Assembly: GCA_020975725.1 (NCBI GenBank)
Contig: QXJR01000016.1
Span: 372,001-436,000, forward strand
DNA: 64,000 nt
DNA from: Picocystis sp. L7
Lineage: Eukaryota > Chlorophyta > Picocystophyceae > Picocystales > Picocystaceae
Direction of reading: 5' to 3'
Under the pieces are notes generated by a model. It did no database searches. It saw nothing but the letters and a program-made list of their open reading frames with translations, and was not told where the DNA came from. Below, one piece after another: positions 1 to 64,000 of the stretch. Made by a program: the position numbers and the translations under genes. Every line of letters starts with the position of its first letter. Within the stretch, counting starts at the first letter, position 1.

Positions 1-791
1 GGTTGCAGAAATCTGCTGGATGGTTTCTCGCTGGTTGCAGAAATCTGCTGGATGGTTGCTGGATAGTTGCAGAAATCTGCTGGATGGTTTCTCGCTGGTT
101 GCAGAAATCTGCTGGATGGTTTCTCGCTGGTTGCAGAAATCTGCTGGATGGTTTCTCGCTGGTTGCAGAAATCTGCTGGATGGTTGCTGGATGGTTGCAG
201 AAATCTGCTGGTTGGTTGCTAGAAGGTTGCAGAAATCTGCTGGATGGTTTCTCGCTGGTTGCAGAAATCTGCTGGATGGTTGCTGGATGGTTGCAGAAAT
301 CTGCTGGTTGGTTGCTGGAAGGTTGCAGAAATCTGCTGGATGGTTTCTCGCTGGTTGCAGAAATCTGCTGGATGGTTTCTCGCTGGTTGCAGAAATCTGC
401 TGGATGGTTGCTGGATAGTTGCAGAAATCTGCTGGATGGTTTCTCGCTGGTTGCAGAAATCTGCTGGATGGTTTCTCGCTGGTTGCAGAAATCTGCTGGA
501 TGGTTTCTCGCTGGTTGCAGAAATCTGCTGGATGGTTGCTGGATGGTTGCAGAAATCTGCTGGTTGGTTGCTAGAAGGTTGCAGAAATCTGCTGGATGGT
601 TTCTCGCTGGTTGCAGAAATCTGCTGGATGGTTGCTGGATGGTTGCAGAAATCTGCTGGTTGGTTGCTGGAAGGTTGCAGAAATCTGCTGGATGGTTTCT
701 CGCTGGTTGCAGAAATCTGCTGGATGGTTGCTGGATGGTTGCAGAAATCTGCTGGATGGTTTCTCGCTGGTTGCAGAAATCTGCTGGATGG
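1..791. repeat. 32-bp minisatellite, about 25 tandem copies
   Basis: Tandem array that runs off the left edge. The core GGTTGCAGAAATCTGCTGGA is followed by one of three 12-base variants: TGGTTTCTCGCT, TGGTTGCTGGAT, or TGGTTGCT(A/G)GAA after a CTGGT core ending. Variants are interspersed and blocks of several units recur, for example near 150-330 and 520-690, so the array grew by multi-unit duplication. Since 32 is not divisible by 3 and the unit has no stop codons in several frames, long reading frames appear on both strands; I regard them as by-products. The array ends abruptly at about 791 inside ordinary sequence. Confidence 0.95.
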
Positions 792-1085
792 GAAGCGGAG
801 TACGGTGTGTACAGTATGAATGTTACATTGCGAAATGTTTTGCATTGGTGAGTGACAACCTGTGGATGTGGATGATGAAAGGTTGCAAGTGGTGGAGTTG
901 TGTTCTGTCTTTTCCACCCTACTGAGTCATCGCACTCTTTGTAATAAAGGTAAGAAACAAAATTTCTTTTATGCAACAACATCGCGGTCGACATAGCTCG
1001 CAAGTAGGGAACTTCCGAGGACGCAAAGTTGTGGAATGGACGAAAAAGAAGTAGGAATAGAAATTTGCAAATCTACTTTACGTTC
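792..1085. other. Spacer after the minisatellite
   Basis: Non-repetitive sequence between the minisatellite and the 3' end of the Myb/SANT-like gene. An AATAAA hexamer lies at 943-948 on the plus strand, but no plus-strand gene that would use it is visible. Nothing else is recognised here. Confidence 0.4.
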
Positions 1086-1952
1086 TCAAGTAGCTTCGTT
1101 CACGACAACCTCCTCCATCTCCGACGAAATGGTCGAGGGTCTGGAAGATGAACGGCGGAGAAGGCTCCCATTCTCCTCCTCGAAGGTGTTCACAGCAGCT
1201 GCTACCCATTCGTCGCGTGGTCCTGGGCTTGGAAAGTCGTTCGGGAACCTCTTGTGAAGCTCGAACTCGCGTGCCCACTCGGCACGTGCATTGGAACGCG
1301 TCGCATGGAGCAAAGCTTTACGCGTGAGATCGCAAATGTCGTCCATGCTCTTACGAGTGTCTTCGACCTCAGCACACAAAGCACCATCGTTTCCTTTGGA
1401 CATGGACGACCGTCCGCGCTTCGCCGTTTGGCGGTGCGTCTCCATTTGACGACTCACGTTGTTGCGCCCTTGCTCCGTCAATGTTGCACGTCGCAAAGCA
1501 AGTTCGTCACGTACAGCCTTCGATGCTGCAGCTCGCTCGTCGATCTTCTCCACCAAACGTTGTTGAAGTTCCTCCACCTCTGTATGGGCATACCCCCCTC
1601 CTCGACCAGTAGAGGCCCTTGCATCCTCGTTCCACTTCCGCGCCTCTCGGGCCAACATAGCTACCCGCCGCTGAACAGAATCGATAGACAATTCGAACTC
1701 CGCGAAAAGTCCATCAGTGTGCTCTCGGAGGGATGCAACCAAAGCCTCCCACGCTTTCTTCCTCTGATCACGATTTGCATCGACCTTGAATGGGTCACAT
1801 GACTCCACGCAAATCTGATTCAAGAGCGCGTACTTCCGTGCGTTCGTCCACGTATTGCGTGATCTTTGATCTTCCATCGACTTGGCGGCCTTCGAGGTTG
1901 TTACGTTGACATCTTTCCTTTTGAGAGGAGGCCTGTCCTCTTCTTGCACCAT
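1086..1952 (-). CDS. Myb/SANT-like (trihelix-type) putative DNA-binding protein
   Basis: 288 aa from the first in-frame ATG; the frame stays open a little further upstream but only with a GTG start, so an upstream exon is possible. The first third has a Trp-centred helix-turn-helix pattern (TWTNARKYALLNQI, then KAWEALVASL) typical of Myb/SANT-like domains of trihelix factors and of the companion proteins of Harbinger-type DNA transposons. The middle is helical and charged with a probable coiled coil (EVEELQQRLVEKIDERAAAS). The end is Ser/Glu-rich, with the hydrophobic patch FELHKRFPNDFPSPGP. No transposase is seen beside it. A nuclear DNA-binding role is inferred from the fold only; the target is unknown. 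It lies next to a minisatellite and upstream of a gene-poor stretch, so a transposon origin remains possible. Confidence 0.55.
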   Translation of the reverse strand: MVQEEDRPPLKRKDVNVTTSKAAKSMEDQRSRNTWTNARKYALLNQICVESCDPFKVDANRDQRKKAWEALVASLREHTDGLFAEFELSIDSVQRRVAMLAREARKWNEDARASTGRGGGYAHTEVEELQQRLVEKIDERAAASKAVRDELALRRATLTEQGRNNVSRQMETHRQTAKRGRSSMSKGNDGALCAEVEDTRKSMDDICDLTRKALLHATRSNARAEWAREFELHKRFPNDFPSPGPRDEWVAAAVNTFEEENGSLLRRSSSRPSTISSEMEEVVVNEAT

Positions 1953-3192
1953 CGCATGCGCGATTCGGAAGTTGCTCCTGGCGCCCTTGACAGCAAGATC
2001 CTCCACGCCTTGTGTATTTTCGATTCCTAGGGTGAATGGACACGGAGTTATCGGGAAAGGCCTTGTAGAAGATGGCGGGAACCTGTTCCATTTACGGGAT
2101 CTTGAAACGACACCCTCCTACGTTGCTCTTGGTTTTAAACTCCAAATACCTTACAACTACCTTCGAGGACGGTGACCTGACCTCCCGCAGTTGAAATGCC
2201 CGGTGAAAGCGAAGTCCTCGACCCGCCCTATTTCACGGATGCTTAACACAAAAATAAAAAACCCTCCGAAGTTGTTCGTCGGGGCAAATCCGAAGTCCTC
2301 TAATGGAACGAGTTCGTGCGGTCGATCGAGGCGCGACCCTGGGGCCCACAGGCGCCCAGGAGCAGGCCGCCGTGACCCGCAGAGGAGGAGGGAGGGAAGG
2401 GAGAGGAGACGAGGGGACGGGGAAGCCCACGGGGATGGGATCCTCCGCGGGGAACGAGGAGCGGGAAGGATCCGGTGCGGGGGGAGGGCGGCCCCGCCCC
2501 GTGTCCCTCGGCGATCGGTGGATCCAGCCCTGAAGGTCGGGAAACGTGTTCGGATCGAGCTCCGATGCAGAGCGTGTGCCGCAGAGGGTTCTCCACCCGG
2601 GTGTCCCCGGAAGAGATCCTCACACGATACGGTTTCAACCGAACCCACCTCCTCGGTTCTACGTTCCATTTGAAAGGAGGAACGGATCGAGTTGAACCAG
2701 GGGAATGATCCGTCCAAACCGCACGTGACCTTGCCCAACCGAAAGGCCAGGTCATCCAGAAAGAACAGGCTGCTTCTGCGTCGAGGACGGATGCAATGCC
2801 CTCGTTCACCAACGCAGGGACCCGAGGGTGACAACGCGAAATTGAAGAGCAACGAAGAATCCGTGGACAATACGCCCAATGAAAAGAAAAGAAAAGAAAA
2901 GGTGGTTTATTCGTACTCTGCCTGTGATCCACCTCACTGGGTACATCTTCACCCAGGAGGATCCCATTGCTGAACATGTCCTACTGCCGCTGCCATTGGA
3001 ATGATGTGTCACACCGGGAGAGAGATGGGAAACATGGATCCACACATGCGCAAACGCTTTCGCCAACAAGCCAACGCAAAGAGGAGAGTTCTGAGCGGAG
3101 GAAGAGAGGTACACCAGGCTCTACATGACCGTGTGCATCGGACCGGGCAAAATCAAGCGCGATCACCACTGTACACGAAATGAACTCGATTT
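1953..3192. other. Gene-poor GC-rich interval
   Basis: About 1.2 kb with no convincing gene. Open frames exist in several phases on both strands around 2160-2980, but they are Arg/Pro/Ser-rich, lack recognisable motifs and overlap one another, as expected from GC-rich sequence. It contains a purine-rich block at about 2385-2470 and an AAAAG run at about 2883-2900. The part nearest 1953 should include the promoter of the Myb/SANT-like gene. Confidence 0.4.
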
Positions 3193-4152
3193 TCATGAGC
3201 GAATGAGTGAACTGTGAGCTTCAATCTCCCGGAGGACCAATTCCTCCAATCTGAAAACCATGGAATCGTTGGAGAATGTGCGGTGGACAGGAGGATCCAA
3301 GTCAGGTGCGGATACATCCATGACCGGGAGGAGCAAACGGGAGGTGCTGCTGATGAGAACGCCGTCCCACTTTTCCAAATCTTTGATGTTGGGTGCTTCA
3401 AGCTTTACAGGTATTCCGTGCTTCCGACAAACTTCTAAAGTCAGGAGCCTAACTGTTCCTTCCAGAATATTCTTACCAGCAGTGTACAATGTTCCGTCCT
3501 GCACAACAAAGAAGTTCGAGCTCAATCCTTCGTAAAGGCTGCCGTCCTCTCCCTCCAGGATCACTTCGTTCACATCCTTGGGTTTGCTGTCTTCCAAAGG
3601 CTTTCTGTCCCTTACCCACTCACTGTCTTTTGCTTTCGCGTTGGAACGAGGCTCGCCGCGAACAAGCACCTTCACAGGTTGCTTTGGTCTAGGCGGGAGG
3701 GGTCCTGCGTGACACAGCAGTTCACTGTCGCTTCCTTCCCACGTGAGCAGCGCCGTGAGTCTCACTTCTCCATCGTTTCCCGGATTATTCCTTTCGAACG
3801 CGTTCACGGCCGAGGCCATAGCATCGCGCAGTCGCTGCTCCATATTCTCCGCGGCCTCTGAGGGTGCTTCCATGGCTTTTGCAGACGCAATCAACCTCTC
3901 CACGTGTGCTTCGAATTCGAACACGGATCGTGAACGCACGGTTCTCGCCGTCGTGTAAGCTCCCCTGGGTGCTTCTGCAAGCCAAGTGGAGGCGTCCGGC
4001 CCGCTCTCGGCCTCGTTCCCGCGTCTTTTCTCGCGTACGATGGCGTACTGCATGTTGCGGGTCGGAGACGCCATGGCTGCGATCGTCCTTCCGAATCGAA
4101 AGCGCACTGCGGCCATGCAACCTCTCCCACGTCCACGTCGAAGGACTGACAT
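3193..4152 (-). CDS. Class IV aminotransferase (BCAT / aminodeoxychorismate lyase fold), PLP-dependent
   Basis: 319 aa from ATG at 4152; the frame extends to 4278 only with a non-ATG start. A second ATG at 4074 would give a shorter start. The sequence follows the plant D-amino-acid-aminotransferase-like group: GAYTTARTV near the N-terminus, then a central SEWVRDRKPLE containing the candidate PLP lysine. After that come LYEGLSSNFFVV, which in the family forms the cofactor-binding turn after the lysine, and ILEGTVRLLTLEVCRKHGIPV. The order and spacing match fold-type IV PLP enzymes. Family members act on branched-chain or D-amino acids or on aminodeoxychorismate; the substrate cannot be told from sequence. 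Arg-rich residues before the domain could be an organelle-targeting peptide. It is divergent from the NME7-like gene. No internal intron is needed. Confidence 0.8.
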   Translation of the reverse strand: MSVLRRGRGRGCMAAVRFRFGRTIAAMASPTRNMQYAIVREKRRGNEAESGPDASTWLAEAPRGAYTTARTVRSRSVFEFEAHVERLIASAKAMEAPSEAAENMEQRLRDAMASAVNAFERNNPGNDGEVRLTALLTWEGSDSELLCHAGPLPPRPKQPVKVLVRGEPRSNAKAKDSEWVRDRKPLEDSKPKDVNEVILEGEDGSLYEGLSSNFFVVQDGTLYTAGKNILEGTVRLLTLEVCRKHGIPVKLEAPNIKDLEKWDGVLISSTSRLLLPVMDVSAPDLDPPVHRTFSNDSMVFRLEELVLREIEAHSSLIRS

Positions 4153-4848
4153 CACCAGTCCCTGTTTATCACCAGTTAATCTCCAAAAAAGCTGAGGGAC
4201 GACAGGGAAGGGCGAAGGGTTAACCAGACGGTTCACATTTGCAAGGGGAACGTCCCTCTCGTTCGCGAGTGCGATCACGAAGGATCACGGTCACTCACGA
4301 ACGTGGCTTCGAATGGATCTACGAAGCTCCGGGAGAGGAGACCGGGATCTCCCCTCGAATCAAGGACGTTTCGATCGGATCGACCCTTCCTTTCGAACCC
4401 GGACGCGATCCGGTTCAGGGCTCCGATCCCGTCTGGATACGCGTATCCGTACGCGACGTTTCGCTGCCCACAGGTTGGAACGGCAATCCGCCAACACCAA
4501 CACGTGTCGCACTTCGAGACGAAGTCCTCAACCGCACCAAGAGGCGCGCATTGAGAATCGTACAAGGCCCTCCATCGACCTCTCGTGGACCGACGGACGT
4601 TTCCAAACCCGGAAGGAGGTCGGCGAAGACCACGCGTGAAGCAGACCCGGAGGAGTTCGACAGCTGTCGGCGGTCAAATTCGACGAAGAACCGTCGAAGA
4701 ACGTCGTCCTCTCAACTCCTTTCGATCCATCGAAGTTCACCTTTCGAGCAGAAAACATCGGCAGGTAATCGGCACGAACCACGTTCGGCTTTGGAACGAT
4801 CCGGAGCCACCGACGTCCTGGTTCGTCGACGGCGGTCAACGAGTGGAG
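4153..4848. promoter_or_regulatory. Divergent upstream region between the aminotransferase and NME7
   Basis: Roughly 700 bp separate two divergent starts. Plus-strand frames across it are open but Arg/Ser-rich and motif-free. It contains many GATCGGA, TTCGAAC and TACGCG words of the type repeated in the other divergent spacers of this window. I see no TATA box and no RNA gene. Confidence 0.4.
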
Positions 4849-6051
4849 ATGGAACGTTCCTGGATGCTTCGTGCGCATTGGGACGATGGGCGAGGCGATG
4901 ATCGAGAACTTGAAGTCGTTGTTAGCCTCGCAAAGCAGCAAGCAGACGTTCGATGCAGCAGGACGCAACGCATCCTGCTGCGGAGGATACGAACCATCGT
5001 CAAGCCTGTAGATTTGCTGCCAGGTGGAAGGATGACACTTGGTACCTGTGGGACGGTGCGTGTTATCGACGTTGCCAGCGAAAGAACGAAGCAAGACATG
5101 GAACGGATGGCAGAGAGATGTCACTTCACGATTCCATCCACTTCAAGGCAAGGGATGGGAGATACCGTTCAACGCATCCTCGAGCAAGCTCTGGACCTGG
5201 CAAACTTCCACTGCGTCAGCGAAGACGCGTTGTCATTCGAATGGATGGCGAAAGATAAAGATCCAAATCAATCCACGAGAAAGGAAGGGGATGGTGTCTA
5301 TTGTGCACCTTCGAAGGATGTTCCCACGACTCCCGGAACTTTGGAGTGCGCCTTGGCTGCAGGAACCGAAAATTCATCAGAAGGGAACGAGAATGTGGAA
5401 GAAGTGGAAGATCGACTTGGCGCGAAGCAATACCTCGAGGACAGCGACCATCAAACTGCTAGACACGAAGATCCAACCAAGAAGGTTTGGTTGATAGAAG
5501 TCGTCGGGCAGAACGCAAACGCAGTTGGACAGAGCATGGTACGCGATGGTTCCCTTTTGCGTGCTGTCCCGTTCGCCAACTGCGAATGTGTGCTGAGACA
5601 AACCAGTCGGGTACCAGTCGCAATAACGAATACGACAAATTTGTACAATCAGACGTGCTGCATCATCAAGCCCCATTCAATCCATTGTGCAGGTTCCATC
5701 CTTCGGGTCTTGGAAATGCACTTCGAGGTGGTGAACTTAAAGGTGACCACCTGGTGCACAAAAGAGGCAGATATTTTTCTAACTTTGTACCGTGGATGCG
5801 TGCCCTCTTATGGGGAAAACGTCCGGCAAATGTCATCGGGAAGGTTTTTGGCGGTGCACTTGGCCGGACCTCGTGCATTCGAACGACTGCGAGCGTTGTG
5901 TGGACCCAGGGATCCGAGCATTGCACAGATCCTCGATCCCACGAGTCTCCGTGCTTCCTACGGAATTGACCGGGTGAAAAATGCCGTGCACTGCACAGAT
6001 CTCGAAGAGGAGTGTGGGTTCGAGCTGGGTTACGTATTTGGTGGGCGTTGA
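4849..6051 (+). CDS. NME7: NME7-like protein: DM10 domain plus two NDK domains, the first degenerate
   Basis: 400 aa, close to the usual size of NME7 (about 376). The start is the ATG directly before the DM10 domain, matching the short leader of animal NME7; a longer frame to 4585 is Arg-rich and probably untranslated. Residues about 1-85 match DM10: SWMLRAHW, ILLRR, VDLLPGG and VRVIDVASERTK. The first NDK domain is barely recognisable (FTIPSTSRQGMGDTVQRIL) and lacks the nucleotide-binding lysine. The second, about residues 255-400, is complete: CCIIKPHSI with the lysine, FLALHLAGP-like core, LCGPRDPSIAQILDP, and KNAVHCTD with the histidine that carries phosphate. In other eukaryotes NME7 is a microtubule inner protein of axonemes and a gamma-tubulin ring complex partner, which suggests a flagellate stage. 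It is convergent with the TM9 gene, 50 bp away. Confidence 0.8.
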   Translation: MERSWMLRAHWDDGRGDDRELEVVVSLAKQQADVRCSRTQRILLRRIRTIVKPVDLLPGGRMTLGTCGTVRVIDVASERTKQDMERMAERCHFTIPSTSRQGMGDTVQRILEQALDLANFHCVSEDALSFEWMAKDKDPNQSTRKEGDGVYCAPSKDVPTTPGTLECALAAGTENSSEGNENVEEVEDRLGAKQYLEDSDHQTARHEDPTKKVWLIEVVGQNANAVGQSMVRDGSLLRAVPFANCECVLRQTSRVPVAITNTTNLYNQTCCIIKPHSIHCAGSILRVLEMHFEVVNLKVTTWCTKEADIFLTLYRGCVPSYGENVRQMSSGRFLAVHLAGPRAFERLRALCGPRDPSIAQILDPTSLRASYGIDRVKNAVHCTDLEEECGFELGYVFGGR

Positions 6052-6101
6052 ATTCATGAAAATGACCAATGATGATTACACCGGGACAGATGACTGGTGC
6101 A

Positions 6102-8072
6102 CTAGTCACATTTGATATTCCTATAAATGCGCTTGACAAACTGAGACGAGCCTAAGTAACCAACTGCCCCACACATGATTCCTAGTCCCAGACAAAACAT
6201 CATTGTATACCCAAAGTAGAAGCATGTCTGGAAAAAGCCTGTCATCTTTGTTTTCGCCATGAAGTAGTGAATGGAGTATAAGAATACATAGAAAGCAGTG
6301 GATACTCCGGTCATGAAGCTCGTCCATTGCCAGTGGTAGTTTTCTGCATTCAGCAGAAAGTAGGTACCAACTATGGTAACACAGACTGTGACTATGACCA
6401 AAATAAGAAAAACCAGCAGCATGAAGCCATACACGTAGTAAACCTTGTAGTTCCAGAAACTGGTGAAGATGAAGTACATCTCTATGAATATGCTACCAAA
6501 TGGGAGGAGACCTCCCACCATCGCAACAATCCAAGGCTTCAAGTACCACTTCCGTTCTGGGATGGGAGATGGAATGCGCTTGATGCGACAAGGGATGTCT
6601 GGTGCACCTGCCCAGTTCCGCCCAATAACTGTACCAAACAGTGTAAGAGGGAAAGAAATGAAGCTCCACAAGAGTACGACAACAACAATCGTCCCAAACG
6701 GCACAGCAGCAAGGGAACGGTATGCTATTGCAACTGCATTCAGAGCAAAAGCAATGCCAAAGCATGTGCCAGGGAAGAAAGACGCAGTGAGCATCATGGC
6801 TTGAATCCATTGCTTTCCACTGTTCCGAGCATAGAAACTTCCGCCAACGTACCCCGAAACCACGGAAGTCAAGGCATAGCAAACAATGAATGCAGTGAGG
6901 ATGGCTCCACGTGAGAAGTACAGGGCGCCCACAATAGCTAAGAAAATAATCGAGAGGGTCAGTAGGACCAACTGGGCACCTGTGCCAACCAGGGCAGATA
7001 GCATGGTCAAGTTTTTGGGCGGCCTGAACACATCCCCGTGCACAAGCTTCCATCCCGTCTCTTCCGCCACATCTCTCTCCAGTAGCTCGATATCATCCTC
7101 TTCCTTGGTGTACTTCGCATAATCGTTCTTGAGCGTTCGCATCAGGATCATGCTCACGAGCCCTGTGAGGAAGATGACCATCATGAAGGAGTTGAAAATG
7201 CTGAACCAATGGATCTGATGCTGGAAAAAGGAATGATCCAGATACCTCTCAAACCTTCTTTCGTACGTGCTCATCGTTGGCACCCACTTCACGGAGTAGG
7301 TGAAATCGATTTCCGCTCCCGAGACCAATGGCTTCAATTCTTCTGCTGTCAAGTTGACCATGACCACCCGATCGTCGTTGTAATTTATTTGGAAGGTCTT
7401 GTGGGTGAAGATGTAGGCTTGTGATTCCCCAGCGGGATATTCTCCTACGAATCCCCAGACGGGCAGATCGTCCACGAAGAGCTCGTACCAGTAGTTTGCT
7501 TTGATCGCATTGGAGAACATCTCAGTCTCCTTTTCTCCGAGCCTGATCGAGCAAATCTTTTTCTGCTCGTCCACGTTCCCTGCACGCCATCCCGTCCGCA
7601 CGTGTGGGTCAGCTTCGATTAAAGTGCGCCTCTCTTCTCGATTGACCGTGCCTCCTTCCACCATCCATCGTTCTTCTCGTTCGTTTCGCTTTCGTCCTGG
7701 GCCTCACGTTTGAACTGGATCTCGATCTCGCTGTCGATAAGCTCGTTCCCTTGCAGGACTTCGCCCAATCCTCCCCACTTGCGCTTGGGCTTGTGTCCCA
7801 AAGCCACAGGCGGCTTGCAGAAAGGCAGCTCGTAGTAGTTGTAGGTCTCTTGCGGGTTGTTGTACGGTCCCACTTTATTCACGTAGAGCTTGACGACCTC
7901 TCCATCCGCGTACTGCGCCGCAACCACACGCGTCAGCCGCGCCGTTCGGCGTCCTCCACCCCTCCACGATCCAACCACGTACCTTGTGCGTGCTCTCGTC
8001 CGCCTCGACGAGCGCGAGGATCCCGAACAGGAGCGCAAACGCGCGCCATAACCGAGCTCCCATCGCGCGCAT
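6102..8072 (-). CDS. TM9 superfamily (nonaspanin / EMP70) membrane protein, three exons
   Basis: Exons on the minus strand: 8072-7983, 7912-7708 and 7579-6102, giving about 590 aa, the normal size for TM9SF3/4. Introns of 70 bp (GTACGT...CGCAG) and 128 bp (GTGAGG...GTGCAG) restore the family sequence: exon 1 is a signal peptide, exon 2 has VKLYVNKVGPYNNPQETY, and the second joint gives IQFKR-NVDEQKK before FFVDDLPVWGF-type sequence (ELFVDDLPVWGFVGEYPAG). A large lumenal N-terminal domain is followed by nine hydrophobic segments. The C-terminus ends in IKCD, a KXD motif known in plant EMP12 as a Golgi-retention and COPI-binding signal. The family works in Golgi/endosome sorting and adhesion. 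It shares a 325-bp divergent upstream region with GCN5. Confidence 0.92.
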
Positions 8073-8397
8073 CGGCCTTGAGACGTCCCTGCTTTGTCCC
8101 TCTCAAACCTCCCCCTCTCAAACCTCGCTCCCAAACCTCCCTCTCTCAAACCTCCCCCTCTCAAACCCCCCTCGCTGCCCGACCTGAACGCCGCCCCTGT
8201 AGCGAGTGGCTGGGGCGTCCCGCGTGCCGGGACCGGGGAGAGGGATCGAGACCTCGAGGGAAAGGTATCGATACGATCGAGGGGGTCATCGCGATCTCGA
8301 GACCCGGGGGACGGACCGGGTTCCAAAGGGAAAGGGATCCCGGTTCCGAAGGGGACGGGAGGTGGGTTCGAAAGGAAACAGAAGGAAAGTGGCCGAG
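8073..8397. promoter_or_regulatory. Divergent promoter region, TM9 / GCN5
   Basis: A 325-bp spacer between two ATGs pointing outward. It contains a short direct repeat on the TM9 side (several CTCTCAAACCTCCC copies at about 8100-8170). On the GCN5 side it has words shared with other divergent spacers: GGTATCGATACGATCGAGGG, TCGAGGGGG at 8277-8285, and GGTTCGAAAGG. TCGAGGGGG is the 9-mer duplicated by the transposon at 15257. Confidence 0.5.
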
Positions 8398-9892
<1,495 letters not shown>

Positions 9893-9979
9893 TAAACGCA
9901 ATCGAGAGGCCGTCTTCTCGGTGGAGAGTTCGCAAGTTTTTGAGACGTCGTGTTCCCGAAGCTGTTGCACGTGCATGTT

Positions 9980-10708
9980 TCATTTATTGACAATGGGCTG
10001 GGCGCGTTTTTGGAAGATCTCATCTAGCTTCTCCTCTGGACATTCGGGGAAAGCCCCATGCAGGATCACTCGAATCAGCGCCGCGTCTTCCTGGTCGATA
10101 TCTTCTCCCTGTTTCTTCCCCAGGCAGCACTCGCAGATTGCTTCCAGCGCCACCGCCACGCGTGCCGTTGCACCCACCTTTAATCCGTCTGTGCTGATGT
10201 ATTTGTATTTTTGCATGGTCTCGGTCACGGAGGCGTTGATCCCTCCGATCTCGTACTCCAGATCTGCGCTGTACCTCAGCCTCCTGGCCGACGTGATGAT
10301 TTCTTTCTTCGGCACGATTCCTACGCCCACCGCGGCCATCCAGCAGCAGAACTGGGCGTACTTCACGTTGGCTCGGTTCCTCCCGTGCTTTTGCTCCAGT
10401 TCGTAGAGCGCCACCGACCACTCCCTTTCGGTGCTGTCGAAGAGCTTCCTGCAGTACGTCTGGTACGCCATCACGTCTTTTCCGAACGTCTCGTCTGGAG
10501 AGAGGATCCTCGAGAGCAGTCCGATGACTGGCAACGAACCTTGCGCTTTCTTCAACAGCTGTGCGATCGGATTTTTCCCCTCTTCGCCTCCTCCGGCTCC
10601 CTGGGCGCGCTTCTCCACACGTCTCGCCTTGTGCCTCCCTCCGAGCGCCTTCCTGGGCCTTCCCAGACCCCCGACAGGTCCGTGCCATGGCGCCATGCGC
10701 GTCGCCAT
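9980..10708 (-). CDS. Probable plastid protein resembling photosystem I assembly factor PSA3
   Basis: 242 aa, no intron needed. The first 45 or so residues are rich in Arg, Ala and Gly (RPRKALGGRHKARRVEKRAQ) and look like a chloroplast transit peptide. The mature part begins PIAQLLKKAQGSLPVIGLLSRI and is largely helical, with EREWSVALYELEQKHG, CCWMAAVGVGIVPKKEII, SARRLRYSADLEYEIGG and a C-terminal FPECPEEKLDEIFQKRA. This layout recalls plant PSA3 (pigment-defective 329), a stroma-facing factor for photosystem I accumulation. The match is from memory and is moderate; a conserved plastid protein of another role cannot be excluded. It is convergent with GCN5 (87 bp) and divergent from the TRF4 gene (258 bp). 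Confidence 0.5.
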   Translation of the reverse strand: MATRMAPWHGPVGGLGRPRKALGGRHKARRVEKRAQGAGGGEEGKNPIAQLLKKAQGSLPVIGLLSRILSPDETFGKDVMAYQTYCRKLFDSTEREWSVALYELEQKHGRNRANVKYAQFCCWMAAVGVGIVPKKEIITSARRLRYSADLEYEIGGINASVTETMQKYKYISTDGLKVGATARVAVALEAICECCLGKKQGEDIDQEDAALIRVILHGAFPECPEEKLDEIFQKRAQPIVNK

Positions 10709-10966
10709 CGTCGTCTGCTTTCGACTGGATCGAAGATCGCCTCTCCATGGCCTTCGACCGAGGTTAACCTCGACTTAACCGGGGGAGGGATCCCCCCTCC
10801 GCTTAAAACCGGCCGAGTTTACCCTCGAGGGGGGGGGGTCGCGAAGGGGGGGGTCGAAAGGGGATCGATTCGGGTCTGAACCCGAAGGGGATCGGGGTGG
10901 AAAGGGGAGGCGGTTCGGGTTCGTCTCCCTTTCGTCGACGTGGGAAGACGTCGAGGCGGCGCGACG
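10709..10966. promoter_or_regulatory. Divergent promoter region, PSA3-like / TRF4
   Basis: A 258-bp spacer. It is strongly strand-asymmetric: G-runs with CGAAGG and CGAAAGG words on the plus strand, plus GGTTCGGGTTCG. It contains TCGAGGGGG at 10825-10833, the same 9-mer as the transposon's target duplication. Confidence 0.5.
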
Positions 10967-12373
10967 ATGGACCAAGTGCCGCTCTACGAGCGGCAAGATG
11001 CAAGGAACACGTCCTTCCTGGGATCCTCCGCCCTCACGTCGGACGTGTTGGACGTGATGCGAGGGGATGGAACCCACGAATCCGTCCCAGGAGCGGGTAG
11101 GAATCGATCCAACGACGGCCCACTCGACGACGAAGACTTCATCGCCTTCCCAGACGAAGAAGAAACGGCCGTCGAAGGCGCGATGGAGGACGAAAGGATG
11201 CCCGAAAAGGAGGAAGAAGAGGAACACGCGAGGAGAAAGAGCGACGGACCCCCCTGGGACCTCCCTCCTGAAACGATAGCCAGCCCGTGGCTCCGACTCC
11301 ACGAGGAAGTGCTGGCCTTCGCCAAGTTCGTCGCACCCACGCGAAGCGAGAAAGTCGCCAGGGAAGAGGCCGTGAAACGCGTCCGAATAGTGGTCGAATC
11401 CATCTGGAAGAACGCCCAACTGCAGGTCTTCGGTTCCTTCGCCACTGGACTCTACCTCCCCACCAGTGACATCGATGCTGTGATCCTGCACTCGGGCTGC
11501 AGACAGGTCCAGGATGGATTGCGAGCACTGGCCAACGCATTGTCCCGTAGAGGGATGGCGAAAAACGTGCAGGTCATCTCCAAGGCCAGGGTGCCCATCA
11601 TCAAGTTCCAGGAGAAAGAGAGCGGGTTCCAGTTTGACATTAGCTTCGATGTGGCCAATGGCCCACAGGCGGCACAGTTCCTTAACAAATGGCTGAAAGA
11701 AATCCCACAAGTGCGGCCCATCTGCCTCGTAGTCAAGTTCTTCTTACAGCAGAGGGAACTCAACGAAGTGTACACTGGGGGCATAGGAAGCTATGCTCTT
11801 TTGACCATGATTGTGGCCTACCTGAAGACGCACCCTAGCCGCAGAAATCGCCTCGGCAACAGGAAAAGCCTCGAAGGAAGTTTAGGAGCCTTGCTAGTTG
11901 ATTTTTTCAGGCTGTACGGGAAGCTGTTGAACAAGAGGAGCGTGGGAGTCACGGCCAGTGAGGGAGGAATGTTCTACAGCAAAGATGAAAGGAACTTTTT
12001 TAACGATGGACGGCCGTACCTCCTTTCTGTGCAAGATCCGGTGGATGCCAACAACGACCTGGGAAAAAACTCCTACAACATCTCCAAGGTCACGTCCGCT
12101 TTCGATTTTGCATTTCAAATGCTCACATCCCCCAAGATCGTATCTTCTCCATCGATCTTGGAGTCAATTTTGGATTGGAAGCGGGACTCCCTTTTAATTG
12201 AAAGGGCAGAGATAGTCAAGTCCTCCAGTGAGGATATTAGCCACATAGAGAAGAAACACGAAAACAGTGAAATCAATGGCCAGGATACGGATTCGAAAGT
12301 GGAGAAGTCAAGAAAAAGAAAGGGCAAGAGAAGGAAGGGAGAGAATTCGCAAAAGAAACAAAAAAAAAACTGA
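10967..12373 (+). CDS. Non-canonical poly(A) polymerase, TRF4/5 (PAPD5/7) type
   Basis: 468 aa from the first ATG. An acidic N-terminus precedes the nucleotidyltransferase core. LHEEVLAFAKFVAPT opens the domain; GSFATGLYLPTSDIDAVI carries the GS motif and the catalytic DxD; FDISFDVANGPQAAQF carries the third aspartate. A poly(A) polymerase-associated domain follows (SYALLTMIVAYLKTHP, SLGALLVDFFRLYGK), with the TRF4-type segment LLSVQDPVDANNDLGKNSYN near residue 345. The C-terminus is a run of Lys/Arg (SRKRKGKRRKGENSQKKQKK) suited to nuclear or nucleolar targeting. The family adds short oligo(A) tails to aberrant nuclear RNAs in TRAMP-like complexes for exosome decay. It shares its upstream region with the PSA3-like gene and is convergent with the helicase gene (88 bp). 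Confidence 0.93.
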   Translation: MDQVPLYERQDARNTSFLGSSALTSDVLDVMRGDGTHESVPGAGRNRSNDGPLDDEDFIAFPDEEETAVEGAMEDERMPEKEEEEEHARRKSDGPPWDLPPETIASPWLRLHEEVLAFAKFVAPTRSEKVAREEAVKRVRIVVESIWKNAQLQVFGSFATGLYLPTSDIDAVILHSGCRQVQDGLRALANALSRRGMAKNVQVISKARVPIIKFQEKESGFQFDISFDVANGPQAAQFLNKWLKEIPQVRPICLVVKFFLQQRELNEVYTGGIGSYALLTMIVAYLKTHPSRRNRLGNRKSLEGSLGALLVDFFRLYGKLLNKRSVGVTASEGGMFYSKDERNFFNDGRPYLLSVQDPVDANNDLGKNSYNISKVTSAFDFAFQMLTSPKIVSSPSILESILDWKRDSLLIERAEIVKSSSEDISHIEKKHENSEINGQDTDSKVEKSRKRKGKRRKGENSQKKQKKN

Positions 12374-12461
12374 GCACTCAAGCACTGCACTGCACAAGTA
12401 TGCTTGCAACTTTCAAATTCATTGTACTGCAGGCACAAAGTTCTTGCAAATGGAAGTAGTT

Positions 12462-15152
12462 TTACATCGTTTGCTCTCCGAGTGCTTTCCTTCCATCACT
12501 GGCTGCTTCAAGTGCAAGTGACAGGGCATGCTGGAGCCTGCTTTCCACTAGGTCTTTGGCTCCTTCAAGGATCATTTTGGCAGCTCTCCTTTCTCTTTTG
12601 ATCACAATGTCATCCTGGCACTGACTAGCCTCGATGAGCTTCTGTGCAATGAAATCAACAGACCCCAAGCCCACGATTGCTTCTGGCGTGCGAATGCCTG
12701 CATTGTGTAGCACTCTTGCACGGAAACCTTTTACGTATGGAATCTCAGCCAAAGCTATTATGTCCGCCTTCACGCCCAACGCAATGCGATTCCTGATTAC
12801 TGCCACCAGTTTTGCTAAGTCTCCCCAAGCCAGATTCTCGCAAAACGCTTCGACCCTAGCGGCACGAGTGCATGCTTTCTCTTGCAACGCCTGCAGCAAG
12901 CCCTTGGATCTCCTCGCAGAAGCTGCGGCCATTTCCAGTGGTACTTCGTTGATGAGATCATTCAGCATGATTGCATGCAATAAACGACGGCAGCTGTTAA
13001 TTTGCTCTTGCGTCCTGCGATTTGGCCGTAGTGGATTACCAAGCATTGTGCAGCGCTCTAGAAAATTCCATTCGATCCCTACCAGGTTGATCACCTGCTT
13101 CTCATCGTCAGTGAGTCTGTATATTCGCTCATGCAAGTTTTGCCAGTCGATTGGCGAGTCATCGTCTTCAGGCGAAATCAAGTACAGAAGATGCAGATCT
13201 GCTGTGAGAACGAGGGCACTTCGACTGTGAAGCAGTTCCTTCATGAGAAAAATTGCCGCATCTGGACTGAGAGATGCAGCAAAGGCAGCTTTGCCAAAAC
13301 CTGTTGGTTTCCACTGGCCGGGCTTGATCCAGGCAACAAATTGCTTCTCCCGCAACCACTGCAGTGCTGATTGGCACTCCTGTAAGATGGATGACCTTTC
13401 CACAGTTGCAGCATACAATGTCGAGTGGAGGTAATCTTCCACTTCTTGTGGCTCGGATACTTTTCCACTTGCAATGGCCTCTAAAAGGGTTTGCGCAATC
13501 CCATGCTTGCCTTGAGTCAAGCAACTGCGGACAGGGGTACACTCTTCATTCAGAAGGGAAAATAGCTTATCCGGTGTGGTGTAATTGGTGCACAACAGAA
13601 TTGATTCTCCCACCATGTCCAGTCCTGTCCGGCCAGCCCTTCCTGACATCTGTCTGTATCGTGATGCATCCAAATGGAGGGTAGGTAAGCCCACATATGG
13701 CTGGCGGAAGATTACCCTTCGAGTAGGGAGATTTACACCAGCAGCTAATGTTGATGTTGCGCAGAGCACGCGAACACAACTTGCCTTGTACAAGTGCTCA
13801 ATAAGCTCCCGTTCTTCCTTGGATAGACCGGCATGATGATAAGCAACACCCTTCCTCATCAAGGCATCCAAGCGTTCGTCAATTCTCAAAGGCAGTTCCT
13901 GTATCGCTTGTTCGATCCTGCCCCTACTTTTCAGGTCCAAATGCTGTAGTGCTAGTAGCTCTTGGGCAAGGAAGGATGCACATCGCTCACAGGATTGCTT
14001 GGAGGGACAGAAGACCAGTGCATTTCCTTTGGCTTCAAGCACTTCTCTGCACAAATACGCCAAATCGTCCGGATCGTCACTCCTCAATCCCATACGTGGG
14101 ATCTCCTGCAGCAGGTTGCCGGATTCTCCGTAAATTTTATTGCCTATCTTCACCATATGCAAGAGCTTGACGGGGCGAAATGAAGTTTCGTAAACCTGGG
14201 CGTTTAGCCATTTGGATACAACCGATACGCTGGAAAGGGTTGCAGACATTCCAACGAGCTGATACGTCAGGGCGATGTCTCTTTTTTTCGCATACAACAA
14301 CTTTGTGAGCATCATTTCCAGGACGTATCCCCTCTCAGGATCAGAAACCATGTGGAGTTCATCAACAACCACACATCTCAACGTGCTCAACTGCTCTTGT
14401 TCAATCAACTGGCCTACCAAGCTGTTGGCTTTCTCGATCGTGGCCACTACCACATCGATGCTTTCCTGTGGAGAGAACTTCTTCCCATTGGTTCCGTAGA
14501 GCCCCAGAATCCCCTTTCTCGGCGACCGAAACATGTTTTTGAGGCATTCTTCTTTTTCGTGGCAAATGCTGACGAAAGGCAGGACCAGGAGGCAGAACTC
14601 CTTCCCGTGGCATTCCTCCAGGCGCCTGGCCAGCACGATGTCTGCCACCAAGGACTTCCCACTGGAGGTGGGTGCCGCGAAGACGAGGTTGGTTCTCCCT
14701 TCGAGCACTCCAGGAATGGACAAACACTCGGCTTGCCAAGCGTGCAATTTCGCATCCGATGGCAATCCGAGGTGGATGGTTTGGAGGCCTTTCGTCCAGC
14801 GGTCGACATCCAAAGGCAGGTCCAGTCCCGACGTGGACGTTCGTTCCACTTCCTCCGTTTCGGAACGCATTGATCGGCAGGTTTCCTCTTCCTTCGTGCA
14901 TGGATGCGTTCCTGCTTTCCTTTCCTCTTGCATCTTCGATTCGGCACCGCATGTCGGACGTTTCGACGCGTCGTCGCACGTCGTCGGTTCCCCACGGGAT
15001 CGCTTCTTGCGGATCCACCCGTCCTCCTGGACGTGACCATCTTCCTGGACCCCTCCATCACGTCCTTGCATGCGCTCCACCTCGTCCAGCGAGCGCAGCA
15101 CGCGCGCATGCGCGATCGCGGATCGACTTTGCGACACGTGCCTCGAACCCAT
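12462..15152 (-). CDS. Pol theta-type (POLQ/HELQ superfamily) SF2 DNA helicase lacking a polymerase domain
   Basis: 896 aa from ATG at 15152; the frame reaches 15197 only with a TTG. After a variable N-terminus of about 170 aa the helicase core follows. Motif I is APTSSGKS, II is DELH, III is GMSATL, and the C-terminal lobe has VLCATSTLAAGVNLP and YRQMSGRAGRTG. WLNAQVYETSFRPVKLL with VKIGNKIY is closer to the helicase half of DNA polymerase theta (plant TEBICHI) than to HELQ. A winged-helix/ratchet region and a helix-hairpin-helix (YVKGFRARVLHNAGIRTP) close the protein. The family-A polymerase domain of Pol theta would lie at lower coordinates, but the frame stops at 12462 and the TRF4 gene ends 88 bp further on. 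Expected role: end joining or replication-fork repair. A young transposon lies about 105 bp upstream of the start codon. Confidence 0.88.
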   Translation of the reverse strand: MGSRHVSQSRSAIAHARVLRSLDEVERMQGRDGGVQEDGHVQEDGWIRKKRSRGEPTTCDDASKRPTCGAESKMQEERKAGTHPCTKEEETCRSMRSETEEVERTSTSGLDLPLDVDRWTKGLQTIHLGLPSDAKLHAWQAECLSIPGVLEGRTNLVFAAPTSSGKSLVADIVLARRLEECHGKEFCLLVLPFVSICHEKEECLKNMFRSPRKGILGLYGTNGKKFSPQESIDVVVATIEKANSLVGQLIEQEQLSTLRCVVVDELHMVSDPERGYVLEMMLTKLLYAKKRDIALTYQLVGMSATLSSVSVVSKWLNAQVYETSFRPVKLLHMVKIGNKIYGESGNLLQEIPRMGLRSDDPDDLAYLCREVLEAKGNALVFCPSKQSCERCASFLAQELLALQHLDLKSRGRIEQAIQELPLRIDERLDALMRKGVAYHHAGLSKEERELIEHLYKASCVRVLCATSTLAAGVNLPTRRVIFRQPYVGLPTLHLDASRYRQMSGRAGRTGLDMVGESILLCTNYTTPDKLFSLLNEECTPVRSCLTQGKHGIAQTLLEAIASGKVSEPQEVEDYLHSTLYAATVERSSILQECQSALQWLREKQFVAWIKPGQWKPTGFGKAAFAASLSPDAAIFLMKELLHSRSALVLTADLHLLYLISPEDDDSPIDWQNLHERIYRLTDDEKQVINLVGIEWNFLERCTMLGNPLRPNRRTQEQINSCRRLLHAIMLNDLINEVPLEMAAASARRSKGLLQALQEKACTRAARVEAFCENLAWGDLAKLVAVIRNRIALGVKADIIALAEIPYVKGFRARVLHNAGIRTPEAIVGLGSVDFIAQKLIEASQCQDDIVIKRERRAAKMILEGAKDLVESRLQHALSLALEAASDGRKALGEQTM

Positions 15153-15256
15153 CGATATCTCTCTCCATAATCTCGATATCTCTTTCGAGATCTTCAAAGA
15201 TCTCGGTGGAAGATATCGATGCGGCCGAGAGATATCGGTATCTTGAAGGGAAGGGT

Positions 15257-15265
15257 TCGAGGGGG
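15257..15265. repeat. Left target-site duplication of the MULE
   Basis: TCGAGGGGG, identical to 26538-26546 directly outside the right terminus. A 9-bp duplication is the hallmark of Mutator-like transposition. Confidence 0.93.
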
Positions 15266-15770
15266 CGGTTTATCTATTTGTAGCCAGGCTACAAATTAGC
15301 CAGTTTTTTCCTCTGCGGGATCAACCACCGTCCGTTCCATTCGAACCAAACAGCGAGGAGTAAATATACACTTTTGAACAAAAACATGCAGAGGAACAAG
15401 GATTCCTCCTCGTGTCTTCGAAATATTCGCTTGAACGATTCACCGATTCATCGATCGCCTGTCTCGAAAGCGACAACTGCCGCAGAGCGATTCCCGCTCC
15501 ATTGTGAGGCGAAGGGGGGGCACCCTTGGGTCTCACCGGAGGACAAGGAAACGACCAAGCCAAAACAACCAAAGGACTCATACATTGATCGACTTGCTGA
15601 GCCATTTCCGACGACTTTCCCGCCACAGACCACCGCGAAAGAACGCGAACACAGCCGGAAAAAAAAAAACGCACGTCGATCAACACGTCTCGGCAGCCTG
15701 TTCACACCCGCCAGCAGCAACCGAAAAGACAGCAGGCGCCGACCGTGGGTGTTGTTGCGGGCTGCATTTG
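15266..15770 (+). repeat. Left outer terminal inverted repeat
   Basis: Unique-sequence part of the left arm, inverted relative to 26033-26537 with constant coordinate sum, so no indels. Near its tip lies a perfect palindrome, ATTTGTAGCC-A-GGCTACAAAT, at 15276-15296, a good candidate transposase-binding or hairpin-forming site. A run of nine or more A's lies at about 15660-15669. Confidence 0.93.
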
Positions 15771-15773
15771 CGA

Positions 15774-18700
15774 CATCCAGGACAGCAGGTGACGGCATCG
15801 GACAGCCAGGTGGGCTGCTTTGGAGGCATCCAGGACAGCAGGTGACGGCATCGGACAGCCAGGTGGGCTGCTTTGGAGGCATCCAGGACAGCAGGTGACG
15901 GCATCGGACAGCCAGGTGGGCTGCTTTGGAGGCATCCAGGACAGCAGGTGACGGTATCGGACAGCCAGGTGGGCTGCTTTGGAGGCATCCAGGACAGCAG
16001 GTGACGGCATCGGACAGCCAGGTGGGCTGCTTTGGAGGCTTCCAGGACAGCAGGTGACGGCATCGGACAGCCAGGTGGGCTGCTTTGGAGGCATCCAGGA
16101 CAGCAGGTGACGGCATCGGACAGCCAGGTGGGCTGCTTTGGAGGCATCCAGGACAGCAGGTGACGGCATCGGACAGCCAGGTGGGCTGCTTTGGAGGCAT
16201 CCAGGACAGCAGGTGACGGTATCGGACAGCCAGGTGGGCTGCTTTGGAGGCATCCAGGACAGCAGGTGACGGCATCGGACAGCCAGGTGGGCTGCTTTGG
16301 AGGCTTCCAGGACAGCAGGTGACGGCATCGGACAGCCAGGTGGGCTGCTTTGGAGGCATCCAGGACAGCAGGTGACGGCATCGGACAGCCAGGTGGGCTG
16401 CTTTGGAGGCATCCAGGACAGCAGGTGACGGCATCGGACAGCCAGGTGGGCTGCTTTGGAGGCATCCAGGACAGCAGGTGACGGCATCGGACAGCCAGGT
16501 GGGCTGCTTTGGAGGCTTCCAGGACAGCAGGTGACGGCATCGGACAGCCAGGTGGGCTGCTTTGGAGGCATCCAGGACAGCAGGTGACGGCATCGGACAG
16601 CCAGGTGGGCTGCTTTGGAGGCTTCCAGGACAGCAGGTGACGGCATCGGACAGCCAGGTGGGCTGCTTTGGAGGCATCCAGGACAGCAGGTGACGGTATC
16701 GGACAGCCAGGTGGGCTGCTTTGGAGGCATCCAGGACAGCAGGTGACGGCATCGGACAGCCAGGTGGGCTGCTTTGGAGGCTTCCAGGACAGCAGGTGAC
16801 GGCATCGGACAGCCAGGTGGGCTGCTTTGGAGGCATCCAGGACAGCAGGTGACGGCATCGGACAGCCAGGTGGGCTGCTTTGGAGGCATCCAGGACAGCA
16901 GGTGACGGCATCGGACAGCCAGGTGGGCTGCTTTGGAGGCATCCAGGACAGCAGGTGACGGCATCGGACAGCCAGGTGGGCTGCTTTGGAGGCATCCAGG
17001 ACAGCAGGTGACGGCATCGGACAGCCAGGTGGGCTGCTTTGGAGGCTTCCAGGACAGCAGGTGACGGCATCGGACAGCCAGGTGGGCTGCTTTGGAGGCT
17101 TCCAGGACAGCAGGTGACGGCATCGGACAGCCAGGTGGGCTGCTTTGGAGGCTTCCAGGACAGCAGGTGACGGCATCGGACAGCCAGGTGGGCTGCTTTG
17201 GAGGCTTCCAGGACAGCAGGTGACGGCATCGGACAGCCAGGTGGGCTGCTTTGGAGGCTTCCAGGACAGCAGGTGACGGCATCGGACAGCCAGGTGGGCT
17301 GCTTTGGAGGCTTCCAGGACAGCAGGTGACGGCATCGGACAGCCAGGTGGGCTGCTTTGGAGGCATCCAGGACAGCAGGTGACGGTATCGGACAGCCAGG
17401 TGGGCTGCTTTGGAGGCATCCAGGACAGCAGGTGACGGTATCGGACAGCCAGGTGGGCTGCTTTGGAGGCATCCAGGACAGCAGGTGACGGCATCGGACA
17501 GCCAGGTGGGCTGCTTTGGAGGCATCCAGGACAGCAGGTGACGGTATCGGACAGCCAGGTGGGCTGCTTTGGAGGCATCCAGGACAGCAGGTGACGGCAT
17601 CGGACAGCCAGGTGGGCTGCTTTGGAGGCATCCAGGACAGCAGGTGACGGCATCGGGCAGCCAGGTGGGCTGGTTTGGAGGCTTCCAGGACAGCAGGTGA
17701 CGGCATCGGACAGCCAGGTGGGCTGCTTTGGAGGCATCCAGGACAGCAGGTGACGGTATCGGACAGCCAGGTGGGCTGCTTTGGAGGCTTCCAGGACAGC
17801 AGGTGACGGCATCGGACAGCCAGGTGGGCTGCTTTGGAGGCATCCAGGACAGCAGGTGACGGCATCGGACAGCCAGGTGGGCTGCTTTGGAGGCATCCAG
17901 GACAGCAGGTGACGGCATCGGACAGCCAGGTGGGCTGCTTTGGAGGCATCCAGGACAGCAGGTGACGGCATCGGACAGCCAGGTGGGCTGCTTTGGAGGC
18001 TTCCAGGACAGCAGGTGACGGCATCGGACAGCCAGGTGGGCTGCTTTGGAGGCATCCAGGACAGCAGGTGACGGTATCGGACAGCCAGGTGGGCTGCTTT
18101 GGAGGCATCCAGGACAGCAGGTGACGGTATCGGACAGCCAGGTGGGCTGCTTTGGAGGCATCCAGGACAGCAGGTGACGGCATCGGACAGCCAGGTGGGC
18201 TGCTTTGGAGGCATCCAGGACAGCAGGTGACGGTATCGGACAGCCAGGTGGGCTGCTTTGGAGGCATCCAGGACAGCAGGTGACGGCATCGGACAGCCAG
18301 GTGGGCTGCTTTGGAGGCATCCAGGACAGCAGGTGACGGCATCGGGCAGCCAGGTGGGCTGGTTTGGAGGCTTCCAGGACAGCAGGTGACGGCATCGGAC
18401 AGCCAGGTGGGCTGCTTTGGAGGCATCCAGGACAGCAGGTGACGGTATCGGACAGCCAGGTGGGCTGCTTTGGAGGCTTCCAGGACAGCAGGTGACGGCA
18501 TCGGACAGCCAGGTGGGCTGCTTTGGAGGCATCCAGGACAGCAGGTGACGGCATCGGACAGCCAGGTGGGCTGCTTTGGAGGCATCCAGGACAGCAGGTG
18601 ACGGCATCGGACAGCCAGGTGGGCTGCTTTGGAGGCATCCAGGACAGCAGGTGACGGCATCGGACAGCCAGGTGGGCTGCTTTGGAGGCATCCAGGACAG

Positions 18701-20407
18701 CAGGTGACGGTATCGGACAGCCAGGTGGGCTGCTTTGGAGGCATCCAGGACAGCAGGTGACGGCATCGGACAGCCAGGTGGGCTGCTTTGGAGGCATCCA
18801 GGACAGCAGGTGACGGTATCGGACAGCCAGGTGGGCTGCTTTGGAGGCATCCAGGACAGCAGGTGACGGTATCGGACAGCCAGGTGGGCTGCTTTGGAGG
18901 CTTCCAGGACAGCAGGTGACGGCATCGGACAGCCAGGTGGGCTGCTTTGGAGGCATCCAGGACAGCAGGTGACGGCATCGGACAGCCAGGTGGGCTGCTT
19001 TGGAGGCATCCAGGACAGCAGGTGACGGCATCGGACAGCCAGGTGGGCTGCTTTGGAGGCATCCAGGACAGCAGGTGACGGCATCGGACAGCCAGGTGGG
19101 CTGCTTTGGAGGCTTCCAGGACAGCAGGTGACGGCATCGGACAGCCAGGTGGGCTGCTTTGGAGGCATCCAGGACAGCAGGTGACGGTATCGGACAGCCA
19201 GGTGGGCTGCTTTGGAGGCATCCAGGACAGCAGGTGACGGCATCGGGCAGCCAGGTGGGCTGGTTTGGAGGCTTCCAGGACAGCAGGTGACGGCATCGGA
19301 CAGCCAGGTGGGCTGCTTTGGAGGCATCCAGGACAGCAGGTGACGGTATCGGACAGCCAGGTGGGCTGCTTTGGAGGCTTCCAGGACAGCAGGTGACGGC
19401 ATCGGACAGCCAGGTGGGCTGCTTTGGAGGCATCCAGGACAGCAGGTGACGGCATCGGACAGCCAGGTGGGCTGCTTTGGAGGCATCCAGGACAGCAGGT
19501 GACGGCATCGGACAGCCAGGTGGGCTGCTTTGGAGGCATCCAGGACAGCAGGTGACGGCATCGGACAGCCAGGTGGGCTGCTTTGGAGGCTTCCAGGACA
19601 GCAGGTGACGGCATCGGACAGCCAGGTGGGCTGCTTTGGAGGCATCCAGGACAGCAGGTGACGGTATCGGACAGCCAGGTGGGCTGCTTTGGAGGCATCC
19701 AGGACAGCAGGTGACGGTATCGGACAGCCAGGTGGGCTGCTTTGGAGGCATCCAGGACAGCAGGTGACGGCATCGGACAGCCAGGTGGGCTGCTTTGGAG
19801 GCATCCAGGACAGCAGGTGACGGTATCGGACAGCCAGGTGGGCTGCTTTGGAGGCATCCAGGACAGCAGGTGACGGCATCGGACAGCCAGGTGGGCTGCT
19901 TTGGAGGCTTCCAGGACAGCAGGTGACGGCATCGGGCAGCCAGGTGGGCTGGTTTGGAGGCTTCCAGGACAGCAGGTGACGGCATCGGACAGCCAGGTGG
20001 GCTGCTTTGGAGGCATCCAGGACAGCAGGTGACGGTATCGGACAGCCAGGTGGGCTGCTTTGGAGGCTTCCAGGACAGCAGGTGACGGCATCGGACAGCC
20101 AGGTGGGCTGCTTTGGAGGCTTCCAGGACAGCAGGTGACGGCATCGGACAGCCAGGTGGGCTGCTTTGGAGGCATCCAGGACAGCAGGTGACGGCATCGG
20201 ACAGCCAGGTGGGCTGCTTTGGAGGCATCCAGGACAGCAGGTGACGGCATCGGACAGCCAGGTGGGCTGCTTTGGAGGCATCCAGGACAGCAGGTGACGG
20301 TATCGGACAGCCAGGTGGGCTGCTTTGGAGGCATCCAGGACAGCAGGTGACGGCATCGGACAGCCAGGTGGGCTGCTTTGGAGGCTTCCAGGACAGCAGG
20401 TGACGGT
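15774..20407 (+). repeat. Left-arm array of a 53-bp repeat, about 87 copies
   Basis: Each unit opens ATCCAGGACAGCAGGTGACG and closes GGGCTGCTTTGGAGGC. Units differ at a few diagnostic positions: GGCATC or GGTATC, GGCATCC or GGCTTCC, and a rare double variant GGGCAGCC with GGCTGGTTTGG. That rare variant occurs at 17655, 18344, 19245 and 19934, spaced by exactly 13, 17 and 13 units, showing block duplication within the array. The minus strand reads through without stops in all three frames because the unit lacks stops and 53 is not a multiple of 3; these frames are not considered genes. Confidence 0.96.
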
Positions 20408-20441
20408 AATTGAGGCAGATCTCTTGGGTCCCATTCAGCAC

Positions 20442-22793
20442 ATGGAGCAAAGTTTACTCCATATTGGGCCTGTTGGCTTCCCACAGGGCCCTTGGTCTAC
20501 GGCTGAGGGGGCTTTGTGTGAAGTGAACACATTTTTAAGTTTGTGTGAAGATGGTAAATCGTGGGTTCGGTTTGGTGGGTCGATACCGGCTACAAAAAAA
20601 TCTGGACAAAGGAAGAAAATCTTGTGTCGCAGAAGTGGCAACCGCCCCTCTCAAGCCCATATACGGCGAACAACAACTCAATGTAATGGTTGTCCCTATG
20701 GGTTCATCGTTGAGGAACGTGATGGCAAATGGTACTTGAAACGTTTTATTTCCCTAGTTCACAACCATGAATTGTTCAAGGAGGATCATGCGGGTGAATT
20801 GCGGGTAATACCCGCGGAACGGACCATTCCCAATGAAGTATTGGATTATGGGCAATCCTTGTTACGATCGGGTATGCGGATGCGAGATATACATGTGAGC
20901 TTACAACAAATGATGAAAGACAAAGGAGAAACACCAATGTGGACATACAAGGATGTTTGTAACAAGTTGGCACCTTCTTTGGGGGAAAAAGCAAGAGATT
21001 GTAGTGACTTTCTAAATCTACTTCGCAACCGTCATGATAGCAAGTCGTGGAACATTCATTGCGATAATGAAGGAAGATTGTCGAGGGCATTCTTCACCCT
21101 CGAGGAAGGTAAAGAGGCGTGGATCAAAGCTTCGAGTTCGCGGGTTCTTCTTTATGATACTAGTCATGCCACGAATAGACATGGGATGAAGCTTGGGTGT
21201 TTTTGTACAACTAATGCCAATGGGATGACGGTCATTGTTGCTTGCTCTTTGCTCGTGCAAGAGACCGTTGAAGATTTTGAGTGGGTTTTCAAATCCCTCG
21301 AGGATGCTTCAAATAGTCATGCACCCCGTGTGGTATTGACAGATGGTGACCAAGCGATGGCATATGCATTGAAGAGTACATGGCCGGAAGTAACTCATTT
21401 GCTATGCCTATGGCACTTTGCACAAAACGTGGTGAAGAACTTGAAGCCGATTCTTGGGAATTCATGGTCCACATTTCGCAAGTTGTTCTGGGAGATAGCA
21501 ATGGACTCGGATGCCCGGTCAATCGAATCATTTGAGAGAGATTTTGAACAGCTCAAGGAGCTTGTTTCGAAGGTTGTAGCAGAGAGGGCCAACAAGGGTG
21601 GAAAAAGTGCCAAAGGTACATCTTTCGAAGATCACAATGATTGGAAAACGTCCCAAGTAGAGGCCCCACTCGATGAAGGGACATACCAAGCAAACGACAA
21701 ATCAATGGGCTCTTCAAGTATGCCTTCTAAAAAGTGGACGACGACACAAAAAGCAACAAGGTACTTAGATATGATGTATGCAAAAAGGAGACAATGGGCT
21801 AGTAGATGGACTTGGCAACATTTCACTCAAGGGGCTCATTCCACTCAACGGTCAGAATCTATACACGCTGCCATCAAGGGGTTTCTTTCCTCTCGGAGTT
21901 CGTTAACTCACTTGTTGAACAAGTTGTCAGAATACGCCAATGAGAAAATGAGTGAAAATTATATGCGTGTTCTACATGGGAGACTATTTCAAGCTAGCCA
22001 GATTTTGCATTCACCTCTTCTTGATAGTGCGGCTGATTTCATCACTCCATTTGCATGGCGTCATCTGAGCGGGCAACTAAACCAAGCACAATATTACCTT
22101 GTGAGTAAAGAAGGTGGGATGGCAAGTGAACAATATCATGTTCAAAGAATTCGTACAAATTCAACTCACAATGAGCCAAATAGTGTCCGTATGGAGGGTG
22201 CTAATGAAGCTACTGAGCAAACCATTGAAACTACCAATTCTTTGGATGCGGAGCTAGGAATATCATCAAGATTGGACAGCCGCTCAACTTCCCTTGGGAG
22301 ATGTTCATGCCAATATAGCTTAAACATGGGCTTGCCTTGTAGGCATATGTTGGCTCTCTATATTCACAAGCAAATCTTCTCATTCAAAGGTGATGAATTC
22401 AATGAAAATTGGAAGCTTGAATGCAACCAACGAACATTGAATGCATATAAAGACTTTTACTCAACAAGCAATGCTCCAAATGTTGAGTTATTGGCCATTA
22501 GAGAGAAAGAATTGCAAACAAAAGAACAAGTTTATGTAGCAATCCAACAAAAGGCCAAATATGTATGTGAGCTGGCATCATGTGTGAATGATGCAAGCAC
22601 TACCGATATCGTACTAAGGGAACTTGACAAACTTGCCGCCACCATAGTAGAAAAACACTCATCGCTTGGGTCACCCCCTAACGTTCCAATCCATGCGCAA
22701 GGAGCATGCCAAATGTTAAACCCTCCATCGGTACGTGGCAAGGGGAGACCACAGCAAAAAAGGCGGAGGCCATGTACGGAGATTCACAAGTAG
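20442..22793 (+). CDS. FAR1/MULE-family transposase
   Basis: 783 aa from the first ATG, which lies 35 bp after the last 53-bp repeat unit; the frame continues upstream into the array without an ATG. Domains in order: a FAR1 / WRKY-GCM1-type zinc-binding DNA-binding domain (about 40-140) with TQCNGCPYGF and VHNHEL; the MULE transposase domain with acidic residues in LLYDTSHATNRHGM (near 239), VVLTDGDQAMAYAL (near 301) and QRSESIHAAIKG (near 471); and a C-terminal SWIM zinc finger, CSCQYSLNMGLPCRHMLAL (near 620-640). All key motifs are present and the frame is uninterrupted, so the enzyme may be active. Land-plant FHY3/FAR1 light-signalling factors derive from this family, but the position inside intact terminal repeats marks this copy as a real transposase. 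It catalyses cut-and-paste movement. Confidence 0.95.
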   Translation: MEQSLLHIGPVGFPQGPWSTAEGALCEVNTFLSLCEDGKSWVRFGGSIPATKKSGQRKKILCRRSGNRPSQAHIRRTTTQCNGCPYGFIVEERDGKWYLKRFISLVHNHELFKEDHAGELRVIPAERTIPNEVLDYGQSLLRSGMRMRDIHVSLQQMMKDKGETPMWTYKDVCNKLAPSLGEKARDCSDFLNLLRNRHDSKSWNIHCDNEGRLSRAFFTLEEGKEAWIKASSSRVLLYDTSHATNRHGMKLGCFCTTNANGMTVIVACSLLVQETVEDFEWVFKSLEDASNSHAPRVVLTDGDQAMAYALKSTWPEVTHLLCLWHFAQNVVKNLKPILGNSWSTFRKLFWEIAMDSDARSIESFERDFEQLKELVSKVVAERANKGGKSAKGTSFEDHNDWKTSQVEAPLDEGTYQANDKSMGSSSMPSKKWTTTQKATRYLDMMYAKRRQWASRWTWQHFTQGAHSTQRSESIHAAIKGFLSSRSSLTHLLNKLSEYANEKMSENYMRVLHGRLFQASQILHSPLLDSAADFITPFAWRHLSGQLNQAQYYLVSKEGGMASEQYHVQRIRTNSTHNEPNSVRMEGANEATEQTIETTNSLDAELGISSRLDSRSTSLGRCSCQYSLNMGLPCRHMLALYIHKQIFSFKGDEFNENWKLECNQRTLNAYKDFYSTSNAPNVELLAIREKELQTKEQVYVAIQQKAKYVCELASCVNDASTTDIVLRELDKLAATIVEKHSSLGSPPNVPIHAQGACQMLNPPSVRGKGRPQQKRRRPCTEIHK

Positions 22794-22910
22794 TTCAAGG
22801 ATAGCAGATGCAGCTGTTGAAAAGATGAAGTCATTTACCACATTTACAGCACACTCCAGCTCAACCTCCTTAACTCTTTTCCAACCAACTTTCAAAGGTG
22901 GCTCTTAACT
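22794..22910. other. Short 3' spacer between transposase and right array
   Basis: About 117 bp of AT-rich sequence separates the transposase stop from the first right-array repeat. It should hold the transposase 3' end; no canonical AATAAA is obvious. Confidence 0.5.
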
Positions 22911-25900
22911 GCAGCCCACCTGGCTGTCCGATGCCGTCACCTGCTGTCCTGGATGCCTCCAAAGCAGCCCACCTGGCTGTCCGATACCGTCACCTGCTGT
23001 CCTGGATGCCTCCAAAGCAGCCCACCTGGCTGTCCGATGCCGTCACCTGCTGTCCTGGAAGCCTCCAAAGCAGCCCACCTGGCTGTCCGATGCCGTCACC
23101 TGCTGTCCTGGAAGCCTCCAAAGCAGCCCACCTGGCTGTCCGATGCCGTCACCTGCTGTCCTGGAAGCCTCCAAAGCAGCCCACCTGGCTGTCCGATGCC
23201 GTCACCTGCTGTCCTGGAAGCCTCCAAAGCAGCCCACCTGGCTGTCCGATGCCGTCACCTGCTGTCCTGGATGCCTCCAAAGCAGCCCACCTGGCTGTCC
23301 GATACCGTCACCTGCTGTCCTGGATGCCTCCAAAGCAGCCCACCTGGCTGTCCGATGCCGTCACCTGCTGTCCTGGATGCCTCCAAAGCAGCCCACCTGG
23401 CTGTCCGATGCCGTCACCTGCTGTCCTGGAAGCCTCCAAAGCAGCCCACCTGGCTGTCCGATACCGTCACCTGCTGTCCTGGATGCCTCCAAAGCAGCCC
23501 ACCTGGCTGTCCGATGCCGTCACCTGCTGTCCTGGAAGCCTCCAAAGCAGCCCACCTGGCTGCCCGATGCCGTCACCTGCTGTCCTGGATGCCTCCAAAG
23601 CAGCCCACCTGGCTGTCCGATGCCGTCACCTGCTGTCCTGGATGCCTCCAAAGCAGCCCACCTGGCTGTCCGATACCGTCACCTGCTGTCCTGGATGCCT
23701 CCAAAGCAGCCCACCTGGCTGTCCGATGCCGTCACCTGCTGTCCTGGAAGCCTCCAAAGCAGCCCACCTGGCTGTCCGATACCGTCACCTGCTGTCCTGG
23801 ATGCCTCCAAAGCAGCCCACCTGGCTGTCCGATGCCGTCACCTGCTGTCCTGGAAGCCTCCAAAGCAGCCCACCTGGCTGTCCGATGCCGTCACCTGCTG
23901 TCCTGGATGCCTCCAAAGCAGCCCACCTGGCTGTCCGATGCCGTCACCTGCTGTCCTGGAAGCCTCCAAAGCAGCCCACCTGGCTGTCCAATACCGTCAC
24001 CTGCTGTCCTGGATGCCTCCAAAGCAGCCCACCTGGCTGTCCGATGCCGTCACCTGCTGTCCTGGATGCCTCCAAAGCAGCCCACCTGGCTGTCCGATGC
24101 CGTCACCTGCTGTCCTGGATGCCTCCAAAGCAGCCCACCTGGCTGTCCGATACCGTCACCTGCTGTCCTGGATGCCTCCAAAGCAGCCCACCTGGCTGTC
24201 CGATGCCGTCACCTGCTGTCCTGGAAGCCTCCAAAGCAGCCCACCTGGCTGTCCGATGCCGTCACCTGCTGTCCTGGATGCCTCCAAAGCAGCCCACCTG
24301 GCTGTCCGATGCCGTCACCTGCTGTCCTGGAAGCCTCCAAAGCAGCCCACCTGGCTGTCCAATACCGTCACCTGCTGTCCTGGATGCCTCCAAAGCAGCC
24401 CACCTGGCTGTCCGATGCCGTCACCTGCTGTCCTGGATGCCTCCAAAGCAGCCCACCTGGCTGTCCGATGCCGTCACCTGCTGTCCTGGATGCCTCCAAA
24501 GCAGCCCACCTGGCTGTCCGATACCGTCACCTACTGTCCTGGATGCCTCCAAAGCAGCCCACCTGGCTGTCCGATACCGTCACCTGCTGTCCTGGATGCC
24601 TCCAAAGCAGCCCACCTGGCTGTCCGATGCCGTCACCTGCTGTCCTGGAAGCCTCCAAAGCAGCCCACCTGGCTGTCCGATGCCGTCACCTGCTGTCCTG
24701 GATGCCTCCAAAGCAGCCCACCTGGCTGTCCGATGCCGTCACCTGCTGTCCTGGATGCCTCCAAAGCAGCCCACCTGGCTGTCCGATGCCGTCACCTGCT
24801 GTCCTGGATGCCTCCAAAGCAGCCCACCTGGCTGTCCGATACCGTCACCTGCTGTCCTGGATGCCTCCAAAGCAGCCCACCTGGCTGTCCGATACCGTCA
24901 CCTGCTGTCCTGGATGCCTCCAAAGCAGCCCACCTGGCTGTCCGATGCCGTCACCTGCTGTCCTGGATGCCTCCAAAGCAGCCCACCTGGCTGTCCGATA
25001 CCGTCACCTGCTGTCCTGGAAGCCTCCAAAGCAGCCCACCTGGCTGTCCGATGCCGTCACCTGCTGTCCTGGAAGCCTCCAAAGCAGCCCACCTGGCTGT
25101 CCGATGCCGTCACCTGCTGTCCTGGATGCCTCCAAAGCAGCCCACCTGGCTGTCCGATGCCGTCACCTGCTGTCCTGGATGCCTCCAAAGCAGCCCACCT
25201 GGCTGTCCGATACCGTCACCTGCTGTCCTGGATGCCTCCAAAGCAGCCCACCTGGCTGTCCGATACCGTCACCTGCTGTCCTGGATGCCTCCAAAGCAGC
25301 CCACCTGGCTGTCCGATACCGTCACCTGCTGTCCTGGATGCCTCCAAAGCAGCCCACCTGGCTGTCCGATGCCGTCACCTGCTGTCCTGGAAGCCTCCAA
25401 AGCAGCCCACCTGGCTGTCCGATGCCGTCACCTGCTGTCCTGGATGCCTCCAAAGCAGCCCACCTGGCTGTCCGATGCCGTCACCTGCTGTCCTGGAAGC
25501 CTCCAAAGCAGCCCACCTGGCTGTCCGATGCCGTCACCTGCTGTCCTGGATGCCTCCAAAGCAGCCCACCTGGCTGTCCGATACCGTCACCTGCTGTCCT
25601 GGATGCCTCCAAAGCAGCCCACCTGGCTGTCCGATGCCGTCACCTGCTGTCCTGGATGCCTCCAAAGCAGCCCACCTGGCTGTCCGATGCCGTCACCTGC
25701 TGTCCTGGATGCCTCCAAAGCAGCCCACCTGGCTGTCCGATGCCGTCACCTGCTGTCCTGGAAGCCTCCAAAGCAGCCCACCTGGCTGTCCGATGCCGTC
25801 ACCTGCTGTCCTGGATGCCTCCAAAGCAGCCCACCTGGCTGTCCGATACCGTCACCTGCTGTCCTGGATGCCTCCAAAGCAGCCCACCTGGCTGTCCGAT

Positions 25901-26028
25901 GCCGTCACCTGCTGTCCTGGATGCCTCCAAAGCAGCCCACCTGGCTGTCCGATGCCGTCACCTGCTGTCCTGGATGCCTCCAAAGCAGCCCACCTGGCTG
26001 TCCGATGCCGTCACCTGCTGTCCTGGAT
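22911..26028 (-). repeat. Right-arm array of the same 53-bp repeat, inverted, about 59 copies
   Basis: Reverse complement of the left-arm repeat with the same variant positions. It is 28 or so units shorter than the left array, so arm lengths differ although the outer termini match exactly; array length therefore changes independently of the termini. One unit at about 23563 has the GGGCAGCC-type variant. Confidence 0.96.
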
Positions 26029-26032
26029 GTCG

Positions 26033-26537
26033 CAAATGCAGCCCGCAACAACACCCACGGTCGGCGCCTGCTGTCTTTTCGGTTGCTGCTGGCGGGTGTG
26101 AACAGGCTGCCGAGACGTGTTGATCGACGTGCGTTTTTTTTTTTCCGGCTGTGTTCGCGTTCTTTCGCGGTGGTCTGTGGCGGGAAAGTCGTCGGAAATG
26201 GCTCAGCAAGTCGATCAATGTATGAGTCCTTTGGTTGTTTTGGCTTGGTCGTTTCCTTGTCCTCCGGTGAGACCCAAGGGTGCCCCCCCTTCGCCTCACA
26301 ATGGAGCGGGAATCGCTCTGCGGCAGTTGTCGCTTTCGAGACAGGCGATCGATGAATCGGTGAATCGTTCAAGCGAATATTTCGAAGACACGAGGAGGAA
26401 TCCTTGTTCCTCTGCATGTTTTTGTTCAAAAGTGTATATTTACTCCTCGCTGTTTGGTTCGAATGGAACGGACGGTGGTTGATCCCGCAGAGGAAAAAAC
26501 TGGCTAATTTGTAGCCTGGCTACAAATAGATAAACCG
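26033..26537 (-). repeat. Right outer terminal inverted repeat
   Basis: Exact inverted counterpart of 15266-15770, ending GGCTACAAATAGATAAACCG. It includes the mirror of the tip palindrome at 26507-26527. Confidence 0.93.
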
Positions 26538-26546
26538 TCGAGGGGG
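26538..26546. repeat. Right target-site duplication of the MULE
   Basis: TCGAGGGGG, identical to 15257-15265. Confidence 0.93.
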
Positions 26547-26944
26547 AGGCCCTGGGGGGGATCGAGCACGTGTTTCATTTCTTCTCGACCTCGTCGTGCT
26601 GCGCGTGCTTTGCTCGTGCTGCGCGTGCTTCGATCGAGGCAGGGCTGCAGATCGCGCAAGTCTTTCGTGGAGGAAGGTCCCGGAGGCGAACTTGCAGGCG
26701 GAGGAAGGATTCCGAGGAGAAAAGGAAGAGAAGACGTTGCAGGGACAGCCAGGTGCCGGGACGTGCACGTCCACGAGGAAGACGAAGCGCGTGCTTGCTC
26801 CGACCCATCCAAGTGGATCGACGTCCATCTGCATGGGAAGGTGAGAAACGTCGGCACGGAATTCTCGTGCTGAGAACGTCGGAAGGAGACGCGAAAGAGG
26901 GCGCTTGGGCGACACGACGGCCTGGCTGTTCGTGCTTCGACACC
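26547..26944. promoter_or_regulatory. Upstream region of the lipase gene, right flank of the MULE
   Basis: About 400 bp between the transposon and the lipase ATG. Frames are open in several phases but motif-free. Before the insertion this region and 15153-15256 formed one divergent spacer of roughly 510 bp between the helicase and the lipase. A direct repeat GTGCTGCGCGTGCTT occurs twice at about 26595-26630. Confidence 0.5.
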
Positions 26945-28951
26945 ATGTCGCACGCTCCGCCTCCCTTCTCGACGCAGAGACGTGCACCGTCGCTGCTGCC
27001 GATATCGAGGGATGTTTCGGGACGCGAAGGAGATGAAGAAGACAGACGGACGCCAGCCTCCTTGGCGTGGCTCCCGCTGCGCGTGGTGAGCTTGGTGTGG
27101 ACGCTATTCTACCGGACACACACGACGTGCGTGGAGTTCCTCCTGGACGCGACGCTGGGAACGCTCGAAGAGAGTGCCAAGACCGTCAACTACGAGCTCT
27201 TTGCTTCCGTGGCGAGGTTCGCCAACGCCTGGAGTGCAGTCATCATCACCCTCCTCTTCTCGCCAGGATATTACCAGGAGTTGAGAAAACGTTTTCGAAC
27301 GTATGCGGGAAGCGATACGCCGCCGAAGCCGTCCTCCCTGAACGCGTTCGTGGAGCTTGGAGAGGCACTCGACGATAGCTTGCAAGTGGAGGAAGACGAC
27401 GATAGCGGCACGGACGACGAGGAGGTGAGCAGTGCTTCACGGCGACGGGATTCCAACGCATCGCCTTGGAAGGAACGGAAGACGACGCAGCCCTCGGGTC
27501 GCACCAAGCAAGGACAGGAAGAGGCCAGAAACTACGCAGCATTCGAGAGACTGCCAGGTGCAGGGGTGGATGAAGGTACCAGCAACAGGAGTGGCCTCGT
27601 GGAAGACTCCCGAGCATGGATGGAGGTGGGGATCGTCAAATTCTTCAGTGCATGGAGAAATGGGGTTCGAACGATCATGTTCTTGCCGTCACCAAAGCAG
27701 GAGCCTAAAAACGTGGCAAGGGACATGATTGAGGAGACCATTGAAGGTCTCAAGTGGGACAAAGTGATTAATTATGACGAGAGGACGACGGAAGACTTGA
27801 TTCGACAGGCGGGATACCCGTACGAAAAAATCATGGTTCTCACGGAAGATGGGTATGTCATCCAATTGGACAGGATTCCTAGGAAGAGAGCCAGCCGAGT
27901 GGTATACATGCAGCATGGGTTGCTTGATTCTGCCATGGGGTGGATTGCAAATGGGGTGGTTGGCTCGCAAGCCTTTGCAGCCTATGATGCAGGGTCGGAC
28001 GTCTTCCTAGGGAACATGCGTGGATGCCCTCCTCGTAGACACAGGGACAAGTCAAAGGAAGGGCATGCATACTGGAAGTTCAGCATGAACGAGCTCGGCC
28101 TGCAAGACGTCCCAGCCTTTATGGACAAGATCATGCAGGTAAAAGGTATGGAAGGCATAGAAGAACCGCAGATTGATCTTGTCGCTCATAGCCTTGGGGG
28201 CGCAGCGTCGTTGATTTACCTGATTTCGCGTCTGATCATGAATCAGCCTCATCACATTTCCAGGCTCGTACTGCTCTCACCGGCTGGATTTCATCACAAA
28301 AAGATCCCTCCATTGGCGTGGTTCTTCGTGCTGCTGTATCCGCTACAGCCACTGTTCGTCAAATTCTCGCCCGGACTGTTTGTGCCCACGCACTCTCTGA
28401 GGGTTCTCTTTCAGAAGCTGATGGAGGACATCCACGGCCTTCCTGCCCTTAGTGATTTCGTTGACTACATTATCAGCAAAGGGTTTCTTGGGGGGGACAA
28501 AAGTTCGTGGCATAGAAGTATGCGCCTACCCCACTACAACCTAAGTGAGGGTATGCCAGGAACATCGTATCAGATACTATTGCACATATGTCAGTGCTGG
28601 AAGTGGCAGTCATTCGTCTTGTATGACCACGGACCTCAGGGAAACTATGAAACGTATGGGACTGTCAAACCGTTGGACGTGAGTGCCTATTACCACCTGA
28701 TTGATATTCCGGTGCACCTGGTTGGTGGCTCCAAAGATGGCATCGTCCCGGCCGCAAACACGAGGCTTCATTACAAGGTCCTTCGAGAGTGTGGGCGCGA
28801 TGTGACCTACAAGGAATTCAACTATGGCCACCTGGACTTCACTGTTTCGGTGAAAGACGAGTTAAAAGTGTACATATTAAAGTTGCTACAACTGGGAGAT
28901 GACCAGAAGCAGGGACGTGGAAGCGAGAAGGCTGCGCCAATGGATGGCTGA
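26945..28951 (+). CDS. Alpha/beta-hydrolase lipase with AB-hydrolase-associated lipase region
   Basis: 668 aa from the first ATG. The N-terminal 270 residues have hydrophobic stretches (WLPLRVVSLVWTLFYRT; ANAWSAVIITLLFSPGYY) and an acidic, Ser-rich linker. The catalytic half resembles plant At1g73920-type and animal acid lipases: AGYPYEKIMVLTEDGYVIQL is the lipase-associated region, VVYMQHGLLDSAMGW the oxyanion-hole segment, VAHSLGGAA the nucleophile elbow, GGSKDGIVPA the acid and NYGHLDF the histidine. All three triad residues are present. It is likely a membrane-associated triacylglycerol or steryl-ester lipase; the substrate is unknown. A recent transposon insertion about 400 bp upstream may alter its expression. 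Its 3' end is convergent with the next gene across 502 bp. Confidence 0.88.
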   Translation: MSHAPPPFSTQRRAPSLLPISRDVSGREGDEEDRRTPASLAWLPLRVVSLVWTLFYRTHTTCVEFLLDATLGTLEESAKTVNYELFASVARFANAWSAVIITLLFSPGYYQELRKRFRTYAGSDTPPKPSSLNAFVELGEALDDSLQVEEDDDSGTDDEEVSSASRRRDSNASPWKERKTTQPSGRTKQGQEEARNYAAFERLPGAGVDEGTSNRSGLVEDSRAWMEVGIVKFFSAWRNGVRTIMFLPSPKQEPKNVARDMIEETIEGLKWDKVINYDERTTEDLIRQAGYPYEKIMVLTEDGYVIQLDRIPRKRASRVVYMQHGLLDSAMGWIANGVVGSQAFAAYDAGSDVFLGNMRGCPPRRHRDKSKEGHAYWKFSMNELGLQDVPAFMDKIMQVKGMEGIEEPQIDLVAHSLGGAASLIYLISRLIMNQPHHISRLVLLSPAGFHHKKIPPLAWFFVLLYPLQPLFVKFSPGLFVPTHSLRVLFQKLMEDIHGLPALSDFVDYIISKGFLGGDKSSWHRSMRLPHYNLSEGMPGTSYQILLHICQCWKWQSFVLYDHGPQGNYETYGTVKPLDVSAYYHLIDIPVHLVGGSKDGIVPAANTRLHYKVLRECGRDVTYKEFNYGHLDFTVSVKDELKVYILKLLQLGDDQKQGRGSEKAAPMDG

Positions 28952-29453
28952 GCGGATTGAGTTGGAAGCGCATGCACATTTTCAAACACACTCGACCAAT
29001 CCGTCGGGTTTGACGTGCATGATCGTAGACCCAGGGGGGGATGATAGGCTTGAGCTGGCTTGTTCTCCAAGTCCTGCCCAGGAAAGCCTTGATTGTTGAG
29101 CACAGGAAAAGCATTTTTCTAGTTGTTCACCAAAGAAAGGTCGAAGGGCCATTGCAAAAGCACGCCAATCCTTTAAAATTGGGCTGTCCTAATTGGGTCC
29201 GAGGCTTTGCTAATCAGGTGTGTGTGTCGTAGGAAGCTGTGTCATGCGCTGGCAGTTGGACGGGCTTGCAGCGTTCGTGCTGTGTTGTTTTAGGCAAGGC
29301 ATGCCTTTGATGCCTTGGCCACTTCACCATTTTTTTATTCGGAAGACCCATAGCATCCTTTGATGCAAAGTGCTTCTCCAAGCATTGCGCTGAAATAAAG
29401 CCGACTCCGACAGCATCTGAGCATGATTTATTCCCCTATTCGCTTGACAAGGC
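28952..29453. other. Convergent 3' intergenic region
   Basis: About 500 bp between two stops facing each other. AATAAA occurs on the plus strand at about 29393 (for the lipase) and on the minus strand at about 29430 (for the next gene), so both may be polyadenylation signals. No gene is seen. Confidence 0.5.
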
Positions 29454-31079
29454 TCAGTATGTACTACGCAACAAGCGCTCAATTTCGTCGTTCGCCTGAG
29501 CTTGTACTTGCATATTCTCTTGCAGCTCTTCTACTTCTTGGAGCTTCATGAGTTCTTCCTCGATTCCTCTCGCCGTTCCCACGATGCTTGCAGTGGATGC
29601 ATCTCCCAGTTCTACTTCAATCTCTATCATGTTAATCAGCCGCGCGTAGCTGTCCAAAAGTTGCAGCAATTTGGAGAGCCTTTCTTCCACCCCAGACCTT
29701 GCGCTGGCTAGTATGCTCATCCTTGTGTCGTAAGCCCCAGGATCCCCGACCGCATCTATTTTGTTTTGCAGTTGCCAGTATCTCGCAAGTTTCCGTACAT
29801 CCTCTGAAGCACTCTCTGTTATCTCGGCTAATTTTTCCATCAGCTGATCGTGTTGGGACAAAAGCTGCTGCCTCGCTGCAGAAACCGATACTGCCCCAGA
29901 TGGCAGTTTCTTCAGCTCTGGCAAGATGTACGCGTTTCCCAGGACCGCGCTCCCTACGACTGCAGCTGCTGCCCCAGCAGAAAGAAGAGGCAGGGAGGGA
30001 TCAATCAAGGAGGATGCAGCGTCCCCGCCAGCAGCGAGCACTGCAACCGGCATCACCCAGGAGGGTATGCCGGGAGTCTTTCCTGAGGGCGGAGGTCGAA
30101 GCAGCTCCACCTCTTTCCCAAGATCGTGGTTCACCAGAAGCATCGGCTCACCGGCACGCTTTCCGGGTGCCCGGGCCGCGTAAAATTTCCCTTTCTTGGC
30201 ATTGGTAGGGGCACCAATGCAGGTGACACGCTGCCCTTCTTGCGCTGGAACATCCGCCGTAGCTGTGGCCACGCGGAAGCTCCTTGCTGACGCATCGGGC
30301 GCCTTGACCACGATTTCATGAATGGCCTCTATGTGCGGATCCTTCCAAGCACCTATCATCCTCGCTCCTTTGAGCAGCAGATTCTCTTGCCAGCCCAGCA
30401 CCTCCGATTTCACTTGGACCACATCACCCGAGAAGAGCTCGTACTCGTGCCTGCACCCGCTGCAGCTGGCTTTGGAGCATCCTTCTTGCGGTTTCACGAC
30501 CGCAAGTGGCAGCGTCGGGCAGAGCGGACATCGCACAATGTTCCCGAATGGCACTTCTTCCCCTTTCGGAACGCCTCTTCTTCTGACGTCGGCAAGGACG
30601 CCGGTGGCATCGTTCACTCGGAGGGCCTGGCACATCCCTTTGATCACCAGTTCCACCGTCGAGAGCGTGCATCCTGGCCATTTCAAGACGCCGTTTCGAC
30701 TCCACGCGTGCGGATGGCTGCTCGAGACGGTGCGCATGCACGCGTACATGGACAGGACCAGCTCGTGGTTCCCACGCTGCAGGGCCGTTTCGATGATTTC
30801 GGTGCACAGCAGCTCGTCCAGCACGGGTTTCTCGCCTTCCGGATCTTCCTCCATGGCGTCCCAATGCGCCTGCAGCTTCATCAGCGCCTCGTTCGCGTCC
30901 TTGCAGGACACCACGCTGCGCACCAACGCCGCGTCCGACACGCCAGGACGCGCGGACGCGCTTCTCGCGCGCCACCGGCTCCTCGTGTGCCTTCTCGCGG
31001 TTCGTTTCTGGCGCCACGGCTCCCCTTGCGTCCCTTTCCCGCCCGTCCAGGCGCGTTTCGGCGTCGTTTTCTGCGCCAT
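29454..31079 (-). CDS. Probable plastid membrane protein of unknown function with Cys-rich motif and coiled-coil C-terminus
   Basis: 541 aa from the first ATG. The first 60 residues are Arg/Thr/Ala-rich ([10 protein letters not shown]) like a transit peptide. Residues about 60-180 are helical and repeat-like. A four-cysteine motif follows, [11 protein letters not shown] then [16 protein letters not shown], probably a zinc ribbon. A middle domain contains [19 protein letters not shown] and [17 protein letters not shown], followed by a hydrophobic Ala/Gly/Leu region (about 340-390) that could cross or enter a membrane. The last 140 residues are a long coiled coil. I recognise the general type as conserved in the green lineage but cannot name it and assign no function. 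It is divergent from the GalE gene. Confidence 0.6.
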
Positions 31080-31557
31080 GGCACGTCGAAATGGCGCGTT
31101 GGATGGCGATTCCGTTGGCACGTCGGTCCTCTCGGGGCCATGGCTCCGGTCTTCCCCTCCAATGGAAAGGGACTCGTCCTCCTTTCGAAAGGGAGGGAGA
31201 TCCCCCTTTCGAAACCGAAGCGACCCCGGATCGATCGGAAACCCGAGAGATCTGTACCGGTGCCGCAGAGGACGAAACAGGTTTCCACCGATCCTCCTCT
31301 GCGCACGTGTCGCGAGGCGACCCGACCTGCGCCCTTATCCTCCTCTCGCGCGGAGGAATCCCTGGCCCCGTCCCTCGTATCCTCTGCGGTCGCGGTCCAT
31401 GGCTCGTGGATTCGTGGTCGAGCACGTGATCGGACGCCTTCCACGTCCATTTCCATCGCGACTCGAATCCTTCGCGTGGCGACGAGAAGCGCCACACAAG
31501 AAGCGTCGGATCGAAGCCTGCGGGAGCGATCGGACAGGTCAAAAGGCGTGTGGGAAG
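31080..31557. promoter_or_regulatory. Divergent promoter region, unknown protein / GalE
   Basis: A 478-bp GC-rich spacer between ATGs. It contains several copies of the shared spacer vocabulary: TTTCGAAAGGGAGG, CCCCTTTCGAAACC, GGATCGATCGGAAACCCG. No TATA-like element stands out. Confidence 0.5.
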
Positions 31558-32691
31558 ATGGCCCAGGATGGAGCCGTGCTCGTGACGGTGCGTGAGCGAG
31601 CGACGGTTCGAAAACGGACGAGGGGAGGAGGCCAGAGGAAGAGGTGGCTGACCTCACGTGCACATGAACAGGGAGGTGCGGGATACATCGGAAGCCACAC
31701 GGTAGTGTCCCTGGTGGAAAGCGGATTCGACGTGGTGATCGTGGATGCGCTGATGAATGCCGTGGAAGAGGCCGTGGAACGCACCAAGGAGCTGCTCGGA
31801 GACAAGGCCAGCAAGGTGATCTTCTACAAGGCCAACATCTGCGACGAGGAAGAACTCGAAAACGTGTTCAAGAAGCACAAGTTTTCCTCGTGCATCCATT
31901 TTGCAGGACTGAAAGCCGTGGGAGAAAGCGTGGCCAAGCCGCTGTGGTACTACAACAACAATCTCACCGGAACACTCGTCTTGCTCGGACTCATGAGCAA
32001 GTACAAGTGCAAAAACATTGTCTTCTCAAGCTCTGCAACCGTCTACGGGGAGCCGGAGAAAGTTCCCATCACGGAAGACTTTCCACTGCAAGCCACCAAT
32101 CCATACGGCAGAACAAAGCTCTTCATTGAAGACATGATGCGCGACCTGTACGTATCGGACTCGGAATGGAACATCATCCTTCTCCGCTACTTCAATCCAG
32201 TTGGCGCGCACGAATCTGGAAGGATCGGAGAAGATCCGGTGGGGATCCCAAACAATCTCATGCCGTTTGTTCAGCAGGTTGCCGTTGGAAGGCGGCCGGA
32301 ACTGTCGGTTTTTGGATCTGATTACAACACTGTCGACGGGACCGGAGTCAGGGATTACATTCATGTCGTGGACCTTGCTGAGGGACATGTCGCAGCGTTG
32401 AAAAAACTGGAGGCTACTCCAACGCTTGGGTGCATTGCGTACAACTTGGGAACCGGAAAAGGAACCTCCGTACTAGAGATGGTCAAGGCATTCGAGAAGG
32501 CTTGTGATAAGAAGATCCCATACAAAATCTGCCCCCGCAGGCCAGGAGACTGTGCTGTGGTCTATGCAGACCCCAGTTTTGCAGAAAAGGAGCTCGGGTG
32601 GAAGGCAAAGCGTGGAATTGAGGAAATGTGCGTTGATCAGTGGCGATGGGCCTCCAACAATCCGTTTGGGTACAAGGAGCAAGGTGAATGA
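31558..32691 (+). CDS. GALE: UDP-glucose 4-epimerase, two exons
   Basis: Exons 31558-31587 and 31672-32691 encode 349 aa, the normal length. The 84-bp intron (GTGCGT...AACAG) falls after codon 10, inside the NAD-binding motif; joining gives [12 protein letters not shown]. The short-chain dehydrogenase core has [10 protein letters not shown] with the catalytic serine, [12 protein letters not shown] with the Tyr-xxx-Lys pair, [10 protein letters not shown], and [17 protein letters not shown]. The C-terminal substrate domain has [14 protein letters not shown] and [15 protein letters not shown]. It interconverts UDP-glucose and UDP-galactose in the cytosol, feeding galactolipid, glycoprotein and cell-coat synthesis. 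It is convergent with the RUNKEL gene (57 bp). Confidence 0.97.
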
Positions 32692-32748
32692 GAAAGCAAT
32701 GGTTCTGGAGAAATTGGAAAATACGTGTAACATTTTTGTCTGCTCCTT

Positions 32749-35700
32749 TCACGAGTGTACCTTTTCAACCCAGACCAGTATGTTGGCCGCATGGGACGCG
32801 ACCTCGGGAATGTCATGCTGTGCCAAAGTCTCAAGAGCATGTTTGCTTTGCAAAACACCGGCATGAAAGGACTTCTTGTTTCCTAAAGATTCCCTCTTGG
32901 CTAGAGCCAGCAACATGTCGAGCACTGGCTCCAAGAATGGCTCGACTTGGTTTTGGAACGCATATCTCAGTATGGAAAAGGCCTTGGGGGCTGCTCCGAG
33001 TGCTTCAAGTTCGGAAACACTCACAGTCTGACATGCACATGCCATACGGCACATGCGTACATTGTAAATATTGTTGTGGGGGTGGTCCACGGCCAAAAAG
33101 CTAAAGAGTACAGGAAGTAAGCCGAATTTGGACACCTGAGTCATCAGCGTGCAGTTCTCCTCAAGAAGAATGTACAGTAGCTTAAGACCGTAAAGTGGCA
33201 TTGGGTCCACATCCCTCAATATTGTGCGCAAGTTCTCCATTGCGACCATGGCCAGGGGTTCTGGTAGTGTACTCTGAAAAAGCCCACTGGCGCTTCCGGA
33301 CTGCGCATTATTCTCAGCCATGAGTGAAACTAGAATATCAGTTGCTAGCTTCAAAGAGGAAAAACGCACATCTGAGATCTGCTCTCGAACAGAAAGTGAA
33401 AGCAAACATGGTAGAAGGTGGTTAGAAACCTGCTCTCTGTCAGCGAAGAGTACCTTTGGTTGAGAGAGCACAACTTCCAGCAGCTCCAGCAGCAAAGCTC
33501 GCTGGACATACTTGCGCTCCACATCACAACTTTCCAGGATTTCTCTTATCAATACAAGATTGCTCTCGTTCAACACAACCTTACAGAAGGTTTGCTCTGG
33601 GACAAATTTGCGAACAGAAAGCAGTGCTTTGATGCCGCATTCAAGAGAACCAACATTTTTGGTGTGGTCCTTCTTGGGGACTAGACAAGCTTCTACAAGA
33701 TAAGGTGTGAGTGCTGTCAAGGCCATGTCCCATGCATCTAGAATATTGACTACGTACTTGTCGTTTTCATCCCTCAACTTCTCTACATAACTGTGAAGGT
33801 CAGTTCCAAAAGCGTGCATGGTGTGATTAGGTTCGGCCAAAAATAACGAAACATGAACAAGCAAAGTCTTGGCTCGGATCACAGACGACTGGTGTTCAAG
33901 GAGTGAATTGAGATTGCGCACGACTTGTTGATCCCCAAGCATATCGCTCCTGGCCCGTACAGGACAATTCACGGACAATATGCAGGCAATGTTAAGCCAA
34001 CTTTGCACTCTCTTCGGACTCTTAGCTGCAAGGCCACGCGAGATTGGCTGACTCCCAAATCTCTCCAGGAAGCTTCCGCACAGCCCACGGTCAATTGCCA
34101 ACAATCTGGAAGCTGCATGTAAAGCCGAAGACTTCAAAAACTCATTGGTAGAGGAAATGCTAAGGTTGATGAGACTCAACACGATGTCCGTTCCCAAGAA
34201 AAGGCGGCCCCACTTTTCACCTTGCATGGTCACATTCTCGATCGTCTTTACCGCATAATGCTGGCAAATTTCGTCTTGATCGAGCTTAAGAACTCTTGCA
34301 AAGTCTGCACCAAGATCGGTTGGCACACTCCATTCCCCGCGTCCATGACCCCCCTGAGATGGAGGGCACATTGCTGGACCTGCTTGCTGAGTGGCAATGT
34401 AATACAGCAGTTCCCCAAGAGCAGCCACGGATCTTCTGCAAAGCTGAGTGTTTTGACTCTTGGTGCATTTGGAAAGGACCTCCAACAGGCCACTTTGAGA
34501 TAGGTCTCCTCCAAGATAGGTTGCATGACGCAAAAGCAAGCCAATGACAGATACGAGGTGATACAACAATTCGGAAGCGGCTGCCCCTTGCAGCATGGAA
34601 AGGATCAGCTTCATGATGGAACTGTTGACCAGTACATTTGCAGCTCCCGGATCCAAGCAGAGACTCTCGAGGTAGGCAAGCATGTTCAACTTCTCGTACA
34701 AATTGCTTTCCCTAGACAGAGCATGGTAAAGCTTCGATAAAAAGCCTTCAAGCTCAACTTGTGACACGTTGACAAGAACAGACAATGGCAAAGCTCTGAA
34801 GCCAAGAGATTCCGGCTTGAACTCCGAAGAAGGCCATTCCTCGATCTTTCGATTCATGACCAGGGGTCGCGCTATGTTTTCGTTAGGATGCCACAAAAGG
34901 GAGAGAAGCTCTCCAGATACCACTTTTTCCCTTGCATTGCTTGTTGAGGGCTGATTCATGTGGGCACCTGAATCGCCACCCTTGCCCCCCTTGCCACTCC
35001 TGCATCCCTGTGCTTGCGCTCCATGTCCCCAGTCGTTCTCTAGCACTTCCAGTGCGTGCTCTCTTTTTTCCTGGGACCTTACATGTGTCTTGGGCACTTG
35101 TGGGCTTTCAGACACAAATGGCTGCTCTTTTCCTGATTGTTCCACCTGCACATAGGTGGAAATGGTAGAGTCCTGCGCCGTAAAATTGAGCTCTGCATCT
35201 CTGTCGGTAACGTTGATGTCTTGATGCGCAGTCATTGCATAGCTTTCGTTGGTCGACTCCTGGCGCAGATTTTCTTTTACAATGTGAGACAGTCGCAGGA
35301 CGTCGACCTTTCCATTGGCTTGATTTGGAACATTCATCTGGTTCTCTTTATCTGCGAGGTGCGCATGACAGCGAACCAAGGCACATTCTTTTTCTATGTC
35401 ACGATTGGCTGCGACAGATTTTGTCAACGATGTTGGTGCTTGGTCACCCCAGAAAGGATGCAGCAGGAGTCCTTGCCAATCGAGTCTGGATCGAGGATCC
35501 TTGTCCAGTAGTTTGGAAAGCATATCCGTAAAGCTCTCTGACGCTCCCTGGATTCTGGGGGGATCTTTGTTCAGAATACCATCCATCATTCTTGTAAAGG
35601 AGCTGGAGAAGAAGGGAGGATGCCCTGCGACACATTCATACAGCACACATCCCAAAGCCCATAGGTCGGAGGAGAAAGAGTGCATATCTTGGTCCCCGAA

Positions 35701-36306
35701 CAGTTCCGGTGCCATGTAGCTGGGTGTCCCCCGCTTACCTCCTGTGCGGTCACCGCTGTGGTTTGCGTGACTCTTTTTTGTTGCTTCTGCACGTCGACAG
35801 AGCCCAAAGCCGCACAGCTTGACTTTTCCGTTCTCATCCAAAAGAACGTTGGACGGTTTCAAGTCACAGCTGACAATGCCGTGTTCGTGTAACCAGTGCA
35901 ATCCCTGCATTATTTCTACACCTACTTCTTTCACGTATTCTTCTGGGAGTTTCCCGTCCTGCCTGATTACGGTGAACAGATCTCCTCCCACGCAATATTC
36001 GAGCACGAGCCAGAGATGGTTCCTGGTCTCGTACCACTCGTAGAACTGCAGTACGTTCTGGTGTCCTCGAAGGAGATGAAGGGTGCGCACTTCCTGCAGC
36101 ACCCTGTCTTTTTGGCACTTTTCCACGCTCTTCAACGCGAAGTATTCGATGGTGTTCTTCTTCCTGCCTTTGTACACCACCTGCACCACGGGATCGCCTC
36201 GGCCAAGTCAGTCGTCGGCTCTAGCCGCGTCGCGTTCCCTCCTCGCCCCGTCCCGCACCGAGTGCTTCCCACTTCCGATCTTCTGGTACACGTGGTAATC
36301 TTGCAT
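32749..36306 (-). CDS. ULK4: RUNKEL/ULK4-type kinase-like protein with armadillo repeats, two exons
   Basis: Exons 36306-36259 and 36180-32749 encode 1159 aa. The 78-bp intron (GTGCGG...GTGCAG) lies after codon 16, and the joint rebuilds the glycine loop: IGSGKHS-VVYKGRKK. The kinase-like domain (about 1-265) has ALKSVEK with the lysine, LVLEYCVGGDL, IVSCDLKPSNVLLDE, and GTPSYMAPELFG. The DFG motif reads GFG (KLCGFGLCRR), so the metal-binding Asp is lost and canonical kinase activity is doubtful, as for ULK4. The remainder is a long helical, armadillo/HEAT-like region. Plant RUNKEL works in phragmoplast microtubule organisation, and ULK4 is linked to cilia and the Fused-kinase family, so a microtubule role is expected. 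Confidence 0.9.
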
Positions 36307-36893
36307 GTCCACCAATCGCGATCAGGAGGTCGGGAGCGGCACGTGTGCGCGTTGGCGCGCAAACGAACCGTCTGAAACCGTTCCGACATGCCCGATTCGG
36401 CCATCGCTGCCGCCCATCGAGATCTCGTGAAAGATAGCGATGTAAAGGGGGAGAGATCTCGATGCGAAGGGGGAGGTATCGATCAGGTTCGAATCGGAGG
36501 GGGGCGGGAGGGTGTTTGGGGGTGGATCCGATCGCGACCGGAGGAAGGATCTCCGATCGAAACCGGAGAAGTCTTCCAATCGATTGGAGGACGACCCGGA
36601 TTCGCACCGCGGGTCTGTCCATGGGTTCCGGAGTTCAGGATCCTACCTTACACACGGTCAGCCGAAAAGTGAAACACCTCGCTTTTCTTCAGCCCCCCAG
36701 AGTGTATAGGTTGTCGACCTACAAAGTTAAAGGATGTGTAGAGCAACCGCGAGCGTCCCCTGCGCTACTTTGCACACAGACAACCCAATGCAAGCACCAA
36801 CCCATTGGGACACCAAGGAGCTACATTACCGGCCCGTATTCTCTTCTCTCTTCAGTATCGAATGACCTTGCCGCCGACCTTGTGCAACCGCCC
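36307..36893. other. RUNKEL upstream region and left flank of the Fanzor relic
   Basis: Contains the RUNKEL promoter. Its first 300 bp carry GATCTCG, ATCGAT and GGAAGGATC words like the other divergent spacers. Sequence after about 36660 is less GC-rich and may already belong to the inserted element. No gene is seen. Confidence 0.4.
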
Positions 36894-37361
36894 CTACACC
36901 GCAACACGGTATAGGTATGTTGGCCGGACCGCAAAAGCCAGGCCCTTCCGAATGTTTAGAATAGCGTTTAGGTCGCGGTTGACGAAGTTGTCGTTGGTGG
37001 AACCACACTCCGTCAAGCCCCAAATCGCTGCCTGCTTGCGCCTGCTCCAAACCTGCTTCATCATCGAGCAGGCCCCTGCGTGCGCCATGGTCGTCACAAA
37101 CTCGTCCACCGGCACGGTTTGGAAGCGTTGGACGCACACCTCGAACGCCCGCGATGTCGGCATTGCCACCTCTCCGCGGCCGTCCGGCGCGAACTTGGCC
37201 GTGCCGTAGGCGACCACCCAGGGCTTGGTGGGAAAGAAGGCTCCACATCCAAGGTTCCCATCCCCAACTTTCCCCTCACCGTTCAAGGGACGTGGTTGGG
37301 TCCAATGGGAACCCCTTTTGTTGTTCGGGCGTAGAAGAAATGCTTCAAAATTCACTTGCAC
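36894..37361 (-). pseudogene. Fanzor (TnpB-like, OMEGA) nuclease remnant, RuvC C-terminal part
   Basis: A 155-codon open stretch without an ATG start carries the C-terminal hallmarks of eukaryotic Fanzor proteins. VVAYGTAKF opens the conserved core; PVDEFVTT corresponds to the acidic DEF-R-T-S segment of RuvC-II; ECGSTNDNFVNRDLNAILNI matches the final zinc-finger plus RuvC-III segment (G-S-T-N ... F-V-N-R-D-L-N-A). The cysteine pair normally before it is mostly missing. Upstream on the same strand (about 37362-37560), protein-like sequence such as VERFWHRCKASRALVRRMERW continues in another frame, so the gene is frameshifted and truncated. Fanzors are transposon-encoded RNA-guided nucleases related to IS605 TnpB. 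This copy looks dead. Confidence 0.7.
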
Positions 37362-37870
37362 CTTGTAGGCCGAGGCCGCGGTCCAATCGACGCGGGTTCG
37401 CCACGGATCGAACCATACACGTGGCGTTGAGTCGGGACCACCGCTCCATGCGTCGGACCAAAGCGCGGCTCGCCTTGCATCGGTGCCAAAACCTTTCGAC
37501 CCGAATCATGATGTTGTGCTTTGTGTCGTCGAGGTGCTTGTCCGCCGTCGGGACGACGGACAGACGAAGTTCGACGTGTTCCTTCCACCCGTCCGTTCCT
37601 TCCCCGCGGACCTGCTTCTCGGACCCCGTCCGCGAGAATCTTCTCTCTGGATCGCGTCGGCCTCCACGCCTTTCCTCACGTGAGGCATTGCTACCATGAC
37701 GTCACCCCCTTCGTTCCCCCCGAATCCCCCGGGTAGGGTGCCAGGTGGCACCCCGAGACGTGGACCGATCCACCGGGACCACAAAAAGGGGGGGGGAGAA
37801 AGAACGAGTTCGGGTTCATTGGAGACGTGGTTCCATCGCGAAGCGCCTTGGACGGTGCGGCGTGGCGGCG
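37362..37870. other. Degraded 5' part of the Fanzor element and ABCG upstream region
   Basis: The first 200 bp contain broken protein-like sequence on the minus strand that probably belongs to the Fanzor gene. From about 37700 the sequence becomes the GC-rich ABCG upstream region with GGGGGG and AAAGGGGGGG runs. I could not find clear terminal repeats for the element. Confidence 0.4.
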
Positions 37871-39769
37871 ATGGAGAAGAACGGCAGCCGCCATGGCTCG
37901 AAAACGGAGCTGGCGGAGGAGATCACCGGGAGCCAGGTCAAGTGGATGAACGTCAGCTACACCGTCACGGTGGTGAGTGGACACTTCAAGAAGCGGAAGA
38001 CGGAGAAAAAAGCGCTGCTGCAGAACGTGTCTGGCGAAGCCAATCCGTCCGAAGTGCTGGCCATCATGGGACCTTCTGGCGCAGGGAAATCCACGCTCCT
38101 GGACGCCATATCGGGACGCATTGAATCCACCAGCATGGAAGGGCACCTGCTCGTGAATGGACATCCCATGGGAAAGAAGTTCCAAAGACAGTCCGGATAC
38201 GTCATGCAAGACGACGTGCTTTATCCCCATCTCACGGTGAGAGAAAGCATCCTGTACGCCGCCAGGCTCAGGCTGCCGAGAAGCGTGTCCAGAGCCGAGA
38301 AAGAAAAACTGGTGGACGAACTCCTGAAAGAACTCGGGCTCACGAAAGCAGCCAAGACCAAAATCGGCAATGAAGAAGTGAGAGGGGTGTCTGGAGGAGA
38401 GAAACGGAGGGTCTCCATCGGCGTGGAAATGATCCATCGACCAAGGGTACTCTTTTTAGATGAACCCACCAGTGGATTGGACTCCACCAGCGCACTGAAC
38501 GTGGTCCAGTCCATCAAAGCACTGGCCTCGGTTGGGCGCACCATCGTGCTGACCGTTCACCAACCGTCGCAGCGTATCATCACACTCTTCGACAAGGTTC
38601 TCATCATGTGCTTGGGATACGAGGTATACTTTGGCAAAGTGGAAGGTTTGGAACCACACCTTGAGGCTGTTGCTGAGTTTTCTGGCCCAGGTGCAGTAGC
38701 GAATGAGGGAAAGGTACCACATGGCACGAACGTGGTAGAATACACACTGGATCTGTTGGAAGATGCGCACGCACCCCTCATTGACTACTGGTCCAAGTGC
38801 AAAGTGGAAAAAGAAAAAAGCATGCGCTTTGAAGAGAATGAAGAAGAACTGAAAGGGGGCGTTGTGGTGAACGATCCCAAGTATGCCCTGGACCCCCTGA
38901 CAGAAACCCTCGTCCTTTCGGAACGTGCATTCAAGAACACGCTGCGAACGCCTGAACTGTTCCTGGGGAGGATTGGGCTGTGTGTCACAACGGGTGTCCT
39001 GATTGGCAGCGCATTTTTTGATCTCGGGAGCAGTTATGTGGCCTTACAGATGCGCCAGGGACTGTACGCTTTCACTGCTGCGCTTTTCATATTCACATCT
39101 ATCGAGGGCCTTCCGGCATTCCTGTCAGAGAAGCTCGTGTTCACAAGAGACGTATCCCGTGGGGCTTATCGGGTCTACACGTTTGTCCTTGCGCAAACGA
39201 TCACGAATCTTCCCTTCTTTGTACCATTGGCACTATTGTTTTCAATACCCACTTGGTTCATGGCGGGTTTTCAGAATGGTCTGGGTGCCAGCAACTTTTT
39301 CTTTTTTGCTTTGGTTCAGTGGGCCACTCTCGTGGTGGCAAACTATTTCGTGCTTGCACTTGCCACACTGGTTCCCAACTACATAGTGGGGAACTCGCTG
39401 ATATCGGCTCTGGCTGCGTTCATGTTTCTGGTCAGCGGGTTTTTCCTCCCGCAAGACGAGATTCCCCCGTACTGGATTTGGTTGCACTATATTTCCCTTT
39501 TCACGTATGCAATCAATGCAATGCTGAAGAATGATTTCGAGTATACAACAAACGTTTGGGATTGTCCCGTCATCCCTGGCGGGAACGGTGCATCTGCTTC
39601 AGGAACTGACGCTGACTGTCCTTTGGATGGGTCAAGAGCGCTGGAGGCATTCGATGCAACTCCGTATTCGCGATGGTTTGATTTTGGGATGCTGATGGCA
39701 TTGGCAGTCTTCTTCAGGATCTTCACTGCCATTGTGTTGACCATTCGGACTCGGGACGTGCGCAAGTGA
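37871..39769 (+). CDS. ABC transporter, ABCG (white-brown complex) half-size
   Basis: 632 aa from ATG at 37871; the frame reaches 37745 only with a GTG. The order is nucleotide-binding domain then membrane domain, as in ABCG half transporters. Walker A is GPSGAGKST, signature VSGGEKRR, Walker B VLFLDEPTSGLDS, and the switch histidine is in LTVHQPSQR. Six hydrophobic segments follow from about residue 400, including LIGSAFFDLG, GLYAFTAALFIFTS and VANYFVLALATLVPNYIVG. A Cys-containing extracellular loop (NVWDCPV ... DADCPLDG) lies before the last segment. It must dimerise to function. Substrates in the family include lipids, sterols and hormones; none can be chosen here. It is followed on the same strand by the TBCC gene. 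Confidence 0.93.
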   Translation: MEKNGSRHGSKTELAEEITGSQVKWMNVSYTVTVVSGHFKKRKTEKKALLQNVSGEANPSEVLAIMGPSGAGKSTLLDAISGRIESTSMEGHLLVNGHPMGKKFQRQSGYVMQDDVLYPHLTVRESILYAARLRLPRSVSRAEKEKLVDELLKELGLTKAAKTKIGNEEVRGVSGGEKRRVSIGVEMIHRPRVLFLDEPTSGLDSTSALNVVQSIKALASVGRTIVLTVHQPSQRIITLFDKVLIMCLGYEVYFGKVEGLEPHLEAVAEFSGPGAVANEGKVPHGTNVVEYTLDLLEDAHAPLIDYWSKCKVEKEKSMRFEENEEELKGGVVVNDPKYALDPLTETLVLSERAFKNTLRTPELFLGRIGLCVTTGVLIGSAFFDLGSSYVALQMRQGLYAFTAALFIFTSIEGLPAFLSEKLVFTRDVSRGAYRVYTFVLAQTITNLPFFVPLALLFSIPTWFMAGFQNGLGASNFFFFALVQWATLVVANYFVLALATLVPNYIVGNSLISALAAFMFLVSGFFLPQDEIPPYWIWLHYISLFTYAINAMLKNDFEYTTNVWDCPVIPGGNGASASGTDADCPLDGSRALEAFDATPYSRWFDFGMLMALAVFFRIFTAIVLTIRTRDVRK

Positions 39770-40031
39770 ACCCTCTCCCTGCACGGTATGGCAATGTGAC
39801 CTGTACTTTCTCTTCTCCGGCCATGTAACTCGCATCGATGTACCTTTTTCCTTCCTCTTCTCAGCTTCCATTGGATCCACCTTCATCCACCCACGACCTT
39901 GGTGGAAGCTCTTTTCTTCCTGCTGTTCCCAACGTCCACTTCATCGCCCATTCCTGGTGGGGTCCACATCCCTTCTCTCGGGTCCACACCCACGACCACA
40001 CGGTCAGGCGCGGACACAGAGGCGCACTTGG

Positions 40032-41191
40032 ATGGAGGTCCAGGAGGACGTGGTGGCCCGCCTGGAGCGCCTCGATCGCGAAAGGAAGGAGGCTGCGGGG
40101 AAGAGACGAGCCCAGGACCAGTTGCGTGTCGTTGCGACGCCTCGAAATCCGAGCGCGAACGAGGAGGTTCCGGCACTGACGGCCTTGCGTTTGGTTCGTC
40201 GCTGCGACACCTGCCTTGCAGGCGCGAGAAGGATCCGAAGGAATCCATCCATGCGTTTTGGGACGAGTTCAACGCGCGAAGAGACGTCGTGGATGGGAAG
40301 CTCGAGCGGTTGAGCGCAGAGGCGGAGGCCGTCGACGCTTGCTCCACGACGAAGGGCCAGGAATTGGAAGCTTTGGCGGACGAGATCGGAGGCCTCGACG
40401 CGTTCGCTTCGCAATCCTATTACTTCTTGCCTTCTTTCGATGCAAGGAGCTGCACGGAAGCCACCAAATCGCTGAGGGACAGGCTGGCGAGCGTCCGAGC
40501 TCGCCTCTTTCCACCGAAGAAGTTCCGCTTCTCGTGCAGGCCGAGCGGTCCGACGACCGTGTCCGCGGACGTCGAGTCGCACGCACCGAGGAACGAAGGA
40601 CGCGCCACGAGCACGGCGGAAGGTGTGCCTTCTTCGCCAGTGCGCGGTCCTGGGATCTACTCTCGCCAAGGCCAACAGATCGTGTGCAGTGCGGACGACG
40701 TGGCCAGTTCCAGCGATTTCACCTTGAGTCAACTCGTGGATTGCACCGTGTATCTCCTCGGGACGTGTTCCACGCTCCACGTGTCGCACGTGCTGCGATG
40801 CCGCATACACTGCGTGCCGGTCTCCAGCTCCATCCTGGTGGACGAGGCCAGAGGATGCACCTTCACCATGGCAGGTCGTCAGTGTCGCATCCATCGAACC
40901 CACGATTGCGACCTGTACCTCTGCACGTGCAGCCATCCCGTCGTGGAGCACTGCACGTCGGTGCGCTTCGGACCGTACAACTTCGAGCTCGACGGCGTGG
41001 ATGCCCAGTTGAAAGAGCACGGCCTGGATCGACGGTCCAGCCATTGGCAAGCGGTGCAAGATTTCGATTGGGTGCGCGCCACGCCGTCTCCGCACTGGTG
41101 CGTGATCCCGCCTGAGGAACGCACGCGTGCGCATCCGCCGCCTCCTGGCGACGTTCGCACGTGCGGAGGGGAGGACGGTGCCCACGTGTAA
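40032..41191 (+). CDS. TBCC: Tubulin-binding cofactor C (TBCC), two exons
   Basis: Exons 40032-40120 and 40222-41191 encode 352 aa. The 101-bp intron (GTTGCG...CTTGCAG) is set by family continuity: RRAQDQ-REKDPKESIHAFWDEF. The N-terminal spectrin-like coiled coil is followed by a linker and the C-CAP/TBCC beta-helix (about 205-352). In that, AGRQCRIHRTHDCDLYL contains the catalytic arginine that stimulates beta-tubulin GTP hydrolysis, then VVEHCTSVRFGPYN and, at the end, QAVQDFDWVRATPSPHWCVIP. TBCC acts with cofactors D and E to release assembly-competent alpha/beta tubulin heterodimers. It is convergent with the bL20 gene, 40 bp away. Confidence 0.93.
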
Positions 41192-41231
41192 CCACGTCCC
41201 TTTGCCTGTGGGATCCGAATCGCTGGGCGGC

Positions 41232-41606
41232 TCAGGCTTGTCCTTGCACGTCTCCTTGCGTCGTGGTTTGCGGCGCCTCCACGCCACGCATGTGCTTGAC
41301 ACGATCCACGAGGGCTTGGAAGCTCTTGGGTTCGTTCATGGCCAGTTCGGACAGCATCATCCGGTTCACCTCCACGTTGTCTTGCTTGAGTCCGTGCATG
41401 AGTTGGCCGTACTTGAGTCCGTGCAGCCTGGCTCCGGCGTTGATCCGTTGGATCCACAGGCTTCGCATGTCCCGTTTCTTCTGCTTTCGATCGCGGTAGG
41501 CGTACTGCAGTCCTTTCTCCACCCTCTGCCTCGCGATGCGCATGCAGTTCTTCGCACGTCCCCGGAATCCTTTCGCCAAGGCCAAGATCTTCTCGCGCGA
41601 CACCAT
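41232..41606 (-). CDS. MRPL20: Organellar ribosomal protein bL20, probably mitochondrial
   Basis: 124 aa from the ATG at 41606. It is a typical bL20: [20 protein letters not shown], then [40 protein letters not shown] and [20 protein letters not shown]. Eubacterial bL20 is about 117 aa, so the protein is almost bare of a targeting extension. Plastid L20 is normally plastid-encoded in green algae, so a mitochondrial large subunit location is the better guess. No intron is seen. Its upstream region is filled by a hexanucleotide-like repeat shared with the V-ATPase gene. Confidence 0.93.
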
Positions 41607-41699
41607 CGCGCCTTCGCACCGATGGAGCACGTCCACCTGCACTTAACCTCGATCGTAAACTTCGGAACCATCCCCAGACACCCCACCCCCGACTCTCTC

Positions 41700-42230
41700 C
41701 CCCCCACTGCCACCACCAATGCCACTGGTCCTGGTGCCAGTGCCAGTGGCAGTGGTAGTGGGAGTGGTAGTGGCAGGGGCAGGGGCAGGGGCAGTGGCAA
41801 TGGTGGTGGCAGTGGCATTGGCAGTGGAAGTGGTAGTGCCAGTGCCATTGGTAGTGCCAGTGGTAGTGGCAGTGGCATTGGAAGTGGGAGTGGTAGTGGA
41901 ATTGGCAGTGGAAGTGCCAATGGTAGTGGCATTGGCATTGGCAGTGGCAGTGGTAGTGGTAGTGCCAGTGGTAGTGCCAATGGTAGTGGTAGTGGTAGTG
42001 GCAGTGGCAGTGGCAGTGGTAGTGGTAGTGGCATTGGTGCTCGTGCCAGTACCAGTTTCCGTTTCCGTGCCACCACCGGTCCTAGTGCCGGGTTCAGTGC
42101 CACCACCATTGCCAGTGCCACCATTTCCACCACCACTGCCAATGGTGCTCGTGCCAGTGCCACCACCAGTTTCCGTTTCAGTGCCATTGTCAATGCCACC
42201 GCCATTGCCAACGGTGCCCGTGCCTTCGGG
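41700..42230. repeat. Degenerate AGTGGY hexanucleotide array with strand switch, in a divergent promoter
   Basis: About 530 bp of imperfect AGTGGC/AGTGGT repeats. From 41740 to about 42035 the plus strand is G-rich; from about 42040 to 42230 it becomes C-rich (GCCACCACC, CCACTGCC), roughly the inverted complement. A short segment at about 41775-41800 has three GGGG runs separated by CA. The array occupies most of the 752 bp between the bL20 and V-ATPase H start codons. Frames through it encode Gly-Ser, Pro-Leu or Thr-Thr-Ala strings and are not genes. Confidence 0.92.
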
Positions 42231-42358
42231 GAGGGGAGGGAGGCCCCTCCAAGCCCTAAACCCCGAGGAGGTGTCCCATGGCTGGGGCTGGGTTCGAGGG
42301 AGGGAGAGGGAGAGGGTGGATCGATTCCTCGTCGGCACACGACGCGTGCGAGGTCGGC

Positions 42359-43856
42359 ATGGACGCGTCCACCACGGCGATGCTGCACGCCACCAAGCAC
42401 GAGGAGATGGACGAAGACGACGACACAGTGGCCAAGGAAGAGGTCCTGTCCAGACACTGCAGCTGGGAGTCCTACCTCACCGCAAGGCTCGTGGACACAC
42501 AGGACCTGCAGCTCATGCGAAGATACGACAAGAAGTCCTCGGCCGTGCGAAAGTCGCTGCTGCTGCAGGTGAGATGCAGAACACCGACGCCTCGTACCTC
42601 AACTGGTACATGGGGGTGCGGAAGGAAGATCCAGGAAAAGAAAGAAAGGCTGACGAAAAGAGGAACGCGTCGAAATCCAGGAAGGAGAAGCGTACGCCAA
42701 GGTGTTCACGAAGATCCTGCGGAACGTGAGCAAGACGGAAACCGTGCAGTATGTGCTGTGTCTCGTCGATCAAATCTTGCGAGAAGACGGCACCAACGCC
42801 GAGCTCTTCCACGAAAATGAGATCGGTGACCCTTGCACGACGTTCCTGAGCCTTCTGCGGAAGGACGACTGGCTGGTGCGAGAGATGGCTGCCACCGCCC
42901 TCACACGCATCTTGGTCTCCAGAGAGAAGAAAAATCCAAGAGACTATCTGAAGGATAACCTGAAGACGGTCACCGCATTCATCGACTGGCTCTGCGGCGA
43001 ACTGAGAGCTCCGTCCAAGCCTCCCAGAAGCTTCCTCGTCACAACCCATGCCCTGGCTCGAATATTGATGTTCAGGAACGCAAGACCATTGTTTGTGGAG
43101 GCTGGTGGGATTGAACTCTTGCCGAAAATATTGTCTTTCAGAGGCCAATTGAACGTGCAACTGGCCTACGAGGCATCGCTGGTTGCGTGGCTCATCAGCT
43201 TCGACAAAGATGCTGCAATGGAGATGGGCAAGGCGGGCTGTGTGACTCCTCTGGTCGATATTTGTCGCACGGCCAGGAAAGAAAAAGTGATTCGCATATC
43301 TGCCATGGCCTTGCGGAACCTTTTGGTCCTGGACATGAATCCCTTTGCAAGGGAGATGTCAGAAGCAGGACTTCCCAAAGCGATCCTTACCCACCAAATG
43401 CACTCTGTGCATGACGAAGAACTGGAGCAGTGTTTGGAGCAGCTGGACAAGCTCCTGTCTGAATGCATCCAAACGGAGCTTTCCTCCTTCGATAGATATA
43501 GAAACGAGTTGTTGATGGGTAAGTTGCAGTGGGGTGTGCTTCACAAGGACGAGAGGTTTTGGCGCGCCCACGCGGCGGAATTCGAACAGAATAACTGTCA
43601 GCTGTTGCTGCTGTTGAAGGCCACTTTAGAGACATCAACGGACAGTGTGGCACTGTGCATTGCTTGCAACGATCTGGGAATGTTTATCCTGCATCATCCT
43701 CATGGGCGTTTTATTTTGAAGCAGCTCAAAGTGAAGGAGGCGATCATGAAACTCATTTCTCACCCTGACAAGGAAGTGCAGAGGTACGCACTCATGACCG
43801 TGCAGAAGCTACTGATCTCCAAAGGCAAGCTTGATTTTTTGACCCAGAACACTTGA
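42359..43856 (+). CDS. VMA13: V-type H+-ATPase subunit H, two exons
   Basis: Exons 42359-42568 and 42681-43856 encode 461 aa, as expected for the family. The 112-bp intron (GTGAGA...ATCCAG) lies after SLLLQ, and the joint gives LLLQ-EGEAYAKVFTKILRNVSK. Markers are SWESYLTARLVDTQDLQLMRRYDKK, WLVREMAATALTRIL, YEASLVAWLISFDKDAA and a C-terminal domain with FWRAHAAEFEQNNCQLL and DLGMFILHHPHGR. The fold is a superhelix of HEAT/armadillo repeats. Subunit H bridges the catalytic V1 and membrane V0 sectors and silences free V1. It acts on vacuolar and Golgi membranes. Confidence 0.95.
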
Positions 43857-44970
43857 TGAGCCTACCACTCGCCATCTGAGAAGGAAGCGTTCAACGATGC
43901 TGTCCAGGCGCCATATACCCCCCCCCCCCCCCGCTGATGTGGCCGATTGCTGGATTGACCTGTTCCTTCGAGCATTGCATGCAAGACGATCCTGTAGGCG
44001 AGTCCCGGGGATGGGCTCTTGGTGCGACCTTGGTGTCAGGAGCGTTTCTACGTTCGCACAGTGGGGATGAACATGACCCTGCAATTCCAAGACTCGAGGA
44101 CTGGATTCCTCTCTCCCGTGCGATTGGCTCCTGTAACTTCTCGTCCCGGTGGTTCACGTGCACGGTCTTCCTTCCTATCCTTTTTTTCCCGCGGTTTCAC
44201 GCCACCTGTCTCCCCGAGATGGTCCCCTGGCTACGTCTCCGAGACAGACCGGGGCGACCCTCCCATCGAATCGGGAGGTGTGTGCTGGGAGATCTCCGAG
44301 ATTTCCGTTCACGGAAACCGGGATCGGTGAGGGGCTGAGGGGGGGATATCCCCGAACGAATCGTAGGCCGTAGCTTGCCTGCGATGCCACGTCGGATCCG
44401 TTGAACCAATGAGGATGGCCCGGGGGAAAGGGCGGTGCCCCCTTTCAAGCCCGCGGTTCTGACCGGGAGGGTCCACGGGGTGCTGTTGGAGAGGGCGACC
44501 GGGTTTCGACCTTTCAAATCGCGCCCTCCCGCCCCGGGGGATCTCCTCGGCGCACCACGCCCTCTCTTTCACGATTCACGGGAAATACTCCGTGTCCATG
44601 TAGGGAGAATGGACGACCCCCGCAGAGGCGAGGGCGTGCGCGATGGCGGGAACGTCGCTCGTGCGTCCTCCCAACCCCAGAACCTCCGATATTCCACGTG
44701 CAGCCAGGCACGTTGCCATTGCATGGACGTTCTGACCACTGCCTTCCAGTCTCCACACGAGACACAAGGATCGCCATACGCCTCCAACATGGCCGAACAA
44801 GCGTCCTTGGACGCCATCTTCCCGGAATGGAGGCTGAACGAGTGCCATCCACGTGATCCAGGGGTCATTGACGTGGCTTGGAACGGTGAGGGGAGGGCGT
44901 GCGAGCGGCGAAGTGATCCGACCCTGGGCGGTGGCGGCGTGACAACCTCAGGCTGACACGTCGGGTGGCC
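43857..44970. other. Intergenic region with a 15-base poly-C run
   Basis: About 1.1 kb. A run of 15 C's lies at 43918-43932. From 44330 on, the sequence is GC-rich with GGGGG and CCGGGG words. A plus-strand frame at about 44435-44956 and two minus-strand frames overlap here. One stretch (MAEQASLDAIFPEWRLNE at about 44790) looks protein-like and is followed by GTGAGG, but no in-frame splice to the next gene could be built. Unresolved. Confidence 0.35.
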
Positions 44971-45522
44971 ATGGACGGATCGACGACGGCGTTCACAGGG
45001 CTTTGGGACGACATAGAGATGCCTGGTATGCCGTTCTTCGGCTTCCTTGATGAGCCGGGAACGGAAATGAACAACAAGACGCAACAGGAGGAACCCCAGA
45101 AGGTGGAAACGAACGGACTGATCACCAAAGCCTATCGAGCCACGAAAAGGACCAAGGAAAGCCGGTCCCATGGGACACCCAAAACCATGAAAGTGGATGT
45201 CACGTACACGAAAGCTGCGGCCACCAAGAACAAGGAAGGTATCATCCAAGGCATGAGCAATGCTACCCATGCGGCCACTGCAAGTCAGTCGAGAAAGGGG
45301 ACCGTTTCACCCTTCGACTTCATCAAGGACACAGCAGCAGTCCACGAACTTGAGGATATCAACGCCCGCATCAAGAGTGCGTCTACCTCCTCCAAATCAT
45401 TCGACAAGAGTACCCTACAGCACGTGCAAGCGCCACTCGACGCAGAGGAGGATCTATTGCCTGGCTTGGGTTCGACTTTTGCTGGTGGGTTCATCAGGGT
45501 GCGCAAGAAGTTGGAGTATTGA
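44971..45522 (+). CDS. Unknown small protein
   Basis: 183 aa from the first ATG. I do not recognise it. The N-terminus (TGLWDDIEMPGMPFFGFLDEPG) is hydrophobic and acidic; the centre is Lys/Thr-rich and polar; the C-terminus ends LLPGLGSTFAGGFIRVRKKLEY. No signal peptide, membrane helix or known motif is evident. The uninterrupted frame, ordinary codon use and the position 129 bp before a convergent gene support it as a gene, but an upstream exon may be missing. Confidence 0.5.
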   Translation: MDGSTTAFTGLWDDIEMPGMPFFGFLDEPGTEMNNKTQQEEPQKVETNGLITKAYRATKRTKESRSHGTPKTMKVDVTYTKAAATKNKEGIIQGMSNATHAATASQSRKGTVSPFDFIKDTAAVHELEDINARIKSASTSSKSFDKSTLQHVQAPLDAEEDLLPGLGSTFAGGFIRVRKKLEY

Positions 45523-45651
45523 GGAGTGGTTGGAAGGAGCGTGTCCAACCAACCTCCATGTACCATAGGTGTCCCCTAGAAGTTTATTCCATGTGTGTTT
45601 GTGTACAGTAATAATTGGTGCGGCAATAAACATGACAGCATTTGCAGGCTT

Positions 45652-46535
45652 TCAATCCTCCTCCATGCGGCAACCGGACAAAGCTATGCCAGTCGGGCTC
45701 GTGCATTGTGTCTTCTTACCCAGCACTTCCCGTGCATCTGCGGCTTCGCACACCACAAAGGTGGGATATTCGACCACTGTCTTGCCTCGCAGTGTCTCCC
45801 CTATTGTGCGGGTGGGATCCACCTCGATGAACGGGCAAGTTCCACCATCGGGCTGTAGGTTATGGAAGAGAATCATCACGTTTTCTGTTCGGGTGAACCG
45901 TTCCGGCAGCTTTTTGCTCTTGAAAGGCCCGGTCTCTCTCTCCGCCACGTGCGCGTGCAACTTCTCCTTCAGGACCACGTCTTCGTCCGCCCTTCGATCC
46001 ACGAACGTAACCTCGGTTCCCCACAGCTTCCATTCGACGCGCCAAAGGAGTCGCTGCCGTTTCCTATCAAAGAGAGTCGTGTTTTGTTTCCTTCGCACCA
46101 TGCCTGGCTGCTGGAGCAGCAGCTCCACGTCCCTCTTCTTCGCCTGCACCTTGAGCTGGTGCAGGTGCGGCGGAAGGTTGCGCTGCGGAATCGGAGGCCT
46201 TGCTCGCTTGGCGGATTCCGTCCCGACGCGCACGCCTTCCAGGAGCTCGTAATCGGCCATGAACTGTTCGTCGGTGAACTCCGCCAGGGACACGAACGCG
46301 GTCCTGTCTCGTTTGCCGGTGCATTTGGTCCTCGCCTTGTGTTCCTTGGTGCACGCCAGACTGCACGTCTCGGCCTCGCATCCAGGACACTGCGTGCGCG
46401 TTCCCACGTCCCACGCGTCGCGACTCGACGAGTCAGCGCCGGTTCCGACCCTCGCGAGGTTCCTCTTCCGTTCGCACGCACCGTGTACTGGGCCGCACGT
46501 TCGCTGCACACGGAGCACGGTCCTCGTGGCGGCAT
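45652..46535 (-). CDS. BCD1: Box C/D snoRNA assembly factor BCD1 (HIT zinc finger), two exons
   Basis: Exons 46535-46482 and 46389-45652 encode 263 aa. The 92-bp intron (GTGCGT...ACGCAG) splits the HIT zinc finger; joining gives CSVCSERAAQYT-CPGCEAETCSLAC, then HKARTKCTGKRDRTAF, a complete zf-HIT with its Cys/His pattern. After the finger comes DEQFMADYELLEGV, the usual BCD1/ZNHIT6 helix, and a beta-rich C-terminal domain (ETGPFKSKKLPERFTRTENVMIL). BCD1 is needed to assemble box C/D snoRNPs with the R2TP complex, and so for rRNA 2'-O-methylation. It lies 120 bp downstream of the OTU gene on the same strand. Confidence 0.88.
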
Positions 46536-46655
46536 CCTCGTCCCTTTCCAAGGCGCGCGACGAGGCGCTTCGTCGTCGTGGCGGTGTGCGAATGGACGTT
46601 GGAAATGCACCCCTGGTGGGAACACCCCTGGGAGATGGGGTACAAGGAGAAGGGT

Positions 46656-47567
46656 TCAATCCAACACGGATGCATGAAGGCAACCAGGAACCACCGAATT
46701 GTAGTGCTGGCCCAATCCAAAGGCGTGTTCCAAGTAGGCCACGCGCAGCGGTGGACGCGCGTCCTTGAACTCCACGCCCAGCTCCATCAAGGGGAGCATG
46801 GCAGAGTACACCTCGATGGGTGCGCGCAAGGATCTGGAGAGGGCATGAAGCTCCACTTGTCCACCCCAAGAGGCAGTGTCTTCCACTTGCACGCAGTGAG
46901 CGGTGAAGATTTCCTCTGGAGACCGGCTTCCATCCTCCACGTCATCCGCTTCCGCCAGCACAAAGGGCATGAATTCCTCGCGGTGGTCGCGCATGTACTC
47001 TGCCGCCCGCCTGCGTAGGTCTCGGAAGGACACCTCTTTCCCTGCACGTTTCAATTGATCTTCCACTGCACGGTACATGCAATGGCCGTCCGCTTGTATT
47101 TCCTTCACCTGCAGGCCCAAGGGTTCCAGCTTGGCGAGGAGTTGCCCTTCCTCCACCACCTGGTCGGTCTCGCCCATGTCCAAGCGCTCGTCCTCGATCC
47201 TCCTCTGTCGCATGGCATGTTCTTCCAACTTCTTCTGTCTTCGTTTCTGCGCCTTGGTGATCCTGTTCCCTGGCGTGGCGATGGTGCTGTCGGCCAAGCC
47301 TTCCACCACCGGTTCCAACACGTCTTGGACGGCTTCCCGTGCATCTCTTTCGAACCTTTCCTTCTCCTGCCTCTTCTTCAGATCTTCCTCCATCTTCGTC
47401 GCTTCCTCCTTCCTCTTCTTTCCCATCCGTTTCACCGCATCCTTGCACGCCTTCTGCTCGCGCTTGTGACGCTGCAGCATCTGTCCGCGCGTCTCCGTCG
47501 CATGAACGCGTTCCTCGCCCTCGCCCTCGCTCCCGCTGCAACCGACCTCTACCCCGTCCGACGCCAT
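46656..47567 (-). CDS. OTUD6: OTU-family deubiquitinase, OTUD6 type
   Basis: 303 aa from the first ATG. The N-terminal half is a charged coiled coil (QMLQRHKREQKACKDAVKRM, KAQKRRQKKLEEHAMRQRRI) as in OTUD6A/B. The OTU protease domain (about 150-300) has IQADGHCMYRAVEDQL with the catalytic Asp and Cys, FRDLRRRAAEYMRDH, WGGQVELHALSRSLRAPIEV and a C-terminal AFGLGQHYNSVV with the catalytic His. All catalytic residues are present. OTUD6B is linked to translation initiation and proteasome assembly in animals. It is divergent from PsaH across about 940 bp. Confidence 0.92.
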   Translation of the reverse strand: MASDGVEVGCSGSEGEGEERVHATETRGQMLQRHKREQKACKDAVKRMGKKRKEEATKMEEDLKKRQEKERFERDAREAVQDVLEPVVEGLADSTIATPGNRITKAQKRRQKKLEEHAMRQRRIEDERLDMGETDQVVEEGQLLAKLEPLGLQVKEIQADGHCMYRAVEDQLKRAGKEVSFRDLRRRAAEYMRDHREEFMPFVLAEADDVEDGSRSPEEIFTAHCVQVEDTASWGGQVELHALSRSLRAPIEVYSAMLPLMELGVEFKDARPPLRVAYLEHAFGLGQHYNSVVPGCLHASVLD

Positions 47568-48511
47568 CGCTGAAGCGTCCTGCACGTCGACAGGCGCAAA
47601 GGACGTCGGTCCTGCGCGTGTCCGAAGCGCGTCGGCGAAGGCGGTGGAGGCGGTTCCTACGCGTCGGTTCGAGGCCTAGACGCAACGAATGCGGAACTCG
47701 ATCCCTGGGAAGGCGCCTCGCGGGGACGTGGACGAAAACGGCGCGCTTGGATGCGTGGTGGACGCGAAAGAGACGTCGCGACGACGTGTTGGTCGCCGTC
47801 GGCGTCGGAAATGGAAGGCGTTGGAGGACCGCGAACGTCGTGCACATCCGAATCCGATCCCTGGAAGGATGCAGACGGTAGTTTCCTGCGTTCTGGAAGA
47901 CCCGTCGCATGCGCAGGCGTCCTCGCACGGTCCGAAGAGGCGCGGAACGTGGCGACGCGGTGCGCGAAATGGCGCCGACGCGTGGACGAAACGCACGCGT
48001 TTCGGATCGGAACCGCGACCAGGCGCGGACCACGCGGTCGTGCAGGTCCTTGCGTCGCAACGAGATCCATCCAAGACCTCCTGATGCGTCTCTCTCGCCC
48101 TCGAAGGGACGCGGAAGCGCGAAACGCGCGCGCTCGCGTCGCGCGACGACGTCGGCATGGGCCGGAAGGGGGTGCAAGTGGTCCTGGAGGGTGCAACTGC
48201 ACCCCCGTTTCGTCCCGTTCCTCCCTCGTTCCCGGTCGATGTCCCTCCCTTCGCACCCCCGTTTCGGGGGGGTGCAACTGGGGCGATCTGCTTCGACCAA
48301 TGGGAGCCCGTCTCTTTGGATAGCCCTTTTTTTCCGGGTTCTCGACCGGGAGACCTCCCTTTCGGATCGGAACAGACCCGATCCCTACCGGGTTCGGGTT
48401 CCGGTCGAAAAGGAAACAGACCCGAATCCCAACCGATCCATCCAGCAGAACGTTCTCGAACCGCATTCGTGTGCGCATCACACCGCGCCAACTTCGAAGA
48501 CGAACGCCGCC
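47568..48511. promoter_or_regulatory. Divergent upstream region, OTUD6 / PsaH
   Basis: A 944-bp very GC-rich spacer. Long overlapping frames on both strands are composition artefacts. It contains GGGTGCAACTGCACCCCCGT at about 48184, echoed by CACCCCCGTTTCGGGGGGGTGCAA at about 48256, an inverted arrangement that can form a hairpin. Words such as CCCTTTCGGATCGGAACAGA near the PsaH end match the vocabulary of the other divergent spacers. Confidence 0.45.
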
Positions 48512-49224
48512 ATGATCACCGCACGCGTGCGCTCTGCCAAGGCCCAGTACGCCGGAAGACGCGTCCAGAACGTGCAGCGCAAGACCGTGGCCGGACGGGC
48601 CAGGTGCGTGACGCGATGTGCGAATGGAGAGGAGCACGTGGTTCCTCTCCGCGTCGGAAAAAATTTGGACGCCATTCCGGTTCGACGCAGGAACCCCGAT
48701 GGCGAAAGAAAAGCGCCTCGTCCACGACCTCGCCGAAACCGCGGATGGAAGAGAGACGACACGACCAGAAGAAGCGTTGGAATCGGAGCAACGCCTATCG
48801 TGTCGATGCGTGGGAGGAACGGTTAGGAAGGCCAGGATAGACGCGCGAAACTCGAGGTGGAAAGCCGCTCGTGCTGACAAATGCGTGCGGTCGCGATGGC
48901 CCTCGACGAAACAGGGTGTGCCAGGTTCAGGCCAAGTATGGCAAGGACTCCGTCTACTTGGATCTCGATGACATGGACAACACGACCGGAAACTGGGACA
49001 TGTATGGCATGGATGACCAGAAGCGCTACCCAGAGCCCCAGGCCGCCTTCTTCGATCGCGCTGCAGATGGACTAGGCCGTCGTGAGGCGATGTATGCCTT
49101 CTTGGGCGTGTTTGGCGGCGCAGGAATAGTGGCCTGGGGAGCGCTTGGATCCAAGCAGGCCAAGCTGCCCATCACGATTGGCCCTCAGGAACCTCCTACC
49201 AAGGGACCTGGTGGAAAGATCTAA
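48512..49224 (+). CDS. psaH: Photosystem I reaction centre subunit VI (PsaH), two exons
   Basis: Exons 48512-48603 and 48915-49224 encode a 133-aa precursor. The 311-bp intron (GTGCGT...AACAG) lies in the transit peptide, and joining gives AGRARVCQVQAKYGKDSVYLDL. The basic N-terminus (ARVRSAKAQYAGRRVQNVQRK) is a chloroplast transit peptide, with likely cleavage before AKYG as in Chlamydomonas. The mature protein has DNTTGNWDMYGMDDQKRYP, one hydrophobic segment (FLGVFGGAGIVAWGAL) and the C-terminus PITIGPQEPPTKGPGGKI. PsaH is found only in the green lineage and forms the LHCII docking side of PSI during state transitions, so it is the best taxonomic marker in the window. Confidence 0.96.
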
Positions 49225-50239
49225 GCGAGCATAACGAATCCCGAAGCGGCTGAAAGTGGACACCAGCTGCTTACTCCCTACGTAAGTAAGCTTTCGCATT
49301 GCTGGCACTTGCAAGTGTAACTCCTGCAGCAGCTTTTTGCCAATGAAACCCTCGTCTCGAACCATCTTTGCCCCCTTGCCCTCGGTGTAGGAATTGGCTA
49401 TTCCTTTGCTCCAAAGCAAGCAGGAAACAATGCATCTGAGGCTTGCGTACCCCACCTTCCTTGCAAATCCGATCTGATCGCTTTGGTTGCATTGCACCCA
49501 GGTGTGTTTATCCCGAGGACGGGGGTGATGGATCGTGCATGGAGCTCTCCCCTCCTGAGGGGCTTGGCAGCTGTCCGTACGCACAGATGCCCTGTTCCAA
49601 GTTCGTCTCTGCTTCGTGACGATGGAATGGCCCTGCATTTGTCCTCCCCGTTGCGAGCTGGACTGTGGGCGTTGTTCACGGCCACACGAGTTGTCACTCC
49701 GTTGCACCGCCTCTCCCTTTGTGCATTGGAGGACCACGCAATGGCAATCTGTTTCTCCGTCCATGTTAGACGCGTCTCTTGGCCCTCTGGTGCGTTGCGA
49801 TGGACGTTTCGGGATGGGCATGCATCCTCCCATCGCACTCTGTTGGGACGGAGCGTCGGTGTTGGACCGAAAATACTGTGGAGCCCATCCCGTGTTCTGT
49901 CTTCGCATGCATGCGAATTTGACTGCAGTCAATATTTGCACGCATCCGTGCCTGTGCCGAGCGGTGTGTTGACTCCGGCCTGGCCTTGGACTCCGTCCAT
50001 TCCATCCACCTTATGGATCCGTCCTTTCCCATTGTCACCTTCTTGCAGCTATCGCTCGATCCCTTTTCTCCACATCTATCTGTCCCTTCTTCTGTGACCC
50101 ATGCACGTGTACCAGGAATTCCTTTCCCTTACCTCCCTTCGATCCACCCGGGGCGAGAAGAAACTCCCCGTTTCCCGGAGGCCCAAGGGGACCCGTTTGC
50201 TACAGGGGCGGAGACCGGTCTACGTGGTCCTGAACGTCG
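49225..50239. other. Unassigned kilobase after PsaH
   Basis: About 1 kb including the PsaH 3' end and the promoter of the next transcription unit. A plus frame (49483-50097) and a minus frame (49072-49941) overlap each other; the minus frame also runs into the PsaH 3' coding end. Neither has recognisable motifs or a good start context. No repeats or RNA gene were recognised. Confidence 0.35.
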
Positions 50240-50476
50240 ATGGCGAACCGCGGAACGCTCGTGCTTTCCATCGACGACGTGGACCTCCTGCTGGACCTGA
50301 TTCCCGCGCCAGAAAGGGACGAGAGGGAACAGATCACGACCTTGAGGACCAAGGTGAGCGAATCGAAAAGGGACGACGCACGAACATGTCGAAAACGGCC
50401 GACTGACCGACGAGGGACACGACGAAAGCTTCAAGAGCTGCGATTGAAGCTGCTCGAAGGTGCGGTGAACGCGTGA
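50240..50476 (+). CDS. Small ORF (53 aa spliced, 78 aa unspliced) directly upstream of a CobW GTPase
   Basis: The first ATG begins MANRGTLVLSIDDVDLLLDL. A 75-bp segment at 50354-50428 has splice-like borders (GTGAGC...GAAAG). Removing it joins QITTLRTK to LQELRLKLLEG and yields 53 aa in exons 50240-50353 and 50429-50476. The intron length is a multiple of 3 and has no stop, so retention gives a 78-aa protein with a basic insert. The spliced form is hydrophobic at the start then a Leu-rich amphipathic helix. The family is not recognised. Its TGA is followed by AAG and then the ATG of the CobW gene, so both must be on one transcript unless a promoter lies inside the small ORF. It could be an upstream ORF with a regulatory role. 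Confidence 0.6.
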   Translation: MANRGTLVLSIDDVDLLLDLIPAPERDEREQITTLRTKVSESKRDDARTCRKRPTDRRGTRRKLQELRLKLLEGAVNA

Positions 50477-50479
50477 AAG

Positions 50480-51490
50480 ATGAACGAAGAGACGGATGGA
50501 AAGGCTCCCGTGCCGGTGACCGTGTTCACGGGATACCTGGGAGCGGGGAAAACGTCCATCATCAAGAACTTGGTCCGGCGGCTGCCCAAGGACTACAAGG
50601 TGGCCTGGCTCAAGAACGAATTCGGCGACATGGAGGTCGATTCAGAGGTGGCCAAGGACAGCCACATCGCCGTGAAAGAAATCATGAACGGTTGCCTGTG
50701 CTGCGTGCTGGTGGGCCAGATGAACGAAGCCCTCAAGGAGATTGTGGAAAATCAAAATCCATCCAGGATCATCATCGAAACATCCGGATCTGCCTATCCA
50801 GCCCCCATCGCCTGGGAAATACGAAAGATGGACTTCCTTCAGCTGGATGGTATCGTGACAGTGATCGATGCTCTCAATTTTTCGGGTTACGAAGATAAAT
50901 CCTACACGGCCAGAATTCAATCCCAGTATACAGACTTAATCGTGGTGAACAAGCACGAGCTCGTGGAACCTGGAAAGCTGGAGACAACACTGGATGATGT
51001 GCATGATCTCAATCCTACTACCCCCAAGATACACGCAACAGGACCGGATGGGATCGTGGAACCTGGCCTAGTGTTCGGGCTGGATACCAAACTTTTTGCT
51101 TCTGCTGAAGAGGTGGAAGTGCTGGAGAGTGGCAAGGACGATCAACATCATGGGAACGAGGTTGATATCCTTCAAGCGAAACTCACCAGTCTGAAAGTTT
51201 TTGACCGGAAGAAGTTTGAAGACTTCCTTGGATCGCTCGATCCAGAGGACGTGTACCGCGCCAAGGGTTTGGTCTGTCTCACCGGGATGGATGTGGATGC
51301 AGACTCAAAATTCGTGCTCTTCAATTTTGTCGGAGGGCGTCACACGTTCGATCCTATCAATTCCTACGAGGGGAATCCAAAGCTAATCTTCATGGGCACA
51401 GACCTTTTTCGCTACAAAAAGAAGTTAATTGCATTCCTAGAAGTGGAAACAGAGTGTGTCAAATTGATTCCGCGGAACCATTCTCACTGA
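50480..51490 (+). CDS. CobW/ZNG (COG0523) family GTPase, putative zinc metallochaperone
   Basis: 336 aa. The G3E GTPase domain comes first: Walker A GYLGAGKTS, NEFGDMEVD as switch region, GCLCC as the metal-binding CxCC of the family, IIIETSGSAYPAPI as Walker B region, and VVNKHELV as the guanine-specificity motif. A linker contains a His pair (DDQHHGNE), and the C-terminal CobW domain (about 235-330) has VYRAKGLVCLTG and FVLFNFVGGRHTF. This subgroup, with GCLCCVLVGQM, is shared with fungi and algae. Related ZNG1 proteins deliver zinc to methionine aminopeptidase; metal and client here are inferred only. It starts 3 nt after the small ORF and is convergent with adenosine kinase (82 bp). Confidence 0.9.
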   Translation: MNEETDGKAPVPVTVFTGYLGAGKTSIIKNLVRRLPKDYKVAWLKNEFGDMEVDSEVAKDSHIAVKEIMNGCLCCVLVGQMNEALKEIVENQNPSRIIIETSGSAYPAPIAWEIRKMDFLQLDGIVTVIDALNFSGYEDKSYTARIQSQYTDLIVVNKHELVEPGKLETTLDDVHDLNPTTPKIHATGPDGIVEPGLVFGLDTKLFASAEEVEVLESGKDDQHHGNEVDILQAKLTSLKVFDRKKFEDFLGSLDPEDVYRAKGLVCLTGMDVDADSKFVLFNFVGGRHTFDPINSYEGNPKLIFMGTDLFRYKKKLIAFLEVETECVKLIPRNHSH

Positions 51491-51572
51491 GCAGCTTCCA
51501 CTTGATAACAATCAGGTACAAAATTTTTGCCAAGCTCTCGACTCCATCAAGCAAATTCAGACTTCCATGTCT

Positions 51573-52826
<1,254 letters not shown>

Positions 52827-53624
52827 CGCCGTTCCTCGTCAGTTTCGATCCATCTTCGACGATTGGCGCATCCATTTCCATGCCACGTGCGCGCACCTTG
52901 GGACGCCATCGCGATCGTCGGTCGATTGTGTTGGTTCTGTTCGGATGGGAACCGGGAAGGTTCCCTTCTGTTCCTGGGTCCGAAAGGGGGATCGGAAAGG
53001 GGAGACCCGGATCTGAACCGGGGATGGGGAGGGCAGATCCCAGCCACACGAGAGGGGGGGGAGAGAAGGTCCCAAGGATGGAGGAGGCCTGAGCCTGGGC
53101 ACAAGCAAGGAAGTGCGTGGTGGTGAAGTGGGTGGAAGAACAGATCGATGGATGCAAGTGTCCCATCCCAAAATTAAAACTCATTGTACAACGTTTGCGA
53201 ACACGAATGGATCGTGCGATCCGACGAGGGACGATGCTTGCAACGGGAACGCCAAGCCACGAAGAAGCCGGCCTGGATCTGTCGTAGGAACAACCCTTCC
53301 AAAAAGCAGGACGTTCTCTCCCACAATGCAAAGAACGACCACCGCTTTCCCCATTTCAACTGCAAGCGATACGTCTTCGATTGTAGACGGAGCGGAAGGT
53401 GCCGCTCGGCCACTTTATTCTCAAAGCTGGTGCTAGGACCTGCTCCCACAGGTAAAAGCAAAAAATAGGAGGCGGAAGGAAACGACTTCCACCACGCTAC
53501 CCTGAACCTTCGTCGAAGTTCTTGGGACTTCGGCGTCGATGATTACGTTCCAAGTCGATCCTTGGACGACGTTCGGTTCTCCGACTCCCATACGGAAACG
53601 GAGCCAGTCCGAACGCCGTGTCTT
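52827..53624. other. ADK upstream region and DnaJ 3' flank
   Basis: About 800 bp. The ADK-proximal part is rich in the shared spacer words (GAACCGGGAAGG, CCGAAAGGGGGATCGG, CCCGGATCTGAACCGGGGAT). From about 53150 to 53470 overlapping frames on both strands lack motifs. No gene is recognised. Confidence 0.4.
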
Positions 53625-54092
53625 TCAAAACAGGCTGCTGTCGTCCATGCCGAGTCCGCTGGTCGTGAAGATGAATTGCTTGAATCTCCGTATGTACTCT
53701 TCGGCGGAAAGGTCGTCCACGTCGAACTCTGCAGCTTGGTCGTACTGCCAACGCAGAGCAGCGTCGCTTAGCACGTGATAGGCTTCGCCGATTTCCTGGA
53801 AGTACTTCTTCACCGCTGGCTTCCCTTTGTGCTTGTCTGGATGCCACTTGAGTGCCATTTTGAGGTAGGCTCTACGGATTTCATCCTCTTCGGCTTCGCA
53901 GTCCACGCCGAGCGTCTGGTAGTAGTCTTTCTTTCCCGTGCTGCGAAACACGGATGCGCGTCGCACGCGTCTCCTGCGCCTCCTCCACTCCCCCTCCCAG
54001 GCCGGCTCTTCTTCCACGTCCTTGGCCTCTTCCCCTTCGACGAGGGAGAGGCTCCTTTCGAAGGTTCCTTCCTCGCCTTCGCGCGTCGGCAT
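53625..54092 (-). CDS. DnaJ (Hsp40) domain protein
   Basis: 155 aa from the first ATG; the frame continues open to 54194 without an ATG, so an upstream exon is possible. The N-terminal 55 residues are acidic then Arg-rich (GEWRRRRRRVRRASVF). The J domain (about 58-125) is complete: DYYQTLGVDCEAEEDEIRRA, YLKMALKWHPDKH with the HPD tripeptide, and KYFQEIGEAYHVLSDAALR. A short tail follows (FDVDDLSAEEYIRRFKQFI). No Gly/Phe or zinc-finger region is present, so it is a type III J protein that would stimulate an Hsp70. Compartment is unclear. Confidence 0.85.
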   Translation of the reverse strand: MPTREGEEGTFERSLSLVEGEEAKDVEEEPAWEGEWRRRRRRVRRASVFRSTGKKDYYQTLGVDCEAEEDEIRRAYLKMALKWHPDKHKGKPAVKKYFQEIGEAYHVLSDAALRWQYDQAAEFDVDDLSAEEYIRRFKQFIFTTSGLGMDDSSLF

Positions 54093-54798
54093 CCGCTTCG
54101 CTTCGACGTCGGCGCCGCGTCCTTGCCTTCCGACACGACCCTGGCCATCCCCTTGGAGAAGGGAAGCTCCTCTCCGATCGATCGGGGATCCCACGCGGGT
54201 CTAAAAGGGCAGGCACTCCCCTTTCGTCTCGGGTTCGCTGGGGTGGAGATCTCCAGGGATCCAGCCAGGGCCAGCCACGTGGGTGTGGACAGGGGAGTGG
54301 TCCACCCAGCCTGACCCCAGACCCACACCTGAACCTCCACTTCTCCAAGAGATCCAAAGACACACATCGTGGCATCCGTGGCAGCCTGCACATTCAAAGG
54401 GACGAAGAGGAAGAGAGAAAGGGAATGAAGAGGTCCAGTGGAAGCAAGAGGGGAAAACATGGCGTTTGGGTGGTGGAACGCGTGCCAAGAAAGGCACACA
54501 GTTGGGTTGTAACCCTGCCATTGAGCATTTGAAGCACAGCACAGTGCTGGAGTGAGTCGACAGGCCGGAATGGTTCAGCAGTCCGAGCTTGTATCGGATG
54601 AGTGGTAACATACCTGTGGGTGGATTGCGAGTGCAGGTGCGAACATACTCGTCGTGAACAAGGCTGTGGAGAGACAATAGATGCTGTGAAACGGAATCAA
54701 TTGGGCCAAATAAGTTTAGAGAGGATGAGTCTTCCAAGCATCCAAATCGATGAAGATCGAAAGCTGCTCTGTGACTGAAGGCAACAAATGGCTGATGC
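54093..54798. other. Intergenic region between DnaJ and the SOUL gene
   Basis: About 700 bp holding the 3' end of the SOUL gene's transcript and the DnaJ upstream region. Frames on both strands overlap and have no motifs. No repeats or RNA genes were seen. Confidence 0.4.
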
Positions 54799-55971
54799 CT
54801 AAGAGTACTGCACTTTTCGCAGCCCTCCCCTCATCGAAACCTGGGATGGAGAGAGAGACGGTTTAGGAAATGGCTCGGGCGATGGCTCGGGCGATGGCTC
54901 AGGCGATGGTTTTGGAGATGGCTCAGGTGATGGTTTTGGAGATGGCTCAGGCGACGGCTCAGGCGATGGTTTTGGAGATGGCTCGGGCGATGGCTCAGGC
55001 GACGGCTCAGGCGAGGGTTTTGGAGATGGCTCGGGCGATGGCTCAGGCGATGGCTCAGGCGATGGTTTTGGGGATGGCTCGGGCGATGGCTCCGGCGATG
55101 GCTCAGGCGACGGCTCGGGCGATGGCTCAGGCGATGGTTTCGGAGATGGTTTTGGAGATGGCTCAGGCGACGGCTCAGGCGATGGTTTTGGGGATGGCTC
55201 CGGTGACGGCTCGGGAGACGGCTCAGGAGATGGTTTTGGAGATGGCTCGGGCGATGGCTCAGGCGATGGCGTAGGTGAGGGTGACGGAGGTGGAGGTGGA
55301 GGCTTTGCTTTCACAGTGCGCACCCAAACTTCATTGTGCCTGTCAAAGAAACGATAGGGAGGATCATATCCGGCAAAGAAATAGTGGTCCGTGTCATATA
55401 GGACCCCTTCTGCATCCATCGCAGCTTCCAAAGTCTTCACGTTTGCATCAACGCTTGCATCTTTTGCCCATCCTCCAAATGCTGTCACATACACTGTCAT
55501 TTCAGGTAGTTCCTCAATGTAGATGCCCGCCGTGGTTGGAGCTGGTGGGTCCACATCCTGATACATGCTAGGAAGGAAAAACGACAACGTTATATTGCTC
55601 AAGGCTGTGGGTGTCGATCCAGGTGTGACGTAGCTCAGCACTGGTGTGGCCATCGGGATCTTTGCCTTGGCCGTGTTCTTCCCTGAGATGTATTTGTACA
55701 GTCGGTAGAATCCTGCGTACTGGGCATCAGTGAAATGCGTCTCCAGGCAATCTGTACTGACCCATTTTCCAGGAGCGTACTTGCGCACTTCGTACGTGGA
55801 CGTTGTGTTGAGTACTTTGTACTTGGGACAATCGGTGTCGTGGCAGAACCAGGGCTTGATCCATTTGTCCACGCTGCCCTCTTCGACCGTTCCCGCGGTG
55901 AGGAACGGCGTGCGGACGCACCAGGTGAACGGAAGTGCCAGCAGCAGCACCAGGCCGGCCTTCATGGTCAT
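54799..55971 (-). CDS. Secreted SOUL-domain (heme-binding) protein with Ser-Pro-Glu/Lys repeat tail
   Basis: 390 aa from ATG at 55971. A signal peptide ([17 protein letters not shown]) precedes a SOUL/p22HBP domain (about 38-235) with [55 protein letters not shown] and a C-terminal [16 protein letters not shown]. Six prolines follow, then about 130 residues of alternating SPEP and SPKP units to near the end. Ser-Pro repeats of this kind are typical of hydroxyproline-rich extracellular proteins of green algae (pherophorin-like). Family members bind heme or other tetrapyrroles; binding here is inferred. It lies in tandem, same strand, downstream of the first AztD-like gene. Confidence 0.9.
54866..55275. 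repeat. 12-bp tandem repeat encoding SPEP/SPKP units
   Basis: Repeats of GGCTCAGGCGAT and variants (GGCTCGGGCGAT, GGTTTTGGAGAT) on the plus strand, about 34 copies, within the SOUL gene. The period is a multiple of 3, so copy-number change keeps the frame. Confidence 0.95.
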
Positions 55972-56514
55972 CCGCCGACGCGCTTCTGTCGAGGACGAGC
56001 TGGAATTCTCGTCGGCGATGCACGCACGTGGACCTTTTGGATCCAACTGTCGGGTCCTTTTTCCAGTCCAGGGCACCCCCTGCCCCTGGGGGCGTAACCC
56101 TAAGTCCTGGGGAGAACCATGCAGGAGACCGGAAAGACCACGGGTCTGTTCCGATGGACACTTGGGTGCCCTGTTCCAATCCTAAGGGTTTCGAAAAGGA
56201 AAGGAAATATCTATGAAACCGTCACGTGGGTCACGTGAGGGATGAGCATCCGGGGTGAATTCCCCTCTTTTCAGGGGGCAAGGCAGTTGGAGGAACATTG
56301 GAACTCCTGCCTTGGGGCGATCAAGGAAACGGACGATACACACTCATTTCATTTCAGGAGGAAAAAAGAAACCAACCGCTTTCCCGCAAAGAGAAAAAAC
56401 TGCGACATGGAGTCACCCATGCAGCGGTAGGATCTGCAGGACTTGGCCGGTTGGCCTCGTCAGAATGGCAATCCCCACATGGGGCTTGATGGACTGCCAC
56501 ACTCACCAGCCATT
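55972..56514. other. Intergenic region between the first AztD-like gene and SOUL
   Basis: About 540 bp; should contain the AztD-1 3' end and the SOUL promoter. TCACGTGGGTCACGTGAG at 56222-56239 holds two CACGTG palindromes (E-box/G-box cores) 9 bp apart, about 255 bp upstream of the SOUL start. No gene is seen. Confidence 0.45.
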
Positions 56515-57897
56515 CTACTCGTCATCGCCGTTGCCGTGATCGTGGTCGTGATCATGCTCATGGTCATCATCATCATGGTCGTGGTCGTGGTCATGGTCGT
56601 CATCACCATGCTCATGATCGTGGTCATGGTCATGGTCATCATCATCATCATCATGGTCATGGTCGTGGTCATGGTCATGGTCATCATCATCATGGTCATG
56701 GTCGTGGTCGTCATCATCATGGTCGTGATCGTGGTCATGCTCATCGTCGTCATCAAACTCCCAGCCAACCACGGTCATGCTTTGAGGAATGCCGTCTGCA
56801 TCGAAAGTCATCTTTGTATCAAGGGTCTCATCATCCAGCACGTAAATCTCACCACTTGAGTGGTCGCTGACAACAACTCTGCCTGGTGCAAATGCCAGGA
56901 CTGGTCGGACTCCAGATTCGTACGGGGCGATCAGCTCAACACTGTTTGTAATGTTGCCGTCACTTGGAGAAATTGTGTGGACTTGACCGTCCATGGTAAT
57001 CGCTACAATCGAGCGGCCATCCTTCGTGAAACCAAAGGCCGAGACATCGATGGGCACTGGGAAGAGTTCCATTGATCTCTCTGCCACATCAATCTTAGAG
57101 AGAGCAAGGGGACCATGGTTGCCAATGAAGAAGTCCCACCTGGGGTGCTTGATCACTGTTCCAACACGCCCTTCCTCTCCATCTGGGCTGGGGATGTTGA
57201 ATGTTTCCATGGGTGAGTCAGAGTTATCCACAACCAGCACACCGTCACCACAGCCAAGGACAACTAAGTCACCATCCGAAGCAGATCCATGAAGCAGCGG
57301 GCAGTCATGCACCTCCTGCAAAATGGTAGAGTCCATGTCGACAAGATCTACACCTTTCGGAAGGCTCTCGCCATCATCAGCGATGCTGATAAGTACTTGA
57401 TCATCGAGAGGTACAGCAACTCCATGATGAGCTGGACCATTTGCGACAACATCCACAGCTGGGCTATCTTGTCTAATCTCACTCAGCCTCATCAAGCTTG
57501 CATCACCTGCCCCATCGTTGTACACGGCAATCACACCGTCGTTCTCCACGAAGTGCGTAGGCACGCCTCCTTCAATATCAAAGTCGAAAACAACAGGATC
57601 CCTCATGTATGCATGGAAGTGGTCCCCATGGTCATCGATCCATAAACCTCCGTCAATTGCATTGGTCACATTCTGCTCTCTTTGGACAGCAAATGCATAG
57701 CGTCCATCCCCCACAGTGTACAGCCTTGCGGGGCCGCTCAGCTCCAGTGTCTCGACTTCATCTCCATCTTCCAGATTCAAAACGCGGATGGACCCACTCT
57801 CGGAATCCGCAAGAAGAAGGCGGTGTGCCCCATCTGCTGCACAGAGCTGGAGGCCAAGTGCAATGCACGATACGAGAAGCGCTCGGAAGTAGCTCAT
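56515..57897 (-). CDS. AztD-like secreted beta-propeller zinc-binding protein with His-Asp tail, copy 1
   Basis: 460 aa from ATG at 57897; upstream codons to 58008 run past a TATA box and are excluded. A signal peptide (MSYFRALLVSCIALGLQLC) precedes a beta-propeller of about 350 aa. It opens HRLLLADSESGSIRVLNLED and contains NAIDGGLWIDDHGDHFHAY, GPAHHGVAVPL, LGCGDGVLVVD, FFIGNHGPLAL and RPVLAFAPGRVVVSDHSSG. This order and the DDHGDH and HHGVAV motifs match bacterial AztD, the periplasmic zinc chaperone of the AztABC importer. The last 80 or so residues are almost only His and Asp in alternating HDHD/DDDD blocks, a probable low-affinity zinc store. I infer extracellular or secretory-pathway zinc binding. 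Two zinc-deficiency-type palindromes lie upstream. Confidence 0.85.
   Translation of the reverse strand: MSYFRALLVSCIALGLQLCAADGAHRLLLADSESGSIRVLNLEDGDEVETLELSGPARLYTVGDGRYAFAVQREQNVTNAIDGGLWIDDHGDHFHAYMRDPVVFDFDIEGGVPTHFVENDGVIAVYNDGAGDASLMRLSEIRQDSPAVDVVANGPAHHGVAVPLDDQVLISIADDGESLPKGVDLVDMDSTILQEVHDCPLLHGSASDGDLVVLGCGDGVLVVDNSDSPMETFNIPSPDGEEGRVGTVIKHPRWDFFIGNHGPLALSKIDVAERSMELFPVPIDVSAFGFTKDGRSIVAITMDGQVHTISPSDGNITNSVELIAPYESGVRPVLAFAPGRVVVSDHSSGEIYVLDDETLDTKMTFDADGIPQSMTVVGWEFDDDDEHDHDHDHDDDDHDHDHDDDDHDHDHDHDHDDDDDDHDHDHDHEHGDDDHDHDHDHDDDDHEHDHDHDHGNGDDE
56525..56755. repeat. Hexanucleotide-like repeat coding the His-Asp tail of copy 1
   Basis: Imperfect ATGGTC/GTGGTC/ATCATC repeats on the plus strand, read on the minus strand as His-Asp codons (CAT/CAC and GAC/GAT). 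In frame, so length can vary freely. Confidence 0.92.
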
Positions 57898-57985
57898 GGC
57901 TGTCGGCACCTGCACCACTGGATGCTGCGATGTGTGTTCCACTTCTGGTGATTGCAGAAAGTGTCGATTGCGGTTCTCCTTCGAC

Positions 57986-57995
57986 GTATATATAT
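57986..57995 (-). promoter_or_regulatory. TATA box of the first AztD-like gene
   Basis: ATATATATAC on the minus strand, about 90 bp upstream of the ATG at 57897. It stands out against the GC-rich surroundings. Confidence 0.65.
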
Positions 57996-58023
57996 CCCTG
58001 CTGTCCACCCTTGGGGCAGTGAG

Positions 58024-58033
58024 GTGTCGTCAG
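58024..58033 (+). promoter_or_regulatory. Near-ZDRE motif GTGTCGTCAG
   Basis: Shares the 9-mer GTGTCGTCA with two of the motifs upstream of the second AztD-like gene. Two mismatches to RTGTCGACAY. Confidence 0.35.
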
Positions 58034-58066
58034 CGAGTACAGGATTAAGATGGGTCGGTCCGAGGA

Positions 58067-58076
58067 ATGTCGACAC
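58067..58076. promoter_or_regulatory. Perfect ZDRE-like palindrome ATGTCGACAC
   Basis: Matches RTGTCGACAY, the zinc-deficiency response element bound by group F bZIP factors (bZIP19/23) in land plants. It lies 170 bp upstream of the AztD-1 start codon and about 75 bp upstream of the TATA box. Function in this organism is inferred. Confidence 0.6.
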
Positions 58077-58208
58077 GGTTGGCCATCACCTGGTCCCTTC
58101 CACTGGAGGCTCCCCGGTGCTCGCCCCGGATGGGACACAACTGTGACTCGAAGATGCCAACCGACAGGAGAACCTGAAGGGTCGGCCCCTCCCCCCAGGT
58201 CGATCCGG

Positions 58209-58218
58209 ATGTCGACAT
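58209..58218. promoter_or_regulatory. Perfect ZDRE-like palindrome ATGTCGACAT
   Basis: Second exact RTGTCGACAY match, fully palindromic, 142 bp from the first and about 310 bp upstream of the start codon. I saw no third perfect match in the 64 kb. Confidence 0.6.
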
Positions 58219-58649
58219 GGAAGGAAATACGGTGAAGAAGGGTGTCGAACGAGGGTGGAGAGACTGGACGACGCGTGGTGCACATGTGAGTAGGCGACCC
58301 GCAACAAGGAGTGGATGACGGACCGTACCATGACCCTCGAGACACATTTGCATGCGACGTGTGTGCCCCAGGTCGAAACGGTCTATTGTACGAAAGTTGA
58401 TGGAAACACAAGTTCATGAAATCTTTTTCGCACAATAGGAAACGAACACTTGAATGACACAAATCTTTCTGCCATTGCAACAAGACCAACACGAAAAGCG
58501 TGGCGTGCGACAACGCGGTGATTGGGACGTTACAAGAGACAGCCCTGCGAACGAAGGGAACACTATCTACAAGCCTTCGTTGCTCGAGCTCGACCTCAAC
58601 CTTCGTTGCAACAATGGGATCTTTGTTTCCAGTCACGGATTGGCAATAT
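58219..58649. other. Distal upstream region of the first AztD-like gene
   Basis: Continuation of the upstream region. GTAGGCGACCCGCAA at about 58290 resembles, inverted, TTTGCGGGTCGCC at about 63011 upstream of the second AztD-like gene, so part of the promoter may have been duplicated with the gene. Minus-strand frames here have no motifs. Confidence 0.4.
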
Positions 58650-60480
58650 GTGACTTCGATTTTGTAACTCATCTCCAATGAACCAAAAGGTGGCTAACTT
58701 CTCACACAGCATCAAGCAAATCACGGAATCGATGTCCGGTTTTGTGAGGAGAGCTATATGTGACTCCTCGACAAGCGGTGAAACAACCGCCACAAGAACA
58801 CGGTATAGGATTAGTCACCAACCAGCGCCATCGCCATACACGAAACAATACTTGTTGGAACATTGTGGACTACGTCGAGCAATTCTTCAACGTACTGTGG
58901 CGCAACAGAAGGGAGTTGCAAGTTGTAGGAAGCACAAGAAAATCATGGTCCCTATCAAATGGTGAACAATGCGATGGGTGTCTAGCTCCGGAAAATCAAG
59001 AACGACCTACTCTATCCGGCTGATGTTGAGACGGTCCGTCCTTTCTTTCATGCGTGGATCGATAAGGAGTTGCTTGAAGTGTCCTTGTGGAGTAAGCGAG
59101 GCAAGGCAATGTGCTTTTCGATATCCGACGCTTGGTATAAAACTAACTCCCACTCATGCTGCGCATGCTTGAGGCCATAGAGGCTCCGGGTGTGGATGTA
59201 GTCAATGCTTGCTCTTTGCATAGCAAGATCACACACAAGCATTTGTTCTTCGGAGGCACAGTCTTGTTCATCGGCCTATGCATCACTTGCAACACACAAG
59301 AAACACAATCAGTGCGCCACAAAGGGCAATGTCGTCAAAGATTGAGAAAAGAGGTAAAGAGTCGTAGCTGATACGGACATGAAATGCTTACACATGGAAA
59401 ATGAGGATCATACATGTTAGGAAACACAAGCCTCAAAAACGGTTCCCAACCCATCAAAGGAGGTGTCTTCCCCCCATTGGGGACGGGTGCCCAAATCACT
59501 CCAATTCGATCTTGTTATTAAGTCGACCTTGACCTTGAAGGCCACGACCTGTCTTCTAGGTACCTCCCAATCTACGAGGCATCCTCGTCCACATTGGTGG
59601 AGTTCAAGAGCAAGCAGAGTGCTCCTTACAATGCGCACGCCTTCGACCTCCAATTTAGAACAGAAGACGTGTGCTACAACACCTTCATGTATTGTAAGAA
59701 CGTGAATGGCAAGCAAGTCAAGGAAACTAGGGCCAAGTAGGATGGAATGGAGAAGTCCATGAATGACCTCGATGGTAATGATCCGTTGAGGGACAAACCT
59801 ATGGTCACAAGCGATCCCAACGCGAGTAGCTTGTTTTATTGCGTGGATAGCAATGGACGAGAGCAATCCAGTTTTGCGACATGTATGGCATTCTCAAAAA
59901 GAAGAGGAAGAGCAAGAGGTGTTGTGACTAGCCTAACCATCAAAAGCAAGAGATCCACGCAGGGAATAATGCGGCTAAATGAAGAGCCTAGCTCGGCGAG
60001 TTCAAGCAATAAACAACCCACATCGACTAGTTAAAGGCTTGCATCAAGCAAAAGATGAGCTCGACAGATCTCTCGCATCCTTCCAACATGGGTTCATGTC
60101 TTGCAAACTCTAAATGGAAAAGTCTATGCGAAGATAGATCGTGGTAAACTGTCGGCCGAATTATTAAGGAACCTCCTTAATTGGTCCACGGAACGATTCG
60201 CCGCAATTGGTCAATCGTAATAGCATAAGCACTAGAAATTCAGGGAGCCAGTCAAGGGAAAGGGCTTCCACACACTGATTTGCCCGGCCGGCTCTGATGT
60301 ACACTTGATGGATGAGCTCGCACAAGCTGTACGTGAATTGCAAGTGGCGGTGAATGCAAGATGTTGAGGAAGTGTGACAACCCCTTACAATTACCAAGCG
60401 GCAAATTCTTACGACATGGAATGTTCAAGTGTAAGTTGTGCTCAAGGCGGTGGAGTAGGAACATACACGCCACTTCTACC
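58650..60480 (+). pseudogene. Decayed protein-coding element of unknown family
   Basis: AT-richer than the neighbouring genes. Several separate plus-strand stretches look like degraded protein, for example LPIYEASSSTLVEFKSKQSA near 59570, FRTEDVCYNTFMYCKNVNGK near 59665, SLFYCVDSNGREQSSF near 59830, and KLSAELLRNLLNWSTERFAA near 60150. No frame is open over the whole length. I cannot place it in a family: no reverse transcriptase, transposase or capsid motif was recognised. It sits between the two AztD-like paralogues and may be an old mobile element or a dead host gene. Confidence 0.4.
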
Positions 60481-61235
60481 GTCTAGATGATATTAATGTG
60501 TGCGGTGCAGAGCGAAATGTATTCTTCATGTCTTTGATGAACTTATAGATCAAATAATTTCGTTGTGACAGAATCACGTAAACATGGCTCATGCGGGAAG
60601 CGAAGACCCAACATTGGGTATGAAGGATGTTTGACATCTTGCGTGCACAACAGTGAATACTTTCAATCACGGATACACATATTTTTCTAATATTCCATTT
60701 CCTTTGCTTGTAGTAGTTAGGCACCTTCATAGATTGGTAATGCATAGCATATCGAGCACGAGGTGGGCCAATCAAAACGATGCACCCCAAAGAGAATTCG
60801 AGGACGCAGCCACTTCGAGGGTTAGTTCTCCAATTTCACGAATCGTTGACACTAGTTTTTACCGAAAATAAAACATTATCCACCACAAGCGGAGTCTTGC
60901 TCGTTGCCTAGAAATCTATGGAATTGGTAATTTTTGAGAATAAAGCTTGAGAGCATATAACAGAAGCGACCACTCCAACACTCAATTTGTTCTCGCTACA
61001 AACTCATCGTGGAACGACGCTTACCATTGAGGAGAGCCACCTCCGCTCATTATTCATAAAAGACCAAAGCTTTTGCTACATGTATTATAGTTTTTTTAAC
61101 CTTCACATTAGTTCTGAAATGCCTCAGAAGTGCACAGGAGATAAAGCAAAAACTATTTCATGATTCAAGGCTTAATTTTACAAAACTAAGTCCAATGGCA
61201 GGGCGCATGCATAAAGCAGAAGTCCAGCCTTGTGT
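60481..61235. other. AT-rich interval before the second AztD-like gene
   Basis: About 750 bp including the 3' end of the second AztD-like gene. ACCGAAAATAAAACATT lies at about 60859 and GAATAAAGC at about 60939 on the plus strand. No coding sequence is recognised. Confidence 0.4.
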
Positions 61236-62741
61236 TTAAGCAAACCATACGAATGCAACGAGACCTTGGAAGAGCGTGGTTGCAATCCTAACAACAAAGC
61301 GCCTACTTCCATCGTTGTGGCTGTCCTCACCACCGTCGTGATCATGATCGTGTTCATGGTCCTCACCATGGTCATGGTCATGGTCGTGATCATGGTCGTG
61401 TTCATCGCCCCCACCACCGTCGTGATCATGGTCGTGGTCATGGTCGTGGTCATGGTCCTCACCGTGGTCATGGTCATGGTCGTGATCATGGTCGTGTTCA
61501 TCGCCCCCACCACCGTCGTGATCATGGTCGTGATCATGGTCGTGGTCATGGTCGTGGTCATGGTCCTCACCATGGTCGTGATCATGGTCGTGTTCGTCGT
61601 TCTCATAACCAACAACAGCCATGCTTAATGGTATGCCATCCGCATCTATTGTTTGCAGTTCTGAGAGCGTCTTATCATCAAGCACATGTATGGCTCCATT
61701 GGTGTGATCACTTACAATGACTTTGTGAGGGGCAAAGGCAAGGGCGGGCCTTGTACCAGATTCATATGGAGCGATGAGATCAACACTGTTCATGATTTCA
61801 CCGTTCTCGGGTGAAATCCTCTGCACCTGTCCGTTTACCGTCACCGCAATAATTGCAACACCGTCGTTTGTGAAGCCGAATGCTCGTACAGCAACTGGAA
61901 CAGCAAACACCTCCATTGTTTGCGATTCTGGGTCGATTTTCGATATTCCTGTAGGGCCATGATTACCAATGAAGAAACTCCATTTGGGATGCGAATACAA
62001 GGTACCGACACGCCCAGAAGTGCCTTCTGGACTAGAAACCTTGTGGGTCTCCATGGGAGACTTTGAACTGTCCACAATCAAAACACCGTCACCACAACCA
62101 AGCGCTACTAATGATCCAGACGGTGCCTCACCATGAAGCAAAGGACATTCATGCATTGCTTGAAGAACTTCAGACGACATGGACCTGTGATCCACGCCCT
62201 TCGGAAGGCGTTCACCCTCATCAGCCACACTTATGAGTACATCTTCTCCAACAGCCACGGCCACGCCGTGATGGGCCGACCCTGATTCCACGGTATGCAT
62301 TGAAGGATTGACCTGCCGAATGTCGCTCGTCTTCATGATACTTGCTTCACCGGTGCCGTCGTTGAATATTACTACGTGGCCACCATGCTCCACGAAGTGT
62401 ATGGGGACTGCCCCTTCCACCTTGAATGGACGGATGCTAGGAGGTTCCTCATAGGGATGCATGTGGTCCCCATGGTCTTCGATCCAGACACCACCATCAA
62501 TGGCCTGCGAAGCGTTCGAATCAGTCTGTACTGCAAAGGCATGCCTGCCATCACTCAGTGCGTACACCCTCGCTGGGCCTTCCACCTCCAAAGTGGCAAC
62601 GTGACTTCCACCAGCAAGATCCAACACACGAATTTTTCCTGACTCGGAGTCGGCAACAAGTAGGCGGTGCTTCTCATATGCAAGACAATATTGCAGCCAC
62701 AGCGATATGATCGCGACCACAGTCTTGATACAGGAATTCAT
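61236..62741 (-). CDS. AztD-like secreted beta-propeller zinc-binding protein with His-Asp tail, copy 2
   Basis: 501 aa from ATG at 62741; a longer frame to 62813 has no signal-peptide character. The signal peptide is MNSCIKTVVAIISLWLQYCL. The propeller parallels copy 1 throughout: HRLLVADSESGKIRVLDL, DGGVWIEDHGDHMHPYEEPP, GSAHHGVAVAVGED, LVALGCGDGVLIVDSS, FFIGNHGPTGISKI, RPALAFAPHKVIVSDHTNG. DHGDHMHPYEEPP is even closer to bacterial AztD than copy 1. The tail of about 90 residues is a regular HDHDHD repeat with GEDHDHD and DGGGGDEHDHD spacers. Unlike copy 1 it ends in a hydrophobic stretch (IATTLFQGLVAFVWFA), which could be a membrane anchor or GPI-attachment signal. The two copies are tandem paralogues on the same strand, about 3.3 kb apart. 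Confidence 0.85.
   Translation of the reverse strand: MNSCIKTVVAIISLWLQYCLAYEKHRLLVADSESGKIRVLDLAGGSHVATLEVEGPARVYALSDGRHAFAVQTDSNASQAIDGGVWIEDHGDHMHPYEEPPSIRPFKVEGAVPIHFVEHGGHVVIFNDGTGEASIMKTSDIRQVNPSMHTVESGSAHHGVAVAVGEDVLISVADEGERLPKGVDHRSMSSEVLQAMHECPLLHGEAPSGSLVALGCGDGVLIVDSSKSPMETHKVSSPEGTSGRVGTLYSHPKWSFFIGNHGPTGISKIDPESQTMEVFAVPVAVRAFGFTNDGVAIIAVTVNGQVQRISPENGEIMNSVDLIAPYESGTRPALAFAPHKVIVSDHTNGAIHVLDDKTLSELQTIDADGIPLSMAVVGYENDEHDHDHDHGEDHDHDHDHDHDHDHDHDGGGGDEHDHDHDHDHDHGEDHDHDHDHDHDHDGGGGDEHDHDHDHDHDHGEDHEHDHDHDGGEDSHNDGSRRFVVRIATTLFQGLVAFVWFA
61320..61600. repeat. Hexanucleotide/minisatellite coding the His-Asp tail of copy 2
   Basis: ATGGTC/GTGGTC repeats arranged in larger blocks, each containing TCATCGCCCCCACCACCGTC (the DGGGGDE spacer). 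The block at 61382-61440 recurs at about 61466-61525. In frame on the minus strand. Confidence 0.93.
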
Positions 62742-62878
62742 GATCGAAGGGGCTTGGTCTTCTAGTGTTTCGTTCGCTGGGAGGCAGGTGTCGCGCAAGT
62801 TGCTTCCAAGCAAATATGATAGATTTGGAACGCCTTTGTGGGGGAAACGTACACCTGACAGGTGTGCCGTCAGCGGCT

Positions 62879-62888
62879 ATGTCGTCAT
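62879..62888 (+). promoter_or_regulatory. Near-ZDRE motif ATGTCGTCAT
   Basis: One mismatch to RTGTCGACAY (A to T at position 7). 138 bp upstream of the copy 2 start. Confidence 0.4.
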
Positions 62889-62922
62889 GGGTTGGCAACC
62901 TTTCGTCCGCGTAGCTAGTCAG

Positions 62923-62932
62923 GTGTCGTCAT
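62923..62932 (+). promoter_or_regulatory. Near-ZDRE motif GTGTCGTCAT
   Basis: Same mismatch as the motif at 62879, 44 bp away. Confidence 0.4.
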
Positions 62933-63059
62933 GGATCCGCCTATGCTAACCGTCCCGCAAGTTCGGGGGCATTCCTTGTCTACTTAGGCGACCCCAACGC
63001 CCTGTCACGTTTGCGGGTCGCCCCAGCTGGGGAGGGGCGGGTGTGCAATGAGAAACGAG

Positions 63060-63069
63060 GTGTCGTCAT
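63060..63069 (+). promoter_or_regulatory. Near-ZDRE motif GTGTCGTCAT
   Basis: Identical 10-mer to 62923-62932, in context GAGGTGTCGTCA as at 58021. Confidence 0.4.
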
Positions 63070-63586
63070 CGCGGGGGTACTCACAATTCTTGCGATTGAT
63101 TTTGGATTATATCCGAAAAACTGCTTCCACTGTGCAAGACCGTGCGGTGCACTGCAAAGGCTTGTACCTAGGTTGAACGTTCGCACCCACGTCATTCAAA
63201 TTTGAGCTTCTGGATCTCTGCTCAAGGTCCATGAAGAATGTCCAAAAGAGGATGAGTGCATGTAAGCTGATGCTGTAGCGATAGAGAGCCACGCCGACCT
63301 CCGTGGGAAGTACCCATCAGCAATGCGGGGACTTTAGAGCTGTGCGTATGGTTCGGAGATTGTCATTGAGTGGCGTAGATTAGCGAGGAGCTGTTCCCAG
63401 CACCTCCTGGACAAGGTTTGAAAAAATCCGGCAGCACTTCTTACTAATCATCAAAGCAATCGAAGAAAGCCCGATCTGGGTCCATGGAAAATTGCCTCGA
63501 GGCCACCCGCAGGAGGTGCATCCTCGAGTGCGCATGGCGATGCAATGGTGTAGGATGGAGGGAAGGAAAGGCTTCCAAGATTGACT

Positions 63587-64000
63587 CTAGTATTTGCCGA
63601 ACAGCCCCGCCACCCCCTTACCAAAATCTTCCTTCGCATCCGGGGACACCGGATCCTTTCCGAGGTAGATGTCGAAGAGTGCCCTGCAAAGCTCAGGGGA
63701 GTCAATCTGGCCTATCACCCTTCCTTCGACTCGAGTAACAAGCATGCCTCGGTCTGCAGAGAAAGCAACTGCAAGCCCTTTCTTCAAATGCAGGTTTTCA
63801 AACCAGGTCTCGAACACCTCAAGGTCGCCCAGCTTCCCCGAGGCTGCGAGTGGTTTCTCGCAACGTTCACGAAGTGCATGGATAAGCTTTTTGGACGTCA
63901 ACTTTCCGTAATGCACGACCAAACGTACAGTTTTCTTCACATCTCGGTCCATTACATCCTCAAACACCTTCTGTTCGAGCTGTCCCTCCTCGGATCCCCC
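63587..64000 (-). CDS. Chalcone-isomerase-like protein (CHI fold), partial, 5' end beyond the window
   Basis: 137 codons are visible, open to the right edge, so the N-terminal part lies outside. The fragment has VKKTVRLVVHYGKLTSKKL, a helical middle, FENLHLKKGLAVAF, GRVIGQIDSPELCRALFDIYLGKDPVSPDAK and a short C-terminus GLFGKY. This is the C-terminal half of the chalcone-isomerase fold as found in CHI-like and plastid fatty-acid-binding proteins (FAP type). Without the N-terminal half, active-site residues cannot be judged; in algae the fatty-acid-binding type is more likely than a true chalcone isomerase. Confidence 0.8.
   Translation of the reverse strand, partial: GGSEEGQLEQKVFEDVMDRDVKKTVRLVVHYGKLTSKKLIHALRERCEKPLAASGKLGDLEVFETWFENLHLKKGLAVAFSADRGMLVTRVEGRVIGQIDSPELCRALFDIYLGKDPVSPDAKEDFGKGVAGLFGKY

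Follow-up and report, generated by a model that had tools for sequence, protein, structure and literature searches.

The window (the whole 64,000-nucleotide stretch of DNA that was analysed) carries two AztD-like genes, tandem paralogues on the minus strand. Upstream of each lie short sites that match the ZDRE, the zinc-deficiency element of land plants (RTGTCGACAY), or a variant of it, exactly or with one mismatch (Table 1). In land plants the ZDRE is bound by the bZIP19/23 regulators, which activate zinc-uptake genes at low zinc (PMC9643250, PMC8933713, both drawn on in excerpt).

Table 1. The two AztD-like genes and the elements 5' of them (positions in the window)
Feature	Position	Strand	Remarks
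Gene 1, AztD-like, 460 aa	56515..57897	-	hydrophobic N-terminus, Asp/His-rich tail
TATA-like ATATATATA	57987..57995	-	90-98 bp 5' of gene 1 ATG; read from the sequence
ZDRE-variant near-match, gene sense CTGACGACAC (as written, GTGTCGTCAG), one outer mismatch	58024-58033	-	127 bp 5' of gene 1 ATG; overlaps the common string TGACGACACCTC (58021-58032), joint span 58021..58033
Exact ZDRE ATGTCGACAC	58067..58076	+	170 bp 5' of gene 1 ATG
Exact ZDRE ATGTCGACAT	58209..58218	+	312 bp 5' of gene 1 ATG
Gene 2, AztD-like paralogue, 501 aa	61236..62741	-	Asp/His-rich tail, hydrophobic C-terminus
Exact ZDRE variant, gene sense ATGACGACAT (forward strand, ATGTCGTCAT)	62879..62888	-	138 bp 5' of gene 2 ATG
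Exact ZDRE variant ATGACGACAC (forward strand, GTGTCGTCAT)	62923-62932	-	182 bp 5' of gene 2 ATG; overlaps TGACGACACCT (62921-62931), joint span 62921..62932, minus
Exact ZDRE variant ATGACGACAC (forward strand, GTGTCGTCAT)	63060-63069	-	319 bp 5' of gene 2 ATG; overlaps TGACGACACCTC (63057-63068), joint span 63057..63069, minus

That an AztD-like gene lies downstream of the exact pair had been part of the original prediction, and gene 1 proves to be a true AztD homologue: it matches AztD of PDB 6cmk with an E-value of 9e-43 (phmmer), and the NCBIfam AztD model finds it with E 2.6e-65 (220.5 bits) and gene 2 with E 1.2e-69 (234.8 bits). Both scores lie under the NCBIfam NF038015 cut-off of 400 bits (a Devosia protein reaches 423.8); the propeller homology to AztD nevertheless runs over its length in both genes. 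Six histidines (H90, H93, H115, H157, H158 and H203) are invariant in all five aligned proteins, that is, in both genes and three bacterial homologues. By the alignment with 6cmk and comparison with the ligands that PMC6689063 (in part) names for the zinc sites of AztD, these six are provisionally assigned to zinc sites 1 and 2; the assignment was made by eye, His218 misfits the chain numbering, and the C-terminal His of AztD is left unplaced. The Asp of site 2, as given in the same excerpt, is replaced by His in both genes. We infer that the AztD-like proteins would capture zinc outside the cytoplasm. Gene 2 also has a hydrophobic stretch (61236-61300) after its Asp/His tail that gene 1 lacks, perhaps a membrane anchor. 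(A technical note: a structure prediction of gene 1 made from two sequences gave a mean pLDDT of 48.9 and was set aside.)

Relatives were sought in other DNA too. In viral contigs 34 stretches matched a pattern, none of them encoding a relative; among genome contigs, with patterns taken from the Asp/His tail and hence with poor recall, at least 598 stretches matched, with five loci among the matches listed, one of which (L005) matches in the tail alone. The homologue at the Devosia locus (L001) adjoins ORFs that resemble, to the eye, a zinc ABC importer. No zinc ABC importer was found among the window proteins scanned; the ABC transporter at 37871 is of another type.

The two exact RTGTCGACAY palindromes, reported beforehand at 58067 and 58209, are both present 5' of the gene 1 ATG (57897, minus strand), and they are the sole exact matches in the 64 kb. 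The chance rate first quoted for the motif, one per 262 kb, is right under even base composition; Markov models of orders 0-5 built on the whole window put the expectation at 0.07-0.30 per 64 kb, those of orders 0-4 with the locus left out put it at 0.15-0.28, and dinucleotide shuffles of the whole window (n=100) yield a mean of 0.29, with two or more sites in 2 of the 100. The core TGTCGACA occurs at 57336 as well, within the coding sequence of gene 1. The TATA-like stretch lies about 30 bp downstream of the closest gene 1 element.

Gene 2 brings the stronger part of the case, one that the original prediction did not mention: three exact RTGTCGTCAY sites in its upstream region (62879, 62923 and 63060). 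RTGTCGTCAY is the reverse complement of RTGACGACAY, which is how these sites read in the sense of the gene. A survey of the promoters of plant ZIP4/9/IRT3 orthologues (PMC5476651, in the portion at hand) names RTGT/ACGACAY as the commonest ZDRE variation, found in 17 of 76 plant motif sequences, with 54 others having no mismatch. We read that notation as RTG(T/A)CGACAY, and on this reading the gene 2 promoter holds a known plant ZDRE variant three times. All five TGTCGTCA cores of the window have the same orientation; one of them, at 59330, is intergenic between genes 1 and 2.

Taken together, strict and variant exact sites number five in the 64 kb, and all five fall in the two promoters. Markov models of orders 0-4 trained outside the locus predict 0.004-0.009 such sites in the two 350-bp promoters (700 bp), a comparison to be read with the knowledge that the variant was looked up only after the repeats had been noticed, and that sites in one promoter are perhaps not independent. 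Motif choice was controlled for by counting, in the repeat-masked window, every palindromic 8-mer (256 in all) flanked by R and Y: TGTCGACA is the only one of the 256 palindrome classes with a pair no more than 160 bp apart, and of 6144 single-substitution entries the sole distinct form with a triple in 200 bp is TGACGACA/TGTCGTCA, 5' of gene 2. In simulations (n=400, order 3, 53,806 bases) some palindrome pair within 160 bp appears in 41 of the 400, so that the pair by itself is striking only because its motif is the named one. Any variant triple appears in 2 of the 400, and in none does a palindrome pair occur together with a variant triple of the same palindrome. Exact sites occur in two of 22 chosen 400-bp upstream regions, those of the two AztD-like genes; three of the 20 regions without one have a one-mismatch match, namely those of an EMP70-like gene, of the transposase (inside its array) and of the ABC transporter. 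An excess of matches with two or fewer mismatches (177 against 82 expected) was left unused, many of them being units of two 53-bp arrays, and the idea that the sites are part of a larger dispersed repeat was dropped: the repeat search gives only families of 11-15 bases here.

How alike are the two promoters? The proteins are 62% identical in full alignment, and 59% identical over 380 compared codons. Of 120 fourfold sites 87 differ, near the three quarters at which unrelated bases would differ, and they look saturated; differences at codon positions 1, 2 and 3 number 118, 83 and 237, the pattern of constrained coding sequence. Unselected sequence is thus expected to have diverged. The upstream regions indeed give no alignment outside short strings, and a global promoter alignment leaves the sites out of register. 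Their distances from the ATG are nonetheless similar (-127/-170/-312 at gene 1, -138/-182/-319 at gene 2): the gaps between them are 43/142 and 44/137, with a probability of about 0.0009 for three random sites per promoter, a figure that takes in the -127 near-match (58024), picked after it was seen, so that one of the six sites is inexact. Locally, the promoters match best in TGACGACACCTC, and that match couples the gene 1 site at -127 with the gene 2 site at -319; this shared 12-mer has, by itself, a null probability of 1-2%. The string TGACGACACCT has three copies in the window, all in these promoters. A matrix trained on gene 2 gives a weak cross-check: it ranks the sites of gene 1 high, yet level with unrelated matches at 37696, 21738, 42417, 37154 and 22055.

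Could the pattern simply be accidental? Chance can point to the close pairs of some palindrome that arise in the simulations and to the two strict sites that shuffling yields now and then, but it is strongly disfavoured, and we regard it as exceedingly improbable: the combined pattern is never simulated, and five sites stand where less than a hundredth of one is expected. That the sites are leftovers of the gene duplication, kept from the ancestral promoter without selection, is a thought suggested by the tandem arrangement of the paralogues and by the like distances of their sites. It is nevertheless quite improbable, since with fourfold sites so changed and promoters that do not align, neutral 10-mers should have been lost; moreover, sites at like distances differ in form, yet each form is an allowed one. 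Homology of the promoters as the entire cause of their common sites is likewise disfavoured, the upstream regions being unalignable.

A more serious contender, though still an unlikely one, accepts the sites as functional and assigns them to a different regulator: a TGACG-type bZIP (a relative of CREB or TGA), or some non-bZIP protein reading TGACGACACCT, for which the signal would be something else than low zinc; the sites would then resemble the ZDRE by convergence. TGACG half-sites are bound by CREB/TGA-type bZIPs. This alternative draws on several points that also count against a ZDRE reading: a single substitution separates TGACGACA from the CRE palindrome TGACGTCA, so that it is equally close to it; the longer string TGACGACACCT, which three sites have in common, is foreign to the plant ZDRE; the CobW-type gene of the window (50480-51490) has neither an exact nor a one-mismatch site in the 400 bp upstream of it; and F-bZIPs are reported, in the part of PMC9643250 consulted, from land plants only. 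Against it stand the two full RTGTCGACAY palindromes of gene 1, which contain no TGACG half-site, the fit of the gene 2 sites to the plant variant as excerpted above, outer R and Y included, and the nature of the targets, which are homologues of a zinc metallochaperone.

That functional bZIP-like elements lie 5' of these genes for predicted zinc proteins is well supported. The original prediction, which had linked the motif with a zinc protein, is borne out in part: the sites go beyond chance, they recur at the second AztD-like gene in the variant form of plants, and the histidines provisionally assigned to the zinc sites are kept in both proteins. Its further step, a bZIP19/23-type sensor at work in an alga, is conjecture. 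The best explanation, and a reasonably probable one, is that a ZDRE-class bZIP array 5' of both AztD-like genes serves as a low-zinc switch. The elements of this array would be TGTCGACA or TGACGACA, half-sites TGTC or TGAC joined at a central CG. Under zinc shortage the array, whose elements at gene 1 lie at least about 30 bp 5' of the TATA-like stretch, would be occupied by a dimeric bZIP, and this would turn on both AztD-like genes; the secreted proteins would then catch zinc outside the cytoplasm and pass it to an importer. Binding by a bZIP, low zinc as the signal, induction as the response, export of the proteins and transfer of zinc to an importer are all steps of a proposal, which we infer. 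No bZIP was found among the 24 of the 80 listed window ORFs that were scanned with Pfam. The broader proposition is more tentative, and we would place it somewhat short of probable: beyond land plants, a flagellated protist or alga would use the ZDRE code, together with a bZIP that senses zinc, to control secreted AztD-type chaperones (the switch being older than land plants or having evolved twice).

The rest of the window gives some hints of what kind of genome this is. An ORF at 4849-6051 matches NME7/FAP67 nucleoside diphosphate kinases (E 5e-39). These kinases have a ciliary role. By this homology the ORF suggests a flagellated lineage and so speaks against a red alga; an intron-poor eukaryote is suggested by long open frames whose 5' ends are broken. 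A MULE transposase ORF (20442-22793) lies between arrays of 53-bp units at 15759-20406 and 22911-26044 (87.7 and 59.1 copies) in opposite orientation: the whole is a Mutator-like element whose inverted arms are tandem arrays. A full CRE, ATGACGTCAC (37696-37705), precedes the ABC transporter ORF (37871) by about 175 bp. Closer to the AztD-like genes, a second possible metal gene, that of the CobW/COG0523-type GTPase, lies some 5 kb from gene 1, and next to gene 1 is the gene of a SOUL haem-binding protein (54799-55971) that carries a long tail of PSPEPSP type; two CACGTG boxes (56223 and 56232), 9 bp apart, lie about 250 bp upstream of the SOUL gene. Open frames at 9980-10708 and 29454-31079 have no Pfam match (at 0.01) and no clear PDB match, and a search of the window for RNA families and tRNAs found none.

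Among known systems, that of diatoms invites comparison by way of its genes. Two zinc/cobalt-responsive proteins of diatoms, ZCRP-A and ZCRP-B, one of COG0523 type and the other metal-binding and at the surface, rise at low zinc (PMC9010474, in the excerpt used here), and a CobW/COG0523-type gene is also present in this window; this gene has no ZDRE-type site in its 400 bp upstream. ZCRP-B itself was considered as a relative of the AztD-like genes and ruled out, since the same excerpt describes it as NikA-like. The AztD of the bacterial AztABCD system is like the proteins encoded here in its propeller and in the six invariant His, and His-rich tracts are known in bacterial AztD proteins too (PMC6689063, in part). 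Here, by contrast, the scores are below the cut-off, the site-2 Asp has become His and the Asp/His tails are long; the genes are a eukaryotic tandem pair, with a proposed eukaryotic element in place of Zur, and no zinc ABC partner is encoded among the window proteins scanned. In the literature library searched, AztD with algae turned up a single, unrelated paper and no work linking the two, and a proven ZDRE switch at these genes would offer a first candidate for the way in which a protist controls AztD-type zinc capture.

The closest comparison is with the ZDRE/F-bZIP regulon of land plants. The origin of that regulon has been tied to the move onto land (PMC9643250, PMC5476651), and two green algae yielded no F-bZIP (PMC5476651), as far as the portions of these papers drawn on here go; the 13 publications with RTGTCGACAY in the library searched are, judged by title, plant work only. 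Nothing in the window points to a land plant, the targets are AztD-like rather than ZIP or NAS genes, gene 2 has the variant form only, and three of the sites have a CCT flank. The resemblance is nonetheless detailed, so far as the excerpted plant work allows it to be judged: exact RTGTCGACAY at one gene, at the other the form that is the commonest variation at plant ZIP4/9/IRT3 orthologues, and at both at least two copies no more than a few hundred bp from the ATG of a zinc-related gene. The element is of a known type, the setting new. If the low-zinc switch is real, either the plant zinc-deficiency switch predates land plants or the same DNA code arose twice, and a ZDRE-type array at the zinc-chaperone genes of a non-plant eukaryote would make the land-plant origin of the switch directly testable.
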